Source: a virus
IMG/VR virus record: IMGVR_UViG_3300025873_000024
Location: 1 to 31,433 of that record
Direction: 5' to 3' (one strand)
Length of the DNA: 31,433 bases
Shown here: in pieces, positions 1 through 31,433 of the stretch
How the letters are laid out: each line of letters opens with the position of its first letter
How positions within the stretch are numbered: the first letter of the stretch is position 1
The notes under the pieces: generated by a model
What the model was told of the DNA's origin: nothing
What the model saw: the letters and a program-made list of their open reading frames with translations, nothing else
The model's database searches: none
Position numbers and translations under genes: made by a program

Positions 1-3
1 AAC

Positions 4-750
4 ATGGAGATAAACGAGCTTGCAAATAAAACGGTATCAATTAGAGATAACGGCTTCGAGGGTGATGAATATACGTGCTCATTCACCCTTGCCATAGACA
101 AGACTGATTCAGCGGCTATCAATGCACTTGTACAAAATACATATAGAGATACTTCTGTATCACTTGCAACGCTCCTCGGAGAAGCTACACCAGCATTTTA
201 CCCCTTTGGCCCACATATAGACATGAGCGTGAGTGATTTGGTATTCGTGAAGAGCTGGGAAGATTCAGGCCAGATTGATCCATTTAATCAATACTTTTTA
301 TTCGATGTGGTGATAGTTCCAGACTTTGATATTGTCTATGATAATACTGTAGTCGATTGTGGTGCGGGTGGTTTTCGCTTTGGCTCATTAAGTGATTTCT
401 ATTTACCCACCTTTAGTGCGAAGATTGAAGATAAAAGGTTTCTTTATCGTAACGGTCGGGGGGTTTCCCAAAACTCCAATAGTGCAGACTCACAGCACGA
501 CACAACAAAATTAGAGTTTGTTGATATCCGTACCGAGGGAGCAAGAAATATATTACTAGAGATAGTAAGGAATATCAGGGCAACCAGTACAACAATGAAC
601 GCTGGCACAAACTGGTTTCCATTCGGCTTTCAAGGCGGGCAAGGAGATAAGACAGTGAAGCTATTCGGTAAAAAGAAGTTCAGCATAAAATACTCAAATA
701 CAAGAGCCAATCTATGGACCCTTTCCTTTGAGGTAATCAATGCAAGTTAA
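4..750 (+). CDS. Tail-associated protein (distal-tail-like, tentative)
   Basis: A 248-residue protein with an ATG at the very edge of the window, so the upstream ribosome-binding site is not visible and the true start could lie outside. It is rich in beta-strand-type sequence, with no signal peptide or membrane segment. Its last 11 bases overlap the start of the next, much larger tail gene, which implies translational coupling in a late structural operon. Position directly before a large tail/hub protein and a fibre is where distal tail or tail-connector proteins sit in siphoviruses. I recognise no diagnostic motif, so the role is an inference from position. Confidence 0.6.
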   Translation: MEINELANKTVSIRDNGFEGDEYTCSFTLAIDKTDSAAINALVQNTYRDTSVSLATLLGEATPAFYPFGPHIDMSVSDLVFVKSWEDSGQIDPFNQYFLFDVVIVPDFDIVYDNTVVDCGAGGFRFGSLSDFYLPTFSAKIEDKRFLYRNGRGVSQNSNSADSQHDTTKLEFVDIRTEGARNILLEIVRNIRATSTTMNAGTNWFPFGFQGGQGDKTVKLFGKKKFSIKYSNTRANLWTLSFEVINAS

Positions 751-3523
751 TGCTGGTGTTCAAATACACCTCAATGTGTCGGGTGTTCTTCCAGCGTGGG
801 GTGACGACGCTTCTATAGGAATGACTGGCGGGGTTATTACATTCGTGGAAGATGAGAGCAATATCCCCGCAGGCGTGACTAATTACATGCCTTACCTCCT
901 CACAAAGAACTGGGACTCTGGAGCGTCGAAGAAGATTCCTCTTGAGACTCATCCACGGCCCGAAGTAATCTCAGGCGGTAAGATATCAATTGACAACTTA
1001 CAGGGGTACTATCAATCATTATTAGATCTTGGCATTGACATAACTGGTAAAATGATTACCAGAGTCTATTATACTGATGATGTTGTAGGGGATTACACCA
1101 AGTTCACAAACTACATCAAAGCGGTGAAACCTTCGAGTAGAGTGGTAGAGTTAGAGCTAGGTGATATTAAAGATCAAATGAATGCAGATATGTCCTACTC
1201 AATTGATGGGGATACTTGGGCCCCGTTGATTATTGGGGATCATGAAAAAGGTGTGTGGGTTGGTTCTGGAGTAGAGTTTACTGATATAGACTCTACAAAA
1301 TGGGGTTTTGTTGTTGATGATTTGAGCTCCACCCCTGACAATGTGGTTTTTAATTTTGCGACAAGAGAGGCAACAACAGCACTTACTCTTGAGACAGTGC
1401 CAGAGGATACAACAAAGGCCCTTCTTGACTATGCGTATACCGCTGATAATTTATATTTTGTGGTTGATTCTGGTGGTGGTGACGGGAAGAGCATAAAAAC
1501 TTATGCCTCTGCACCAGATGGAAACGTAATAGACATATTACTTGAGGCTATACCTGACTATATATCTGATGCTTGGGAGATTAAAGGCGCAACTGGTGAG
1601 GGTTCGATTACTACCAATGTGTCTACAGGAAACCTTAAGCTTTTAAACTCTCTCTACTATACAGACCCTAACATTGTTTCAAGTGGGTCATCTTTAGTTA
1701 ATGAAGACGGGGAGTCTTTGCCAGTTGATGCATGGGAGAAGTCAGGGCAAGAAGTCACAGTAACACCTAAAGTGTTAGAAGGTGACAATATAGCAGGGTA
1801 CGACCTTGCAGAGTTTACAAGTTGTGCGATAAATTCAGCCGATGCAATACAATCAACAGGGACTTTTGTGTATGACTCTGATGGTGTGTGGATAGAGAAA
1901 AGCTACGGAACAATAGCGACTACCCCATCGGGTGCAACTACAAATACAATTGACAGAGACGACACAACCAACTATAACACATCTACAGTATGGAGCGTAG
2001 GAACTCCAGCCAATCCAAGCTATAGCGCAAAGGTGGCTTTATCGCTTACTCTTGAGGGTGATCTAGGACAGATTGAAAGCTTAATAAATGACATAGATAC
2101 AACTATATCTCTAACTGGTTCTGGTGTAATTAAAACCAAAACAAATATAAGAGCCTATTATGTGTGGGATACTGGAGGCGGTGTATACAAGCAAATATCT
2201 AGCCCTGTGAACTCTGTCAACTATGAGCCAGCTACAAACCTTGTTGGCGGTGTAGTTAATTCTTGCCACGCTATTACAAGAGACACCCCAGCGGGATACT
2301 ATGAAGACCCTAACACTACTTATACAAATTACAACAAAGAGTATTATAAGAGTGCTTATGAGCTGTATACGTCTGGGGTTGAGAGCTTCGCCACGACTGA
2401 CGACTTCAGCGGGAAGAAAAAGCCGACTCAATTACAGCTAGAAATAGTGACAGACATAACCGTGGATTCTATAGCGCCAGCAGAACCACAAATCGACGTG
2501 ACTGTAGACTATAAGGTATACGGCCTTGGCATGATTGCAAACAGTAGCGGGGTTACTATTTCAGACAAGCTCTTTACTTCTGTCTCTGGCCGACCGTGGA
2601 CAACAATGCAACTTTATCAAGAGAAAGTTTCACGTCATCAAAACGGCTCTCTTTCAAATCTAACCTCTGTTGATTGGGGGTTAGAAGAGTCTTTAGATAT
2701 GACAGTAACCCAGAACGTAACCAATACAACACCAGTGAGAGCACAGTGGACAGAGAAAGGCAAATTGAACACTAAGTATCAACTAGAGCGCGTAACGTGG
2801 GAAAGCTGGAACTCTTGGCACGTAAACGCACTTCAAACTGTAGTGTGGGACGGGTTCTTAGATTCAATTGGAGCAGAAAGCCCAACTCACTCGTTTAATC
2901 TTCCGAATAGTGACAAAGTTAAGGGAAAGCCCAAAACTTTCGACAAGAGAAACATTTTTAATACATTTGAAATTCTCTATAATTGGGACGAAGCAACGAA
3001 GAGTTACCTCGGGAAGATTTCACTCTCTAAAGATACGGCCGAGGGGATTACCTCAACAGGCGTAGCTACAGAGCTCAAAACCAAGTGTGAGACCTTGTAT
3101 AATATTTCAGGAGGCTCTCAAGCTTTGCCCGATGCAAGAAGTAAATTAAGATTAATCTATACGGAAGCCGATGCAATTGAGTACATTAATCAGTGCATGC
3201 AATTCTATGGAATTATAGACGGTTCTTATTATCGGCCACATATGGAGATTACAGTAACTCATGATGTACAGGATTTTCTTGCAATGGATTTAATTGAAAC
3301 CATAGGTTATACAATTCCCAACCTAACGGGCGGAGTTGAGGCCACCGGTGTTATAGTTGGCATTGACTACAAAAGTGGTGAAGGTGCACAGAAGCTTTGT
3401 GACGTTACAAGCATAATAAGAGCGAGTGATACAGTTGGAGTAATAGAAGAAAAGAACGGCAACACTGACACAGTAGAAGAGTTGCAAACCAATACAGATA
3501 CAATATCAGAGGTGGGTAAATAA
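740..3523 (+). CDS. Large tail protein, baseplate/tail-hub candidate
   Basis: 927 residues. The start overlaps the preceding gene by 11 bases and the TAA stop overlaps the next ATG (TAATG), so the three tail genes are one coupled unit. The N-terminal ~130 residues and the C-terminal ~250 residues look like compact folded domains, whereas the middle is Thr/Ser/Gly/Asp-rich and beta-like, as in tail tip and hub proteins. The last ~30 residues (rich in Glu, Asn and Thr) look like an attachment tail for the fibre. No lysozyme, peptidase or collagen-like motif is seen. Function as tail hub or minor tail protein is inferred from size, composition and its place before the fibre. Confidence 0.65.
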   Translation: MQVNAGVQIHLNVSGVLPAWGDDASIGMTGGVITFVEDESNIPAGVTNYMPYLLTKNWDSGASKKIPLETHPRPEVISGGKISIDNLQGYYQSLLDLGIDITGKMITRVYYTDDVVGDYTKFTNYIKAVKPSSRVVELELGDIKDQMNADMSYSIDGDTWAPLIIGDHEKGVWVGSGVEFTDIDSTKWGFVVDDLSSTPDNVVFNFATREATTALTLETVPEDTTKALLDYAYTADNLYFVVDSGGGDGKSIKTYASAPDGNVIDILLEAIPDYISDAWEIKGATGEGSITTNVSTGNLKLLNSLYYTDPNIVSSGSSLVNEDGESLPVDAWEKSGQEVTVTPKVLEGDNIAGYDLAEFTSCAINSADAIQSTGTFVYDSDGVWIEKSYGTIATTPSGATTNTIDRDDTTNYNTSTVWSVGTPANPSYSAKVALSLTLEGDLGQIESLINDIDTTISLTGSGVIKTKTNIRAYYVWDTGGGVYKQISSPVNSVNYEPATNLVGGVVNSCHAITRDTPAGYYEDPNTTYTNYNKEYYKSAYELYTSGVESFATTDDFSGKKKPTQLQLEIVTDITVDSIAPAEPQIDVTVDYKVYGLGMIANSSGVTISDKLFTSVSGRPWTTMQLYQEKVSRHQNGSLSNLTSVDWGLEESLDMTVTQNVTNTTPVRAQWTEKGKLNTKYQLERVTWESWNSWHVNALQTVVWDGFLDSIGAESPTHSFNLPNSDKVKGKPKTFDKRNIFNTFEILYNWDEATKSYLGKISLSKDTAEGITSTGVATELKTKCETLYNISGGSQALPDARSKLRLIYTEADAIEYINQCMQFYGIIDGSYYRPHMEITVTHDVQDFLAMDLIETIGYTIPNLTGGVEATGVIVGIDYKSGEGAQKLCDVTSIIRASDTVGVIEEKNGNTDTVEELQTNTDTISEVGK

Positions 3524-6048
3524 TGGGTAACGAATTAAAGAACGTAAAGCGTATAGAGAACGCAGGGACCGCCACTGAAACAGGTGCAACCCTAATAGAA
3601 AAACAGCTTGGCTTTGCCGAGGCTGGTGATAAGATGGTGTATAAAGATGCAGGTGGGTCACTTCACACCTTCTCGCAGGATGGAGATTACACGCCTACGA
3701 AGATCGAGAATGGCACAGCCTCGGTTGAGTGTGCGGCTTCTGCTGACGTGTCAATACTTCCGCCAACAGGCTCGAAGATTAAAGTCACTGACAATGTTGT
3801 AGTGTCTCCTGTAACCGATGACGGAACAAACGGTGTTTACATCACAAACGACACTAGCCCAACAACGCCAAACGGAGGCACGGCCTTATACTTAACGGGT
3901 ACTTCAGCAGACCTAAGAAAGGGCGTTAACGGGAAAGACAGAATAAGCATTACTGACAGCCAAGTAGACATCTACACGGATAATGTACAGCGAATTAGCG
4001 CGGGAAGTAGTGGCTCTTTAGTGTCTGACCCTACTGGCGCAGGAAAGCTAAACTTGTCAAGCGTAGAGTCAAAGATTTCGATAACTGGTGGCGGAGAGAT
4101 TAAGGCAACCACAACCCAATCAGTAGTAGGGCTAACAGCTGGTGGTCCACTTGTAAGTGTAAACTCTTCAAGGGTGCTTGTTGACGCTGGGACATCAAAC
4201 CTAGTTGTAAATGACGACGGAATAATAACAAACACCAACACAGAAGCCCAATACGATGCAGACGGAACCAACACGGCAACGGTTAACAAGGAGATACTTG
4301 AGGCAAAGCTTGCGGGACAGACACATGACTCATTAGCCGCAAAGGGTGTCGCTGGTGCTGGTGTGTCTTTTGGACATGTTAACGATCAAGCTCAAACAAT
4401 TGCAGGGGCCAAGTCTTTTTCTAGTCAAATAACCACTTCTGGAGGCATTGACGGAGATGGTGAGGACATTGTAAACGCCTCAAGTGTTGGGCTAGAAACA
4501 TATGGAGCAAACCTCAATTCGGGAATAGAATCATATAACTGCGGCGTATCTAGTGCTTTCGGTGGCTCAGATGCTGTTGACGTACAACACATTCACGGCA
4601 ATTGCTATTACGACGGGGCGGACTACAGGTTTAAGGCGACTGGATACGCGCAGAGAGAGACATTTTCTGCATTGGCTGGGATACCTAGATTCAACATTGA
4701 CAGGTCAACAGCAAGCGGCAGTGCAGCGGGAGAAATTACATTTGAGTCTTTTTTGCAATTGCAAGACGACGGAGTTCTAACACTCGCACAATCCACAGTA
4801 GCAAATATCAACACAGCAGGAGTTAAAGCGGTAGCAACTAAAGAGTATGTGGACGACTTAGCAATACCATTTATCGAGGTAACGCCAACGGGAGACGATA
4901 AAGGGCTAGTGGTGACAGAGCAGTTCTCAGTTGGAGCCCTTAACGATGGGAGAGAGTCGGTATTTGGTGAGGGGGATTCACACCCTGTGGAATATGCTTT
5001 TCACTGTACAAAGGGAGACACAACAGGAGACACAATAATAAACGCCGTAGACATTGCCTCTATACTCAACTCAGACTCGGGGTCCACTACGGGCCTATTT
5101 GGAGGAACTGCGGTAGGAGATTATATTCTTGTGGGTGCCTCTGCTCAGTTTCAAGGGGTGAAAGTAAAGAGTACAGACTGCGGAGACATCGAGCCTGACA
5201 ATGTAAAGCTGTCTTCTTGGCGCGGTTCGGGCGTTTTCTTTACTGTGAACTTTATGAACACAAATGCAAACTTTCCCTATACTCAATATGGGAACGCCGT
5301 TTGCTCTGCACCTTCGGAACAGTGGCGGTTTGGGTTTGATCCTACTACGCCTTCAACGTGGGCACCTGTAACAATTAATATTAATGGGTCTGATATCACT
5401 AAATACTGGGGGATTTTCGAAATCACATCTACAATTACAACAGATGCAACTATAGAACAAATGAAGATACACACTAATCGAACGAAGATAAACGCAGACG
5501 GAAAGGTTGAGTATTTTGGGCTTGCTCGGTATCCCAGAACTTTATTTTCAGGCTTAAGTAATTATGTGGTAAACGCCCTATATGATCCAGCTAATGAAAC
5601 GGTTGATTATGGATCAGAGTTTGAGGCTAAATACTTAGATAATGAGTTCGCCAACAATGCTATTGATGGTCTTGGATTTACTCAGGGAATTGTATCAGGG
5701 CTTGATACGAGTATCCCCTTGGTATTTTCAATCAGTTATTATGTAAAAGGCACTGGAACGGGGGATATAAAGTTTCACATAGATGCCTACCAAGTTTCTG
5801 ATGGATTCGTGTTTGATGGAACTGCAACCCCAGACGAATACGACCTTATAGATACCGTTTCTGCATCTTCTAACTTAGTAAGAAGAACCGTGAGCATTTT
5901 AATAGATGTGCATAAGATTAAGGACACTGGTGATCAAGTTGTGATTTCAGTAAGAAGAGACGCAACATCAGGAGAGCCAGAAGATACTTTAAACAACAAT
6001 GTAGTACTTGAAAACCTAACTTTAACAGGGTATTTCTGGGGGCCCTAA
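3523..6048 (+). CDS. Tail fibre / receptor-binding protein
   Basis: 841 residues, starting at the ATG that overlaps the upstream stop. The first ~75 residues form a probable attachment domain, followed by long Thr/Gly/Asn/Asp-rich beta-repeat sequence. Residues ~288-300 contain a DQAQTIAGAKSF segment, a pattern common in phage fibre shafts, and VKAVATKEYVDD near residue 430 is a typical fibre-domain junction. The C-terminal ~280 residues look like a different globular, carbohydrate-binding-type domain that could contact the receptor. It is last in the tail operon and converges on the minus-strand lipoprotein gene with a 4-base overlap; I see no clear terminator between them. Confidence 0.75.
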   Translation: MGNELKNVKRIENAGTATETGATLIEKQLGFAEAGDKMVYKDAGGSLHTFSQDGDYTPTKIENGTASVECAASADVSILPPTGSKIKVTDNVVVSPVTDDGTNGVYITNDTSPTTPNGGTALYLTGTSADLRKGVNGKDRISITDSQVDIYTDNVQRISAGSSGSLVSDPTGAGKLNLSSVESKISITGGGEIKATTTQSVVGLTAGGPLVSVNSSRVLVDAGTSNLVVNDDGIITNTNTEAQYDADGTNTATVNKEILEAKLAGQTHDSLAAKGVAGAGVSFGHVNDQAQTIAGAKSFSSQITTSGGIDGDGEDIVNASSVGLETYGANLNSGIESYNCGVSSAFGGSDAVDVQHIHGNCYYDGADYRFKATGYAQRETFSALAGIPRFNIDRSTASGSAAGEITFESFLQLQDDGVLTLAQSTVANINTAGVKAVATKEYVDDLAIPFIEVTPTGDDKGLVVTEQFSVGALNDGRESVFGEGDSHPVEYAFHCTKGDTTGDTIINAVDIASILNSDSGSTTGLFGGTAVGDYILVGASAQFQGVKVKSTDCGDIEPDNVKLSSWRGSGVFFTVNFMNTNANFPYTQYGNAVCSAPSEQWRFGFDPTTPSTWAPVTININGSDITKYWGIFEITSTITTDATIEQMKIHTNRTKINADGKVEYFGLARYPRTLFSGLSNYVVNALYDPANETVDYGSEFEAKYLDNEFANNAIDGLGFTQGIVSGLDTSIPLVFSISYYVKGTGTGDIKFHIDAYQVSDGFVFDGTATPDEYDLIDTVSASSNLVRRTVSILIDVHKIKDTGDQVVISVRRDATSGEPEDTLNNNVVLENLTLTGYFWGP

Positions 6049-6401
6049 AGCTCATAAACCCACCGTTGACTTTCATTACCAAGAGAGTCAACGGTAAACT
6101 CAAAGTATGACATAGGATCTATAATAGTATCAATAGATCTTATGTTGTGCTCAGAGTCCAACACCGACACTATACAGCCATTTACAGGAACAGGGCACAC
6201 AAGAACACTCTCTGTAAAGTTCATGCCCTTGTTTGGCGTGTAGCTCTTGTCTTCATCGAGATCAAGAATGTAAATGTGAACAAGCTCACCAGCTTCTTTA
6301 ACTGGCTTAAGTCCAATTGTTACACTTCCCCCCACTTCTGTAAACTCCACAGTCCCACACCCCACAAACAACACTATCAAAATTAATATTAAGTATCTCA
6401 T
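6045..6401 (-). CDS. Small lipoprotein
   Basis: 118 residues. The N-terminus is Met-Arg-Tyr, a hydrophobic run of Leu/Ile, then LFVGC, a lipobox with the acylated Cys at residue 15. A mature beta-rich domain of about 100 residues follows with no recognised motif. The ATG at 6401 has AAAGG a few bases upstream. It is the last gene of the minus-strand early block, 12 bases after ssb, and converges with the tail fibre gene. Phage lipoproteins often act in superinfection exclusion or as lysogenic conversion factors; that role is only a possibility here. The lipoprotein call itself is well supported. Confidence 0.75.
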   Translation of the reverse strand: MRYLILILIVLFVGCGTVEFTEVGGSVTIGLKPVKEAGELVHIYILDLDEDKSYTPNKGMNFTESVLVCPVPVNGCIVSVLDSEHNIRSIDTIIDPMSYFEFTVDSLGNESQRWVYEL

Positions 6402-6413
6402 TTTTAGCCTTTC

Positions 6414-6983
6414 TTAGAATGGAAGATCGTCGTCTGATTGTTGTTGGTTGTTAAAGTTCTGTGGTTGCTGATACTGTTGGTTTTGGGGCTGGTTCTGGTT
6501 AAACTGTCTTGGCTGTGGTTGTTGTATGAATTGTAGTTGTTGAGGCTGTTGACGCTGCTGTTGTTGCTGTTGCTGATTCTGTCCCTGTTGTTGCTGTTGA
6601 GGTTGCGAAGGTTGCTGGTTGTATTGCCCCTGCTGTTGCTGTCCTTGTCCTGCTGGTTTACTATCAAGAAACTGCATTAACGAAGCAACGATTTCTGTTT
6701 TGTATTTCTTTTGACCGTTGTCGTCCCATGATCGGGTTTTTAACTTGCCTTCGATGTAAACAGAACTTCCTTTTTTGAGATATTGGGCGGCTGTTTCTGC
6801 TAGCTTATTCCATGCAGAGACATTGTGCCACTCTGTATTCTCTTGCTGTTGTCCTTGAACGTCTTTGAAGCGTTCTGTAGTTGCAACTGAGAAACTGCAG
6901 ACTGCTTTCCCTTTATTCGTTCTTTTAAGCTCTGGACCTTGTCCCAGATTTCCAATAACGATTGCTTTGTTTATTGATGCCAT
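6414..6983 (-). CDS. ssb: Single-stranded DNA-binding protein
   Basis: 189 residues from the ATG at 6983. An open frame extends 18 codons further upstream, but that stretch is translated attC sequence, and the ATG at 6983 has an AAAGAG site. Residues 1-110 form the OB fold of bacterial SSB: ASINKAIVIGNLGQGPELK at the start, FSVATTERFKD, TEWHNVSAWNKLAETAAQYLKKG, then YIEGKLKTRSWDDNGQKKY. A long Gln/Asn/Pro-rich linker (~75 residues) follows, ending in the acidic tip DDDLPF that recruits SSB partner proteins. It coats ssDNA during replication and RecT recombination. It lies immediately downstream of an attC site, so a cassette has been placed directly in front of ssb. Confidence 0.95.
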   Translation of the reverse strand: MASINKAIVIGNLGQGPELKRTNKGKAVCSFSVATTERFKDVQGQQQENTEWHNVSAWNKLAETAAQYLKKGSSVYIEGKLKTRSWDDNGQKKYKTEIVASLMQFLDSKPAGQGQQQQGQYNQQPSQPQQQQQGQNQQQQQQQRQQPQQLQFIQQPQPRQFNQNQPQNQQYQQPQNFNNQQQSDDDLPF

Positions 6984-7002
6984 TTTTATCTCTTTCAGTA
7001 GG

Positions 7003-7065
7003 TTACAACCTACGCTTTCATTAGTTCGCTCGCTCAACTCCCGCCAAACGAAGCGACACGTTATA
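7003..7065 (-). other. attC-like integron recombination site (minus-strand copy, before ssb)
   Basis: Read on the minus strand, this begins TATAACG, contains imperfect inverted arms, and ends at a GGTTGTAA core. Bases 7007-7065 are a perfect 59-bp reverse-complement copy of 19242-19300. Identity ends right after the GTT core triplet: here GTAACC follows, in the other copy ATGAATG follows. That is the expected signature if the same attC was joined to two different downstream sequences by integron-type recombination. The TAA in its left R box is the stop codon of the cassette gene. See the findings for tests. Confidence 0.85.
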
Positions 7066-7288
7066 GTAAAATTTCTTCTGCTAATCGTTCAGCAGTTTCT
7101 TTACTTAATCCCCAATTCATTTTCTTTCTGTAGCAATCTTCACAGTTTGCGTTCTTTTTTTCAACGGGTACTTCTTCGCCTTTTTCGTCATCCCACTCCC
7201 AATCTATGCCAGTCGGGTCGCAAGTGTCGCAATAAACACTACTGAATTTTGAAGTAAGCAATTCTACTATTTCACTCTTGTTTTTCAT
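7061..7288 (-). CDS. Small Cys-rich (zinc-ribbon-type) protein carried on a cassette
   Basis: 75 residues from the ATG at 7288, chosen because AAAGAGG lies 6 bases upstream; an alternative ATG at 7309 sits in the attC core. The protein has YCDTCD near residue 19 and NCEDCYRKK near residue 48, two CxxC pairs likely to bind one zinc, followed by an amphipathic helix (NWGLSKETAERLAEEILL). Comparable small CxxC...CxxC-R-K proteins are frequent in phages of Gram-positive and other bacteria, with unknown role. It is flanked on both sides by attC-like sites and its stop codon is inside the downstream one, so the gene and that site together have the form of a mobile cassette. Confidence 0.8.
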   Translation of the reverse strand: MKNKSEIVELLTSKFSSVYCDTCDPTGIDWEWDDEKGEEVPVEKKNANCEDCYRKKMNWGLSKETAERLAEEILL

Positions 7289-7305
7289 ATCAACCTCTTT
7301 CGTTG

Positions 7306-7370
7306 TCATAACCACAGCATTGTCGATGACAATTCGCTTAGGCTCACCGCACAACACGCGAATTGTTATT
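7306..7370 (-). other. attC-like integron recombination site (minus strand, upstream flank of cassette)
   Basis: On the minus strand this reads GAATAAC ... GTTATGA over 65 bases. R boxes AATAAC/GTTAT are complementary, and the inner arms (GTGTTGTGCGGTGAG on one side, ATCGACAATGC on the other) are imperfectly paired as in attC sites. The inner segment GTGCGGTGAG is also present in the plus-strand site at 21686, so both belong to one attC family. The ATG of GTTATGA is in frame with the cassette gene. It follows the stop of a 32-residue membrane peptide by only 2 bases. Confidence 0.82.
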
Positions 7371-7372
7371 CT

Positions 7373-7471
7373 CTACTCTGCCGTAAACCCTGAAACACTT
7401 ATTGCATAGCTACACATAGCTATCATGATTATACCTAGTATTAGAAATACTATTTGCCAACCTGTTTTCAT
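7373..7471 (-). CDS. 32-residue single-pass membrane peptide
   Basis: The ATG at 7471 overlaps the ninG stop (ATGA). The peptide is MKTGWQIVFLILGIIMIAMC followed by a 12-residue polar tail ending FTAE: one membrane helix from about residue 5 to 20. It resembles, in its first residues (MK-GWQI) and hydrophobic core, the start of the 63-residue membrane protein at 24784, which may mean a shared origin. It ends 2 bases before an attC-like site, so it may be the original chromosomal neighbour or part of another cassette. No function is known. Confidence 0.55.
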   Translation of the reverse strand: MKTGWQIVFLILGIIMIAMCSYAISVSGFTAE

Positions 7472-7995
7472 TTTGGGGGCTCCACTCCTAAGCGTTCAGC
7501 TTCTTCAATTGTTCTCTCTCTGTAGTACGCTGTCAACCCTTTAATTGTTGCAGTGTCCATCTTCTTAGTAACATCTCTATGAGTATCTTCTATCTCTTTT
7601 ACTTGATCCTCTCCAATCTTCAGCACTAAGGCTTTTCTATACTCTGCCTCATTGCCGTTTAGCTTCTCATTACAGTGATTGCACTGGGCGGAATTATTTC
7701 TTTCATCGTACTTTACCGCCTTCCACCTTCTTCTTACAAAGTGCCCACATTCAAGATCTCTAAAAAATTTCAAGCTACCACAGGAAATACACATACCTGC
7801 AGGTTCATAGTTTTCATTATCGGGATTCGTGAGAGCTATTTTGCAATCTCTCATTCTTATGTATTGAGAGAACCTTCTCCAGAGAGTCACCTCTGCCTTG
7901 TCTGCCTTTACCTCTCCCATTGCCTTTTTGTTCTTATCAGCCTTTTTCTTCAGCCCCTTCTTAAGCACTGGCCCAGTTTCTCCGTAGTAGCTCAC
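7468..7995 (-). CDS. ninG: NinG/Rap-like recombination nuclease
   Basis: 175 residues. A basic Lys-rich N-terminus (residues ~10-35) precedes the NinG core: CISCGSLKFFRDLECGHFVRR, then KYDERNNSAQCNHCNEKLNGN and YRKALVLKIGEDQVKEIED. The CxxC ... CGHF ... CxxCN arrangement is the zinc-binding, HNH-like layout of lambda NinG (Rap), which resolves branched DNA during Red recombination. That fits the YqaJ exonuclease and RecT encoded upstream in the same operon. The start overlaps the upstream gene's stop by 4 bases (ATGA). Length is close to the lambda protein. Confidence 0.85.
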   Translation of the reverse strand: MSYYGETGPVLKKGLKKKADKNKKAMGEVKADKAEVTLWRRFSQYIRMRDCKIALTNPDNENYEPAGMCISCGSLKFFRDLECGHFVRRRWKAVKYDERNNSAQCNHCNEKLNGNEAEYRKALVLKIGEDQVKEIEDTHRDVTKKMDTATIKGLTAYYRERTIEEAERLGVEPPK

Positions 7996-8198
7996 TCTTC
8001 CCCCGTATTGTCAAAGGCTATATTCCCATTGAGTATTATTTGCATTTTGTACTCATCTGAATAGTAGAACTTTGCAACACCCTCAACGCAACAGCAAACC
8101 CCCACTATGTTTACATTAATCATAAACTTTATTGACTGTAAGTTTTCCCCGCTTGCCTGCACGTGTTTATCTCCGTCTATGATGTATGCCGAGTTCAT
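7992..8198 (-). CDS. Hypothetical 68-residue protein
   Basis: Start taken at the ATG at 8198, which has GGAGG 6 bases upstream; a longer open frame to 8255 exists but would run over the preceding small zinc-protein gene. The protein is MNSAYIIDGDKHVQASGENL at the N-terminus, then a hydrophobic beta stretch with VCCCVEG and a Gly/Asp/Glu-rich end. No membrane segment or known motif. Its start overlaps the stop of the 40-residue gene and its stop overlaps the ninG start, so it is translated as part of the tight early operon. Confidence 0.7.
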   Translation of the reverse strand: MNSAYIIDGDKHVQASGENLQSIKFMINVNIVGVCCCVEGVAKFYYSDEYKMQIILNGNIAFDNTGEE

Positions 8199-8317
8199 CT
8201 CATCCTCCCACAGTAAATACATTCCCGCCCGTGCACTCTTGCTCCACAGTTGCAACTCTCTCCCAGTGGAGAGAGTAGCTCAAATAGTTCTAGTATGTGT
8301 TGTATAATGATCTTCAT
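8195..8317 (-). CDS. 40-residue zinc-ribbon peptide
   Basis: The ATG at 8317 overlaps the preceding stop (TAATG) and the TGA overlaps the next ATG, a perfect fit in the operon. An amphipathic helix (KIIIQHILELFELL) is followed by CNCGARVHGRECIYCGRMR: four main Cys in CxC...CxxC spacing, a typical treble-clef or ribbon zinc site at the C-terminus. No family name comes to mind, but the zinc pattern and the exact overlaps argue for a real gene. Confidence 0.7.
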   Translation of the reverse strand: MKIIIQHILELFELLSPLGESCNCGARVHGRECIYCGRMR

Positions 8318-8493
8318 TACTTGCCTTCTTTCTCTGGAAATCCTAATTCTTTCCAAACCGTATTACTTGTTTCTGTGCATTCTAACGACAAGCAAAGCTC
8401 TGAAGCCATGTCACCGTCAGAGATGCACCCTTGGCACTCTCGCTCTTGTAGTAGCTCTTGAGTAGTGAATACTTCTTTGCCGTTGTAGATCAC
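8317..8493 (-). CDS. Hypothetical 58-residue Cys-containing protein
   Basis: Starts at a GTG (8493) that overlaps the stop of the 21-residue gene upstream (GTGA) and ends in TAATG with the next gene. It begins MIYNGKEVFTTQELLQE, then CQGCISDGDMASELCLSLEC and a polar end. The CxxC...C...C pattern resembles small phage zinc proteins of unknown role. The GTG start is inferred from the overlap, since no alternative ATG gives a sensible length. Confidence 0.6.
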   Translation of the reverse strand: MIYNGKEVFTTQELLQERECQGCISDGDMASELCLSLECTETSNTVWKELGFPEKEGK

Positions 8494-8555
8494 TTCGCCA
8501 CCCTTGGGGGCCTGTTCACCCCGTTTATTCTTACATATACTGCTATTACTTTCAT
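8490..8555 (-). CDS. 21-residue leader peptide
   Basis: ATG at 8555 with AAAGAGGCAAGAG directly upstream, one of the strongest ribosome-binding sites in this operon. It encodes MKVIAVYVRINGVNRPPRVA plus a Lys, and its stop overlaps the GTG of the next gene. A peptide of this size may mainly serve to couple translation into the GTG-started gene downstream. Confidence is limited by its length. Confidence 0.4.
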   Translation of the reverse strand: MKVIAVYVRINGVNRPPRVAK

Positions 8556-8577
8556 CTCTTGCCTCTTTCCTTTGCGC

Positions 8578-8787
8578 TTATTTCCCTAAAATCCACTTAT
8601 TGTAAATGTCTTCTGCAATCTCATTTTTCCAATCTTCTCTCCAATAGTAGTTTCCTATTTCGCACGACAATTCCCTCTTAAGGTCCTCAAGGGTTGATTT
8701 TATTCTCTTGTTACCAGTATTAGCAATTGCCATTTCAAGCTCTGCCTTAACTAGTTCTGCCGCTCCTATTTGCTCTTCTTTTGTCAT
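8578..8787 (-). CDS. Hypothetical 69-residue helical protein
   Basis: Starts MTKEEQIGAAELVKAELEMA and is predicted to be almost entirely helical, with Lys/Glu-rich heptads up to about residue 42 and an aromatic C-terminal part (YYWREDW). It overlaps the end of the upstream HTH gene by 41 bases in another frame. The ATG at 8787 has a GGAGAAG site. No recognised family; it may be a partner or modulator of the HTH regulator, purely from its position. Confidence 0.6.
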   Translation of the reverse strand: MTKEEQIGAAELVKAELEMAIANTGNKRIKSTLEDLKRELSCEIGNYYWREDWKNEIAEDIYNKWILGK

Positions 8788-8944
8788 TTTTCTTCTCCAG
8801 TAGGTTACTAATTCTAATTCTAAAAGCCCTCGATATTGGCTTTCCTTCTGTCCACCGATACACTGTGCTTCTGTCGGTGTCCAATCTCCGAGCTACCTCA
8901 GAGATTGTCTTGTATCTATCAATTAACTTTTCAACGTCTGTCAT
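8747..8944 (-). CDS. Small HTH DNA-binding regulator (Cro/YdaS-like)
   Basis: 65 residues: MTDVEKLIDRYKTISEVARR, then LDTDRSTVYRWTEGKPISRAFRIRISNLLEKK. Helix-turn-helix spans about residues 13-34, with the recognition helix around STVYRW; ISRAFRIRISNLL matches the part of YdaS/Cro-like proteins that follows. The C-terminal ~15 residues are basic. It sits directly behind a promoter whose spacer contains the palindrome GTGCAACACTATGCAC, so it could repress its own promoter and the similar one at 10.62 kb. Regulation is inference; the HTH is clear. Confidence 0.8.
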   Translation of the reverse strand: MTDVEKLIDRYKTISEVARRLDTDRSTVYRWTEGKPISRAFRIRISNLLEKKNDKRRANRSGRTS

Positions 8945-8958
8945 ACTCTACACCTTTC

Positions 8959-8998
8959 AATATACTACAATGTGCAACACTATGCACGTTTTATTTTA
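8959..8998 (-). promoter_or_regulatory. Minus-strand promoter A with palindromic operator
   Basis: On the minus strand: an AT-rich element (TAAAATAAAAC), -35 GTGCAT (8987-8982), 17-base spacer, -10 TATATT (8964-8959). The bases between and including the -35 form GTGCA-6-TGCAC (8972-8987), a perfect inverted repeat and likely operator. Drives the HTH gene at 8944 with a very short leader. Closely similar elements are found at 10619 and 15412. Confidence 0.6.
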
Positions 8999-9608
8999 GT
9001 TTCTGCAAAGTTTTTTCTATTTCCTCTTGAAACTCTTCTAATCTCTCGAACATTGTGTCGATGTATTCTTGATCTCTGAAGACTCTTTCAATGTATAATC
9101 TTGATGGGCCTTTTACCCTTGGATCAAACGAAATGAAGTCACACCAGTCCGCCTCTGTAAAGTTGATGTTTCCCTGTACTTGTGGCATGTGCTCCTTTGG
9201 CATCCCCTCAAGCACCGTGTTGATATGTATTGCTGAATTGTAAGGACACTTTACCTCTATGCAGTTTCCCGATGGTCTACCGTCAGGAGATCCCCCTATC
9301 ATTGCAAATTCATGCAGAAGAATAAGCCCAGAAGAGAAAACTAAAACCCCGTTCTTTTCTTCATACTCATCAATTGCATAAGGCTCGTTTTCTGTACCCC
9401 ACTCTAAAGCCTTTCCTGAAATCTCCTTTTGCTCACCTGTGAGAATTTCGCTTATTATTTCGTTGCGATAAGTGAGGGCTGTTTTCCCCCACTTCTCACT
9501 TTTCGCTCTTCCCTTTGTCATTACATCCTTGAACCGTGAAGCCGTAATTTTCCCGAGTCTTGCATTAAACCATTCTGGCGTTCCCTGCTCTGCTTTTACT
9601 TTGTACAT
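8991..9608 (-). CDS. YqaJ-type 5'-3' exonuclease (RecE/lambda Exo-like)
   Basis: 205 residues from the ATG at 9608 (GGTGG upstream; a longer frame begins at 9623). N-terminus EQGTPEWFNARLGKITASRF is the hallmark of YqaJ viral recombinases. It is followed by GKALEWGTENEPYAIDEYE, the catalytic IGGSPDG ... CIEVKCPY (PD-(D/E)xK-type Asp and Glu-x-Lys), then MPQVQGNINFTEADWCDFIS. It resects double-strand ends to make 3' tails for the RecT annealer encoded just upstream, whose end it overlaps by 13 bases. All active-site residues are present. Confidence 0.93.
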   Translation of the reverse strand: MYKVKAEQGTPEWFNARLGKITASRFKDVMTKGRAKSEKWGKTALTYRNEIISEILTGEQKEISGKALEWGTENEPYAIDEYEEKNGVLVFSSGLILLHEFAMIGGSPDGRPSGNCIEVKCPYNSAIHINTVLEGMPKEHMPQVQGNINFTEADWCDFISFDPRVKGPSRLYIERVFRDQEYIDTMFERLEEFQEEIEKTLQKLK

Positions 9609-10363
9609 TGTGCCACCGCCCACGATTTAACTTTATCGTATCTCTTTACTGGTATATTCTCAAGGCTTCCAAACTCTTTTAAAAGGGCCTCTTTTACCTC
9701 TTCATTGACTTCACAAAGCTCGTTGATTTCTACGTATTGTTGATCTGAGATATACTCTGTAAAATCTGTGGTATTAATCGGGCTCACATTTCCGTGTTGA
9801 TCTGGATCTGTAAAATCACTTTCACACTGCACCCCAGAAATGCCAAAGGCTTTTTTAAGGGCGTGAGCTTCTGCAACTTTCTTTATCATCTCTGCGGGGT
9901 GAGTCTTCCATGCACTTTGCCCTTTATTGTACGGCGCAAACTCTACCAGTTCGACAGTAGGCTCTCCACCCTTACGAAATACAACACAGTAAGCTCCTGC
10001 TATTGGCCCACGATCTCCAAAACTAACATTGTGTCTTATTGTATTGTTCGCTACATCAATTTGAAAATCATCATTCTTGCAAACTTCGCACGATCTCAAG
10101 CCGTCAAATAATGGATTCTCCTGAGCCTTCCGAAGAAAGCCGTCTCTACCAGCAAAAACAAGAAGTCTCCCCCCGCTTTTATAACACCAGATTTCTCTAT
10201 TAAAAGGATTCATTCCAACGGATCTACACACGTTCAAAAAGTACCCGAGCTCTGTGGTGCTCGTTCCCTTTGCAACTGTATCTTGCACGACCATAATTTG
10301 ATCTGCATTATACTCACCGTTTACCATTTCGCTTATTCTGTCAAATACTGTTATCTCGCTCAT
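9596..10363 (-). CDS. bet: RecT/Bet single-strand annealing protein
   Basis: 255 residues from the ATG at 10363, selected for the AGAGGAAGAG site; 11 further codons exist upstream. Recognisable Bet/RecT segments: TELGYFLNVCRSVGMNPFNRE, IWCYKSGGRLLVFAGRDGFL, the central CEVCKNDDF region, GAYCVVFRKG, and KTHPAEMIKKVAEAHALKKA with FGISGVQ. It anneals complementary single strands and works with the adjacent YqaJ exonuclease and with SSB and NinG in the same operon. The C-terminal ~65 residues are the usual variable helical tail. Confidence 0.93.
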   Translation of the reverse strand: MSEITVFDRISEMVNGEYNADQIMVVQDTVAKGTSTTELGYFLNVCRSVGMNPFNREIWCYKSGGRLLVFAGRDGFLRKAQENPLFDGLRSCEVCKNDDFQIDVANNTIRHNVSFGDRGPIAGAYCVVFRKGGEPTVELVEFAPYNKGQSAWKTHPAEMIKKVAEAHALKKAFGISGVQCESDFTDPDQHGNVSPINTTDFTEYISDQQYVEINELCEVNEEVKEALLKEFGSLENIPVKRYDKVKSWAVAQCTK

Positions 10364-10377
10364 CTCTTCCTCTTTCC

Positions 10378-10596
10378 TTAATCTACTTCTACACAATTAT
10401 CGTGCACCGTGCACATAAACTCTATTCCATTTATCTCTACTTCAAACTGATTCTCGTTAGTTGCAAAGTGTTCTATCAACAATGCGCACTGGCACTCTAA
10501 ATATTTAAGAGTTATGAAACTATTACAAGCTTCATCAAAATCAAGCTTAATTTCATCAATCAAATTCTCGTAGATTCTATGCTGTACTAGTTCCAT
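10378..10596 (-). CDS. Hypothetical 72-residue protein
   Basis: ATG at 10596 with AAGGGGTG upstream; a GTG at 10602 is a less likely start. Sequence starts MELVQHRIYENLIDEIKLDF and ends in a beta-rich part with CTVHDNCVEVD. It is the first gene behind promoter B and precedes recT by 14 bases, so it leads the recombination operon. It could be a small accessory factor of the recombination module. No family recognised. Confidence 0.7.
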   Translation of the reverse strand: MELVQHRIYENLIDEIKLDFDEACNSFITLKYLECQCALLIEHFATNENQFEVEINGIEFMCTVHDNCVEVD

Positions 10597-10618
10597 GCTC
10601 ACCCCTTTCCTTTCCTAC

Positions 10619-10660
10619 AATATACTACATTGTGCAACGTATGCAATGTTTTATTTTACT
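10619..10660 (-). promoter_or_regulatory. Minus-strand promoter B (same family as A and C)
   Basis: On the minus strand: AGTAAAATAAAAC, -35 TTGCAT (10646-10641), 16-base spacer, -10 TATATT (10624-10619). The stretch TACTACATTGTGCAAC differs from promoter A at one base, and the near-palindrome TTGCA...TGCAC covers the -35 and spacer. Likely drives the 10596 gene, recT and the exonuclease, and is probably bound by the same regulator as promoter A. Confidence 0.6.
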
Positions 10661-10672
10661 TTGGGGCTATTT

Positions 10673-10834
10673 TTATTTCTTCCACACTATCACAGCTATA
10701 AAAAGGCCGTATGTAAATGTAAAAAGAAGCACCATAAAAACCTCAACACGTGGATCTTTGCTTATGGCTGTATATGCAAACGCAGGAGACAGGCACACCA
10801 ACACAACAAATACCATAACTGCAATAACACTCAC
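10673..10834 (-). CDS. Small two-helix membrane protein
   Basis: 53 residues from a GTG at 10834 with GAGGGGAAG upstream; the frame is open further upstream but would then overlap the preceding gene and start with a basic, unlikely segment. Two hydrophobic helices: about residues 3-22 (IAVMVFVVLVCLSPAFAY) and 32-50 (VFMVLLFTFTYGLFIAVIVW), with a basic end. Membrane protein of unknown role at the end of the replication operon. Confidence 0.6.
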   Translation of the reverse strand: MSVIAVMVFVVLVCLSPAFAYTAISKDPRVEVFMVLLFTFTYGLFIAVIVWKK

Positions 10835-10863
10835 TTCTTCCCCTCTTTCCGTTCTTTGTCGTT

Positions 10864-11154
10864 CTAGAATGGCATATCCTCGTTCAGCGGACTTGCATAT
10901 TTTTCTTTGTACTTGAGTTCCCTTTGCCTGTCTTGCTCTTTGACGCACTGCTCACTGTTGTTGCACTCATAAATTTTAAAATATTCAATACCTATCTGGT
11001 TTTCGTCCTCGTCGTATCTCGGTAGCCTTCCAGAAATAAACCCTGCAAGCTCTCCTTTTTTAATTGTCCTTTCGCAATATGTACACTTGTGCTCTTTTCT
11101 CACCTTAACTTGTGGTAACCCTTCCCAGTATCCATTATCATCCATTATTGTCAT
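10864..11154 (-). CDS. Hypothetical 96-residue Cys-containing protein
   Basis: ATG at 11154 with an excellent AGGAGG site. KCTYCERTIKKGELAGFISG at residues ~23-42 contains CxxC, followed by a beta-type middle part, YECNNSEQC (second Cys pair) and a charged helix. This looks like a small treble-clef zinc fold found in many phage proteins of unknown role. It ends EDMPF, an acidic tip ending in Phe reminiscent of the SSB tail. It follows the DnaC-like gene by 9 bases. Confidence 0.75.
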   Translation of the reverse strand: MTIMDDNGYWEGLPQVKVRKEHKCTYCERTIKKGELAGFISGRLPRYDEDENQIGIEYFKIYECNNSEQCVKEQDRQRELKYKEKYASPLNEDMPF

Positions 11155-11163
11155 ACTTTCCTC

Positions 11164-11742
11164 CTATTGTGCCCTATGGCTTGAATCTTTAAACTTAATA
11201 AACCCGCCTGATTCTCTTATTCTATCCATGATCGAAGGCCCTAAAACATTGCCCATATTTTCAATTGAATCATTGGTAATTATTATGGTTGGTTTCCGAT
11301 CATCATAACGCCTGTCGATAATGTGATCTAATACTCTATTCTCAAACTCAGTATCTCCACGAACTTCAAAAGCATCCATTACTAAAAGATGAGGTTTGAT
11401 AAATCTTTCAATCTCTTCTTGCTCTGTGGTGGTTGAGTTTCGGTTGTTCCCGTTTCTAATTGAGAGGAAGATATCAAAGGCTTTCGTGTAGAGTGCAGGC
11501 TTCTTGAGATTCTGGCAACAGTGACCGATTGCACATGCAGAGCTTTGAGTTTTCCCACTTCCACGAGTTCCTAATACGATGCAGATTCCGCCCGCAGTTA
11601 CTGACTCTTTTACTTTGTTGTGACTCTCTAACCATTGAGGGCTATTATTATCGGTTACTCTAAAAGATTTATGCCTCTTAGGAATACAAGCACGATCATA
11701 TAAAACACTTGTGTTTATTCCTGTGAAATCTGGTTCACTCAT
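11164..11742 (-). CDS. DnaC/IstB-like AAA+ ATPase, helicase loader
   Basis: 192 residues. Walker A GTRGSGKT lies at about residues 58-65 (GICIVLGTRGSGKTQSSACA) and a Walker-B-type strand at HLLVMDAFEV, where the usual DE is DA. A sensor-1-like strand is TIIITNDS, and an RI/Arg-finger region is IMDRIRESG near residue 175. Shorter than DnaC, but the order and spacing fit helicase loaders. Together with the replisome organizer just upstream (4-base overlap) it would load a host replicative helicase at the phage origin; no phage helicase is seen in the window. Confidence 0.85.
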   Translation of the reverse strand: MSEPDFTGINTSVLYDRACIPKRHKSFRVTDNNSPQWLESHNKVKESVTAGGICIVLGTRGSGKTQSSACAIGHCCQNLKKPALYTKAFDIFLSIRNGNNRNSTTTEQEEIERFIKPHLLVMDAFEVRGDTEFENRVLDHIIDRRYDDRKPTIIITNDSIENMGNVLGPSIMDRIRESGGFIKFKDSSHRAQ

Positions 11743-12449
11743 AGCATCATTTCCTCGTAATTTGGTTGTGGCTCTTGAAATTGATTGTCAAGTTTGGCCT
11801 GTCTTCGATTCTGGGGGCTCTGCGGTGCGTTATTTGAGCCGTAATTGTTCTTAGCCCACTTTCGTATGGCTAAATTGAAATCTTTGTATTTATACCCCTT
11901 CATTTGAATCCCCTCATCTACTAAAGTGATTAAGTCTTTTAGGTTTGGGAAATCTTTGCTTAACTTTTCATATTGTTTATCAGTTAGAAGAACATTTTTG
12001 TATTCGCCGTATTTGTGGCGTATATCTTTTTTACTCTTATCTAAACTACTCTTAACTGAACTAACCTTAACTATACTGGGTTTACCGTTGGTTGCCATTT
12101 GGTTGCCATTTGGTTGCGGGGCTTGATATTCAATGACTTGCAACTGCTGTTTTTCTTCTTGGTGAATTGTTGGAGTAAAACGGTCTTTTCTTAGTTGGTT
12201 GTGCTTGGCCCAATCTAAAATCACTATCACGCCACTTTCAAACCCTTGAATAAAACCTTTGCCAAGTAATATTTTGAGGTCGTCAGGTGATGCTCCTACG
12301 CTTCTCTGTATTCTATTTGGCGAAGAGACAAAGCCCTCATCATCTGCATTGATTCCAAGATGGAAAAATAAAGCCTGTGAAGAAGTGGGCATATCAAGAA
12401 ACTTGTCAGAACTTACTAGTTCTTTATGAAACATTCTTCTTTGTGCCAT
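11739..12449 (-). CDS. Replisome organizer / replication initiator (DnaD-like)
   Basis: 236 residues. The N-terminus (residues 3-100) matches phage replisome organizers: RMFHKELVSSDKFLDMPTSS, then ALFFHLGINADDEGFV and a winged-helix-type region ending VIVILDWAKHNQLRKDRFTP. A polar linker with QPNGNQMATNG leads to a DnaD-like C-terminal domain (residues ~150-215: TDKQYEKLSKDFPNLKDLI ... DFNLAIRKWAKNNYG). It starts in a TAATG overlap. The short repeated bases around 12095-12125 encode the linker and could also be an origin candidate, as origins often lie inside the initiator gene. Confidence 0.85.
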   Translation of the reverse strand: MAQRRMFHKELVSSDKFLDMPTSSQALFFHLGINADDEGFVSSPNRIQRSVGASPDDLKILLGKGFIQGFESGVIVILDWAKHNQLRKDRFTPTIHQEEKQQLQVIEYQAPQPNGNQMATNGKPSIVKVSSVKSSLDKSKKDIRHKYGEYKNVLLTDKQYEKLSKDFPNLKDLITLVDEGIQMKGYKYKDFNLAIRKWAKNNYGSNNAPQSPQNRRQAKLDNQFQEPQPNYEEMML

Positions 12450-12652
12450 TAGTCATCCTTTCTTTCCCATGCTGACATTCTCACTAGGCAATCATGTGCC
12501 TTGTACTTTAAAAGAACCCCCGTTTGAGGCTCTTCGGTCGAGCAAATATCGTCTAGAGTCTCTATTGCCATAGCTGTCAGCCTTATATACATTTTAAGCT
12601 TGTTTTTGAGGATCTCATTTTGGACGCTTAAGTCCACTGGTGTAGTACTCAT
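12449..12652 (-). CDS. Hypothetical 67-residue protein in the replication operon
   Basis: ATG at 12652 overlaps the upstream RHH gene's stop (ATGA) and its TAA overlaps the initiator's ATG (TAATG). Helical protein: LSVQNEILKNKLKMYIRLTA, then MAIETLDDICSTEEP, and a C-terminal segment with HDCLVRMSAWERKDD. No recognised family. Its exact placement between an RHH regulator and the replication initiator suggests a role in replication. Confidence 0.7.
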   Translation of the reverse strand: MSTTPVDLSVQNEILKNKLKMYIRLTAMAIETLDDICSTEEPQTGVLLKYKAHDCLVRMSAWERKDD

Positions 12653-12774
12653 TTCTGCACATCCTTAATCAATAACATTCTAATGTAAGCCGTAGGAGTC
12701 AAGCCGAGTTCTTTGGCCTTCTCTTTGACGCTGATTAATAAATCTGGTTTTAAACTCAATAAAAACTTAGCCAT
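12649..12774 (-). CDS. Ribbon-helix-helix (Arc/CopG-type) regulator, 41 residues
   Basis: MAKFLLSLKPDLLISVKEKA, then KELGLTPTAYIRMLLIKDVQ: a beta strand (residues 3-8) followed by two helices with the LGLTPTAYIRMLL turn typical of RHH domains. ATG at 12774 with AGAGG 7 bases upstream. It is the first gene behind a promoter carrying the perfect palindrome AAAAGTATATACTTTT, so it is likely autoregulated. The gene heads the initiator/helicase-loader operon and so could set the timing of replication. Confidence 0.75.
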   Translation of the reverse strand: MAKFLLSLKPDLLISVKEKAKELGLTPTAYIRMLLIKDVQK

Positions 12775-12791
12775 ATTATACCTCTTTCGTA

Positions 12792-12833
12792 TTATTAATA
12801 TATATGATTGTGATATCAAAAGTATATACTTTT
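12792..12833 (-). promoter_or_regulatory. Promoter and 16-bp palindromic operator for the replication operon
   Basis: On the minus strand: -35 TTGATA, 17-base spacer, -10 AATAAT. Immediately upstream and touching the -35 is AAAAGTATATACTTTT (12818-12833), a perfect palindrome suited to a dimer or tetramer of RHH protein. The first gene behind it encodes such a protein. Confidence 0.6.
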
Positions 12834-12845
12834 ATGTTTTGGCAA

Positions 12846-12876
12846 ATAAAAAGGGGCCTACCGCCAAGTAAGGCCC
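12846..12876 (-). terminator. Rho-independent terminator, minus strand
   Basis: Minus strand: GGGCCT stem, 11-base loop, AGGCCC, then a T-rich run (CCTTTTTATTT). Lies 6 bases past the stop of the HTH gene at 12883 and ends that operon before the promoter of the replication operon. Confidence 0.7.
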
Positions 12877-12882
12877 ACTTAT

Positions 12883-13092
12883 TTAAAGCTCCTGATTAAT
12901 TGAATATTCCATATACCACTTATCACCCCTTGAAACCTTCTCACGCCTTACCACATACCCAAGGCGTCCGATGTCGTATATTCTTGCCGCTAATCTCATG
13001 CAACTAAATAGGCTAAGTGCCTTTAGTGCTGTTATTGTGTTTCCTGATTGCAGGTAGTTTAGTATCTTCCTTGTCTGTGGTTCTCTACTCAT
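12883..13092 (-). CDS. Winged-HTH DNA-binding protein (HTH_39-like)
   Basis: 69 residues: RKILNYLQSGNTITALKALS, then LFSCMRLAARIYDIGRLGYV, then the wing KVSRGDKWYMEYSI. This matches the small phage winged-helix family in which the second helix reads rLaarIyDLrrlGy. Probably DNA-binding, possibly controlling early transcription. ATG at 13092 follows the 77-residue gene by 11 bases and the gene is closed by a terminator. Confidence 0.8.
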   Translation of the reverse strand: MSREPQTRKILNYLQSGNTITALKALSLFSCMRLAARIYDIGRLGYVVRREKVSRGDKWYMEYSINQEL

Positions 13093-13103
13093 TTGTTTTG
13101 CTC

Positions 13104-13337
13104 CTAAATTGATGTTTCAATGATTTTAACCCTGTAATCTAGTGTAGCGTAGACTTTACACCCGCCTATTTCTGTTCCTATTGATATGTGGTGTTTATTG
13201 GACCATAGTTTTTCATACACCTCATAAACAACCTCTTTATCAGTGTTTACTATAGTTTCCCCTATTGACAACTCTCTTGGGAATGGGAATCTTACGCTCT
13301 CGAAGATATCATCTTCGTACAAGACAATTTCATACAT
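13104..13337 (-). CDS. Hypothetical 77-residue protein behind a structured leader
   Basis: Start taken at the ATG at 13337 with GGAG 6 bases upstream; the frame continues four codons to 13349. Begins MYEIVLYEDDIFESVRFPFP and is beta-rich, with an end reading VYATLDYRVKIIETSI. Its ribosome-binding site lies just behind a long RNA structure ending in a T-run (13352-13497), so its expression may be controlled by attenuation or RNA binding. No family recognised. Confidence 0.7.
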   Translation of the reverse strand: MYEIVLYEDDIFESVRFPFPRELSIGETIVNTDKEVVYEVYEKLWSNKHHISIGTEIGGCKVYATLDYRVKIIETSI

Positions 13338-13351
13338 ATTTTTCTCCATAA

Positions 13352-13497
13352 AACAAAAAACCGCTCATTCAAGTAGGGGCTGAGAGTGCCTTGTGCGGAC
13401 ATTATAACGCACAACCTACCTGAATAAACGGTTTGTATATTCAATTTTAAATAATGTCTTTTTCAAAAGCGCAGGGCTCTCACCTCCTGCACTCTCT
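13352..13497 (-). ncRNA. Structured leader RNA with possible pseudoknot and attenuator
   Basis: On the minus strand a stem pairs CCTAC(C)TGAAT/AAACGG elements (13415-13434) with GTAGG(A)ATTCA/AAACCG elements (13358-13377) and is followed by GGTTTTTTGTTTT, like an intrinsic terminator. Inside it is TTGTGCG/CGCACAA (13391-13397 with 13408-13414). GAGAGTGC at 13382-13389 is fully complementary to GCACTCTC at 13489-13496, which lies outside the stem, so the two pairings cross. A fourth hairpin GCAGG/CCTGC is near 13471-13490. It sits between the stop at 13541 and the gene at 13337. No known RNA family is recognised. Confidence 0.6.
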
Positions 13498-13540
13498 TAA
13501 TATAGTCTAATTACTGTTGTATTGCAAGGATTAAAGAACT

Positions 13541-13753
13541 TTATATTAAGCAATACGCCAACACAACCCCACTTAGCGAACCAAGCACTAAGTACCATGC
13601 CAATACAAAAGGCACTACGCCCTCTTTAAGCAGTAGACAGTCTCTTACAAATGGAATTTCATATATTGCATCTTGTGCCAGCGTGTAGAGAAAGCATATA
13701 AAACACATTACCCCATGCCCCACCATCATTATACTTAAGTCAGTGTCACTCAT
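13541..13753 (-). CDS. Small membrane protein, two to three helices
   Basis: 70 residues starting MSDTDLSIMMVGHGVMCFIC. Hydrophobic helices about residues 7-26 and 46-69 (VVPFVLAWYLVLGSLSGVVL), with a polar centre containing VRDCLLLKEG. No signal peptide cleavage site or known motif. It follows the 146-residue gene by 1 base. Could be a holin-like or superinfection protein, but nothing beyond membrane location can be supported. Confidence 0.65.
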   Translation of the reverse strand: MSDTDLSIMMVGHGVMCFICFLYTLAQDAIYEIPFVRDCLLLKEGVVPFVLAWYLVLGSLSGVVLAYCLI

Positions 13754-13754
13754 T

Positions 13755-14195
13755 TTAGCCCTTATTTTCTTTAATTAAAATTTCCCACCTGTTATTTTTT
13801 ACAGCTCTTTTTTCTTCTTCAGTTGGATTTGATCCCACAAACTCATCAATGCGCATTTTAGCAGCAACAGAAAGAGCACTGTGGGAATATTTGCTATTTT
13901 CATAAATTCGCATTAAATCAAAAAGAGTTATTCCTTTTATTACATCTATGCGCATGTTTACTATGTCCATGTGCGAGAAGCCCTCAAACTCAACATTTAC
14001 TTTTCCGTAATATTCGCATGTTTCCTTTTTGAACTTAATAAGGTCCTTAATTGTTGGATATATAGACCACTCGTGCACTTCTCCTTTGTGTGTTTTAATA
14101 TTAGCTCTGCATATAAAAGATATTTCACATTTACTTTTTTTGCTAAGCTTAATCTCTTTTTCTACATGTTCAAATATGCTCGTTGTTTCATTCAT
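13755..14195 (-). CDS. Hypothetical 146-residue protein
   Basis: Begins MNETTSIFEHVEKEIKLSKK; soluble, with a beta-rich first half (CEISFICRANIKTHKGEVHE, then EWSIYPTIKDLIKF) and a helical second half (SALSVAAKMRIDEFV ... EEEKRAVKNNRWEIL). Notably AT-richer than its neighbours. The motif CEISF also occurs at the start of the next protein upstream (14199-14384), perhaps by chance. No family recognised. Confidence 0.65.
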   Translation of the reverse strand: MNETTSIFEHVEKEIKLSKKSKCEISFICRANIKTHKGEVHEWSIYPTIKDLIKFKKETCEYYGKVNVEFEGFSHMDIVNMRIDVIKGITLFDLMRIYENSKYSHSALSVAAKMRIDEFVGSNPTEEEKRAVKNNRWEILIKENKG

Positions 14196-14198
14196 CTC

Positions 14199-14384
14199 TT
14201 ACACCTCCTTAATTGATTGTATTGCCTCTTGAATGGCTTGTTTGTTTGTGCAGTCTAACCCTAGTCTATGAATACACCTGTCTTTGAAGTGTTGGCCTTC
14301 TGAGCCCTCCTCTGTGAAGTGCTTACAGTTCTTTGGAGCTCCGGAGCATGAGAAACTTATCTCACAATTACTTTCTTGATTCAT
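14199..14384 (-). CDS. Hypothetical 61-residue Cys-rich protein
   Basis: ATG at 14384 with AGGA upstream. Five Cys after the N-terminus: NCEISFSCSG, KNCKHFTEEG, DRCIHRLGLDC, then a helix (NKQAIQEAIQSI). This CxxxxxC ... C ... C ... C layout resembles small iron-sulfur or zinc phage proteins. It is one of a run of Cys-rich small proteins encoded from 14.2 to 15.4 kb. Confidence 0.65.
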   Translation of the reverse strand: MNQESNCEISFSCSGAPKNCKHFTEEGSEGQHFKDRCIHRLGLDCTNKQAIQEAIQSIKEV

Positions 14385-14395
14385 TCTTGATTATC

Positions 14396-14572
14396 CTAGT
14401 CTAATGCGTTAATGATTCGGCTGTAGAACTCACAGCACTTCTTGATTGTCTCTGTTTGGTAGTATCCCTCTTCGTATCTTGGGTACTGCTCTTTAATGTA
14501 TTCTATGGCGTGGTCATAATCACATGTTTCAATGAATGCCGCTAGTGCTATATCAATTTGTTCCTTGCTCAT
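14396..14572 (-). CDS. Hypothetical 58-residue protein
   Basis: ATG at 14572 with AAAGAGGAAGA upstream; the frame is open further but that would run deeper into the preceding gene. MSKEQIDIALAAFIETCDYD, then HAIEYIKEQYPRYEEGYYQT, then a helix with KKCCEFYSRI. Helical and acidic, with a Cys pair near the end. No recognised family. Confidence 0.65.
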   Translation of the reverse strand: MSKEQIDIALAAFIETCDYDHAIEYIKEQYPRYEEGYYQTETIKKCCEFYSRIINALD

Positions 14573-14726
14573 TCTTCCTCTTTCCTTTGTATCTATCAAT
14601 TCTGTTCATTTTCTCAAAGCAGTATTGAAACATTGCTGTATCACACTGCTCAAAACATTCCATATTGTCTAGCCTGCCTTTGGTGCATCCTTCTTTCCAG
14701 TAGATGCAAGCTCTTTTATCATACAT
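14553..14726 (-). CDS. 57-residue Cys-rich protein overlapping both neighbours
   Basis: ATG at 14726. MYDKRACIYWKEGCTKGRLD, then NMECFEQCDTAMFQYCFEKM, then a basic tail. Six Cys in a spacing similar to the neighbouring Cys-rich proteins. It overlaps the end of the 14669-14899 gene by 58 bases and the start of the 14396-14572 gene by 20 bases, each in a different frame. The Cys pattern supports it as real; the overlap lowers confidence. Confidence 0.5.
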   Translation of the reverse strand: MYDKRACIYWKEGCTKGRLDNMECFEQCDTAMFQYCFEKMNRIDRYKGKRKNEQGTN

Positions 14727-14899
14727 CTATACTTTGCCCCCTTGTCCTCTTTTACTTGCGTCACACACGTTATTGAGGCACTGCTCAAAAGTTCGCCTAA
14801 ACACCGCTTTTCTCTTTTTCCTCCGTAGTAACAACCGTCTGTTGCTCTTTGGCTGTTACATTTCCCGCCTTCGTAGTTTGTACATTGTGTGTAAGTCAT
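14669..14899 (-). CDS. Hypothetical 76-residue Cys-rich protein
   Basis: ATG at 14899 with AGAGG 5 bases upstream. Cys positions in CTNYEGGKCNSQRATDGCYY, KRCLGELL, then TCVTQVKEDKGAKYRC. CxxYxxGxC...CxY...C recalls small phage zinc or disulfide proteins of unknown function. The last ~20 residues are basic and lie in the part overlapped by the next gene. Confidence 0.65.
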   Translation of the reverse strand: MTYTQCTNYEGGKCNSQRATDGCYYGGKREKRCLGELLSSASITCVTQVKEDKGAKYRCMIKELASTGKKDAPKAG

Positions 14900-15043
14900 T
14901 TAATCCTCTTCTCTAATTTCCCAGTTTTCAGGCGTATCCATTTCACACCCGCAACTAAACAGAAGCGGACACTCTGAGCACTGCACTTCTGTACACCACC
15001 CTTTTACTACCTTCATTGCTTCTACTGCTGTTTTTCTATCCAT
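14900..15043 (-). CDS. Hypothetical 47-residue Cys-rich protein
   Basis: ATG at 15043 overlaps the upstream RHH stop (TAATG). MDRKTAVEAMKVVKGWCTEV, then QCSECPLLFSCGCEMDTPEN, then WEIREED. Five Cys: C...CxxC....CxC, again a metal-binding type pattern, with an acidic C-terminus. The gene ends one base before the next ATG. Confidence 0.65.
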   Translation of the reverse strand: MDRKTAVEAMKVVKGWCTEVQCSECPLLFSCGCEMDTPENWEIREED

Positions 15044-15192
15044 TATTTATTATCCCTTTCTAGCTTCTCTTTTATTGCTTCGTTGATCCAGTCTGTTTTG
15101 TTGTTGGTCAACTTTTCGATTTTAGTGTTCGTAGCTTCCTCAACTTGGATCTCAACACGAACGGGGTTGATCCACTTCTTTTTGTTTGCCAT
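15043..15192 (-). CDS. Second small ribbon-helix-helix-like protein
   Basis: 49 residues, ATG at 15192 in a TAATG overlap with the upstream gene. MANKKKWINPVRVEIQVEEA, then TNTKIEKLTNNKTDWINEAI, then KEKLERDNK. A basic N-terminal strand (NPVRVEIQVE), a helix, the TNNKTDWINEAI turn-helix and a charged end match RHH domains such as CopG. Probably DNA-binding; it may control promoter C just upstream of its operon. Confidence 0.6.
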   Translation of the reverse strand: MANKKKWINPVRVEIQVEEATNTKIEKLTNNKTDWINEAIKEKLERDNK

Positions 15193-15380
15193 TATACTTC
15201 ATCGCTCCTGTCGGCTGGACACTTGTCAAGAAGAACTATAATAGTATCTTCTTTGAGGTCCTCATGACTACAAACATCAGCAACCATTCCAGAGGCCCAC
15301 CACTTCGCCCCGCCAGAACTGCACTGAGTTCTACTTCTATAAACACACTTCTCACACATCCTCTTGTCTGCTTTTCTCAT
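15192..15380 (-). CDS. Hypothetical 62-residue Cys-rich protein, first gene of its operon
   Basis: ATG at 15380 with GGAGG 7 bases upstream. MRKADKRMCEKCVYRSRTQC, then SSGGAKWWASGMVADVCSHE, then LLDKCPADRSDEV. Five Cys in a CxxC...C...C...C layout. It opens the operon of small Cys-rich proteins driven by promoter C. Confidence 0.7.
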   Translation of the reverse strand: MRKADKRMCEKCVYRSRTQCSSGGAKWWASGMVADVCSHEDLKEDTIIVLLDKCPADRSDEV

Positions 15381-15411
15381 AATCAACCTCCATTGTTTTG
15401 TTGATAATTAT

Positions 15412-15453
15412 AATATACCGTAAAGTTACGGGAATATCACGTTTTATTTTACT
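15412..15453 (-). promoter_or_regulatory. Minus-strand promoter C (same family as A and B)
   Basis: On the minus strand: AGTAAAATAAAAC, -35 GTGATA (15440-15435), 17-base spacer, -10 TATATT (15417-15412). The spacer holds CCGTAAAGTTACGG (15418-15431), a perfect inverted repeat with a 2-base centre. The AT-rich upstream box and -10 are the same as in promoters A and B, but the operator sequence differs. Confidence 0.6.
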
Positions 15454-15507
15454 ATTTCTAAAAATAAATTTAAATCTGGCTTAAACAGTAGGGTCTGGAT
15501 ATAGGAA

Positions 15508-15531
15508 AAGCCCCTCATTTCTGAGAGGCTT
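15508..15531 (-). terminator. Hairpin with GAAA loop and T-run, minus strand
   Basis: Minus strand: AAGCCTCTCA, GAAA, TGAGGGGCTT, then TTCC. Ten pairs with one A:C mismatch. Fits a terminator for transcripts coming from the 15670-17381 genes and probably ends the structured RNA at 15541-15620. Confidence 0.6.
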
Positions 15532-15540
15532 CAAAGGCAA

Positions 15541-15620
15541 GAGATTAAGCCATGTTGCAGGCGAGCTCTCTTGGGCTCAAGCAGATCATTTTCAGAGCGG
15601 GGGTTGATTAGGCCCCCTTA
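15541..15620 (-). ncRNA. Possible structured non-coding RNA upstream of the terminator
   Basis: This stretch has no gene longer than 13 codons but several hairpins. GGGGG/CCCCC (15599-15603 with 15613-15617, loop TTGATTAGG) and GAGC/GCTC (15563-15566 with 15575-15578) lie just before the terminator at 15508. GC is higher than in the AT-rich bases on either side. Could be an independent small RNA or a stabilising 3' region of the 15670 gene. No family recognised. Confidence 0.4.
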
Positions 15621-15669
15621 CGAACAGAGATTGAAACGGAAAGGTTAATTATCTCATGTATTGAATATA

Positions 15670-16077
15670 CTAAAAGCAATCTACTATTGTCAACATAAAT
15701 TCATCACACCCGTCTAAAAGGCTCATAAATTCACGAAAGGCACGTTTAGAACTCAACACAGCTACATCGCCGTTAAGCTTTCCAAACTCTTCACCGAGGA
15801 TTATACATCCTTGAGTATTAGAGTCAATATTTCCCCAATGTATGAGCACCTTATCACGCCCCTGAATGCCTGAAACCTCAAAAGTAATGCCGTACTTTGG
15901 GGAAGTTACCCTTTTGCACAAATACACCCCCGCAGGAATGCAGGATATATTCTTGGCGTTGTCTCGGTGATATGGTTCTACTGTCACACAAATAGGAGTG
16001 TTAAGAAGCTGTAACGCTCCGAAGGTTCCTTGATCTGGATCTGCTGTAATTCTGGTTAGTCTTGCTGTTGGTCTCAT
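15670..16077 (-). CDS. DUF5675-family protein
   Basis: 135 residues. TFGALQLLNTPICVTVEPYH at the N-terminus, then NISCIPAGVYLCKRV, FEVSGIQGRDKVLIHWGNID, and SNTQGCIILGEEFG. The SCIPaGxY ... GRdxvLIHwGN ... T.GCI..G pattern is the DUF5675 signature. The IHwGN/GCI pair recalls the His/Cys pair of L,D-transpeptidase-like cell-wall enzymes, but that link is a hypothesis. It lies in a three-gene unit with a DUF1353 protein and a membrane protein, the only place in the window where lysis or cell-wall functions could be. Start overlaps the upstream stop by 4 bases. Confidence 0.75.
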   Translation of the reverse strand: MRPTARLTRITADPDQGTFGALQLLNTPICVTVEPYHRDNAKNISCIPAGVYLCKRVTSPKYGITFEVSGIQGRDKVLIHWGNIDSNTQGCIILGEEFGKLNGDVAVLSSKRAFREFMSLLDGCDEFMLTIVDCF

Positions 16078-16649
16078 CTTGCCTCTCTTATTAATTGTGC
16101 TCTCTCATAGTTCTCGTACCCTCTACCGCTCTTGTATAAGTTCCATCCAATAGGAGAAGATACACCAGCCCACAAAAGGCGACACTGAGCCCGTGAAAGC
16201 CCAAAGTATCTACATGTAGCATAGAACATATCATTGTTGAATCTGAAGCCGTCCTTATCACTTCCGAAGAGTTTAAAGGAGCAACCTGCATCATGGATTA
16301 GCGAAGGCCATAAAATACGGGGGTCGTCGTTGTCTGGCATTCTTACGAATAAAGTTTTTAATGATCTCTGAGCCCTGAACAACCTTGGGATACTTGCGTA
16401 ATCTGTAATCATGCCAACATTTAAGCTGAACTCAAACACCTCTTTGTCCGTTGTGACTACTGCCTTTAGTGGGCTTGTTAGCATTCGCCAGCTTTGAGAA
16501 TTACTAAACGGAATTTCTGGATACTCGGGAATCTCTGTGCCGAGGCTTCCCTCAAGAGAAATTCTTTGATTTATAAACCTGTCTTTTTCTAACATCTCGG
16601 GCCGTATGTATCCATGCCTCACAATGCTTTTTATGTTGACTTTTCCCAT
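16074..16649 (-). CDS. DUF1353-family protein
   Basis: 191 residues. The DUF1353 elements are present in order: a beta segment VFEFSLNVGMITDYASIPRL (residues ~72-91), then WPSLIHDAGCSF (about 112-123), then NDMFYATCRYFGLSRAQCRL and LLWAGVSSPIGWNLYKSG. DUF1353 proteins occur widely in tailed phages, often near lysis or tail genes, with unknown biochemical role. The conserved Asp-x-x-Ser-Ile-Pro and His-Asp residues hint at a metal or catalytic site. Confidence 0.75.
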   Translation of the reverse strand: MGKVNIKSIVRHGYIRPEMLEKDRFINQRISLEGSLGTEIPEYPEIPFSNSQSWRMLTSPLKAVVTTDKEVFEFSLNVGMITDYASIPRLFRAQRSLKTLFVRMPDNDDPRILWPSLIHDAGCSFKLFGSDKDGFRFNNDMFYATCRYFGLSRAQCRLLWAGVSSPIGWNLYKSGRGYENYERAQLIREAR

Positions 16650-16652
16650 TGG

Positions 16653-17381
16653 TTACGCCTTGAGTAAAGGTTTTGTCTTTCTTTCGTCGGCTCTTCTCTT
16701 AATGGTCAACTCTTTTGAGTGGTAGTTTCTATATAGTGCATGAAGGGCGTCTTTGACTTTGTTATAGCTTATTACTTCTGATACACACCTATCAATAATC
16801 TCATGGTTCCATGTGTCTATTTGCATTCTTGATATAATTGAAGAAGTGCAAACCATTGCTCTATCTTCTAATGTCTCTATATATCTCTTTGCGTTGTCGT
16901 TTCCTTTTTCATCGAGAAAGTCTCCTATGTTTTCATCAATGGCATACTCTTTGTAATATGCAACCGAAGACCGCGCCACCTTGTTAAAGGCTTTCATGGT
17001 TTCATCATAAAAGGTTCTCTTAAAGCTTGAAATACTTTCATGCTTTTCGGTGTCTGACTTTCTAGATATGAGTATTTGATTTTCATTTTCGTTTTTGTTT
17101 ACACGCTTGTATGAGCTTCTCAACTCCTCAGAATACTTAAAGAATAGGCTTGTGACTTCATGGGAAAGTATCTCAAACTGTTCCTCTGCCATCGCTATTT
17201 TTGATTCACTAAAGCCTATTGCATCGACAACATACTCCCTGTTTTCTATTTCGCTTCTTGCTTCTCTCGTCTTTATATACTTAATTGTCCATACAATTGC
17301 ATACGAGAAAGCTGCCACCACTGAAACTATAGACCATCCACTGTCTATAAAGCTCTTTACAATACCTATAAGCTCGTCCAT
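16653..17381 (-). CDS. Membrane-anchored helical protein, first gene of its unit
   Basis: 242 residues from the ATG at 17381 (GAGG 7 bases upstream; a GTG at 17393 is less likely). One membrane helix, about residues 14-33 (GWSIVSVVAAFSYAIVWTI), then long charged, largely helical cytoplasmic sequence with several coiled-coil-like stretches, ending in a very basic tail (KRRADERKTKPLLKA). Membrane anchor plus coiled coil fits a spanin- or holin-associated role, but no family is recognised. It is transcribed away from the cassette array, from the intergenic region at 17.4 kb. Confidence 0.65.
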   Translation of the reverse strand: MDELIGIVKSFIDSGWSIVSVVAAFSYAIVWTIKYIKTREARSEIENREYVVDAIGFSESKIAMAEEQFEILSHEVTSLFFKYSEELRSSYKRVNKNENENQILISRKSDTEKHESISSFKRTFYDETMKAFNKVARSSVAYYKEYAIDENIGDFLDEKGNDNAKRYIETLEDRAMVCTSSIISRMQIDTWNHEIIDRCVSEVISYNKVKDALHALYRNYHSKELTIKRRADERKTKPLLKA

Positions 17382-17441
17382 ATCTTGCCTCACTTGTTAT
17401 ACTCTAAAATACAACTTTATTTAAGTATTTTACTTTTTTTG

Positions 17442-17470
17442 TTGCACTTTGTGTATTTATTATTTATTAT
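17442..17470 (+). promoter_or_regulatory. Plus-strand promoter facing the cassette array
   Basis: TTGCAC, 17-base spacer, TATTAT in an AT-rich tract, just past the divergent gene that starts at 17381. It is the only good plus-strand promoter I can see before the array and would make a ~500-base leader. Strength and timing are unknown. Confidence 0.45.
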
Positions 17471-17477
17471 ATGGTCA

Positions 17478-17996
17478 TGCAATAGTTATGTAGAAATGGC
17501 TTTTGTAGAAACTTACCAGACTCCAAGATGCTATAAGGCCCGTATTTTAGGGAGGCCCTTACTGCTTGCTATACTTGGAGTATGCAAGACTAGTAAATTT
17601 CTACCCTCTCTAAAACACGAGCCTTTTTCTATTTGTTCTTTGACAAAGAGTATAGTATCTTGCCAATGAGAATAAAATCAACAGCCTCATATACTCGAAT
17701 AATTTAATTTTAATTATTGCATACTGGGATTTCCGAAGTGGGTGTACCCAGAGAATACGACTGCGAATATAAGGGCGGTCTATATGGTTCTAAAAATCCA
17801 ATGCTATGACGCTATAGTTATACGAAAGTATACAGGATAACAACACCTCTAACCTTGAAGGGGAAGGGGTGTTAACCCCTACTAATCAACATAAGTTTCC
17901 GAAAGTATTAGGAAAGAAAAGAAGAACTAAGAGAAGATTACACGAAAAACGATTATGAAAAAATGATAGAGAGAATTGCAACTTTAGAATTGGAGC
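17478..17996 (+). other. About 500 bases without a convincing gene: hairpin-rich array leader
   Basis: No open frame here has a ribosome-binding site and normal composition. It holds CTTGC(T)ATAC/GTATGCAAG at 17565-17588 and CTGGG/CCCAG near 17725-17753. TATACGAAAGTATA (17819-17832) and a GGATAAC...GTTAACC element (17835-17877) follow. Several AGTAT/ATACT motifs resemble half of the RHH operator at 12818. Near 17912-18010 there is an open frame without a start codon whose product would be Glu/Lys-rich, possibly a gene remnant. It could be an array leader, a regulatory region, or what remains of an attachment site. Confidence 0.5.
17835..17877 (+). other. Short or degenerate attC-like element at the array's left edge
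   Basis: GGATAAC at the left, GTTAACC at the right, and AACACC/GGTGTT arms (17842-17847 with 17868-17873) between them. It has the outer boxes but not the bulged inner arms and GAGG-ACGA loop of the full sites. It could be the left boundary of the array, a decayed attC, or an unrelated hairpin. Confidence 0.35.
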
Positions 17997-18002
17997 GTGA
18001 AG

Positions 18003-18212
18003 ATGGGTGAAATGTTTTGTTTTGACCAGCAATGGGATCAAGAAAATGAAAAATTGATTATGGGATTCTGCTACCAAACAGAGAAGACGAACTATGTGAA
18101 TATTTTCGTTGAGTTTGATGAATGGCAGAAAAAACAAGCAGATGAAATAATGGGAAAGTTTGAAGCTCTCCAAAAAGAGCAAGAAGAAATGATAAAAAGG
18201 TGGATACCATAA
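18003..18212 (+). CDS. Cassette gene: hypothetical 69-residue protein
   Basis: ATG at 18003 with GGAG 7 bases upstream (a GTG at 17997 is too close to it). MGEMFCFDQQWDQENEKLIM, then GFCYQTEKTNYVNIFVEFDE, then a Lys/Glu/Gln helix ending EEMIKRWIP. Hydrophilic, probably a beta sheet followed by a coiled coil. First gene of the array and followed, after 62 bases, by the first full attC site. Not a recognised family. Codons are richer in GAA/AAA than in the head genes. Confidence 0.7.
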   Translation: MGEMFCFDQQWDQENEKLIMGFCYQTEKTNYVNIFVEFDEWQKKQADEIMGKFEALQKEQEEMIKRWIP

Positions 18213-18274
18213 CTATTTCCTACTAACCACAACAGAGAATAACAGAAGAGACAGCACAGTTGAGTTTTATGTAG

Positions 18275-18339
18275 GAATAACAACTGCGTGTTGTGCAAGT
18301 GAGGCACGAACGCAGACATCAACAACGCACTGGTTATGG
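18275..18339 (+). other. attC site 1
   Basis: GAATAAC at the left and GTTATGG at the right (65 bases). Arms CTGCGTGTTGTG and ATCAACAACGCAC pair imperfectly, leaving unpaired bases on one side as attC sites do when folded. The loop part has GAGGCACGA, shared with most other sites of the array. Confidence 0.85.
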
Positions 18340-18358
18340 TGCGAGATAGGAAAAAAAG

Positions 18359-18781
18359 ATGAAAATGGAAGTAATCAAAAAAGAAGAAGTTGAAATCAAA
18401 TTCTTACAAGTATCTGCTGGTGTACGATACTGGGAGAATGGAACAGTTGACGGAGTAGAGGACACTGAAGGCGAATTAATGCCCTGCATTGAAGGCGAAA
18501 ACTGGTCTCCTTTAATTGAGCTTGAAACAGGCAAGATTGTGAACTGGAAACAGGGAACTAAGGCAAGCACATATTACAAAGTTTGTGATTGCTGTGTGAT
18601 TAGTTTTCTTGATGAAGAAAAGGTTTCTCACAAAATTATTGAAGGTTATGTTCCCGATATTCTTTCGCCTAAAGAAGAAGGTTACGGCGATTATGTAATT
18701 ATGGATATTGATGAAAATGGAATGATTCAAAATTGGAAGCCTTCACTTGATTGGCTTGAAGATTATCAGGATTTTTCTTAG
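18359..18781 (+). CDS. Cassette gene: 140-residue protein of a widespread unknown family
   Basis: ATG at 18359. The segment FLQVSAGVRYWENGTVDGVE, then MPCIEGENWSPLIELETGKI, then VNWKQGTKASTYYKVCD, then EEGYGDYVIMDIDENGMIQN with a final WL-rich helix. I recall a similar GVRYW-D-VDG...GYGDYIIM family of short hypothetical proteins across bacteria, without an assigned function. It is soluble and acidic. The TAG stop touches the start of attC site 2. Occurrence as a single-gene cassette fits mobile spread of this family. Confidence 0.75.
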   Translation: MKMEVIKKEEVEIKFLQVSAGVRYWENGTVDGVEDTEGELMPCIEGENWSPLIELETGKIVNWKQGTKASTYYKVCDCCVISFLDEEKVSHKIIEGYVPDILSPKEEGYGDYVIMDIDENGMIQNWKPSLDWLEDYQDFS

Positions 18782-18845
18782 GATAACGCTTTTGTCGTGT
18801 GCTGAGGAGGCACGACGAAAGACATCACGAACAAACTGGTTATGA
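18781..18845 (+). other. attC site 2
   Basis: GGATAAC ... GTTATGA, 65 bases. Left arm GCTTTTGTCGTGTGC, right arm GACATCACGAACAAAC, loop with GAGGCACGA. Outer boxes ATAAC/GTTAT are complementary. Confidence 0.85.
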
Positions 18846-18865
18846 ACTAAACTTAGGAAAATACG

Positions 18866-19246
18866 ATGAAGTACGAAATCAAATACAAAGAGCTTACAGA
18901 ATATCTTGAAACCTTGAAATACAGAGACTTTTGGGATGAGAGTTCAGAAAACTATATGCAAAAAGCATACACAACTAAAGAACTTGAGTTCTCGAAAAAC
19001 AAAGACAGATTCGAAGGTGAACAGTTTATTGATTACGGTATGCCATACCTAGTTGATGTATTGGGAAATGACCTTTCTTTAGTTTGGAGCACTAAGAAAA
19101 AGCACAAATTGAAAACTTGTAGTGGTGTACGATCACTGAGTTTGAAATTTGACAGAACTTTAATTAAAGATTGTCGAACAGTTTTAGGCTCTTGTGTTAA
19201 TGGGTATTGGGCTATTCCAAAAAGATTTATTATCGAATCAATATAA
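18866..19246 (+). CDS. Cassette gene: hypothetical 126-residue protein
   Basis: ATG at 18866 with AGGA upstream. Helical first part (MKYEIKYKELTEYLETLKYR), a central YGMPYLVDVLGNDLSLVW, then a basic Ser/Thr-rich end (SGVRSLSLKFDRTLIKDC). No recognised motif. Its TAA stop lies inside the TATAAC box of attC site 3, so gene and site form one compact cassette. The same attC, in an exact 59-bp copy, serves another gene at 7.06-7.29 kb. Confidence 0.7.
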   Translation: MKYEIKYKELTEYLETLKYRDFWDESSENYMQKAYTTKELEFSKNKDRFEGEQFIDYGMPYLVDVLGNDLSLVWSTKKKHKLKTCSGVRSLSLKFDRTLIKDCRTVLGSCVNGYWAIPKRFIIESI

Positions 19247-19304
19247 CGTGTCGCTTCGTTTGGCGGGAGTTGAGCGAGCGAACTAATGAAAGCGTAGGTT
19301 ATGA
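19242..19304 (+). other. attC site 3 (identical core copy at 7007-7065)
   Basis: TATAACG ... GTTATGA. Arms GTGTCGCTTCGTTTGG and AACTAATGAAAGCGTAGG. Bases 19242-19300 equal the reverse complement of 7007-7065 without mismatch. The loop GCGGGAGTTGAGCGAGCGAA differs from the GAGG-ACGA loops of the other sites, marking it as a distinct attC subtype carried at both loci. Confidence 0.88.
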
Positions 19305-19390
19305 ATGACTGTGATAAAACGGTCAAAATGAAGATGGAACTTGCTGACTTAAACAATGAACTTTGGATAATCGAAGAACGGAAAAAATAA
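19301..19390 (+). CDS. Cassette gene: 29-residue peptide starting in the attC core
   Basis: Its ATG is the ATG of GTTATGA in attC site 3; it encodes MNDCDKTVKMKMELADLNNE plus a 9-residue charged end, and stops in TAATG with the next gene. It may be a leader peptide that couples ribosomes into the 115-residue gene. Short, so only moderate confidence. Confidence 0.45.
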   Translation: MNDCDKTVKMKMELADLNNELWIIEERKK

Positions 19391-19737
19391 TGTGCAAATA
19401 CTGTGATTTACGAGGAAAAACATGGAACGGATCTGATCCGAAGTGTGGGTTCCCTTTAGGAGACACTTTTACCCCCGAAAACTGGAACTGTGCTACACTC
19501 AATCTCCTTCGAGGACTTTCCCATAAAAATGGAGTTAAAACTTATGGTGAAGACAATGGGTCAATCTCTATTCTAGCACTCCCAACAAGTTGGAATTTTG
19601 ACGAAAGAGGCTACTTAGTTATGAACTGGTACAAAGATCGAGGTTGTACCGACAAGGCTAAGATAATTAATGAAGATGAAGAGTTTGAACTCACTGAAGA
19701 GCTCGCAAACGCGATTATTGAACATTATACAAAGTAG
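19390..19737 (+). CDS. Cassette gene: 115-residue CxxC protein of an unknown family
   Basis: ATG at 19390 overlapping the preceding stop (TAATG). MCKYCDLRGKTWNGSDPKCG, then FPLGDTFTPENWNCATLNLL, then GSISILALPTSWNF and GYLVMNWYKDRGCTDKAKII with an acidic helix at the end. CxxC near the N-terminus plus two more Cys could hold a metal. I have a memory of similar CxYC-L-GSDP-C-FP proteins in many genomes, with no known function. Good compositional support for a real protein. Confidence 0.75.
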   Translation: MCKYCDLRGKTWNGSDPKCGFPLGDTFTPENWNCATLNLLRGLSHKNGVKTYGEDNGSISILALPTSWNFDERGYLVMNWYKDRGCTDKAKIINEDEEFELTEELANAIIEHYTK

Positions 19738-19742
19738 GAGTT

Positions 19743-19967
19743 ATGCGTAAATTAATCAGTAACACAAAAGAGGCAAAAGAGTGGATGAAGAAAAACCCTG
19801 AAAGAATACTTTACTCTTATAAAGAAAAAATTAATCTAGTCTGTATGGGGCCAGCAAGGGTATAGGCACCACTAAGTATCGAAGGGTTTAAAGTGCTAAC
19901 AGGTGTTAAAACCGATGGTACTCCTATTTGGAAGCCTTTAACAGAATTTGAAATAGAAATCAACTGA
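19743..19967 (+). pseudogene. Gene interrupted by an in-frame TAG (74 codons plus stop)
   Basis: ATG at 19743 with AGGAG upstream. The first 40 codons (MRKLISNTKEAKEWMKKNPE ... CMGPARV) end at a TAG (19863-19865), but the frame stays open for 33 more codons of normal-looking protein (APLSIEGFKVLTGVKTDG ... TEFEIEIN) to a TGA. Both halves look like one small protein. Since another cassette gene here ends at a TAG directly before its attC, TAG works as stop in this genome. A nonsense mutation is the simplest reading; partial readthrough or sequencing error are alternatives. Confidence 0.6.
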
Positions 19968-19991
19968 GTGTTTTGCTACGAGGAGGAAGAT

Positions 19992-20150
19992 GTGAGGAGA
20001 TTATTAATGCTGATTTTGTCTGCTGTATTTGCATCTATTGTTTTATTTGTAATAAACATTGTGATGTGGTTACTCCACTGGCCATGTTTTGGACAAACAA
20101 CATGGATCATGATATTTGTATATGATTATGCAGTGCCGAAATATAAGTAA
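19992..20150 (+). CDS. Cassette gene: small membrane protein
   Basis: 52 residues from a GTG at 19992 with GGAGG 5 bases upstream; an ATG at 20007 is the alternative. MRRLLMLILSAVFASIVLFV, then INIVMWLLHWPCFGQTTWIM, then IFVYDYAVPKYK: one long or two short membrane helices with a positive N-terminus. Stop codon TAA is inside the AAGTAAC box of attC site 4. It probably shares one cassette with the two or three short genes before it, since no attC lies between them. Confidence 0.6.
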   Translation: MRRLLMLILSAVFASIVLFVINIVMWLLHWPCFGQTTWIMIFVYDYAVPKYK

Positions 20151-20209
20151 CACCGAAATGGTGTGCGAATGAGGAACGAATGAAGTCATCACCAATTGAA
20201 CGGTTATGA
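20145..20209 (+). other. attC site 4
   Basis: AAGTAAC ... GTTATGA, 65 bases. Arms CCGAAATGGTGTGC and GTCATCACCAATTGAACGG, loop with GAGGAACGA. Its GTTATG supplies the most upstream possible ATG of the cytosine methyltransferase gene. Confidence 0.85.
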
Positions 20210-21087
20210 CTCAAACAGAAAGAGCGAAAATGAAAGTATTGAGCTTATTTGATGGTATCAGTTGTGGCAAAGTAGCACTTGAAAAAAATGGCATCCAAGT
20301 TGAAAAGTATTACTCCGCTGAAATTGATAAAACAGCAATGGGAATCAGCGAACAAAACCACGATGGTATTGTGAGACTTGGAAGTGTTGAAGATTGGGAG
20401 AACTGGGATATAGATTTCAGTGAGATAGATTTAGTTCTTGCAGGAAGCCCCTGCCAAGGTTTTAGCTCAAGCGGTAAAGGGTTAAATTTTGAAGACCCAC
20501 GAAGCAAATTGTTTTTTACATTTGTAGACATTCTCGAACACATTAAAGTAGTTAATAGTGATGTAAAATTTCTTCTTGAAAATGTGAAGATGAAAAAAGA
20601 GTGGACTGAAATAATTGATGAAAAACTAGGTGTTGTATATGAGGAAATTAACAGCAAATACTTCTCCGCTCAAAACAGAGTTCGTTTTTACTGGTGTAAT
20701 TGGGAGATACCAAAATACGAAGACCTTGGTATAATGCTTGAAGATATTGTTGAAGATGATTACATACACTCAGCGGCGAAAAGAACAAGACCAATAGTTG
20801 ACGAGGGAAGACGAAAAAGCCTTTGCTTGGAAGTTCACGGGATTGGTAAAAGTATGTGCTTGGTTACTGTTAATTTGAACAACCTACTTAGCCCTTTGCC
20901 AAGAGGAAGATACAAGGACTGTGGTGAAAATGATTACCCTTACAGAGTTATGACACCAAGAGAAATGGAAAAACTACAAACAATGCCTGAAAACTATGTG
21001 GGAGACATTTCAAGCAACAAGGCGGCTAAAGTTCTTGGTAATGGTTGGAATGTTGATACTATCGCACACATATTAACAGGAATGTAA
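20206..21087 (+). CDS. Cassette gene: C5-cytosine DNA methyltransferase
   Basis: 293 residues from the ATG in the attC core; a second ATG at 20230 (MKVLSLFDG) is equally possible. Ordered motifs: I VLSLFDGISCGK (residues 11-22), IV GSPCQGFS with catalytic Cys83, VI ENV (125-127), VIII QNRVR (156-160). A target-recognition region follows at about 175-245, then IX RVMTPREMEKLQTMPENY (247-264) and X GNGWNVDTIAHIL (278-290). Complete and presumably active. It transfers a methyl group from S-adenosylmethionine to cytosine; without a partner nuclease here it most likely shields phage DNA from restriction. Specificity cannot be read. Confidence 0.93.
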   Translation: MTQTERAKMKVLSLFDGISCGKVALEKNGIQVEKYYSAEIDKTAMGISEQNHDGIVRLGSVEDWENWDIDFSEIDLVLAGSPCQGFSSSGKGLNFEDPRSKLFFTFVDILEHIKVVNSDVKFLLENVKMKKEWTEIIDEKLGVVYEEINSKYFSAQNRVRFYWCNWEIPKYEDLGIMLEDIVEDDYIHSAAKRTRPIVDEGRRKSLCLEVHGIGKSMCLVTVNLNNLLSPLPRGRYKDCGENDYPYRVMTPREMEKLQTMPENYVGDISSNKAAKVLGNGWNVDTIAHILTGM

Positions 21088-21094
21088 ATCAAGC

Positions 21095-21159
21095 TTATAA
21101 CAATTTTGTGGTTTGCAAGCGAGGAACGAGTGCAGACACAACCAACAAACAGGTTATGA
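21095..21159 (+). other. attC site 5
   Basis: TTATAAC ... GTTATGA, 65 bases. Arms TTTTGTGGTTTGC and CACAACCAACAAACAGG, loop with GAGGAACGA. Confidence 0.85.
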
Positions 21160-21180
21160 CCTGTGTGGAAAGAGAGAAGC

Positions 21181-21462
21181 ATGATTAAATGGTACAATTG
21201 GAACTTTCCTGCAAAATTACTCCCTGAGTGGGTAAAGGAGGAACGTAGCAGAAATTCAAAGGCAATCATCAAGCTAAGCAACCAAGTAAAACTTCTTGAA
21301 AGTGCAAACTGCCCACGGTGTTCAATGCATGAGGCACCAACAACGGCGGAATATTGCCCGGTGTGTGATGCAAAACAAGAGTATGCTCCAAATCCATATT
21401 ATATACATATTTGCACTAACTGCAAAGAGAAGTACACTCAGTCAGATTTAATTAGGAAGTAA
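21181..21462 (+). CDS. Cassette gene: 93-residue zinc-ribbon protein
   Basis: ATG at 21181 with GAGAGA upstream; the frame is open back to a GTG at 21163. MIKWYNWNFPAKLLPEWVKE, then a helix with IIKLSNQVKLLES, then NCPRCSMHEAPTT, YCPVCDAKQEY and ICTNCKEKYTQSDLIR. Three CxxC knuckles, probably one or two zinc ribbons, behind a helical coiled-coil segment. Function unknown; nucleic-acid or protein binding is likely. Its stop touches the short attC-like element that follows. Confidence 0.75.
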   Translation: MIKWYNWNFPAKLLPEWVKEERSRNSKAIIKLSNQVKLLESANCPRCSMHEAPTTAEYCPVCDAKQEYAPNPYYIHICTNCKEKYTQSDLIRK

Positions 21463-21488
21463 TAACCACTTGAATGTAGTGGTTATGG
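21460..21488 (+). other. attC site 6, unusually short (29 bases)
   Basis: TAATAACCACT, 7-base loop, AGTGGTTATGG: a perfect 9-bp stem ATAACCACT/AGTGGTTAT including both core boxes. It lacks the inner arms, bulged bases and variable loop of the other sites. It separates two genes just as a normal site would. It may be a truncated attC or a minimal working one. Confidence 0.55.
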
Positions 21489-21499
21489 AAAGAGGGAGT

Positions 21500-21691
21500 A
21501 TGAAAAATATAATTAGAATTTTAAAAGGCAAACTGCACTTCAACTACTGCCATTGGCAAAAGTGGAATCATTTAGGTTTTAAAAAACTTTGGAGTGGAAA
21601 GTTGATTTACTTCGGTTTTTCAAAGTTTAGTGTTCAATTGGATATTAGAAAAAACTGGGTTGATGACTTGGTAACAGGTAAAGTGAAATAA
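21500..21691 (+). CDS. Cassette gene: hypothetical 63-residue protein
   Basis: ATG at 21500 with GAGGGAG upstream; an in-frame ATG lies in the core of attC site 6 at 21485. MKNIIRILKGKLHFNYCHWQ, then KWNHLGFKKLWSGKLIYFGF, then FSVQLDIRKNWVDDLVTGKV. Basic and aromatic, with a probable all-beta fold. TAA stop is inside AAATAAC of attC site 7. No recognised family. Confidence 0.65.
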   Translation: MKNIIRILKGKLHFNYCHWQKWNHLGFKKLWSGKLIYFGFSKFSVQLDIRKNWVDDLVTGKVK

Positions 21692-21747
21692 CACCTGTGT
21701 GTGGTGCGGTGAGGTACGAACAGTCATCCACAACACATAGGTTATGA
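21686..21747 (+). other. attC site 7
   Basis: AAATAAC ... GTTATGA, 62 bases. Arms CCTGTGTGTGGTG and ATCCACAACACATAGG pair well with one-sided extra bases; loop with GAGGTACGA. Confidence 0.88.
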
Positions 21748-21769
21748 CAAACGGTAGAAAGGAACGAGA

Positions 21770-22402
21770 ATGATTGATTTTAGAAATATGTGCAATATGG
21801 AATTGATGAAAGAGTTTGAGGATAATCATTTTGAACTTGCGATTGTTGATCCGCCTTACGGAATAGATTTGGCAAATATGAATATGGGGGCTGGGAAATC
21901 AGCAAAAGCATCAAAAATTGAAAATAGAAAGTGGAAAGCCAAAGACTGGGATAAAAACACACCGAGTGCAGAATACTTTGAAGAACTTATGAGAGTTTCA
22001 AAACATCAAATTATTTGGGGAGGAAACTATTTCGAATTGCCACCTTGCTACGGTTATGTAATTTGGGATAAGCAAATACCAGAGGGGCTATCTTTTGCAG
22101 ATTGTGAAATGGCGTGGACAAGTATAAAGCGTGCTGCAAAGATTTTTAGCTATAGTGCATACAAAGATAAAAAATTTAAGTTTCACCCAACCCAAAAACC
22201 AATAAGACTATACACTTGGCTCTTGGCAAACTATGCAAAAGAGGGAGACAAAATTTTAGATACGCATGTCGGCTCTGCAAGTTCTTTGATTGCTTGCCAC
22301 CAATTAGGCTATGATGTAACAGGCTGTGAATTGGATGAAGAGTATTACAAATTAGCACAACAACGAATTAAAGAGGAAACGGCTCAATTGAGCTTATTCT
22401 AA
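21770..22402 (+). CDS. Cassette gene: adenine-type (N6/N4, beta-class) DNA methyltransferase
   Basis: 210 residues. ATG at 21770 with AAAGGAAC upstream. Catalytic motif IV VDPPYG at residues 26-31 comes first, and motif I (ILDTHVGSASSLIACHQLGY, about residues 171-190) near the end after HPTQKP: the IV-then-I order of beta-class amino-methyltransferases. DTHVGSAS replaces the usual D-F-GSGT, a mild deviation. Short, with little room for a target-recognition domain. Methylates adenine or cytosine amino groups on DNA; second methyltransferase in the array, with no nuclease partner, so anti-restriction is the likely role. Confidence 0.9.
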   Translation: MIDFRNMCNMELMKEFEDNHFELAIVDPPYGIDLANMNMGAGKSAKASKIENRKWKAKDWDKNTPSAEYFEELMRVSKHQIIWGGNYFELPPCYGYVIWDKQIPEGLSFADCEMAWTSIKRAAKIFSYSAYKDKKFKFHPTQKPIRLYTWLLANYAKEGDKILDTHVGSASSLIACHQLGYDVTGCELDEEYYKLAQQRIKEETAQLSLF

Positions 22403-22451
22403 ATAACACCTCGGTGGATTGCCGAAGGTCAAACCAACCGAAAGGTTATGA
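22401..22451 (+). other. attC site 8 (51 bases)
   Basis: AAATAAC ... GTTATGA. Arms CCTCGGTGGATTG and CAAACCAACCGAAAGG, with a short loop GCCGAAGGT in place of the GAGG-ACGA loop. The ATG in GTTATG is in frame with the next gene. Confidence 0.8.
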
Positions 22452-22672
22452 TGATGAGTAGATACACGGAAGAACAACTTAAGTTACTAGAAGTGCAAGC
22501 GAAATCCGAAACATCAAAATGGTATTATGTGACTTTGTACCACTACCAAAATTTGAAAAAAGATGAAGTTGAATACTTCAAAGATTGGGTTGAGTGGGAT
22601 GGTGAGAAGTGGCTGTATGAAGAGTATGTAGATTGCTATGTGTGCTTCATCCACAAGAAAAAAGACATATAA
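22448..22672 (+). CDS. Cassette gene: hypothetical 74-residue protein
   Basis: Starts in the attC core with three possible ATGs in a row (22448, 22451, 22454). MMMSRYTEEQLKLLEVQAKS, then a beta-like YYVTLYHYQNLKKDEVEYFK, then DWVEWDGEKWLYEEYVDCYV. Strongly aromatic and acidic, ending in a basic tail. Stop codon TAA lies in the ATATAAC box of attC site 9. Not a recognised family. Confidence 0.65.
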   Translation: MMMSRYTEEQLKLLEVQAKSETSKWYYVTLYHYQNLKKDEVEYFKDWVEWDGEKWLYEEYVDCYVCFIHKKKDI

Positions 22673-22730
22673 CGCTCGCATGGTGTGCAGTGAGTGAAAC
22701 GAGCAGTCACCACTCATGCAGAAGTTATGA
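22667..22730 (+). other. attC site 9, last of the array
   Basis: ATATAAC ... GTTATGA, 64 bases. Arms GCTCGCATGGTGTGC and CAGTCACCACTCATGCAG. Beyond it there is no further site and the phage's own gene at 22802 follows, so it marks the right end of the cassette array. Confidence 0.85.
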
Positions 22731-22801
22731 ACAAAAACAAGAAAAGCCCCAGTAATTAATGTATATTGTAGTACAGCAAAAACTTGTATAAAAGAGGCAG
22801 T

Positions 22802-23110
22802 ATGAACGAACAAATTCAAAAAGTAATAGAGGGTCTTATTGTGACCCTTGAAGAGAAAAAGGAACTCTTAGACAATAGCACTTCCTTTCGTGCAAGAGCG
22901 ATTGCAGAGGTTAAGGGTAAGATTGTAGAAGCCCTTCGAGACTCTCTATGGAGTGAAGTAAGAGCACTTTCAGACTGGCTTGATACCTATGATACAAAAG
23001 ATGATGTTGAAGCAATTGTTAGCGATACTCTTGAGTCGGTAGATTTAACTATCAACGACAGCCAAGAGGCAGAAATGCTTGACACTGGTGAAATAATTGT
23101 AACACAATAG
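22802..23110 (+). CDS. Hypothetical 102-residue helical protein, first gene right of the array
   Basis: ATG at 22802 with AAAGAGG upstream. MNEQIQKVIEGLIVTLEEKK, then a helical middle with IVEALRDSLWSEVRALSDWL, then VEAIVSDTLESVDLTINDSQ and an acidic end. All helical, rich in Glu and Leu, likely oligomeric. It marks the return to phage-type sequence with the AAAGAGG site. No family recognised. Confidence 0.7.
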   Translation: MNEQIQKVIEGLIVTLEEKKELLDNSTSFRARAIAEVKGKIVEALRDSLWSEVRALSDWLDTYDTKDDVEAIVSDTLESVDLTINDSQEAEMLDTGEIIVTQ

Positions 23111-23116
23111 GAACAC

Positions 23117-23183
23117 AAGGAGTCGAGCACCTGCGCGGGTGTAGAGGGTCGAGTTTATCTTGCCTCCCCTCGTTCGGCTCCTT
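23117..23183 (+). ncRNA. Three-way-junction RNA candidate
   Basis: AAGGAGTCGA (23117-23126) pairs with TCGGCTCCTT (23174-23183): ten pairs with one G-T. Inside lie CACC/GGTG (23128-23131 with 23138-23141, loop TGCGCG) and GAGGG/CCCTC (23144-23148 with 23167-23171, loop 18 bases). It occupies most of the 112-base gap between two genes. No T-run follows, so it is not a simple terminator. No known family recognised. Confidence 0.5.
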
Positions 23184-23222
23184 CCTTAATCAAAGCAAGG
23201 TTTGCAAGATAGCAGGATAAAG

Positions 23223-23651
23223 ATGAAAGAACAAAAAGCAATACACTTGGTAAAACGTGAAGACGGTTCAATCTACCCCGCTGATGGTGAGAGTGCTTCT
23301 ATGTGGTCCGAAATGAAAGTTGGCACATGGAAGTTTATATTTTCCCCCGTCAAGGTTATAAATAGAAACGTGTATCATCATCGCAAATACTTCAAGATGT
23401 TAAGTGTAGCATTTTCGAATCAAGAGAGATTCAAAACAATAGAACAGTTCAGGAAAGCCGTATTAATACAAGCGGGGTTTTATCACCCTCTATATACATT
23501 TGAGGGTATAATCAAAGAGGCTGATAGTATAGCGTTCAATAAGATGACTCAGGAAGAGTTTGAAAAGTGCTATAAAGAGAGTGTTGATATTGTGATGGAG
23601 TCCTTTAAATGGGGTGATGAAATGTATTTGGAATTAATGAGTTTTTTATAA
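23223..23651 (+). CDS. DUF1367-like protein
   Basis: 142 residues, ATG at 23223 with AGGA upstream. VGTWKFIFSPVKVINRNVYH, then HRKYFKMLSVAFSNQERFKT, then FRKAVLIQAGFYHP, ADSIAFNKMTQEEFEKCYKE and a helical end. The NxxxHrKyFxml ... FrkavliqaG ... SIaFxKMxxeeFe series matches the DUF1367 family of small phage proteins, found in many siphoviruses near replication or late genes. Role unknown. Confidence 0.75.
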   Translation: MKEQKAIHLVKREDGSIYPADGESASMWSEMKVGTWKFIFSPVKVINRNVYHHRKYFKMLSVAFSNQERFKTIEQFRKAVLIQAGFYHPLYTFEGIIKEADSIAFNKMTQEEFEKCYKESVDIVMESFKWGDEMYLELMSFL

Positions 23652-23664
23652 TATGGAGGCAAGA

Positions 23665-23958
23665 ATGAGTAAGTTGGCAAAAGTGGCATTTAGTGCCATG
23701 AATGGGGATGGAGAAACAGCACAGCTACTATTTGAAGAGTATTGCGCTGAAGAGGGGATTGCAACAACAGAACCAAAGAGCAACCTTGAGAATGTTGCAA
23801 AGCTTTGTGTTGGTATTGTGTCAGGCGAACTCGATGAAGCAAAGCTAAATGATATTGCTTTAGAGTTTGGATATGATTTGACATTCCCAGAAGTCCCAAA
23901 CGAAGTAGATCAAGTCACGGACAACTTGGAGATCTCACAAGAGAGCTCAACAAATTAA
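23665..23958 (+). CDS. Hypothetical 97-residue protein
   Basis: ATG at 23665 with GGAGG 6 bases upstream; an ATG at 23653 is less favourable. MSKLAKVAFSAMNGDGETAQ, then LLFEEYCAEEGI, then NVAKLCVGIVSGELDEAKLN and a hydrophilic acidic end. Helical, with a TPR-like look but no firm match. Lies before the structured region and tRNA-like gene. Confidence 0.65.
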   Translation: MSKLAKVAFSAMNGDGETAQLLFEEYCAEEGIATTEPKSNLENVAKLCVGIVSGELDEAKLNDIALEFGYDLTFPEVPNEVDQVTDNLEISQESSTN

Positions 23959-23966
23959 TAGATAGT

Positions 23967-24058
23967 CTAGAACTACCCCCCGAGTGCTTAATTATTAATT
24001 CTAAATAAACTAGTAATTAAAACATTTATCTGATGAAAACTAAGGGGGTTGTTTCTAG
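23967..24058 (+). repeat. Long-range inverted repeat before the tRNA-like gene
   Basis: CTAGAA and CCCCC (23967-23972 and 23976-23980) pair with GGGGG and TTCTAG (24044-24048 and 24053-24058) across about 60 bases. Nested inside is TTAATTA/TAATTAA (23988-23994 with 24014-24020). The last paired base lies 3 bases before the tRNA-like gene begins. The gap of about 100 bases after the 23958 stop has no gene. Could be a processing signal or a second domain of the RNA. Confidence 0.45.
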
Positions 24059-24061
24059 TCG

Positions 24062-24136
24062 GTGGCAGTAGCTCAAGCGTATTGGTAGAGCAGAATAGGC
24101 GTATTCAGGTTGTTGGTTCGAATCCAACCTGCTACC
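24062..24136 (+). tRNA. tRNA-like gene with a 4-base anticodon loop (no anticodon assigned)
   Basis: Acceptor stem GTGGCAG/CTGCTAC (24062-24068 with 24129-24135; one G-T pair), T8-A9. D arm GCTC/GAGC (24071-24074 with 24088-24091) and its loop has the GG pair. T arm GTTGG-TTCGAAT-CCAAC (24112-24128) is perfect, and the variable loop has 5 bases. The anticodon arm GAATA/TATTC (24093-24097 with 24102-24106) closes a loop of only GGCG instead of seven bases, so no codon can be read in the usual way. The sequence after it reads CCA with no discriminator base, or CA if C24136 is the discriminator. A tRNA minus three bases; a decoy, a pseudogene or a processing signal are possible. Confidence 0.7.
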
Positions 24137-24161
24137 CATTAGGAACAAAGAGAGGCAAGAG

Positions 24162-24458
24162 ATGCAAAGAAAAGCAATATTTTTAGGCGGTCACTATTCA
24201 GGAAAAAGAGAAAACCTCTTCCCAGAAATACAGGTGGAGAGAGATGGGGACACTTACACCCTTATGTCTAACTGCACAAGGCACTCAACGGTCGTATATG
24301 TGCTCTCAGGAGCAATCACAAGAGTGCAGGAGTTGCTTGTCACCGAGATTGACAGACTTGATGGAGAGAATGAAGCTCTAAGCAAGGATAATGCAGGAGA
24401 TAAGGCTTATATTAGAAGGTTGTTAAGTGAAACAGAACAGTTTAAGGCGGTAGGGTAA
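24162..24458 (+). CDS. Hypothetical 98-residue protein
   Basis: ATG at 24162. MQRKAIFLGGHYSGKRENLF, then a beta-type IQVERDGDTYTLMSNCTRHS, then a helical part ending YIRRLLSETEQF. GGHYSGK recalls a P-loop but lacks its context. Last base is shared with the next ATG. It lies at the start of the packaging operon. Confidence 0.65.
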   Translation: MQRKAIFLGGHYSGKRENLFPEIQVERDGDTYTLMSNCTRHSTVVYVLSGAITRVQELLVTEIDRLDGENEALSKDNAGDKAYIRRLLSETEQFKAVG

Positions 24459-24787
24459 TGGCAAGAATGAAGTATGATGAGTTGAAGAAGAAGTATGACG
24501 AAATACAGCGCGAGCTTATGGTTTCTGAGGAAAATTACGAAAAAATGCACAATGTTGCAAAAGAGATTAAAGAGGATTGCAGTAAAAAAATAAAGGTGCT
24601 CGAGGGCATTATTTTAGAGAAAAACGACATTAATGACGCATTTGGGGATGAGCTACTGAAGAGAGACCATAAAATAGCAGACCTCCACAAGGAAAATAAT
24701 GGACTAATAACAAAAATAACTTTTCAGATGGCAAAATTTGACTCTATAGGGCTGTTGGCATCTAGTGGAAAGTATTTTGGCGAATGA
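24458..24787 (+). CDS. Hypothetical 109-residue coiled-coil protein
   Basis: Starts with the A shared with the stop of the previous gene (TAATG). Almost entirely helical with heptads: DELKKKYDEIQRELMVSEEN, then KVLEGIILEKNDINDAFGDE, then DLHKENNGLITKITFQMAKF. Ends FDSIGLLASSGKYFGE and overlaps the next ATG by 4 bases. Probably an elongated dimer; no known family. Confidence 0.65.
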   Translation: MARMKYDELKKKYDEIQRELMVSEENYEKMHNVAKEIKEDCSKKIKVLEGIILEKNDINDAFGDELLKRDHKIADLHKENNGLITKITFQMAKFDSIGLLASSGKYFGE

Positions 24788-24975
24788 AAATAGGCTGGCA
24801 AATATTAACAACACTAATACTATTAGGTGCATTGTATTACTACTATGAGGGAATACTACTTGAGTATAGGGGTTTTGGTGGTGCTTCCCTCAATTTTCAG
24901 CGTGGTAATACGGTAATGATTTGCTTGATCGGTTTGTGCTGTTGGGTTGGGATGTTGCGTAAAAATGGATCTTGA
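24784..24975 (+). CDS. Small membrane protein
   Basis: 63 residues from an ATG in an ATGA overlap. MKIGWQILTTLILLGALYYY forms one helix, then a polar loop, then MICLIGLCCWVGML as a second helix and a basic end. Holin-like size and topology (two helices, charged tail), in the late region before the terminase; a holin or Rz-type role is possible but not shown. Similar N-terminus to the 32-residue peptide at 7471. Confidence 0.6.
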   Translation: MKIGWQILTTLILLGALYYYYEGILLEYRGFGGASLNFQRGNTVMICLIGLCCWVGMLRKNGS

Positions 24976-25042
24976 AACAGTATTGCCAGTAATAGTTTTT
25001 GTGTTGGTGTTGGTAGCGTTGAAAAAAGGAAAGAGGTTGTAG
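24965..25042 (+). CDS. 25-residue membrane peptide
   Basis: ATG at 24965 overlaps the end of the previous gene by 11 bases. MDLETVLPVIVFVLVLVALK followed by KGKRL: one membrane helix and a basic tail. Ends 1 base before the next GTG. Fits the tight packing, but it is very short. Confidence 0.45.
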   Translation: MDLETVLPVIVFVLVLVALKKGKRL

Positions 25043-25043
25043 G

Positions 25044-25109
25044 GTGGAAAATAGAGACAGATTAAGAGAGATACAAGAGCGTAGAAGCAAAGTTGATTTA
25101 AGGGGGTAA
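25044..25109 (+). CDS. 21-residue peptide before the terminase
   Basis: GTG at 25044 with AAGAGG upstream; MENRDRLREIQERRSKVDLR plus Gly. Highly charged and helical. Its last codons include GGGGG, the ribosome-binding site of the small terminase gene, so its main role may be coupling. Confidence 0.4.
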   Translation: MENRDRLREIQERRSKVDLRG

Positions 25110-25111
25110 TT

Positions 25112-25648
25112 ATGGCACGGGTAGCGTGGGAGCCAACAGAGAAACAAATAGATACAATAAGAGAAATGTCTACCCTTGGTGCGTCTGATTCTAAAATAGC
25201 AAAAGCATTAAACATACATAGGAATACATTCTCAAAGTATAAAAATGCACAAGATGAAAATGTGCAAAATGTGCAACCTATAAAAAAGGCTCTTGAAGAG
25301 GGTAGTGAAGAGCGCCGTGTCTCTGTTCTTGAAGAAGTAGAAGACGCAATGAGGAAGACAGCTTTAGGGTACTTTATAGAAGAGGAAGAAACATTCTATA
25401 AGTGTGTGCAAATAGAAGACGGTGAAGGCAATGTAATAAAAGAGTATGACACACCAGAGAGGAAAGTTAAAAGGCGTAAGTTTGTTAATCCTAACGCTAC
25501 TCTCCAAATGTTTCTAGGAGTAAACCTCTCAGAAGGCAAATATCAATCTATCAACAAGGTAGAGGTGAAGCAAGAGAACAACAATGCCGATGTATACAAA
25601 GTAGAATTTCAAGACGAGAATCTAAATGGCACTACACCCAGCCTATAA
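25112..25648 (+). CDS. terS: Small terminase subunit
   Basis: 178 residues, ATG at 25112 with AGGGGG just upstream. N-terminal helix-turn-helix (EKQIDTIREMSTLGASDSKI, then KALNIHRNTFSKYKNAQDEN) recognises DNA, followed by a coiled oligomerisation part (RRVSVLEEVEDAMRKTALGY) and a C-terminal beta part with NPNATLQMFLGVNLSEGKYQ. The overall HTH-coil-NPNAT pattern is typical of TerS proteins that choose the packaging site. Overlaps terL by 23 bases. Confidence 0.85.
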   Translation: MARVAWEPTEKQIDTIREMSTLGASDSKIAKALNIHRNTFSKYKNAQDENVQNVQPIKKALEEGSEERRVSVLEEVEDAMRKTALGYFIEEEETFYKCVQIEDGEGNVIKEYDTPERKVKRRKFVNPNATLQMFLGVNLSEGKYQSINKVEVKQENNNADVYKVEFQDENLNGTTPSL

Positions 25649-26822
25649 ACACTGGTTCATGAGAACGCCAAACGGCAGGATAGGGATAACTGATAAATAC
25701 AGTTATCTATTTTCGTATGGTGGGCGTGGTGGAGGAAAGACCGACTTTCTTTGTGAAGCGTTGCCATTGATAGGAACACAAGAGCCAGTAAAAATACTTT
25801 GTGTTCGTGAGTTTCAAAATTCTATTGATGACTCAGTGATAGCAGGACTTCTTGAAAAGATGGATGAGCACTTCCCAAACTTCTACAGAAGAGTAGGAAA
25901 TGAGATAAGGGGAAAGAATGGCACACTCTTCTCTTTTAGGGGGATAGGTAGAAACACACTCTCTCTTAAATCTCTCAAGGGTTATAAGTATTGCTGGGTT
26001 GAAGAAGGTGATGCAATAAGTGCCTTTTCTTGGGATATATTAGACCCTACTATAAGACTAGCTGATTCGGTGATGATAATCTCAATGAATAGAAACAATG
26101 AAGACTCTGTATTGGACAGGCTGTTTATTCAGAACGAACCGCCACCACGAACAAACATAGTAAAAGTAAACTATACAGATAATCCTTTTCCTATTCCTAA
26201 GCTCATAGAGAAGGCTGAACATTGCAGAAAGGCAAACTTTAAAGCTTATCAACACATATGGCTTGGTGAGCTTAATAAGATAGATGAGGCCGAAGTCTTT
26301 CATGGTAAATGGAGAACAGAGAAGTTTGAGACGCCAGAGGACGCAATATTTTATCATGGTGTTGACTGGGGTTTTGGTGCTCACCCTACAGCTATTGTTA
26401 GGTGTTACATTAAAGAGAATACTCTCTACATAGATAAGGCTGGCTATTATTGGAGATCAGACCTTGAGGACCTCCCCGAGTTATTTATAAAGGACGTTCC
26501 AACATCTAAAACATGGCGAATAATAGCAGATTCGGCAAATCCTGCGGAAATAAGGTATATTAGGAATAAAGGCTTCGATGTTTGGGGTGTTAAAAAGGGG
26601 ACTATAGAGTCGGGGATCAGGTATCTTCGCTCTTATGATTGTATAGTAATACATGAAGACCTTAAGCACCTAATTGCAGAGGCCAAAAACTACAAATACA
26701 AATTAGATCCAAAAACGGGGGATGTGCTCCCAATTTTGATTAAAGAGCATGATCACGGCTGGGACGCCATAAGATACGCCCTTAGTCGATTAATTGCCAA
26801 AGGAGCACAGAGTGACTACTAG
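25626..26822 (+). CDS. terL: Large terminase subunit (ATPase and nuclease)
   Basis: 398 residues. Walker A FSYGGRGGGKTDFL (about residues 28-41) follows KYSYL. VKILCVREFQNSIDDSV is the family's Q-motif-like block, and Walker B is YKYCWVEEGDAI with the catalytic Glu. A coupling motif lies near MIISMNRNNEDS. The nuclease domain follows with HGVDWGFGAHPTAIVRCY, RIIADSANPAEIRYIRNKGF and HDHGWDAIRYALSRLI, giving the Asp residues of the RNase-H fold. Matches PBSX/Terminase_3 family in length. It packages DNA into proheads. The portal gene starts inside its end. Confidence 0.95.
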   Translation: MALHPAYKHWFMRTPNGRIGITDKYSYLFSYGGRGGGKTDFLCEALPLIGTQEPVKILCVREFQNSIDDSVIAGLLEKMDEHFPNFYRRVGNEIRGKNGTLFSFRGIGRNTLSLKSLKGYKYCWVEEGDAISAFSWDILDPTIRLADSVMIISMNRNNEDSVLDRLFIQNEPPPRTNIVKVNYTDNPFPIPKLIEKAEHCRKANFKAYQHIWLGELNKIDEAEVFHGKWRTEKFETPEDAIFYHGVDWGFGAHPTAIVRCYIKENTLYIDKAGYYWRSDLEDLPELFIKDVPTSKTWRIIADSANPAEIRYIRNKGFDVWGVKKGTIESGIRYLRSYDCIVIHEDLKHLIAEAKNYKYKLDPKTGDVLPILIKEHDHGWDAIRYALSRLIAKGAQSDY

Positions 26823-28272
26823 AAAAATAAACGACACGGACAAGTGTCCACAACAATCAACAGATAGTTACACAGATATCAGGTGTGTAAATCCCTATAT
26901 TGCCCTTGGCGATGCGTATACGGGTAGAGGTGGCTTTCTTCCAGAGGTGAATCGAACAGGTGGAAGAGCGGCAAGAAATTATCTTGTGTACTCAGCCACA
27001 GAAAACTTCTTCGTTGATCGCTCAAAGCGTTCTGTGTATGTTAATCACTACAAACCCTCTATTGATTGCAAGGTTGATCCGGTATTTTCCAAGAAGGCTC
27101 CACGTGTTGCAGTAATGGCAGGAGAGACAGAGCTTGAAACTCATCCATACTTAGACTATTCTAAAAATGTTAATGGCTTGGGTATGAATCAATTTTACAT
27201 GAATCAGAATACTATTAGAGCCTCTCTTCGTGATGAGGTTGCTTTTCTGATTATGGATAAAGATGAAAACGGTGATACATATGAGTATATTCAACCAGCG
27301 ATTACGGTTGATCCTTATAGCATCGAGACAGAGGCAAACGGAAGACTAAGGCAAATAGGCTTCCTTGAGAATTCAAAAGAAGATGATACAATAACAATTA
27401 GGAAACTGTGGACCGCTGATTCTCTTACTATTCAGCAGGCTAAAAATATAAACTATTCAGGGCTTGAGTCTGTAACATGGGAGTTTGTTGAAGAAACACC
27501 TGTACAGATTGGATACATGCCAGTGCTTCCCGTTTTTGCCAATCCAAGAGTAGATGGCACTGATTATCTTCCTTGGCCTCAGTCTTACGGCATTATGCTA
27601 ATTTGTTGGAAGATCTTTAATCTAATGAGTGATAGTGATTGGATTATTGCCCGTCAAGCCCATGATATTATGGTGATAAAGAACGCCGAAGGAATAGAGG
27701 CAGTCAGAGAAGGTGTGACAAACGCTATTGCTGTGAATGATCCTACTGGAAACTCAAGCGGTGCAGATGTAACCCCTTACTCTCCAAACCCTGACCACGT
27801 ACCAAACCACCTTGCAAACATTGAGCACTATTACCAAGAATTGAGAAGAGTAGCAGATGAGCACGGTATTAATACGGCTGAATCATCGGGCCAAGCTGAA
27901 AGCGGAATTGCAAAGGCTTTCACTTTTACCGCTCGTAATGAATCAATAAAACGTGTTGAGTCTATTGCAAAAGCTATTGACGAGTGGCGCTATCTCACTT
28001 GGCAGGAATACAATGGTGCAGGCTCTTGGATTGCTGAGACTGACTATGCAGGAGACTATACCCCTGAAATGAATCCCACTCTTGATGAACTACAAATAGG
28101 TGCTGAGTTTTTCAAGGCTAACGGCGTTGAAGATGGATTTCGTGAAGTTGCAAAAATGCTTGCTAAGAAACTACTCGGGACTAACAAACTAGCTCTTGAC
28201 CTTGTAATTGATAACATAGAAAGCAGTGAAGTAATAGATGAACGAAATCCAAAAGTTGGCACTACAGACTAA
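26812..28272 (+). CDS. Portal protein
   Basis: 486 residues from a GTG at 26812 with AAAGGAG 6 bases upstream. The frame runs open to a TTG at 26794. Central part GMNQFYMNQNTIRASLRDEV, then EYIQPAITVDPYSIETEANG, then WPQSYGIMLICWKIFNLMSD. SGQAESGIAKAFTFTARNES with the helix KRVESIAKAIDEWRYLTWQE is the stem-helix region of portal proteins. The length and position between TerL and MuF-like genes fix the assignment, possibly DUF4055-like. It forms the twelve-subunit ring for DNA entry. Overlaps the next gene by 35 bases. Confidence 0.9.
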   Translation: MTTRKINDTDKCPQQSTDSYTDIRCVNPYIALGDAYTGRGGFLPEVNRTGGRAARNYLVYSATENFFVDRSKRSVYVNHYKPSIDCKVDPVFSKKAPRVAVMAGETELETHPYLDYSKNVNGLGMNQFYMNQNTIRASLRDEVAFLIMDKDENGDTYEYIQPAITVDPYSIETEANGRLRQIGFLENSKEDDTITIRKLWTADSLTIQQAKNINYSGLESVTWEFVEETPVQIGYMPVLPVFANPRVDGTDYLPWPQSYGIMLICWKIFNLMSDSDWIIARQAHDIMVIKNAEGIEAVREGVTNAIAVNDPTGNSSGADVTPYSPNPDHVPNHLANIEHYYQELRRVADEHGINTAESSGQAESGIAKAFTFTARNESIKRVESIAKAIDEWRYLTWQEYNGAGSWIAETDYAGDYTPEMNPTLDELQIGAEFFKANGVEDGFREVAKMLAKKLLGTNKLALDLVIDNIESSEVIDERNPKVGTTD

Positions 28273-29308
28273 ATACAATATGGGCCCTTATAATGAGGAG
28301 CTCATAAGTATTATCATAGACCTCTTGGAAGAGAATACCCCATCGGTCGCGGTTGATCTTGCGTACAAAGAGGCGGGCTACCTCTCACATATGGAAGACG
28401 TGCTAGTCAATGGGTCAATTAAGGCGTCACAGATAGGGCTTGCTCCTGTTCAGTTGTCGCTCAATCTTAATCTAGCAAAGAACTACTTTTTATTCACTAA
28501 GTTTGATAAGGGCGTTTCTCTCTCTGATACAATACACAGCGGGGAATCTCAAAAGGCTGTAAAGTCTGTACTGAAAGATTACTTTAAATTTAAAGGTAAT
28601 GTTACCGACCTCACAAAGCAGATAGGCAAAGTCAACACGGCAAACCCTACTCTTTCAAAAACAGCTCAAGACTTAATCAATGAATACAGGCGGGAAGGTT
28701 TCGCTTCTAAGGAATCAATAAACGCTCTGAAGAAGTTGCAAAAAAGTCTTGTTAATGGTTCGGGAATAAGGGCAAGTTATAACAAGTTAATCAAAGCCAT
28801 AGAAGCAGGTCGAGACATAGAGAAAGCTGTGGGGTATGCAGTAAAGAAAAAAGCGGGTTATATCAACGAGAGAATAAGCCGTACAGAGATAGCTCGTTCT
28901 TATGATATGAGCTTTACTAGAGGAGCACACGAAAGCGGTGCAACTGGCTTTCAGTGGATTCTTTCTGCATCTCATCCACGGGCTGATATATGCGATTGTT
29001 ATGCTGAGGCTGATGCTTATGGTATGGGCAAAGGTGTCTATCCTATTGATGCAGGGGCGAGAGTTCCAGCGCACCCCAATTGCCTATGTAGTAAAACCGC
29101 AGTATACCCAGAGAACAAAGGCCGATACTCTCAGGAAAGAGTGAAGAAATACCTCGATGGATTGAGTGAGAAAAAGAGGGCTCAAATCATAGGGGCAAGC
29201 AACTCAGAGAAGAAAAAGAATTATATTAAAGGGTTAGATAAACGAGGTTTTCAGCCTGATGATAAGGCTAATAGAATGATCTCAAAATCTGTATTGAAAG
29301 AGGGATAA
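28238..29308 (+). CDS. MuF-like head morphogenesis (minor head) protein
   Basis: 356 residues, ATG at 28238 inside the portal gene. The helical N-terminal part (MNEIQKLALQTKYNMGPYNE) leads to the MuF core: RISRTEIARSYDMSFTRGAH (residues ~208-227), then ESGATGFQWILSASHPRADI, CDCYAEAD and GARVPAHPNCLCSK (about 275-288). The RTE...HPRADICD...HPNCLC series is the Mu protein F signature; the Cys/His set may bind a metal. Such proteins sit at the portal side of the head and are ejected or needed for head assembly. A basic C-terminus ends it. Confidence 0.92.
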   Translation: MNEIQKLALQTKYNMGPYNEELISIIIDLLEENTPSVAVDLAYKEAGYLSHMEDVLVNGSIKASQIGLAPVQLSLNLNLAKNYFLFTKFDKGVSLSDTIHSGESQKAVKSVLKDYFKFKGNVTDLTKQIGKVNTANPTLSKTAQDLINEYRREGFASKESINALKKLQKSLVNGSGIRASYNKLIKAIEAGRDIEKAVGYAVKKKAGYINERISRTEIARSYDMSFTRGAHESGATGFQWILSASHPRADICDCYAEADAYGMGKGVYPIDAGARVPAHPNCLCSKTAVYPENKGRYSQERVKKYLDGLSEKKRAQIIGASNSEKKKNYIKGLDKRGFQPDDKANRMISKSVLKEG

Positions 29309-29310
29309 TC

Positions 29311-29934
29311 ATGGAAGAAGTAAAAGACGTTTATGTGTACTTGGAGGGCTTAGGAACTCCAGAGGCAACAGCGGCAAAGGAAGTTCTAAAAGGTCACCAT
29401 AAATCTATGGCAGATAGAGACGCCGCCGCTCGTATCATGGAAAATACAACCATTCCAAGCCTTAAGAGTCAGATCCAAGAGGCAGAGCAATCTGTACAGG
29501 GGTATGTGGACGGGAACGCTTCAAAAGATTCTCAACTACAGCAAGCCCTTGAAAGTATCAAAGACTTACAAGGCAAGTTTGACGCCAAAGAGAAGGCAGA
29601 GCAAGTACTCACTGAGGAAAACGCTTTTATTAAGACATCAGGCGACATCTTAAGCCAAGCAGAGGCCAACGGTATTAATCGAAGTGCTTTTGTTGATACG
29701 GCAAGCGGTAGAATTAAAGCGGGCACACTTTCTATTGAGGGTGGAGAAGTTAAGATGACCGATGGAGCCACAGAGCACAAGGGTGCCGCAGTATGGGAAA
29801 CTCTCAAGGCAAACAACCCTTGGTTAGTGGCATCTAAAGAGGGCACGGCTTCAAAGGCTCCGAGTGTTGCAGAGCCAAAAACCGACATCTCAAAGATGGA
29901 AGCGGCTGACCTTTTCGCTAGAGAATACGAATAA
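29311..29934 (+). CDS. Scaffold protein
   Basis: 207 residues. The N-terminal helices (EEVKDVYVYLEGLGTPEATA) are followed by long coiled-coil sequence (IPSLKSQIQEAEQSVQGYVD, then LQQALESIKDLQGKFDAKEK), then a more polar region and an acidic tail SKMEAADLFAREYE. Position directly before the major capsid gene and composition (helical, no Cys, Ala/Glu-rich) are typical of scaffolds that guide shell assembly and leave the prohead. Two bases after the MuF-like gene. Confidence 0.8.
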   Translation: MEEVKDVYVYLEGLGTPEATAAKEVLKGHHKSMADRDAAARIMENTTIPSLKSQIQEAEQSVQGYVDGNASKDSQLQQALESIKDLQGKFDAKEKAEQVLTEENAFIKTSGDILSQAEANGINRSAFVDTASGRIKAGTLSIEGGEVKMTDGATEHKGAAVWETLKANNPWLVASKEGTASKAPSVAEPKTDISKMEAADLFAREYE

Positions 29935-29967
29935 ATAAACAAATACAGAATTAAGATAGTATATTAC

Positions 29968-29993
29968 TAGAGAGGGCTACTCAGCTCTCTCTA
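29968..29993 (+). promoter_or_regulatory. Strong hairpin in the capsid gene leader
   Basis: TAGAGAGGGCT, loop ACTC, AGCTCTCTCTA: eleven pairs with one G-T. No T-run follows, so it is not a classic terminator. It lies in the 136-base gap before the capsid gene and could protect the capsid mRNA 5' end or mark a processing site. The rest of the gap holds GAGGAGCG, the capsid ribosome-binding site, and TTAATTAGAACTATTAATTA, an AT-rich inverted repeat. Confidence 0.55.
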
Positions 29994-30070
29994 TCGCTTG
30001 AGGCGAAAAACTTTAAATATCTGCGGGATGTGCCCGATTAATTAGAACTATTAATTATGAGGAGCGCAAA

Positions 30071-30964
30071 ATGGCCGCTTTTACTCTTGCCGAATATAAA
30101 ATCGGTACCGATGACTTTCGAAAGGCTGGGATTGTTCAAACTTACCTGAATAATGCACCTTTCCTAAACCATATCAAAAATGAAAATATCACAGGATCAA
30201 CTATCAAAGTAGTGAGAGAAAAGACTCTTCCTTCTGTTGGTTTTCGTGCTGTAAATGCTGATTGGACTCGTGCCAGCGGTGAAATCGAAGAGATCTCAGA
30301 AGATCTTAAAATCTGTGGTGGCGGTATGACTATCGACCGCTTTGTTTTGAAGACTCAGGGCGCTGGCCGTGCTGGTGTTGATGAAATGATGCGCGTTAAA
30401 GCTATTGCTCGGACAATGTCGGAAACCTTCTTTAAGGGTGACGGTACTGGAAACAGTTTTACTGGGTTGCAGTCTCGTGTTGCGGCTGGTCAAACGGTAA
30501 GCAATGGTACTGCAGGCCTTTCTCTTGGCTCTCTTGACGAAGCTATTGCAGAGCTTGAGGGTGACAACCGTGTGATCTATTGTAATACTACTATGTATTC
30601 AAAATTCGCACAGGCTATGAGAAACCCCGCTATTGCTGGTAATATCTACTTTACTCCTGACGAGTTCGGACGTGAAGCAATGTATTACAATGGTGTGCCG
30701 ATCATTAAGGCTGGGCGTGATACTTCTGACGCTGAAATTCTCGATTTCTCTGAGACTGGTTCTACTACTTCACTCTATTGTGTATCTCATGACTCCAATG
30801 GTGTTATTGGTGCGCAAAATGGAGAATTAAACTACTTCGACATGGATGGTGGCAAATCAGTTACTTCCAAATATGATATCGAATGGTATTGGAACTTCGT
30901 ACTTCAGCAGGCACGTGCGGCGATTCGTGTTGATGAGATTACTAATGCGGCAATGACAGCTTAA
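30071..30964 (+). CDS. Major capsid protein
   Basis: 297 residues, ATG at 30071 with GAGGAG upstream. Starts MAAFTLAEYKIGTDDFRKAG; the middle DGTGNSFTGLQSRV, EAIAELEGDNRVIYCNTTMY and FTPDEFGREAMYYNGVPIIK look like the A-domain beta and helix elements of HK97-fold coat proteins, ending EWYWNFVLQQARAAIRVDEI. It forms the head shell. Codon use is unlike the other genes, with many CGT, GGT, GCT and TTC codons, which fits very high expression. Family assignment rests on position, length and fold-like pattern. Confidence 0.85.
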   Translation: MAAFTLAEYKIGTDDFRKAGIVQTYLNNAPFLNHIKNENITGSTIKVVREKTLPSVGFRAVNADWTRASGEIEEISEDLKICGGGMTIDRFVLKTQGAGRAGVDEMMRVKAIARTMSETFFKGDGTGNSFTGLQSRVAAGQTVSNGTAGLSLGSLDEAIAELEGDNRVIYCNTTMYSKFAQAMRNPAIAGNIYFTPDEFGREAMYYNGVPIIKAGRDTSDAEILDFSETGSTTSLYCVSHDSNGVIGAQNGELNYFDMDGGKSVTSKYDIEWYWNFVLQQARAAIRVDEITNAAMTA

Positions 30965-30973
30965 GGGGATAAC

Positions 30974-31156
30974 ATGAGCCTGTACAAATTGAAGATAACA
31001 AAAGGCAAAGAGGTGAGAGAGACTAGAACGGTTAATCTTGCTCCTTGGCTTGCAGACGGTTGGAAAGTGGATTCTGAGTCATGCGAAGAGATGCCAAAGG
31101 ATAGAAAAGTTTTGATTAATAAAATGATCGAAGCAACTGCAAAACCAGCTAAGTAA
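30974..31156 (+). CDS. Hypothetical 60-residue protein after the capsid gene
   Basis: ATG at 30974 with GGGGAT upstream. MSLYKLKITKGKEVRETRTV, then NLAPWLADGWKVDSESCEEM, then a helical, basic end. A small beta domain followed by a helix; perhaps a head accessory or fibre-like decoration protein, inferred only from position. Confidence 0.65.
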   Translation: MSLYKLKITKGKEVRETRTVNLAPWLADGWKVDSESCEEMPKDRKVLINKMIEATAKPAK

Positions 31157-31162
31157 TAAAAC

Positions 31163-31180
31163 GGGGGCCTTCGGGCCCTC
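31163..31180 (+). terminator. UUCG-loop hairpin after the capsid gene block
   Basis: GGGGGCC, TTCG, GGCCCTC: seven pairs with one G-T and an extra-stable loop. It lies 6 bases after the stop but lacks a long T-run (AACTTTAAAG follows), so it is a weak terminator or an mRNA stabiliser for the capsid transcript. Confidence 0.5.
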
Positions 31181-31200
31181 AACTTTAAAGAGGGATAAAC

Positions 31201-31433
31201 GTGAAAACAATCACCTTTCAAAAAACAGCATGTGCAGGACGACCAGCGGGATTTCTAACACGATGGTACAGAGGTGAGGTGTATCAGCCTTCTCACTACT
31301 GTATAGTTGTGTCTTATGAGTTGTACGATAAATTAAAGTACAAGCATACGGCAGGCCCAACAGATCCAGAGACAGGCCAGCCAACAGACAAAAGAGAGCT
31401 TAAAGGCGTGACATATATCATAGATGTTGCACG
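31201..31433 (+). CDS. Head-completion-region protein, cut by the window end
   Basis: Starts at a GTG at 31201 with AAAGAGGG upstream and is open to the last base. The 77 full codons seen give MKTITFQKTACAGRPAGFLT, then RWYRGEVYQPSHYCIVVSYE, then a polar loop with PTDPETGQPTDKRELKG and VTYIIDVA. Small beta-type protein; position after the capsid gene suggests a head-tail connector or head completion factor. No family recognised and the C-terminus is missing. Confidence 0.6.
   Translation, partial: MKTITFQKTACAGRPAGFLTRWYRGEVYQPSHYCIVVSYELYDKLKYKHTAGPTDPETGQPTDKRELKGVTYIIDVA

Follow-up and report, generated by a model that had tools for sequence, protein, structure and literature searches.

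A probable integron-type gene-cassette array without an integrase in a tailed phage, with attC-type sites antiparallel to their genes

The stretch of viral DNA analyzed here (IMG/VR record IMGVR_UViG_3300025873_000024, 31,433 nucleotides; hereafter, the window) contains attC-type sites, confirming the observation made in the original prediction. We interpret the region in which most of these sites lie as an integron-type array of gene cassettes that lacks an integrase (a cluster of attC sites lacking integrase, CALIN) in a tailed phage, where cassettes would be exchanged at the TAAC-end core of the sites via an IntI-type recombinase, likely supplied by the host. We assign this reading a probability of roughly 0.7. 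The window encodes a terminase, a portal, a head morphogenesis and a major head protein and is therefore a phage genome, not host contamination. The idea of CALINs in phages is already published, such arrays having been reported in virulent phages in 2023 (Qi et al. 2023, PMC9892861).

The attC-type sites of the window

A single hairpin family comprises eight of the nine sites noted originally and two further sites outside the span indicated for the array. A covariance model (R1), trained on 36 sites from seven unrelated phages, with the window, its close relatives and the viral contig G010 excluded from the training set, recovers 9 of the 10 family sites (E 4e-13 to 1e-4) and has no other match in the whole window. 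Because all eight full-length array sites are matched at these E-values, the sites exceed chance. The sites and one related hairpin are the following:

18275..18339, minus strand (canonical attC polarity; genes on the plus strand): attC-type site 1; R1 56.7 bits, E 6.2e-12
18781..18845, minus: attC-type site 2; R1 55.0 bits, E 1.7e-11
19241..19304, minus: attC-type site 3, GCTTCG subtype; R1 28.1 bits, E 9.7e-5
20145..20209, minus: attC-type site 4; R1 59.8 bits, E 1e-12
21095..21159, minus: attC-type site 5; R1 55.3 bits, E 1.4e-11
21460..21488, strand not given: short perfect hairpin, 29 nt, with both R boxes; fold z -4.8, not an R1 match
21686..21747, minus: attC-type site 6; R1 61.3 bits, E 4.2e-13
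22401..22451, minus: attC-type site 7; R1 45.9 bits, E 3.3e-9
22667..22730, minus: attC-type site 8, the last of the array; R1 41.9 bits, E 3.4e-8
7306..7371, plus: attC-type site flanking the early module on the left, in the opposite orientation, with its gene on the minus strand; R1 31.6 bits, E 1.3e-5
7007..7068, plus: attC-type site between the cassette gene 7061-7357 and the SSB gene, ending in GGTTGTAACC; identified by identity to 19242-19300

The nine originally predicted sites are all in place (18278-18339, 18784-18845, 19244-19304, 20148-20209, 21098-21159, 21460-21488, 21689-21747, 22404-22451 and 22670-22730), with one shared orientation and with units of one to a few genes between them. 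Their assignment to one attC-like family holds for the eight full-length sites but not for the 29-nt hairpin, which R1 does not match and which is probably what a deletion left of an attC. The span indicated originally starts with a hairpin, at about 17839-17875, that does not belong to these sites. The GAGG-ACGA loop is present in five sites. The sites at 7306-7371 and 7007-7068, which were overlooked originally, are located beside the SSB gene on the strand opposite to the array, and the latter is 100% identical to site 3 (19242-19300) over 59 nt. Site 2 has a 92% identical copy in G010, a contig otherwise unrelated to the window. An Rfam scan of the window yielded nothing over threshold, a blastn search with a site against known phages and plasmids had no matches, and the phage collection contained no near-identical records of the window.

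A complete integron consists of an intI gene, an attI site and a Pc promoter. The window is not such an integron: searches with the TIGR02249 and PF00589 profiles detected neither an integron integrase nor any other tyrosine recombinase. A CALIN is defined by at least two attC sites a few kb apart in the absence of an integron integrase; with 8 sites in 4.5 kb and no integrase, the window shows the CALIN-type layout that had been proposed.

Likeness to integron attC and reversed polarity

The geometry of the sites matches that of integron attC, namely, an imperfect palindrome R''-L''-L'-R' whose R''-L'' arm bears extrahelical bases. Across the 36 phage sites, 93% of the cells are paired, and the extrahelical bases anticipated in the original prediction are present, in columns spaced as in 24 reference attC; simple alignment of 62 sites assigns the extra bases to the predicted arm in 41, to the opposite arm in 13, and equally to both in 8. 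Site 5 folds as a DNA hairpin with paired R boxes (z -3). The stems covary, with 53 double changes and a score of 0.277 compared to 0.075 for shuffled data, and only 1 one-sided (G-U type) change was detected in 527 cells. Because G-U pairs are almost lacking among the covarying stems, this is the pattern expected of DNA pairing, not RNA pairing. An interpretation of the sites as RNA-level hairpins involved in termination, processing or translational coupling, with the genes shuffled by ordinary phage mosaicism, could draw on their intergenic location, on the TAA of TAAC serving as a stop codon in 30 of the 48 scorable sites, and on the weak terminator activity that attC are thought to possess (PMC9892861). 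However, the ratio of one-sided to two-sided changes in standard pairs argues for DNA, and the exact gain and loss of units at ATAAC and the inversion described below would be left unexplained, so that we consider this interpretation highly improbable.

Canonical integron attC have the core GTTRRRY / RYYYAAC. The phage sites keep GTTA and AAC, with a GTTAT(nn) core and a YCATAAC R'' box, and because only 5 of the 7 R-box bases pair, a structural finder requiring strict R boxes recovered none of them. A model of 24 IntI-linked attC from Gammaproteobacteria (R2) has 8 matches among the sister sites of six other phages (best E 1e-5), each of them on the antiparallel strand, and R1 matches one genuine integron attC on the correct strand (E 4e-4). 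In the window itself, R2 has no significant match. The latter result, together with the core being GTTAT instead of GTTRRRY and with the extra bases not being confined to the predicted arm, counts against the integron reading.

In canonical cassette arrays, the genes are parallel to the attC, which allows their expression from Pc. The extrahelical bases select the strand in integrons, thereby ensuring expression of the captured genes (PMC2727003). The window array lacks this gene-attC orientation: none of the phage gene-attC intervals are parallel and 55 are antiparallel, compared to 33 parallel and 7 antiparallel intervals in the bacterial integron control. Both models place the sites antiparallel to the genes, and the polarity given in the original prediction was backwards, inasmuch as attC models of bacterial origin detect the sister sites on the strand that does not carry the genes and most junctions are located at the other end of the site, in ATAAC. 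Among the published phage arrays, R2 shows parallel sites in TJE1 (3/3) and antiparallel sites in PH101 (4/4) and MW202573 (5/5).

The phage CALINs described previously (TJE1, PH101, P12002L, and ctTUS972, that is, MW202573; PMC9892861) resemble the window in that they are attC arrays without an integrase in tailed phages and carry methyltransferase cassettes along with small genes without assigned function. The window sites belong to a different sequence family, R1 giving no convincing match in these phages, whereas R2 recovers the sites of TJE1, PH101 and MW202573 and, weakly, those of P12002L. The published account describes neither cassette movement between phages nor gene-opposed polarity of the sites. 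Sedentary chromosomal integrons of Gammaproteobacteria, which are linked to IntI, share with the phage sites the succession of the R box, 6-nt spacer, 2 bp, extrahelical base, 5-6 bp, second extrahelical base and stem, as well as hairpin covariation and exchange at a GTTA core; they differ from the window, where no intI was found, the core is GTTAT, and the cassettes are antiparallel rather than mostly parallel. The chromosomal integrons of Treponema, compared by published description only, are alike in attC length (63-68 nt in T. denticola; PMC3607928) and in having stop codons at the R'' box (PMC4909258).

Cassette movement and inversion of the early module

The genes associated with the sites are the following:

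7061..7357, minus: cassette gene, 98 aa, kept together with the preceding attC in both sister phages
18228..18281, plus: last 54 nt of a methyltransferase gene, complete in the sister phage G003 (20143-20090 there)
18359..18781, plus: cassette gene, 140 aa (ORF)
18866..19246, plus: cassette gene, 126 aa, with stop TAA as the TAA of the next site (ORF)
19363..19737, plus: cassette gene, Cys-rich (ORF)
19968..20150, plus: cassette gene, 60 aa, resembling a small membrane protein (ORF)
20206..21087, plus: cassette gene, C5-cytosine DNA methyltransferase (PF00145 E 2.3e-31; phrog_116)
21163..21462, plus: cassette gene, 99 aa, with CxxC pairs (ORF)
21470..21691, plus: cassette gene, 73 aa (ORF)
21770..22402, plus: cassette gene, N6/N4 DNA methyltransferase (PF01555 E 1.4e-16)
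22448..22672, plus: cassette gene, 74 aa, with stop TAA overlapping the next site (ORF)

All comparisons between phages involve metagenome assemblies; G292, G295, G301, G302, G307 and G009 carry terminase and/or portal genes, and G297 a tape measure gene. A 432-bp unit consisting of an attC and two genes in G296 is exactly missing from the ~99% identical G307, with the junction within ATAAC. Because the two sites diverge immediately after TAAC, and one complete site is left in the product, the crossover maps to the 5-nt ATAAC and not to the interior of the site. Most junctions, both between the window and G003 and between G296 and G307, are at the TAAC end, in ATAAC (GTTAT on the attC strand), with a minority of exchanges on the GTTATG side. 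The anticipated differences between related phages by whole units are observed, but most of the junctions are not at the GTT of GTTATG, where the units had been expected to have their boundaries. Canonical attC exchange at one end only, at the G|TT of R'; the ATAAC junctions appear to conform to this exchange point, apart from the exchanges on the GTTATG side. We rejected a crossover in the interior of the sites, as site halves do not travel with the neighboring genes.

Gene sharing extends beyond close relatives. One cassette gene is common to G003, G297 and G301, which are otherwise unrelated. G003 also has the unit 19241-19745, with 98.8% identity, but at a different location and on the other strand. 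The end of the methyltransferase gene at 18228..18281 is joined at ATAAC to different attC in the window and in G003. Site 8 remains attached to the backbone on the packaging side in the two sister phages, with different DNA to its left, and the site at 7306-7371 is common to the window and G003 together with the gene that follows, the preceding gene being different. In the site at 7007-7068, the interior is replaced in G003 between unchanged flanks and, in both the window and G003, matches another site of the same phage. Site 6 (21686..21747) has an identical 60-nt copy in G003. Changes of some units at the GTTATG end count against the integron reading: this site (21689-21747) is shared alone, with both flanks different, and the sites to the left and right of one cassette gene both differ among three phages.

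The early-gene block is inverted between the sister phages:

7369..18277, strand not given: early-gene block (genes on the minus strand), inverted in G003; both ends are gene-end|ATAAC junctions

Two facing sites appear to have inverted this 10-kb module. Under the integron-type reading, each site would be an attC-like hairpin recognized as folded single-stranded DNA, and the main exchange point would be the GTTA core at its TAAC end (ATAA|C on the gene strand), often just after the upstream stop codon. Given exchange at this core, the main moving unit would be one attC with the gene or genes that follow it. Such units would be inserted and removed by an integron-integrase-type tyrosine recombinase, most likely of host origin, and the same recombinase acting on two facing sites would invert the intervening DNA. 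The phage may benefit from the methyltransferases and small proteins that are gained in this manner.

Alternatively, the hairpins could be homology patches at which homologous recombination of the phage or the host shuffles genes and inverts the module with no site-specific integrase, similarly to the linkers of mosaic phages. Small intergenic hairpins linked to gene exchange, PeSLs, are found in the modular shuffling cassettes of T4-type phages; these have an early promoter, and homologous recombination is their proposed mode of action. The window encodes a RecE-like exonuclease and an apparent RecT-like gene, sites within one phage are sometimes identical and look gene-converted, as in the case of 7007-7068, and one site recurs unchanged between different flanks. 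However, the G296/G307 crossover is confined to the 5-nt ATAAC instead of the longer shared stretches inside the site, both inversion ends and other junctions fall at ATAAC as well, and homology patches need neither covarying stems nor fixed polarity. We regard this explanation as unlikely, if the least so among the alternatives. The identical 60-nt site with different flanks also resembles a moved hairpin of the MITE or REP type, inserted between phage genes by single-strand transposition with a Y1 transposase. Nevertheless, the moving units comprise genes along with one site, the sites regularly separate single genes with one polarity, and a transposase was not noticed, making this the most improbable of all the explanations considered here.

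The putative recombinase and a phage cassette pool

About 6.5 kb of the phage genome is missing from the window; in G003, where this part is present, the PF00589 profile detected no tyrosine recombinase, and none of the array-bearing phage records tested has IntI. G297 and G301 encode tyrosine integrases, which were evaluated as cassette recombinases and rejected; they match phage integrases (phrog_1), score far below the integron integrase cut-off, and are taken as ordinary lysogeny integrases. Strict site patterns had 0 and 6 matches in 84,980 bacterial and archaeal species genomes, the 6 being chance matches inside unrelated sequence, and these narrow scans cannot exclude a host integron. 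A search with the site model of 395 genomes in each of two phyla found nothing, but the fast first pass overlooked a known weak site as well, so that this negative result carries little weight. The originally proposed capture through a host integrase would fit the absence of any recombinase, and the likeliest, putative agent is a host IntI acting in trans.

The same absence of IntI from the phage records, and of any tyrosine recombinase from G003, would also be compatible with a phage-specific system that merely resembles integrons, in which a non-IntI recombinase from a helper phage or the host acts on the hairpins. The polarity of the sites, opposite to that in bacterial cassettes, and the failure of the strict pattern to match bacterial and archaeal species point in the same direction. 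Against this, the geometry is the same as in bacterial attC, R1 and R2 cross-match, IntI1 acts on the attC published for other phages (PMC9892861), and the narrow patterns used in the genome scans could have missed a host integron. We therefore consider such a system quite unlikely.

The earlier record consisted of 17 scattered phage CALINs, without comparative evidence of movement. The new findings are that one attC family and some cassette genes are common to unrelated phages, and that gain or loss of an entire unit takes place at a 5-nt core. We tentatively propose, as a possibility that we rate below even odds, that there is a separate pool of gene cassettes shared among phages, with reverse polarity to the bacterial one, whose cassettes move from one phage to another unrelated one and can flip genome modules. 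The consistent antiparallel polarity, seen by R2 also in two published phage arrays, would render these cassettes silent in a bacterial integron; bacterial integrons could then hardly express phage cassettes, phages could likewise hardly use bacterial ones, and because of this mutual barrier the phage pool would be separate from the bacterial pool. Antiparallel polarity would then be a simple rule for telling phage cassettes from bacterial ones. If both the cassette movement and the inversion hold, the integron-type reaction would be one source of phage mosaicism.

attC-like sites in the window and in other phages

The window spans the whole of its IMG/VR record (31,433 b, linear) and carries the terminase, portal, head-morphogenesis and major head genes of a tailed phage. 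The nine TAAC...GTTATG[AG] sites of the original prediction were all found where it had placed them, at 18.2-22.7 kb, and two more lie on the opposite strand at 7.0-7.4 kb, flanking one small gene beside the SSB gene. The sister phage, G003, is 37.2 kb long and 98.6-98.9% identical to the window across long structural stretches, with about 6.5 kb that is absent from the window. Ahead of the array, a hairpin (AACACC...GGTGTT, 17839-17875) that does not match the attC model is likely to be either a terminator or the relic of a site. A 46-nt repeat within the early module (8958-9002 and 10618-10662, 87% identical), also present in G003, is possibly a promoter or operator.

Additional viral contigs were collected by pattern search, and arrays of window-type hairpins were detected in G009, G292, G295, G297, G301, G302 and G307, as well as in G306, which is related to the window's phage. 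The array-bearing contigs are genuine, diverse phages: G009, G292, G295, G301, G302 and G307 carry terminase and/or portal genes that fall into several unrelated families, and G297 has a tape measure gene. The G306 array (L117 2800-5100) sits in the early module, where the window has RecT-like and neighbouring genes. One G292 site (L107 14285-14341) is almost perfectly palindromic, and the model gives a match on each strand.

A covariance model, R1, trained on 36 sites from seven array contigs with the window and its relatives left out, matched nine sites in the window (E 4e-13 to 1e-4), placing them above chance. In G003 it gave eight matches with E <= 1e-4 and a ninth, weak one. The stems of the R1 sites show 53 double changes against 1 single change, nearly without G-U pairs, and a covariation score of 0.277, compared to 0.075 for shuffles and about 0.05 or less for slid controls. 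Covariation almost free of G-U pairs is a signature of DNA rather than RNA pairing. When folded as single-stranded DNA, several window sites pair their R boxes, with modest z-scores, whereas others prefer alternative folds.

Relation to bacterial attC and polarity of the sites

As an independent yardstick, a second covariance model, R2, was built from 24 bacterial attC with hand-trimmed long loops; these were extracted from the array side of 20 integrons, after the integron integrase model had scored 106 of 274 Gammaproteobacterial genomes as positive. On bacterial arrays, R2 recovered dozens of attC, including the training sites, on the expected strand in nearly all cases, and it also recovered the published cluster of attC sites lacking integrase (CALIN) of phage TJE1. 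Among the phage contigs, R2 matched eight sites (best E 1e-5), every one also recognised by R1; in the window it gave no significant match. Reciprocally, R1 matched one genuine integron attC (E 4e-4) on the correct strand. Phage sites and reference attC, although their structures were derived separately, share the spacing AAC, 6 nt, 2 bp, an extrahelical base, 5 or 6 bp, a second extrahelical base and 2 bp.

The extrahelical bases of bacterial attC select the recombined strand (PMC2727003), and they lie in the R''-L'' arm in 23 of the 24 references. Of 62 phage sites, 41 have their extra bases in the GTTATG-side arm and 13 in the other arm, with 8 equal. Both R1 and R2 read the phage sites antiparallel to the genes. 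When the longest ORF in each interval between adjacent sites was scored, 55 phage intervals were antiparallel and none parallel, compared to 7 antiparallel and 33 parallel bacterial control intervals. The site orientation originally proposed is thus inverted, with R'' at the GTTATG end and the recombination core, R', at the TAAC end. Of the published phage arrays, R2 reads those of PH101 (four sites; L139 25919-27987) and MW202573 (five sites; L138 2069-3738) as antiparallel and that of TJE1 (three sites) as parallel; the antiparallel attC of PH101 and MW202573 are not mentioned in PMC9892861.

Cassette exchange and a probable module inversion

Two contigs, G296 and G307, are ~99% identical over most of their shared length and differ by a whole cassette, as had been anticipated for related phages: a 432-bp unit of one attC and two small genes in G296 is exactly absent from G307, which is continuous without it. 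The joined ends share ATAAC alone, and the site left in G307 is complete and unmixed. The window and G003 differ at the following places.

Last array site: kept with the packaging backbone; the preceding gene differs
Site 7306-7371: kept with the following gene; the preceding gene differs
Methyltransferase gene end and early-operon end: each adjoins different sites
Unit 19241-19745: present in both phages, in another place and orientation

The left edges listed for this pair all fall within ATAAC, like the G296/G307 junction, and not at the GTT of GTTATG, where the boundaries had been predicted. At 30 of 48 scorable sites, the upstream gene uses the TAA of TAAC as its stop codon, so that exchange leaves that gene intact. 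Cassette-gene sharing extends past close relatives: G003, G297 and G301 have one cassette gene in common (88-89% protein identity), and another is a cassette in G295, while G302 has it as a normal operon gene lacking a site.

Several observations do not fit simple exchange at one end. Site 21689-21747 is identical in G003, yet both of its flanks differ; the gene common to G003, G297 and G301 is flanked by different sites, on either side, in these three phages; unit 19241-19745 has its right edge at a GTTATG without a site; and site 7007-7068 differs from that of G003 in its interior, with unchanged flanks. These misfits could be explained by weaker exchange on the other strand, given that top-strand recombination is known and less efficient (PMC9892861), or by gene conversion between sites. 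Near-identical distant pairs occur in the window (7007-7068 and 19241-19304) and in G003 (18306-18368 and 18859-18921), each pair being (nearly) identical within its phage and unlike the equivalent site in the sister, as if sites within one genome were gene-converted.

Compared to the tail and packaging genes, the block from window position 7369 (early-operon end) to 18277 (methyltransferase end) is inverted in G003. In the window, the block ends face sites 7306-7371 and 18275-18339, which are oppositely oriented to each other; in G003, both ends face other sites. Such an inversion is the product that a single attC x attC exchange at opposed sites predicts, and a module inversion is probable, judging from one assembly each of the two phages.

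Recombinase and relation to published phage arrays

The integron integrase model found no match in the window or the other array phages to which it was applied, and a search for tyrosine recombinases of any kind was negative in both the window and G003. G297 and G301, both apparently temperate, carry ordinary phage integrases; these are phage-type tyrosine integrases (phrog_1) located among the cassette sites (L112 8414-9592 and L115 12911-14080, respectively). In a 26-kb viral contig, a lone site-like hairpin (L100 411-466) lies near a tyrosine recombinase gene (L105 / G303 1064-1252), which probably encodes an ordinary integrase and adjoins its attachment site. In the search for a host, strict site patterns gave no real match over 84,980 species. 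The simplest agent of cassette exchange would be an integron integrase, IntI, supplied by the host.

CALINs of phages, with cassettes that include methyltransferases, had already been described in 2023, along with activity of IntI1 on attC from phages (PMC9892861). The array in the window represents a new attC family, and beyond those CALINs it adds a consistent antiparallel polarity, exact gain or loss of a cassette, cassette genes common to unrelated phages and, probably, inversion of a genome module.

Follow-up and report, generated by a model that had tools for sequence, protein, structure and literature searches.

Two DNA methyltransferase genes in an integron-like cassette array of a tailed phage, with folded sites that appear to travel with the gene downstream

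The DNA analysed here, a 31,433-base stretch of the virus record IMGVR_UViG_3300025873_000024 that we call the window, is the genome of a tailed phage and carries two integron-like cassette arrays, one per strand, but no integrase gene. Two DNA methyltransferases occupy separate cassettes of one of these arrays, and comparison with a sister phage, G002, shows that the cassette cargo does exchange. The polarity of the cassettes appears to be reversed, in that the folding recombination signal of a unit seems to lie 5' of the gene with which it travels. The explanation that we favor, and hold to be fairly probable, is that cassettes consisting of a folded site and the ORF or ORFs downstream of it are moved by a tyrosine recombinase acting in trans, and that the methyltransferases are protective cargo.

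The + strand of the window carries the terminase (25626-26822), portal, head morphogenesis and capsid genes, and a replication block on the - strand (7.4-17.4 kb) encodes a RecE-like exonuclease, RecT, a DnaC-like loader and NinG; no tRNA was found in the window by ARAGORN. Hairpin sites of about 60 nt, which start with ATAAC and mostly end with GTTATGA, lie between ORFs at 18.3-22.7 kb (+) and 7.0-7.4 kb (-). The features concerned are given below, where the bit scores of sites are those of a covariance model, R1, described after them.

6414..7037, - strand: SSB gene, end unit of the - array (PF00436, 9.2e-39)
7003..7064, - strand: degenerate attC-like site 5' of SSB (26.3 bits, E 2.2e-4), about 93% complementary to 19242-19311
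7306..7369, - strand: attC-like site at a breakpoint of an 11-kb inversion relative to G002 (44.7 bits)
18228..18287, + strand: remnant matching the 3' end of the G002 methyltransferase gene, up to the ATAAC of site 18277 (96.7% over 60 nt)
18277..18339, + strand: first attC-like site of the + array, ending in GTTATGG, followed by ORF 18359-18781 (65.3 bits)
18783..18845, + strand: attC-like site followed by ORF 18866-19246 (60.2 bits)
19243..19304, + strand: attC-like site of cassette 19241-19745, which in G002 is in the other array and on the other strand (44.0 bits)
19363..19737, + strand: 124-aa ORF of the cassette relocated in G002 (ORF call and G002 comparison)
20147..20209, + strand: attC-like site 5' of the C5 methyltransferase (58.6 bits)
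20206..21087, + strand: complete C5-cytosine DNA methyltransferase, 293 aa (PF00145, 2.3e-31; TIGR00675, 105 bits against a cut-off of 100.65)
21097..21159, + strand: attC-like site 3' of the C5 methyltransferase and 5' of ORF 21163-21462 (60.3 bits)
21163..21691, + strand: two small ORFs, with a 27-nt mini-hairpin (21461-21487) between them, in the cassette that separates the methyltransferases
21688..21747, + strand: attC-like site 5' of the N6/N4 methyltransferase (59.4 bits)
21770..22402, + strand: N6/N4 amino DNA methyltransferase, 210 aa (PF01555, 1.4e-16; PADLOC MTase_II, 3e-45)
22403..22451, + strand: short attC-like site 3' of the N6/N4 methyltransferase and 5' of ORF 22448-22672 (50.0 bits)
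22669..22730, + strand: attC-like site held in common with G002 together with the downstream ORF 22784-23110 (48.1 bits)

A site grammar, composed after the sites had been seen, matched the window 8 times, against a mean of 0.11 and a maximum of 2 in 100 dinucleotide shuffles, and the leader pattern GGTTATGAnnAAACTTTA was found in only two viral stretches. Records with such arrays were gathered by two pattern scans of viral contigs, and 64 of the 69 sites collected were aligned and used to build R1, 9 of them from the window itself. Sites had been pre-filtered by stem score, with 7 of 76 dropped, a step that favors pairing as such, not compensatory change. At E <= 0.01, R1 found 113 sites in 16 records, of which 10 are in the window and 14 in the record G008, and even at E <= 1 it found none in 150 other loci (1.6 Mb). 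The fold comprises a 5-bp box helix and an 8-bp stem in which one A, and frequently a further inner base, is extrahelical, with a spacer between the two helices. Across the 64 sites 96.6% of the cells are paired, and double-change cells number 94 compared to 22.5 in shuffles, a signal that collapses when the partners are slid by 1-3 columns. The unpaired A (column 60) is present in 62/64 sites, its place being fixed by covariation at columns 14-62, and a second extra base in 45/64. TAAC and GTTATG are invariant in all 64 aligned sites, but ATAAC/GTTATG belonged to the search patterns; the stem sequence varies. Like attC, these sites have paired inverse boxes, little conservation elsewhere, extrahelical bases and an unpaired central spacer. 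They lack the full R boxes (RYYYAAC/GTTRRRY), in that the last four letters of GTTATGA are not RRRY and of the 5' box only ATAAC is conserved.

The earlier note on this DNA had described a complete C5 enzyme and a beta-class amino-methyltransferase in two separate cassettes, and the Pfam and TIGRFAM matches listed above bear this out. The C5 enzyme, in a cassette spanning 20147-21096, has what we take by eye to be motifs I (LFDGISCG), IV (PCQ), VI (ENV) and VIII (QNR) and a C-terminal GNG. In the N6/N4 enzyme, whose cassette (21688-22402) is separated from the former by a third one with two small ORFs, DPPY is N-terminal to DTHVGSAS, presumably the beta motif order. Its motif I (DTHVGSAS) is unusual, and as a relative in the record G016 has DTMVGSAS, the oddity seems to belong to the family and not to result from damage. 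A DZR-like match in the intervening cassette (0.01) was below cut-off. Relatives are common: the C5 enzyme matched 541 phage records and the N6/N4 enzyme 941, in no case at 60% identity or above. Among the relatives whose loci were examined for R1 sites, the best segments are at most 55% identical to the C5 enzyme and, one identical fragment aside, at most 73% identical to the N6/N4 enzyme. R1 sites were found at 0/67 loci with C5 homologues and at 0/79 with N6/N4 homologues, so these methyltransferases are not tied to this site class.

Exchange is seen most directly in G002 (37,244 b), whose terminase is 100% identical to that of the window over 81 residues, and which also contains the DNA lying between the two ends of the window. 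A check proposed in the earlier note, namely whether related phages carry different methyltransferase cassettes, gave a positive answer here: G002 lacks both enzymes of the window and carries a third methyltransferase (341 aa, PF01555 6e-28), the one whose 3' end is left as a remnant before site 18277. Furthermore, cassette 19241-19745, with site 19243 and its 124-aa ORF, is found in the other array of G002 on the opposite strand (98.8% over 505 nt), its end being a bare GTTATG with no hairpin. The replication block is inverted between the two phages, within an inversion of 11 kb, and one breakpoint falls inside the AATAAC of site 7306-7369 (alignments 4230-7369 and 7364-7471). Site 22669 and the ORF downstream of it are common to both phages while the upstream ORF differs, and site 21688-21747 is identical in G002, yet its neighbors differ on both sides. 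This swap, relocation and inversion establish that the cargo exchanges.

A CALIN is a cluster of at least two attC sites that lacks an integron integrase. In an integron cassette, attC lies at the 3' end of its ORF, exchange occurs at G^TTRRRY, and the extrahelical bases are in the R''-L'' arm, which is the 5' arm on the coding strand. The general layout of the arrays is ORF-site-ORF, as in a canonical CALIN: among the 88 intervals between neighboring R1 sites in the 16 records (median 371 nt), all 85 examined contain an ORF of at least 40 aa, with a stop codon that overlaps the ATAAC of the next site in 46 and lies within 25 nt of it in 26 more. The same arrangement is expected if the window is an ordinary phage CALIN of canonical polarity, acquired from a bacterial integron, where each attC belongs to the upstream ORF. 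This reading also draws on the phage CALINs with methyltransferases already published and on the finding that IntI1 recombined five of the six phage attC sites tested (PMC9892861). We nonetheless regard it as unlikely. In junctions compared among the 16 records, hand-counted from 44 directed rows (16, 15, 7 and 6), 8 pairs share a site and its downstream ORF, and no alignment covers an upstream ORF and its site and stops there; the former amount to about 6 independent cases because the G005/G016/G017 trio represents one cassette. Another 10 pairs have an ORF in common without the site that follows it. When 15 homologous ORF pairs were compared, a weak comparison that carries no weight in our argument, identity was clearly higher for the 5' site than for the 3' site in 4 and clearly the reverse in none. 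The ordinary reading is also at odds with the position of the extra bases, which by a crude aligner on the coding strand are mostly in the 3' arm (43/64 sites, as opposed to 12/64 in the 5' arm and 9/64 equal), whereas in the Lentisphaera marina integron (L135, G020), used as a control after its IntI was verified (361 bits against a cut-off of 265), the same aligner placed them in the coding-strand 5' arm in 14/14 sites. R1, in addition, found no match in TJE1, P12002L, H101 (1-50 kb) or MW202573, and no such array appeared in a pattern scan of 84,980 species genomes, which covers only sites with a GAGGNACGA centre. These arrays thus differ from integron gene cassettes in that the site goes with the downstream ORF and the extra bases are mostly in the 3' arm.

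Breakpoints are also unevenly placed: the 5' box is broken in 18 pairs, the 3' box in 4 and the interior of the site in 3. Bouvier et al. (2009) reported that recombination takes place in R', in the arm without extrahelical bases, these being in the R''-L'' arm, and that it shifts to R'' when the extrahelical bases are inverted together with the spacer (PMC2727003). Applied to the phage sites, whose extra bases are mostly in the 3' arm, that rule predicts recombination at ATAAC, which is where most breakpoints fall. Such breakpoints might instead be produced with no site-specific recombinase, through RecE/RecT-type annealing or illegitimate recombination followed by selection at short boxes, the hairpin being a 5' UTR or processing RNA element. 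The window does encode a RecE-like exonuclease, RecT and NinG, phage breakpoints are often at gene ends, and a 5' UTR element would likewise stay with its downstream ORF, and as an RNA it would covary too. Microhomology, however, should favor the longer invariant GTTATGA and not the 5' box, and annealing within 60-nt sites should leave breaks inside them, which 3 pairs show. The paired inverse boxes, unpaired spacer and extrahelical bases resemble attC, and no Rfam family matched the window at E <= 1, so that no described RNA family accounts for the hairpins. We therefore judge this second alternative to be improbable as well. Junctions at gene ends could in part reflect selection.

Returning to the explanation based on a recombinase in trans, a cassette would be composed of the ATAAC box, the spacer, the covarying stem with its extrahelical A, the loop and the GTTATGA box, and then one or a few ORFs. 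The tyrosine recombinase would be supplied by a host integron integrase or by the recombinase of a co-resident phage, and would act at ATAA^C in a single folded strand, most probably the coding one, so as to excise, insert, move and invert units made of a site and its downstream ORF. The array probably works like integron cassettes, yet it departs from them in two canonical features, polarity and full R boxes. Several observations sit poorly with this explanation: the pairs that break at the 3' box or inside the site, the sites in which the extra bases are in the 5' arm or equal, site 21688-21747 with both neighbors changed, the bare GTTATG end of the relocated unit, the boxes that deviate from RYYYAAC/GTTRRRY, and the fact that no recombinase is known to act on these sites and that no PF00589 gene was found in the window or in G002.

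The window, having no intI, is not a complete integron. In three of the 16 records (G008, G010 and G017), one PF00589 tyrosine recombinase each was found with array sites on both sides. These proteins form a family of about 392 aa, 36-39% identical in the two comparisons made. We considered whether they might be IntI and rejected it, as they score 36, 44 and 30 bits on TIGR02249 (cut-off 265) and are of phage type. Their position suggests a possible link to the sites. A viral search with an alignment of the three returned those three and four distant proteins (22-24%), but its patterns had been derived from the three themselves, which makes the outcome a poor guide to how widely the family occurs. 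The scan of species genomes gave 3 matches, two chance-like and one to the canonical Lentisphaera marina integron; R1 found nothing in these three genomes, where scoring covered 150 first-look candidates per genome out of 556 to 1355. A bacterial source is thus not in sight in that scan of sites with a GAGGNACGA centre, and the site class was found only in viral records. A cassette system that belongs to phages and is distinct from bacterial integrons, with virus-only sites and reversed polarity, moved by the non-IntI phage tyrosine recombinase of about 392 aa, which phages lacking it would borrow during co-infection, is a tentative idea that we think rather doubtful; if true, unrelated phages would share a pool of small genes, interchangeable methyltransferases included.

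As to the cargo, orphan phage methyltransferases are usually read as protection against host restriction. The two in the window are orphan modification enzymes carried as cassette cargo, and would most likely mark phage DNA and shield it from whatever restriction enzymes the host possesses. No restriction endonuclease was found among the 43 other ORFs of the window (PADLOC, and Pfam for the best 25 of 28 families), in agreement with the earlier note, and the two genes thus have no adjacent cognate endonuclease that would make them a restriction-modification system. Restriction partners in such cassettes elsewhere, which that note had named as evidence against its reading, did not turn up either: no endonuclease family was among the 16 Pfam families of the 85 cassette ORFs, nor among the best 25 of 127 PADLOC families. 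DNA methyltransferases are the commonest assigned function in cassettes, with 5/85 ORFs (4 PF01555, 1 PF00145), or 3/77 when the window, which holds two of the five, is left out; most other cassette ORFs have no Pfam match. When whole array-bearing records are considered, PF01555 is present in 5/16 and PF00145 in 3/16; the methyltransferases of G017, G007 and G002 are within or adjoining the array region and not between two neighboring R1 sites, and that of G006 comes after the single site of that record. The proposal of an exchangeable anti-defense store was, in this respect, half right: the cargo is exchangeable, as G002 demonstrates, but with methyltransferases in just 5/85 cassette ORFs the array is a general exchange region rather than a dedicated store. 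Nor did the suggestion that neighboring cassette proteins are defense or anti-defense candidates gain support, given only weak PADLOC matches (HEC-08, 0.0024; mad1, 0.00042, in one of the 43 window ORFs). It is possible, though we think it less probable than protection, that the methyltransferases are neutral passengers or regulators, common phage genes that landed in an exchange region. Such a reading agrees with their small share of cassette ORFs, with the many relatives at loci free of R1 sites, and with the absence of both enzymes from the sister phage. Unrelated types recur in arrays, however, and G002 holds another type instead of showing plain absence, which fits a host-dependent benefit.

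Single-gene swaps in phages without an obvious transposon or integrase are usually ascribed to relaxed homologous recombination. Here, single-gene units, folded sites and mostly one-sided crossovers recur in several phages, and comparison of the two sisters shows the exchange of cargo at single-base resolution. If confirmed, these arrays would offer a site-specific explanation of phage mosaicism that can be tested, and a way in which modification genes are traded, and a reversed polarity, if true, would free cassette capture from the integron-promoter rule and bear on the evolution of attC orientation.

With regard to known systems, Qi et al. (2023) described 17 phage CALINs with five methyltransferases in phage cassettes, suggested an anti-restriction role, and showed that IntI1 recombines five of six sites tested (PMC9892861); our finding in its original form is therefore a further example of something already described. 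What is new is that the site travels with the downstream ORF, that crossovers cluster at the ATAAC box on the 5' side, and that the extrahelical base is in the opposite arm from that of a verified integron; neither reversed polarity nor a virus-only site class was found in the open-licence literature searched, mostly at listing level. The window shares with those phage CALINs (PMC9892861), among them Polaribacter phage P12002L, which has two methyltransferases, and MW202573, whose terminase is a distant relative of that of the window (36.6%), an integrase-less phage array with hairpin sites and orphan methyltransferase cargo. Unlike them, it has another site class, to which R1 finds no counterpart in the four sequences named above, a site tied to the downstream ORF, and exchange, relocation and inversion visible between sister phages. 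The chromosomal integron of Lentisphaera marina likewise has small ORFs between hairpins, TAAC/GTTA boxes, an unpaired spacer and extrahelical bases, but it has IntI and the opposite asymmetry, and R1 misses it. In T4-type phages, mobile regulatory cassettes are promoter-stem-loops located between small genes and associated with gene shuffling; the sites described here differ from these in their paired recombination-type boxes and in junctions that fall, to the base, at one box.

Three other viral records that bear the same class of attC-like site encode tyrosine recombinases, listed below together with a protein found in G002, the sister phage of the window.

Features in other array phages (coordinates, strand, description)
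G008, L180:1354-2538, minus strand: phage-type tyrosine recombinase, about 392 aa, array sites on both sides
G010, L181:943-2118, plus strand: phage-type tyrosine recombinase, about 392 aa, array sites on both sides
G017, L182:1354-2532, minus strand: phage-type tyrosine recombinase, about 392 aa, array sites on both sides
G002, L106:3190-3831, minus strand: protein of 213 aa that contains histidines and pairs of cysteines, encoded ahead of the third methyltransferase

The three recombinases, 36-39% identical in the two comparisons made, are candidates for the enzyme that moves the cassettes, or they might simply be lysogeny integrases. Another array phage, G005 (L113), has a terminase 40% identical to that of the window.

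The window and G002 diverge after the GTTATG of the relocated cassette (19738-19745), a bare motif without a hairpin that ends this cassette in both phages. Also in the window, a 27-nt mini-hairpin between two small ORFs (21461-21487) has both boxes (AATAACCAC...GTGGTTATG) and lacks an internal part; could this be a collapsed site? A stretch at 24060-24140 resembles a tRNA, with a GGTTCGAATCCAACC arm, and was not called by ARAGORN or Rfam in scans of the window.

The 213-aa protein of G002, which had no match in a Pfam search, might conceivably be a restriction partner or a homing endonuclease. The window and G002 differ in the replication block: RecT adjoins a RecE-like exonuclease in the window (9596-10396), whereas G002 has a different protein in its place (L106:11145-11828), also without a Pfam match, and it is possible that annealing proteins were exchanged at this position.

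As orientation control for the phage sites we used the array of Lentisphaera marina (L135, 1-8000), a canonical integron array in a genome that encodes a full-length IntI on contig 2.
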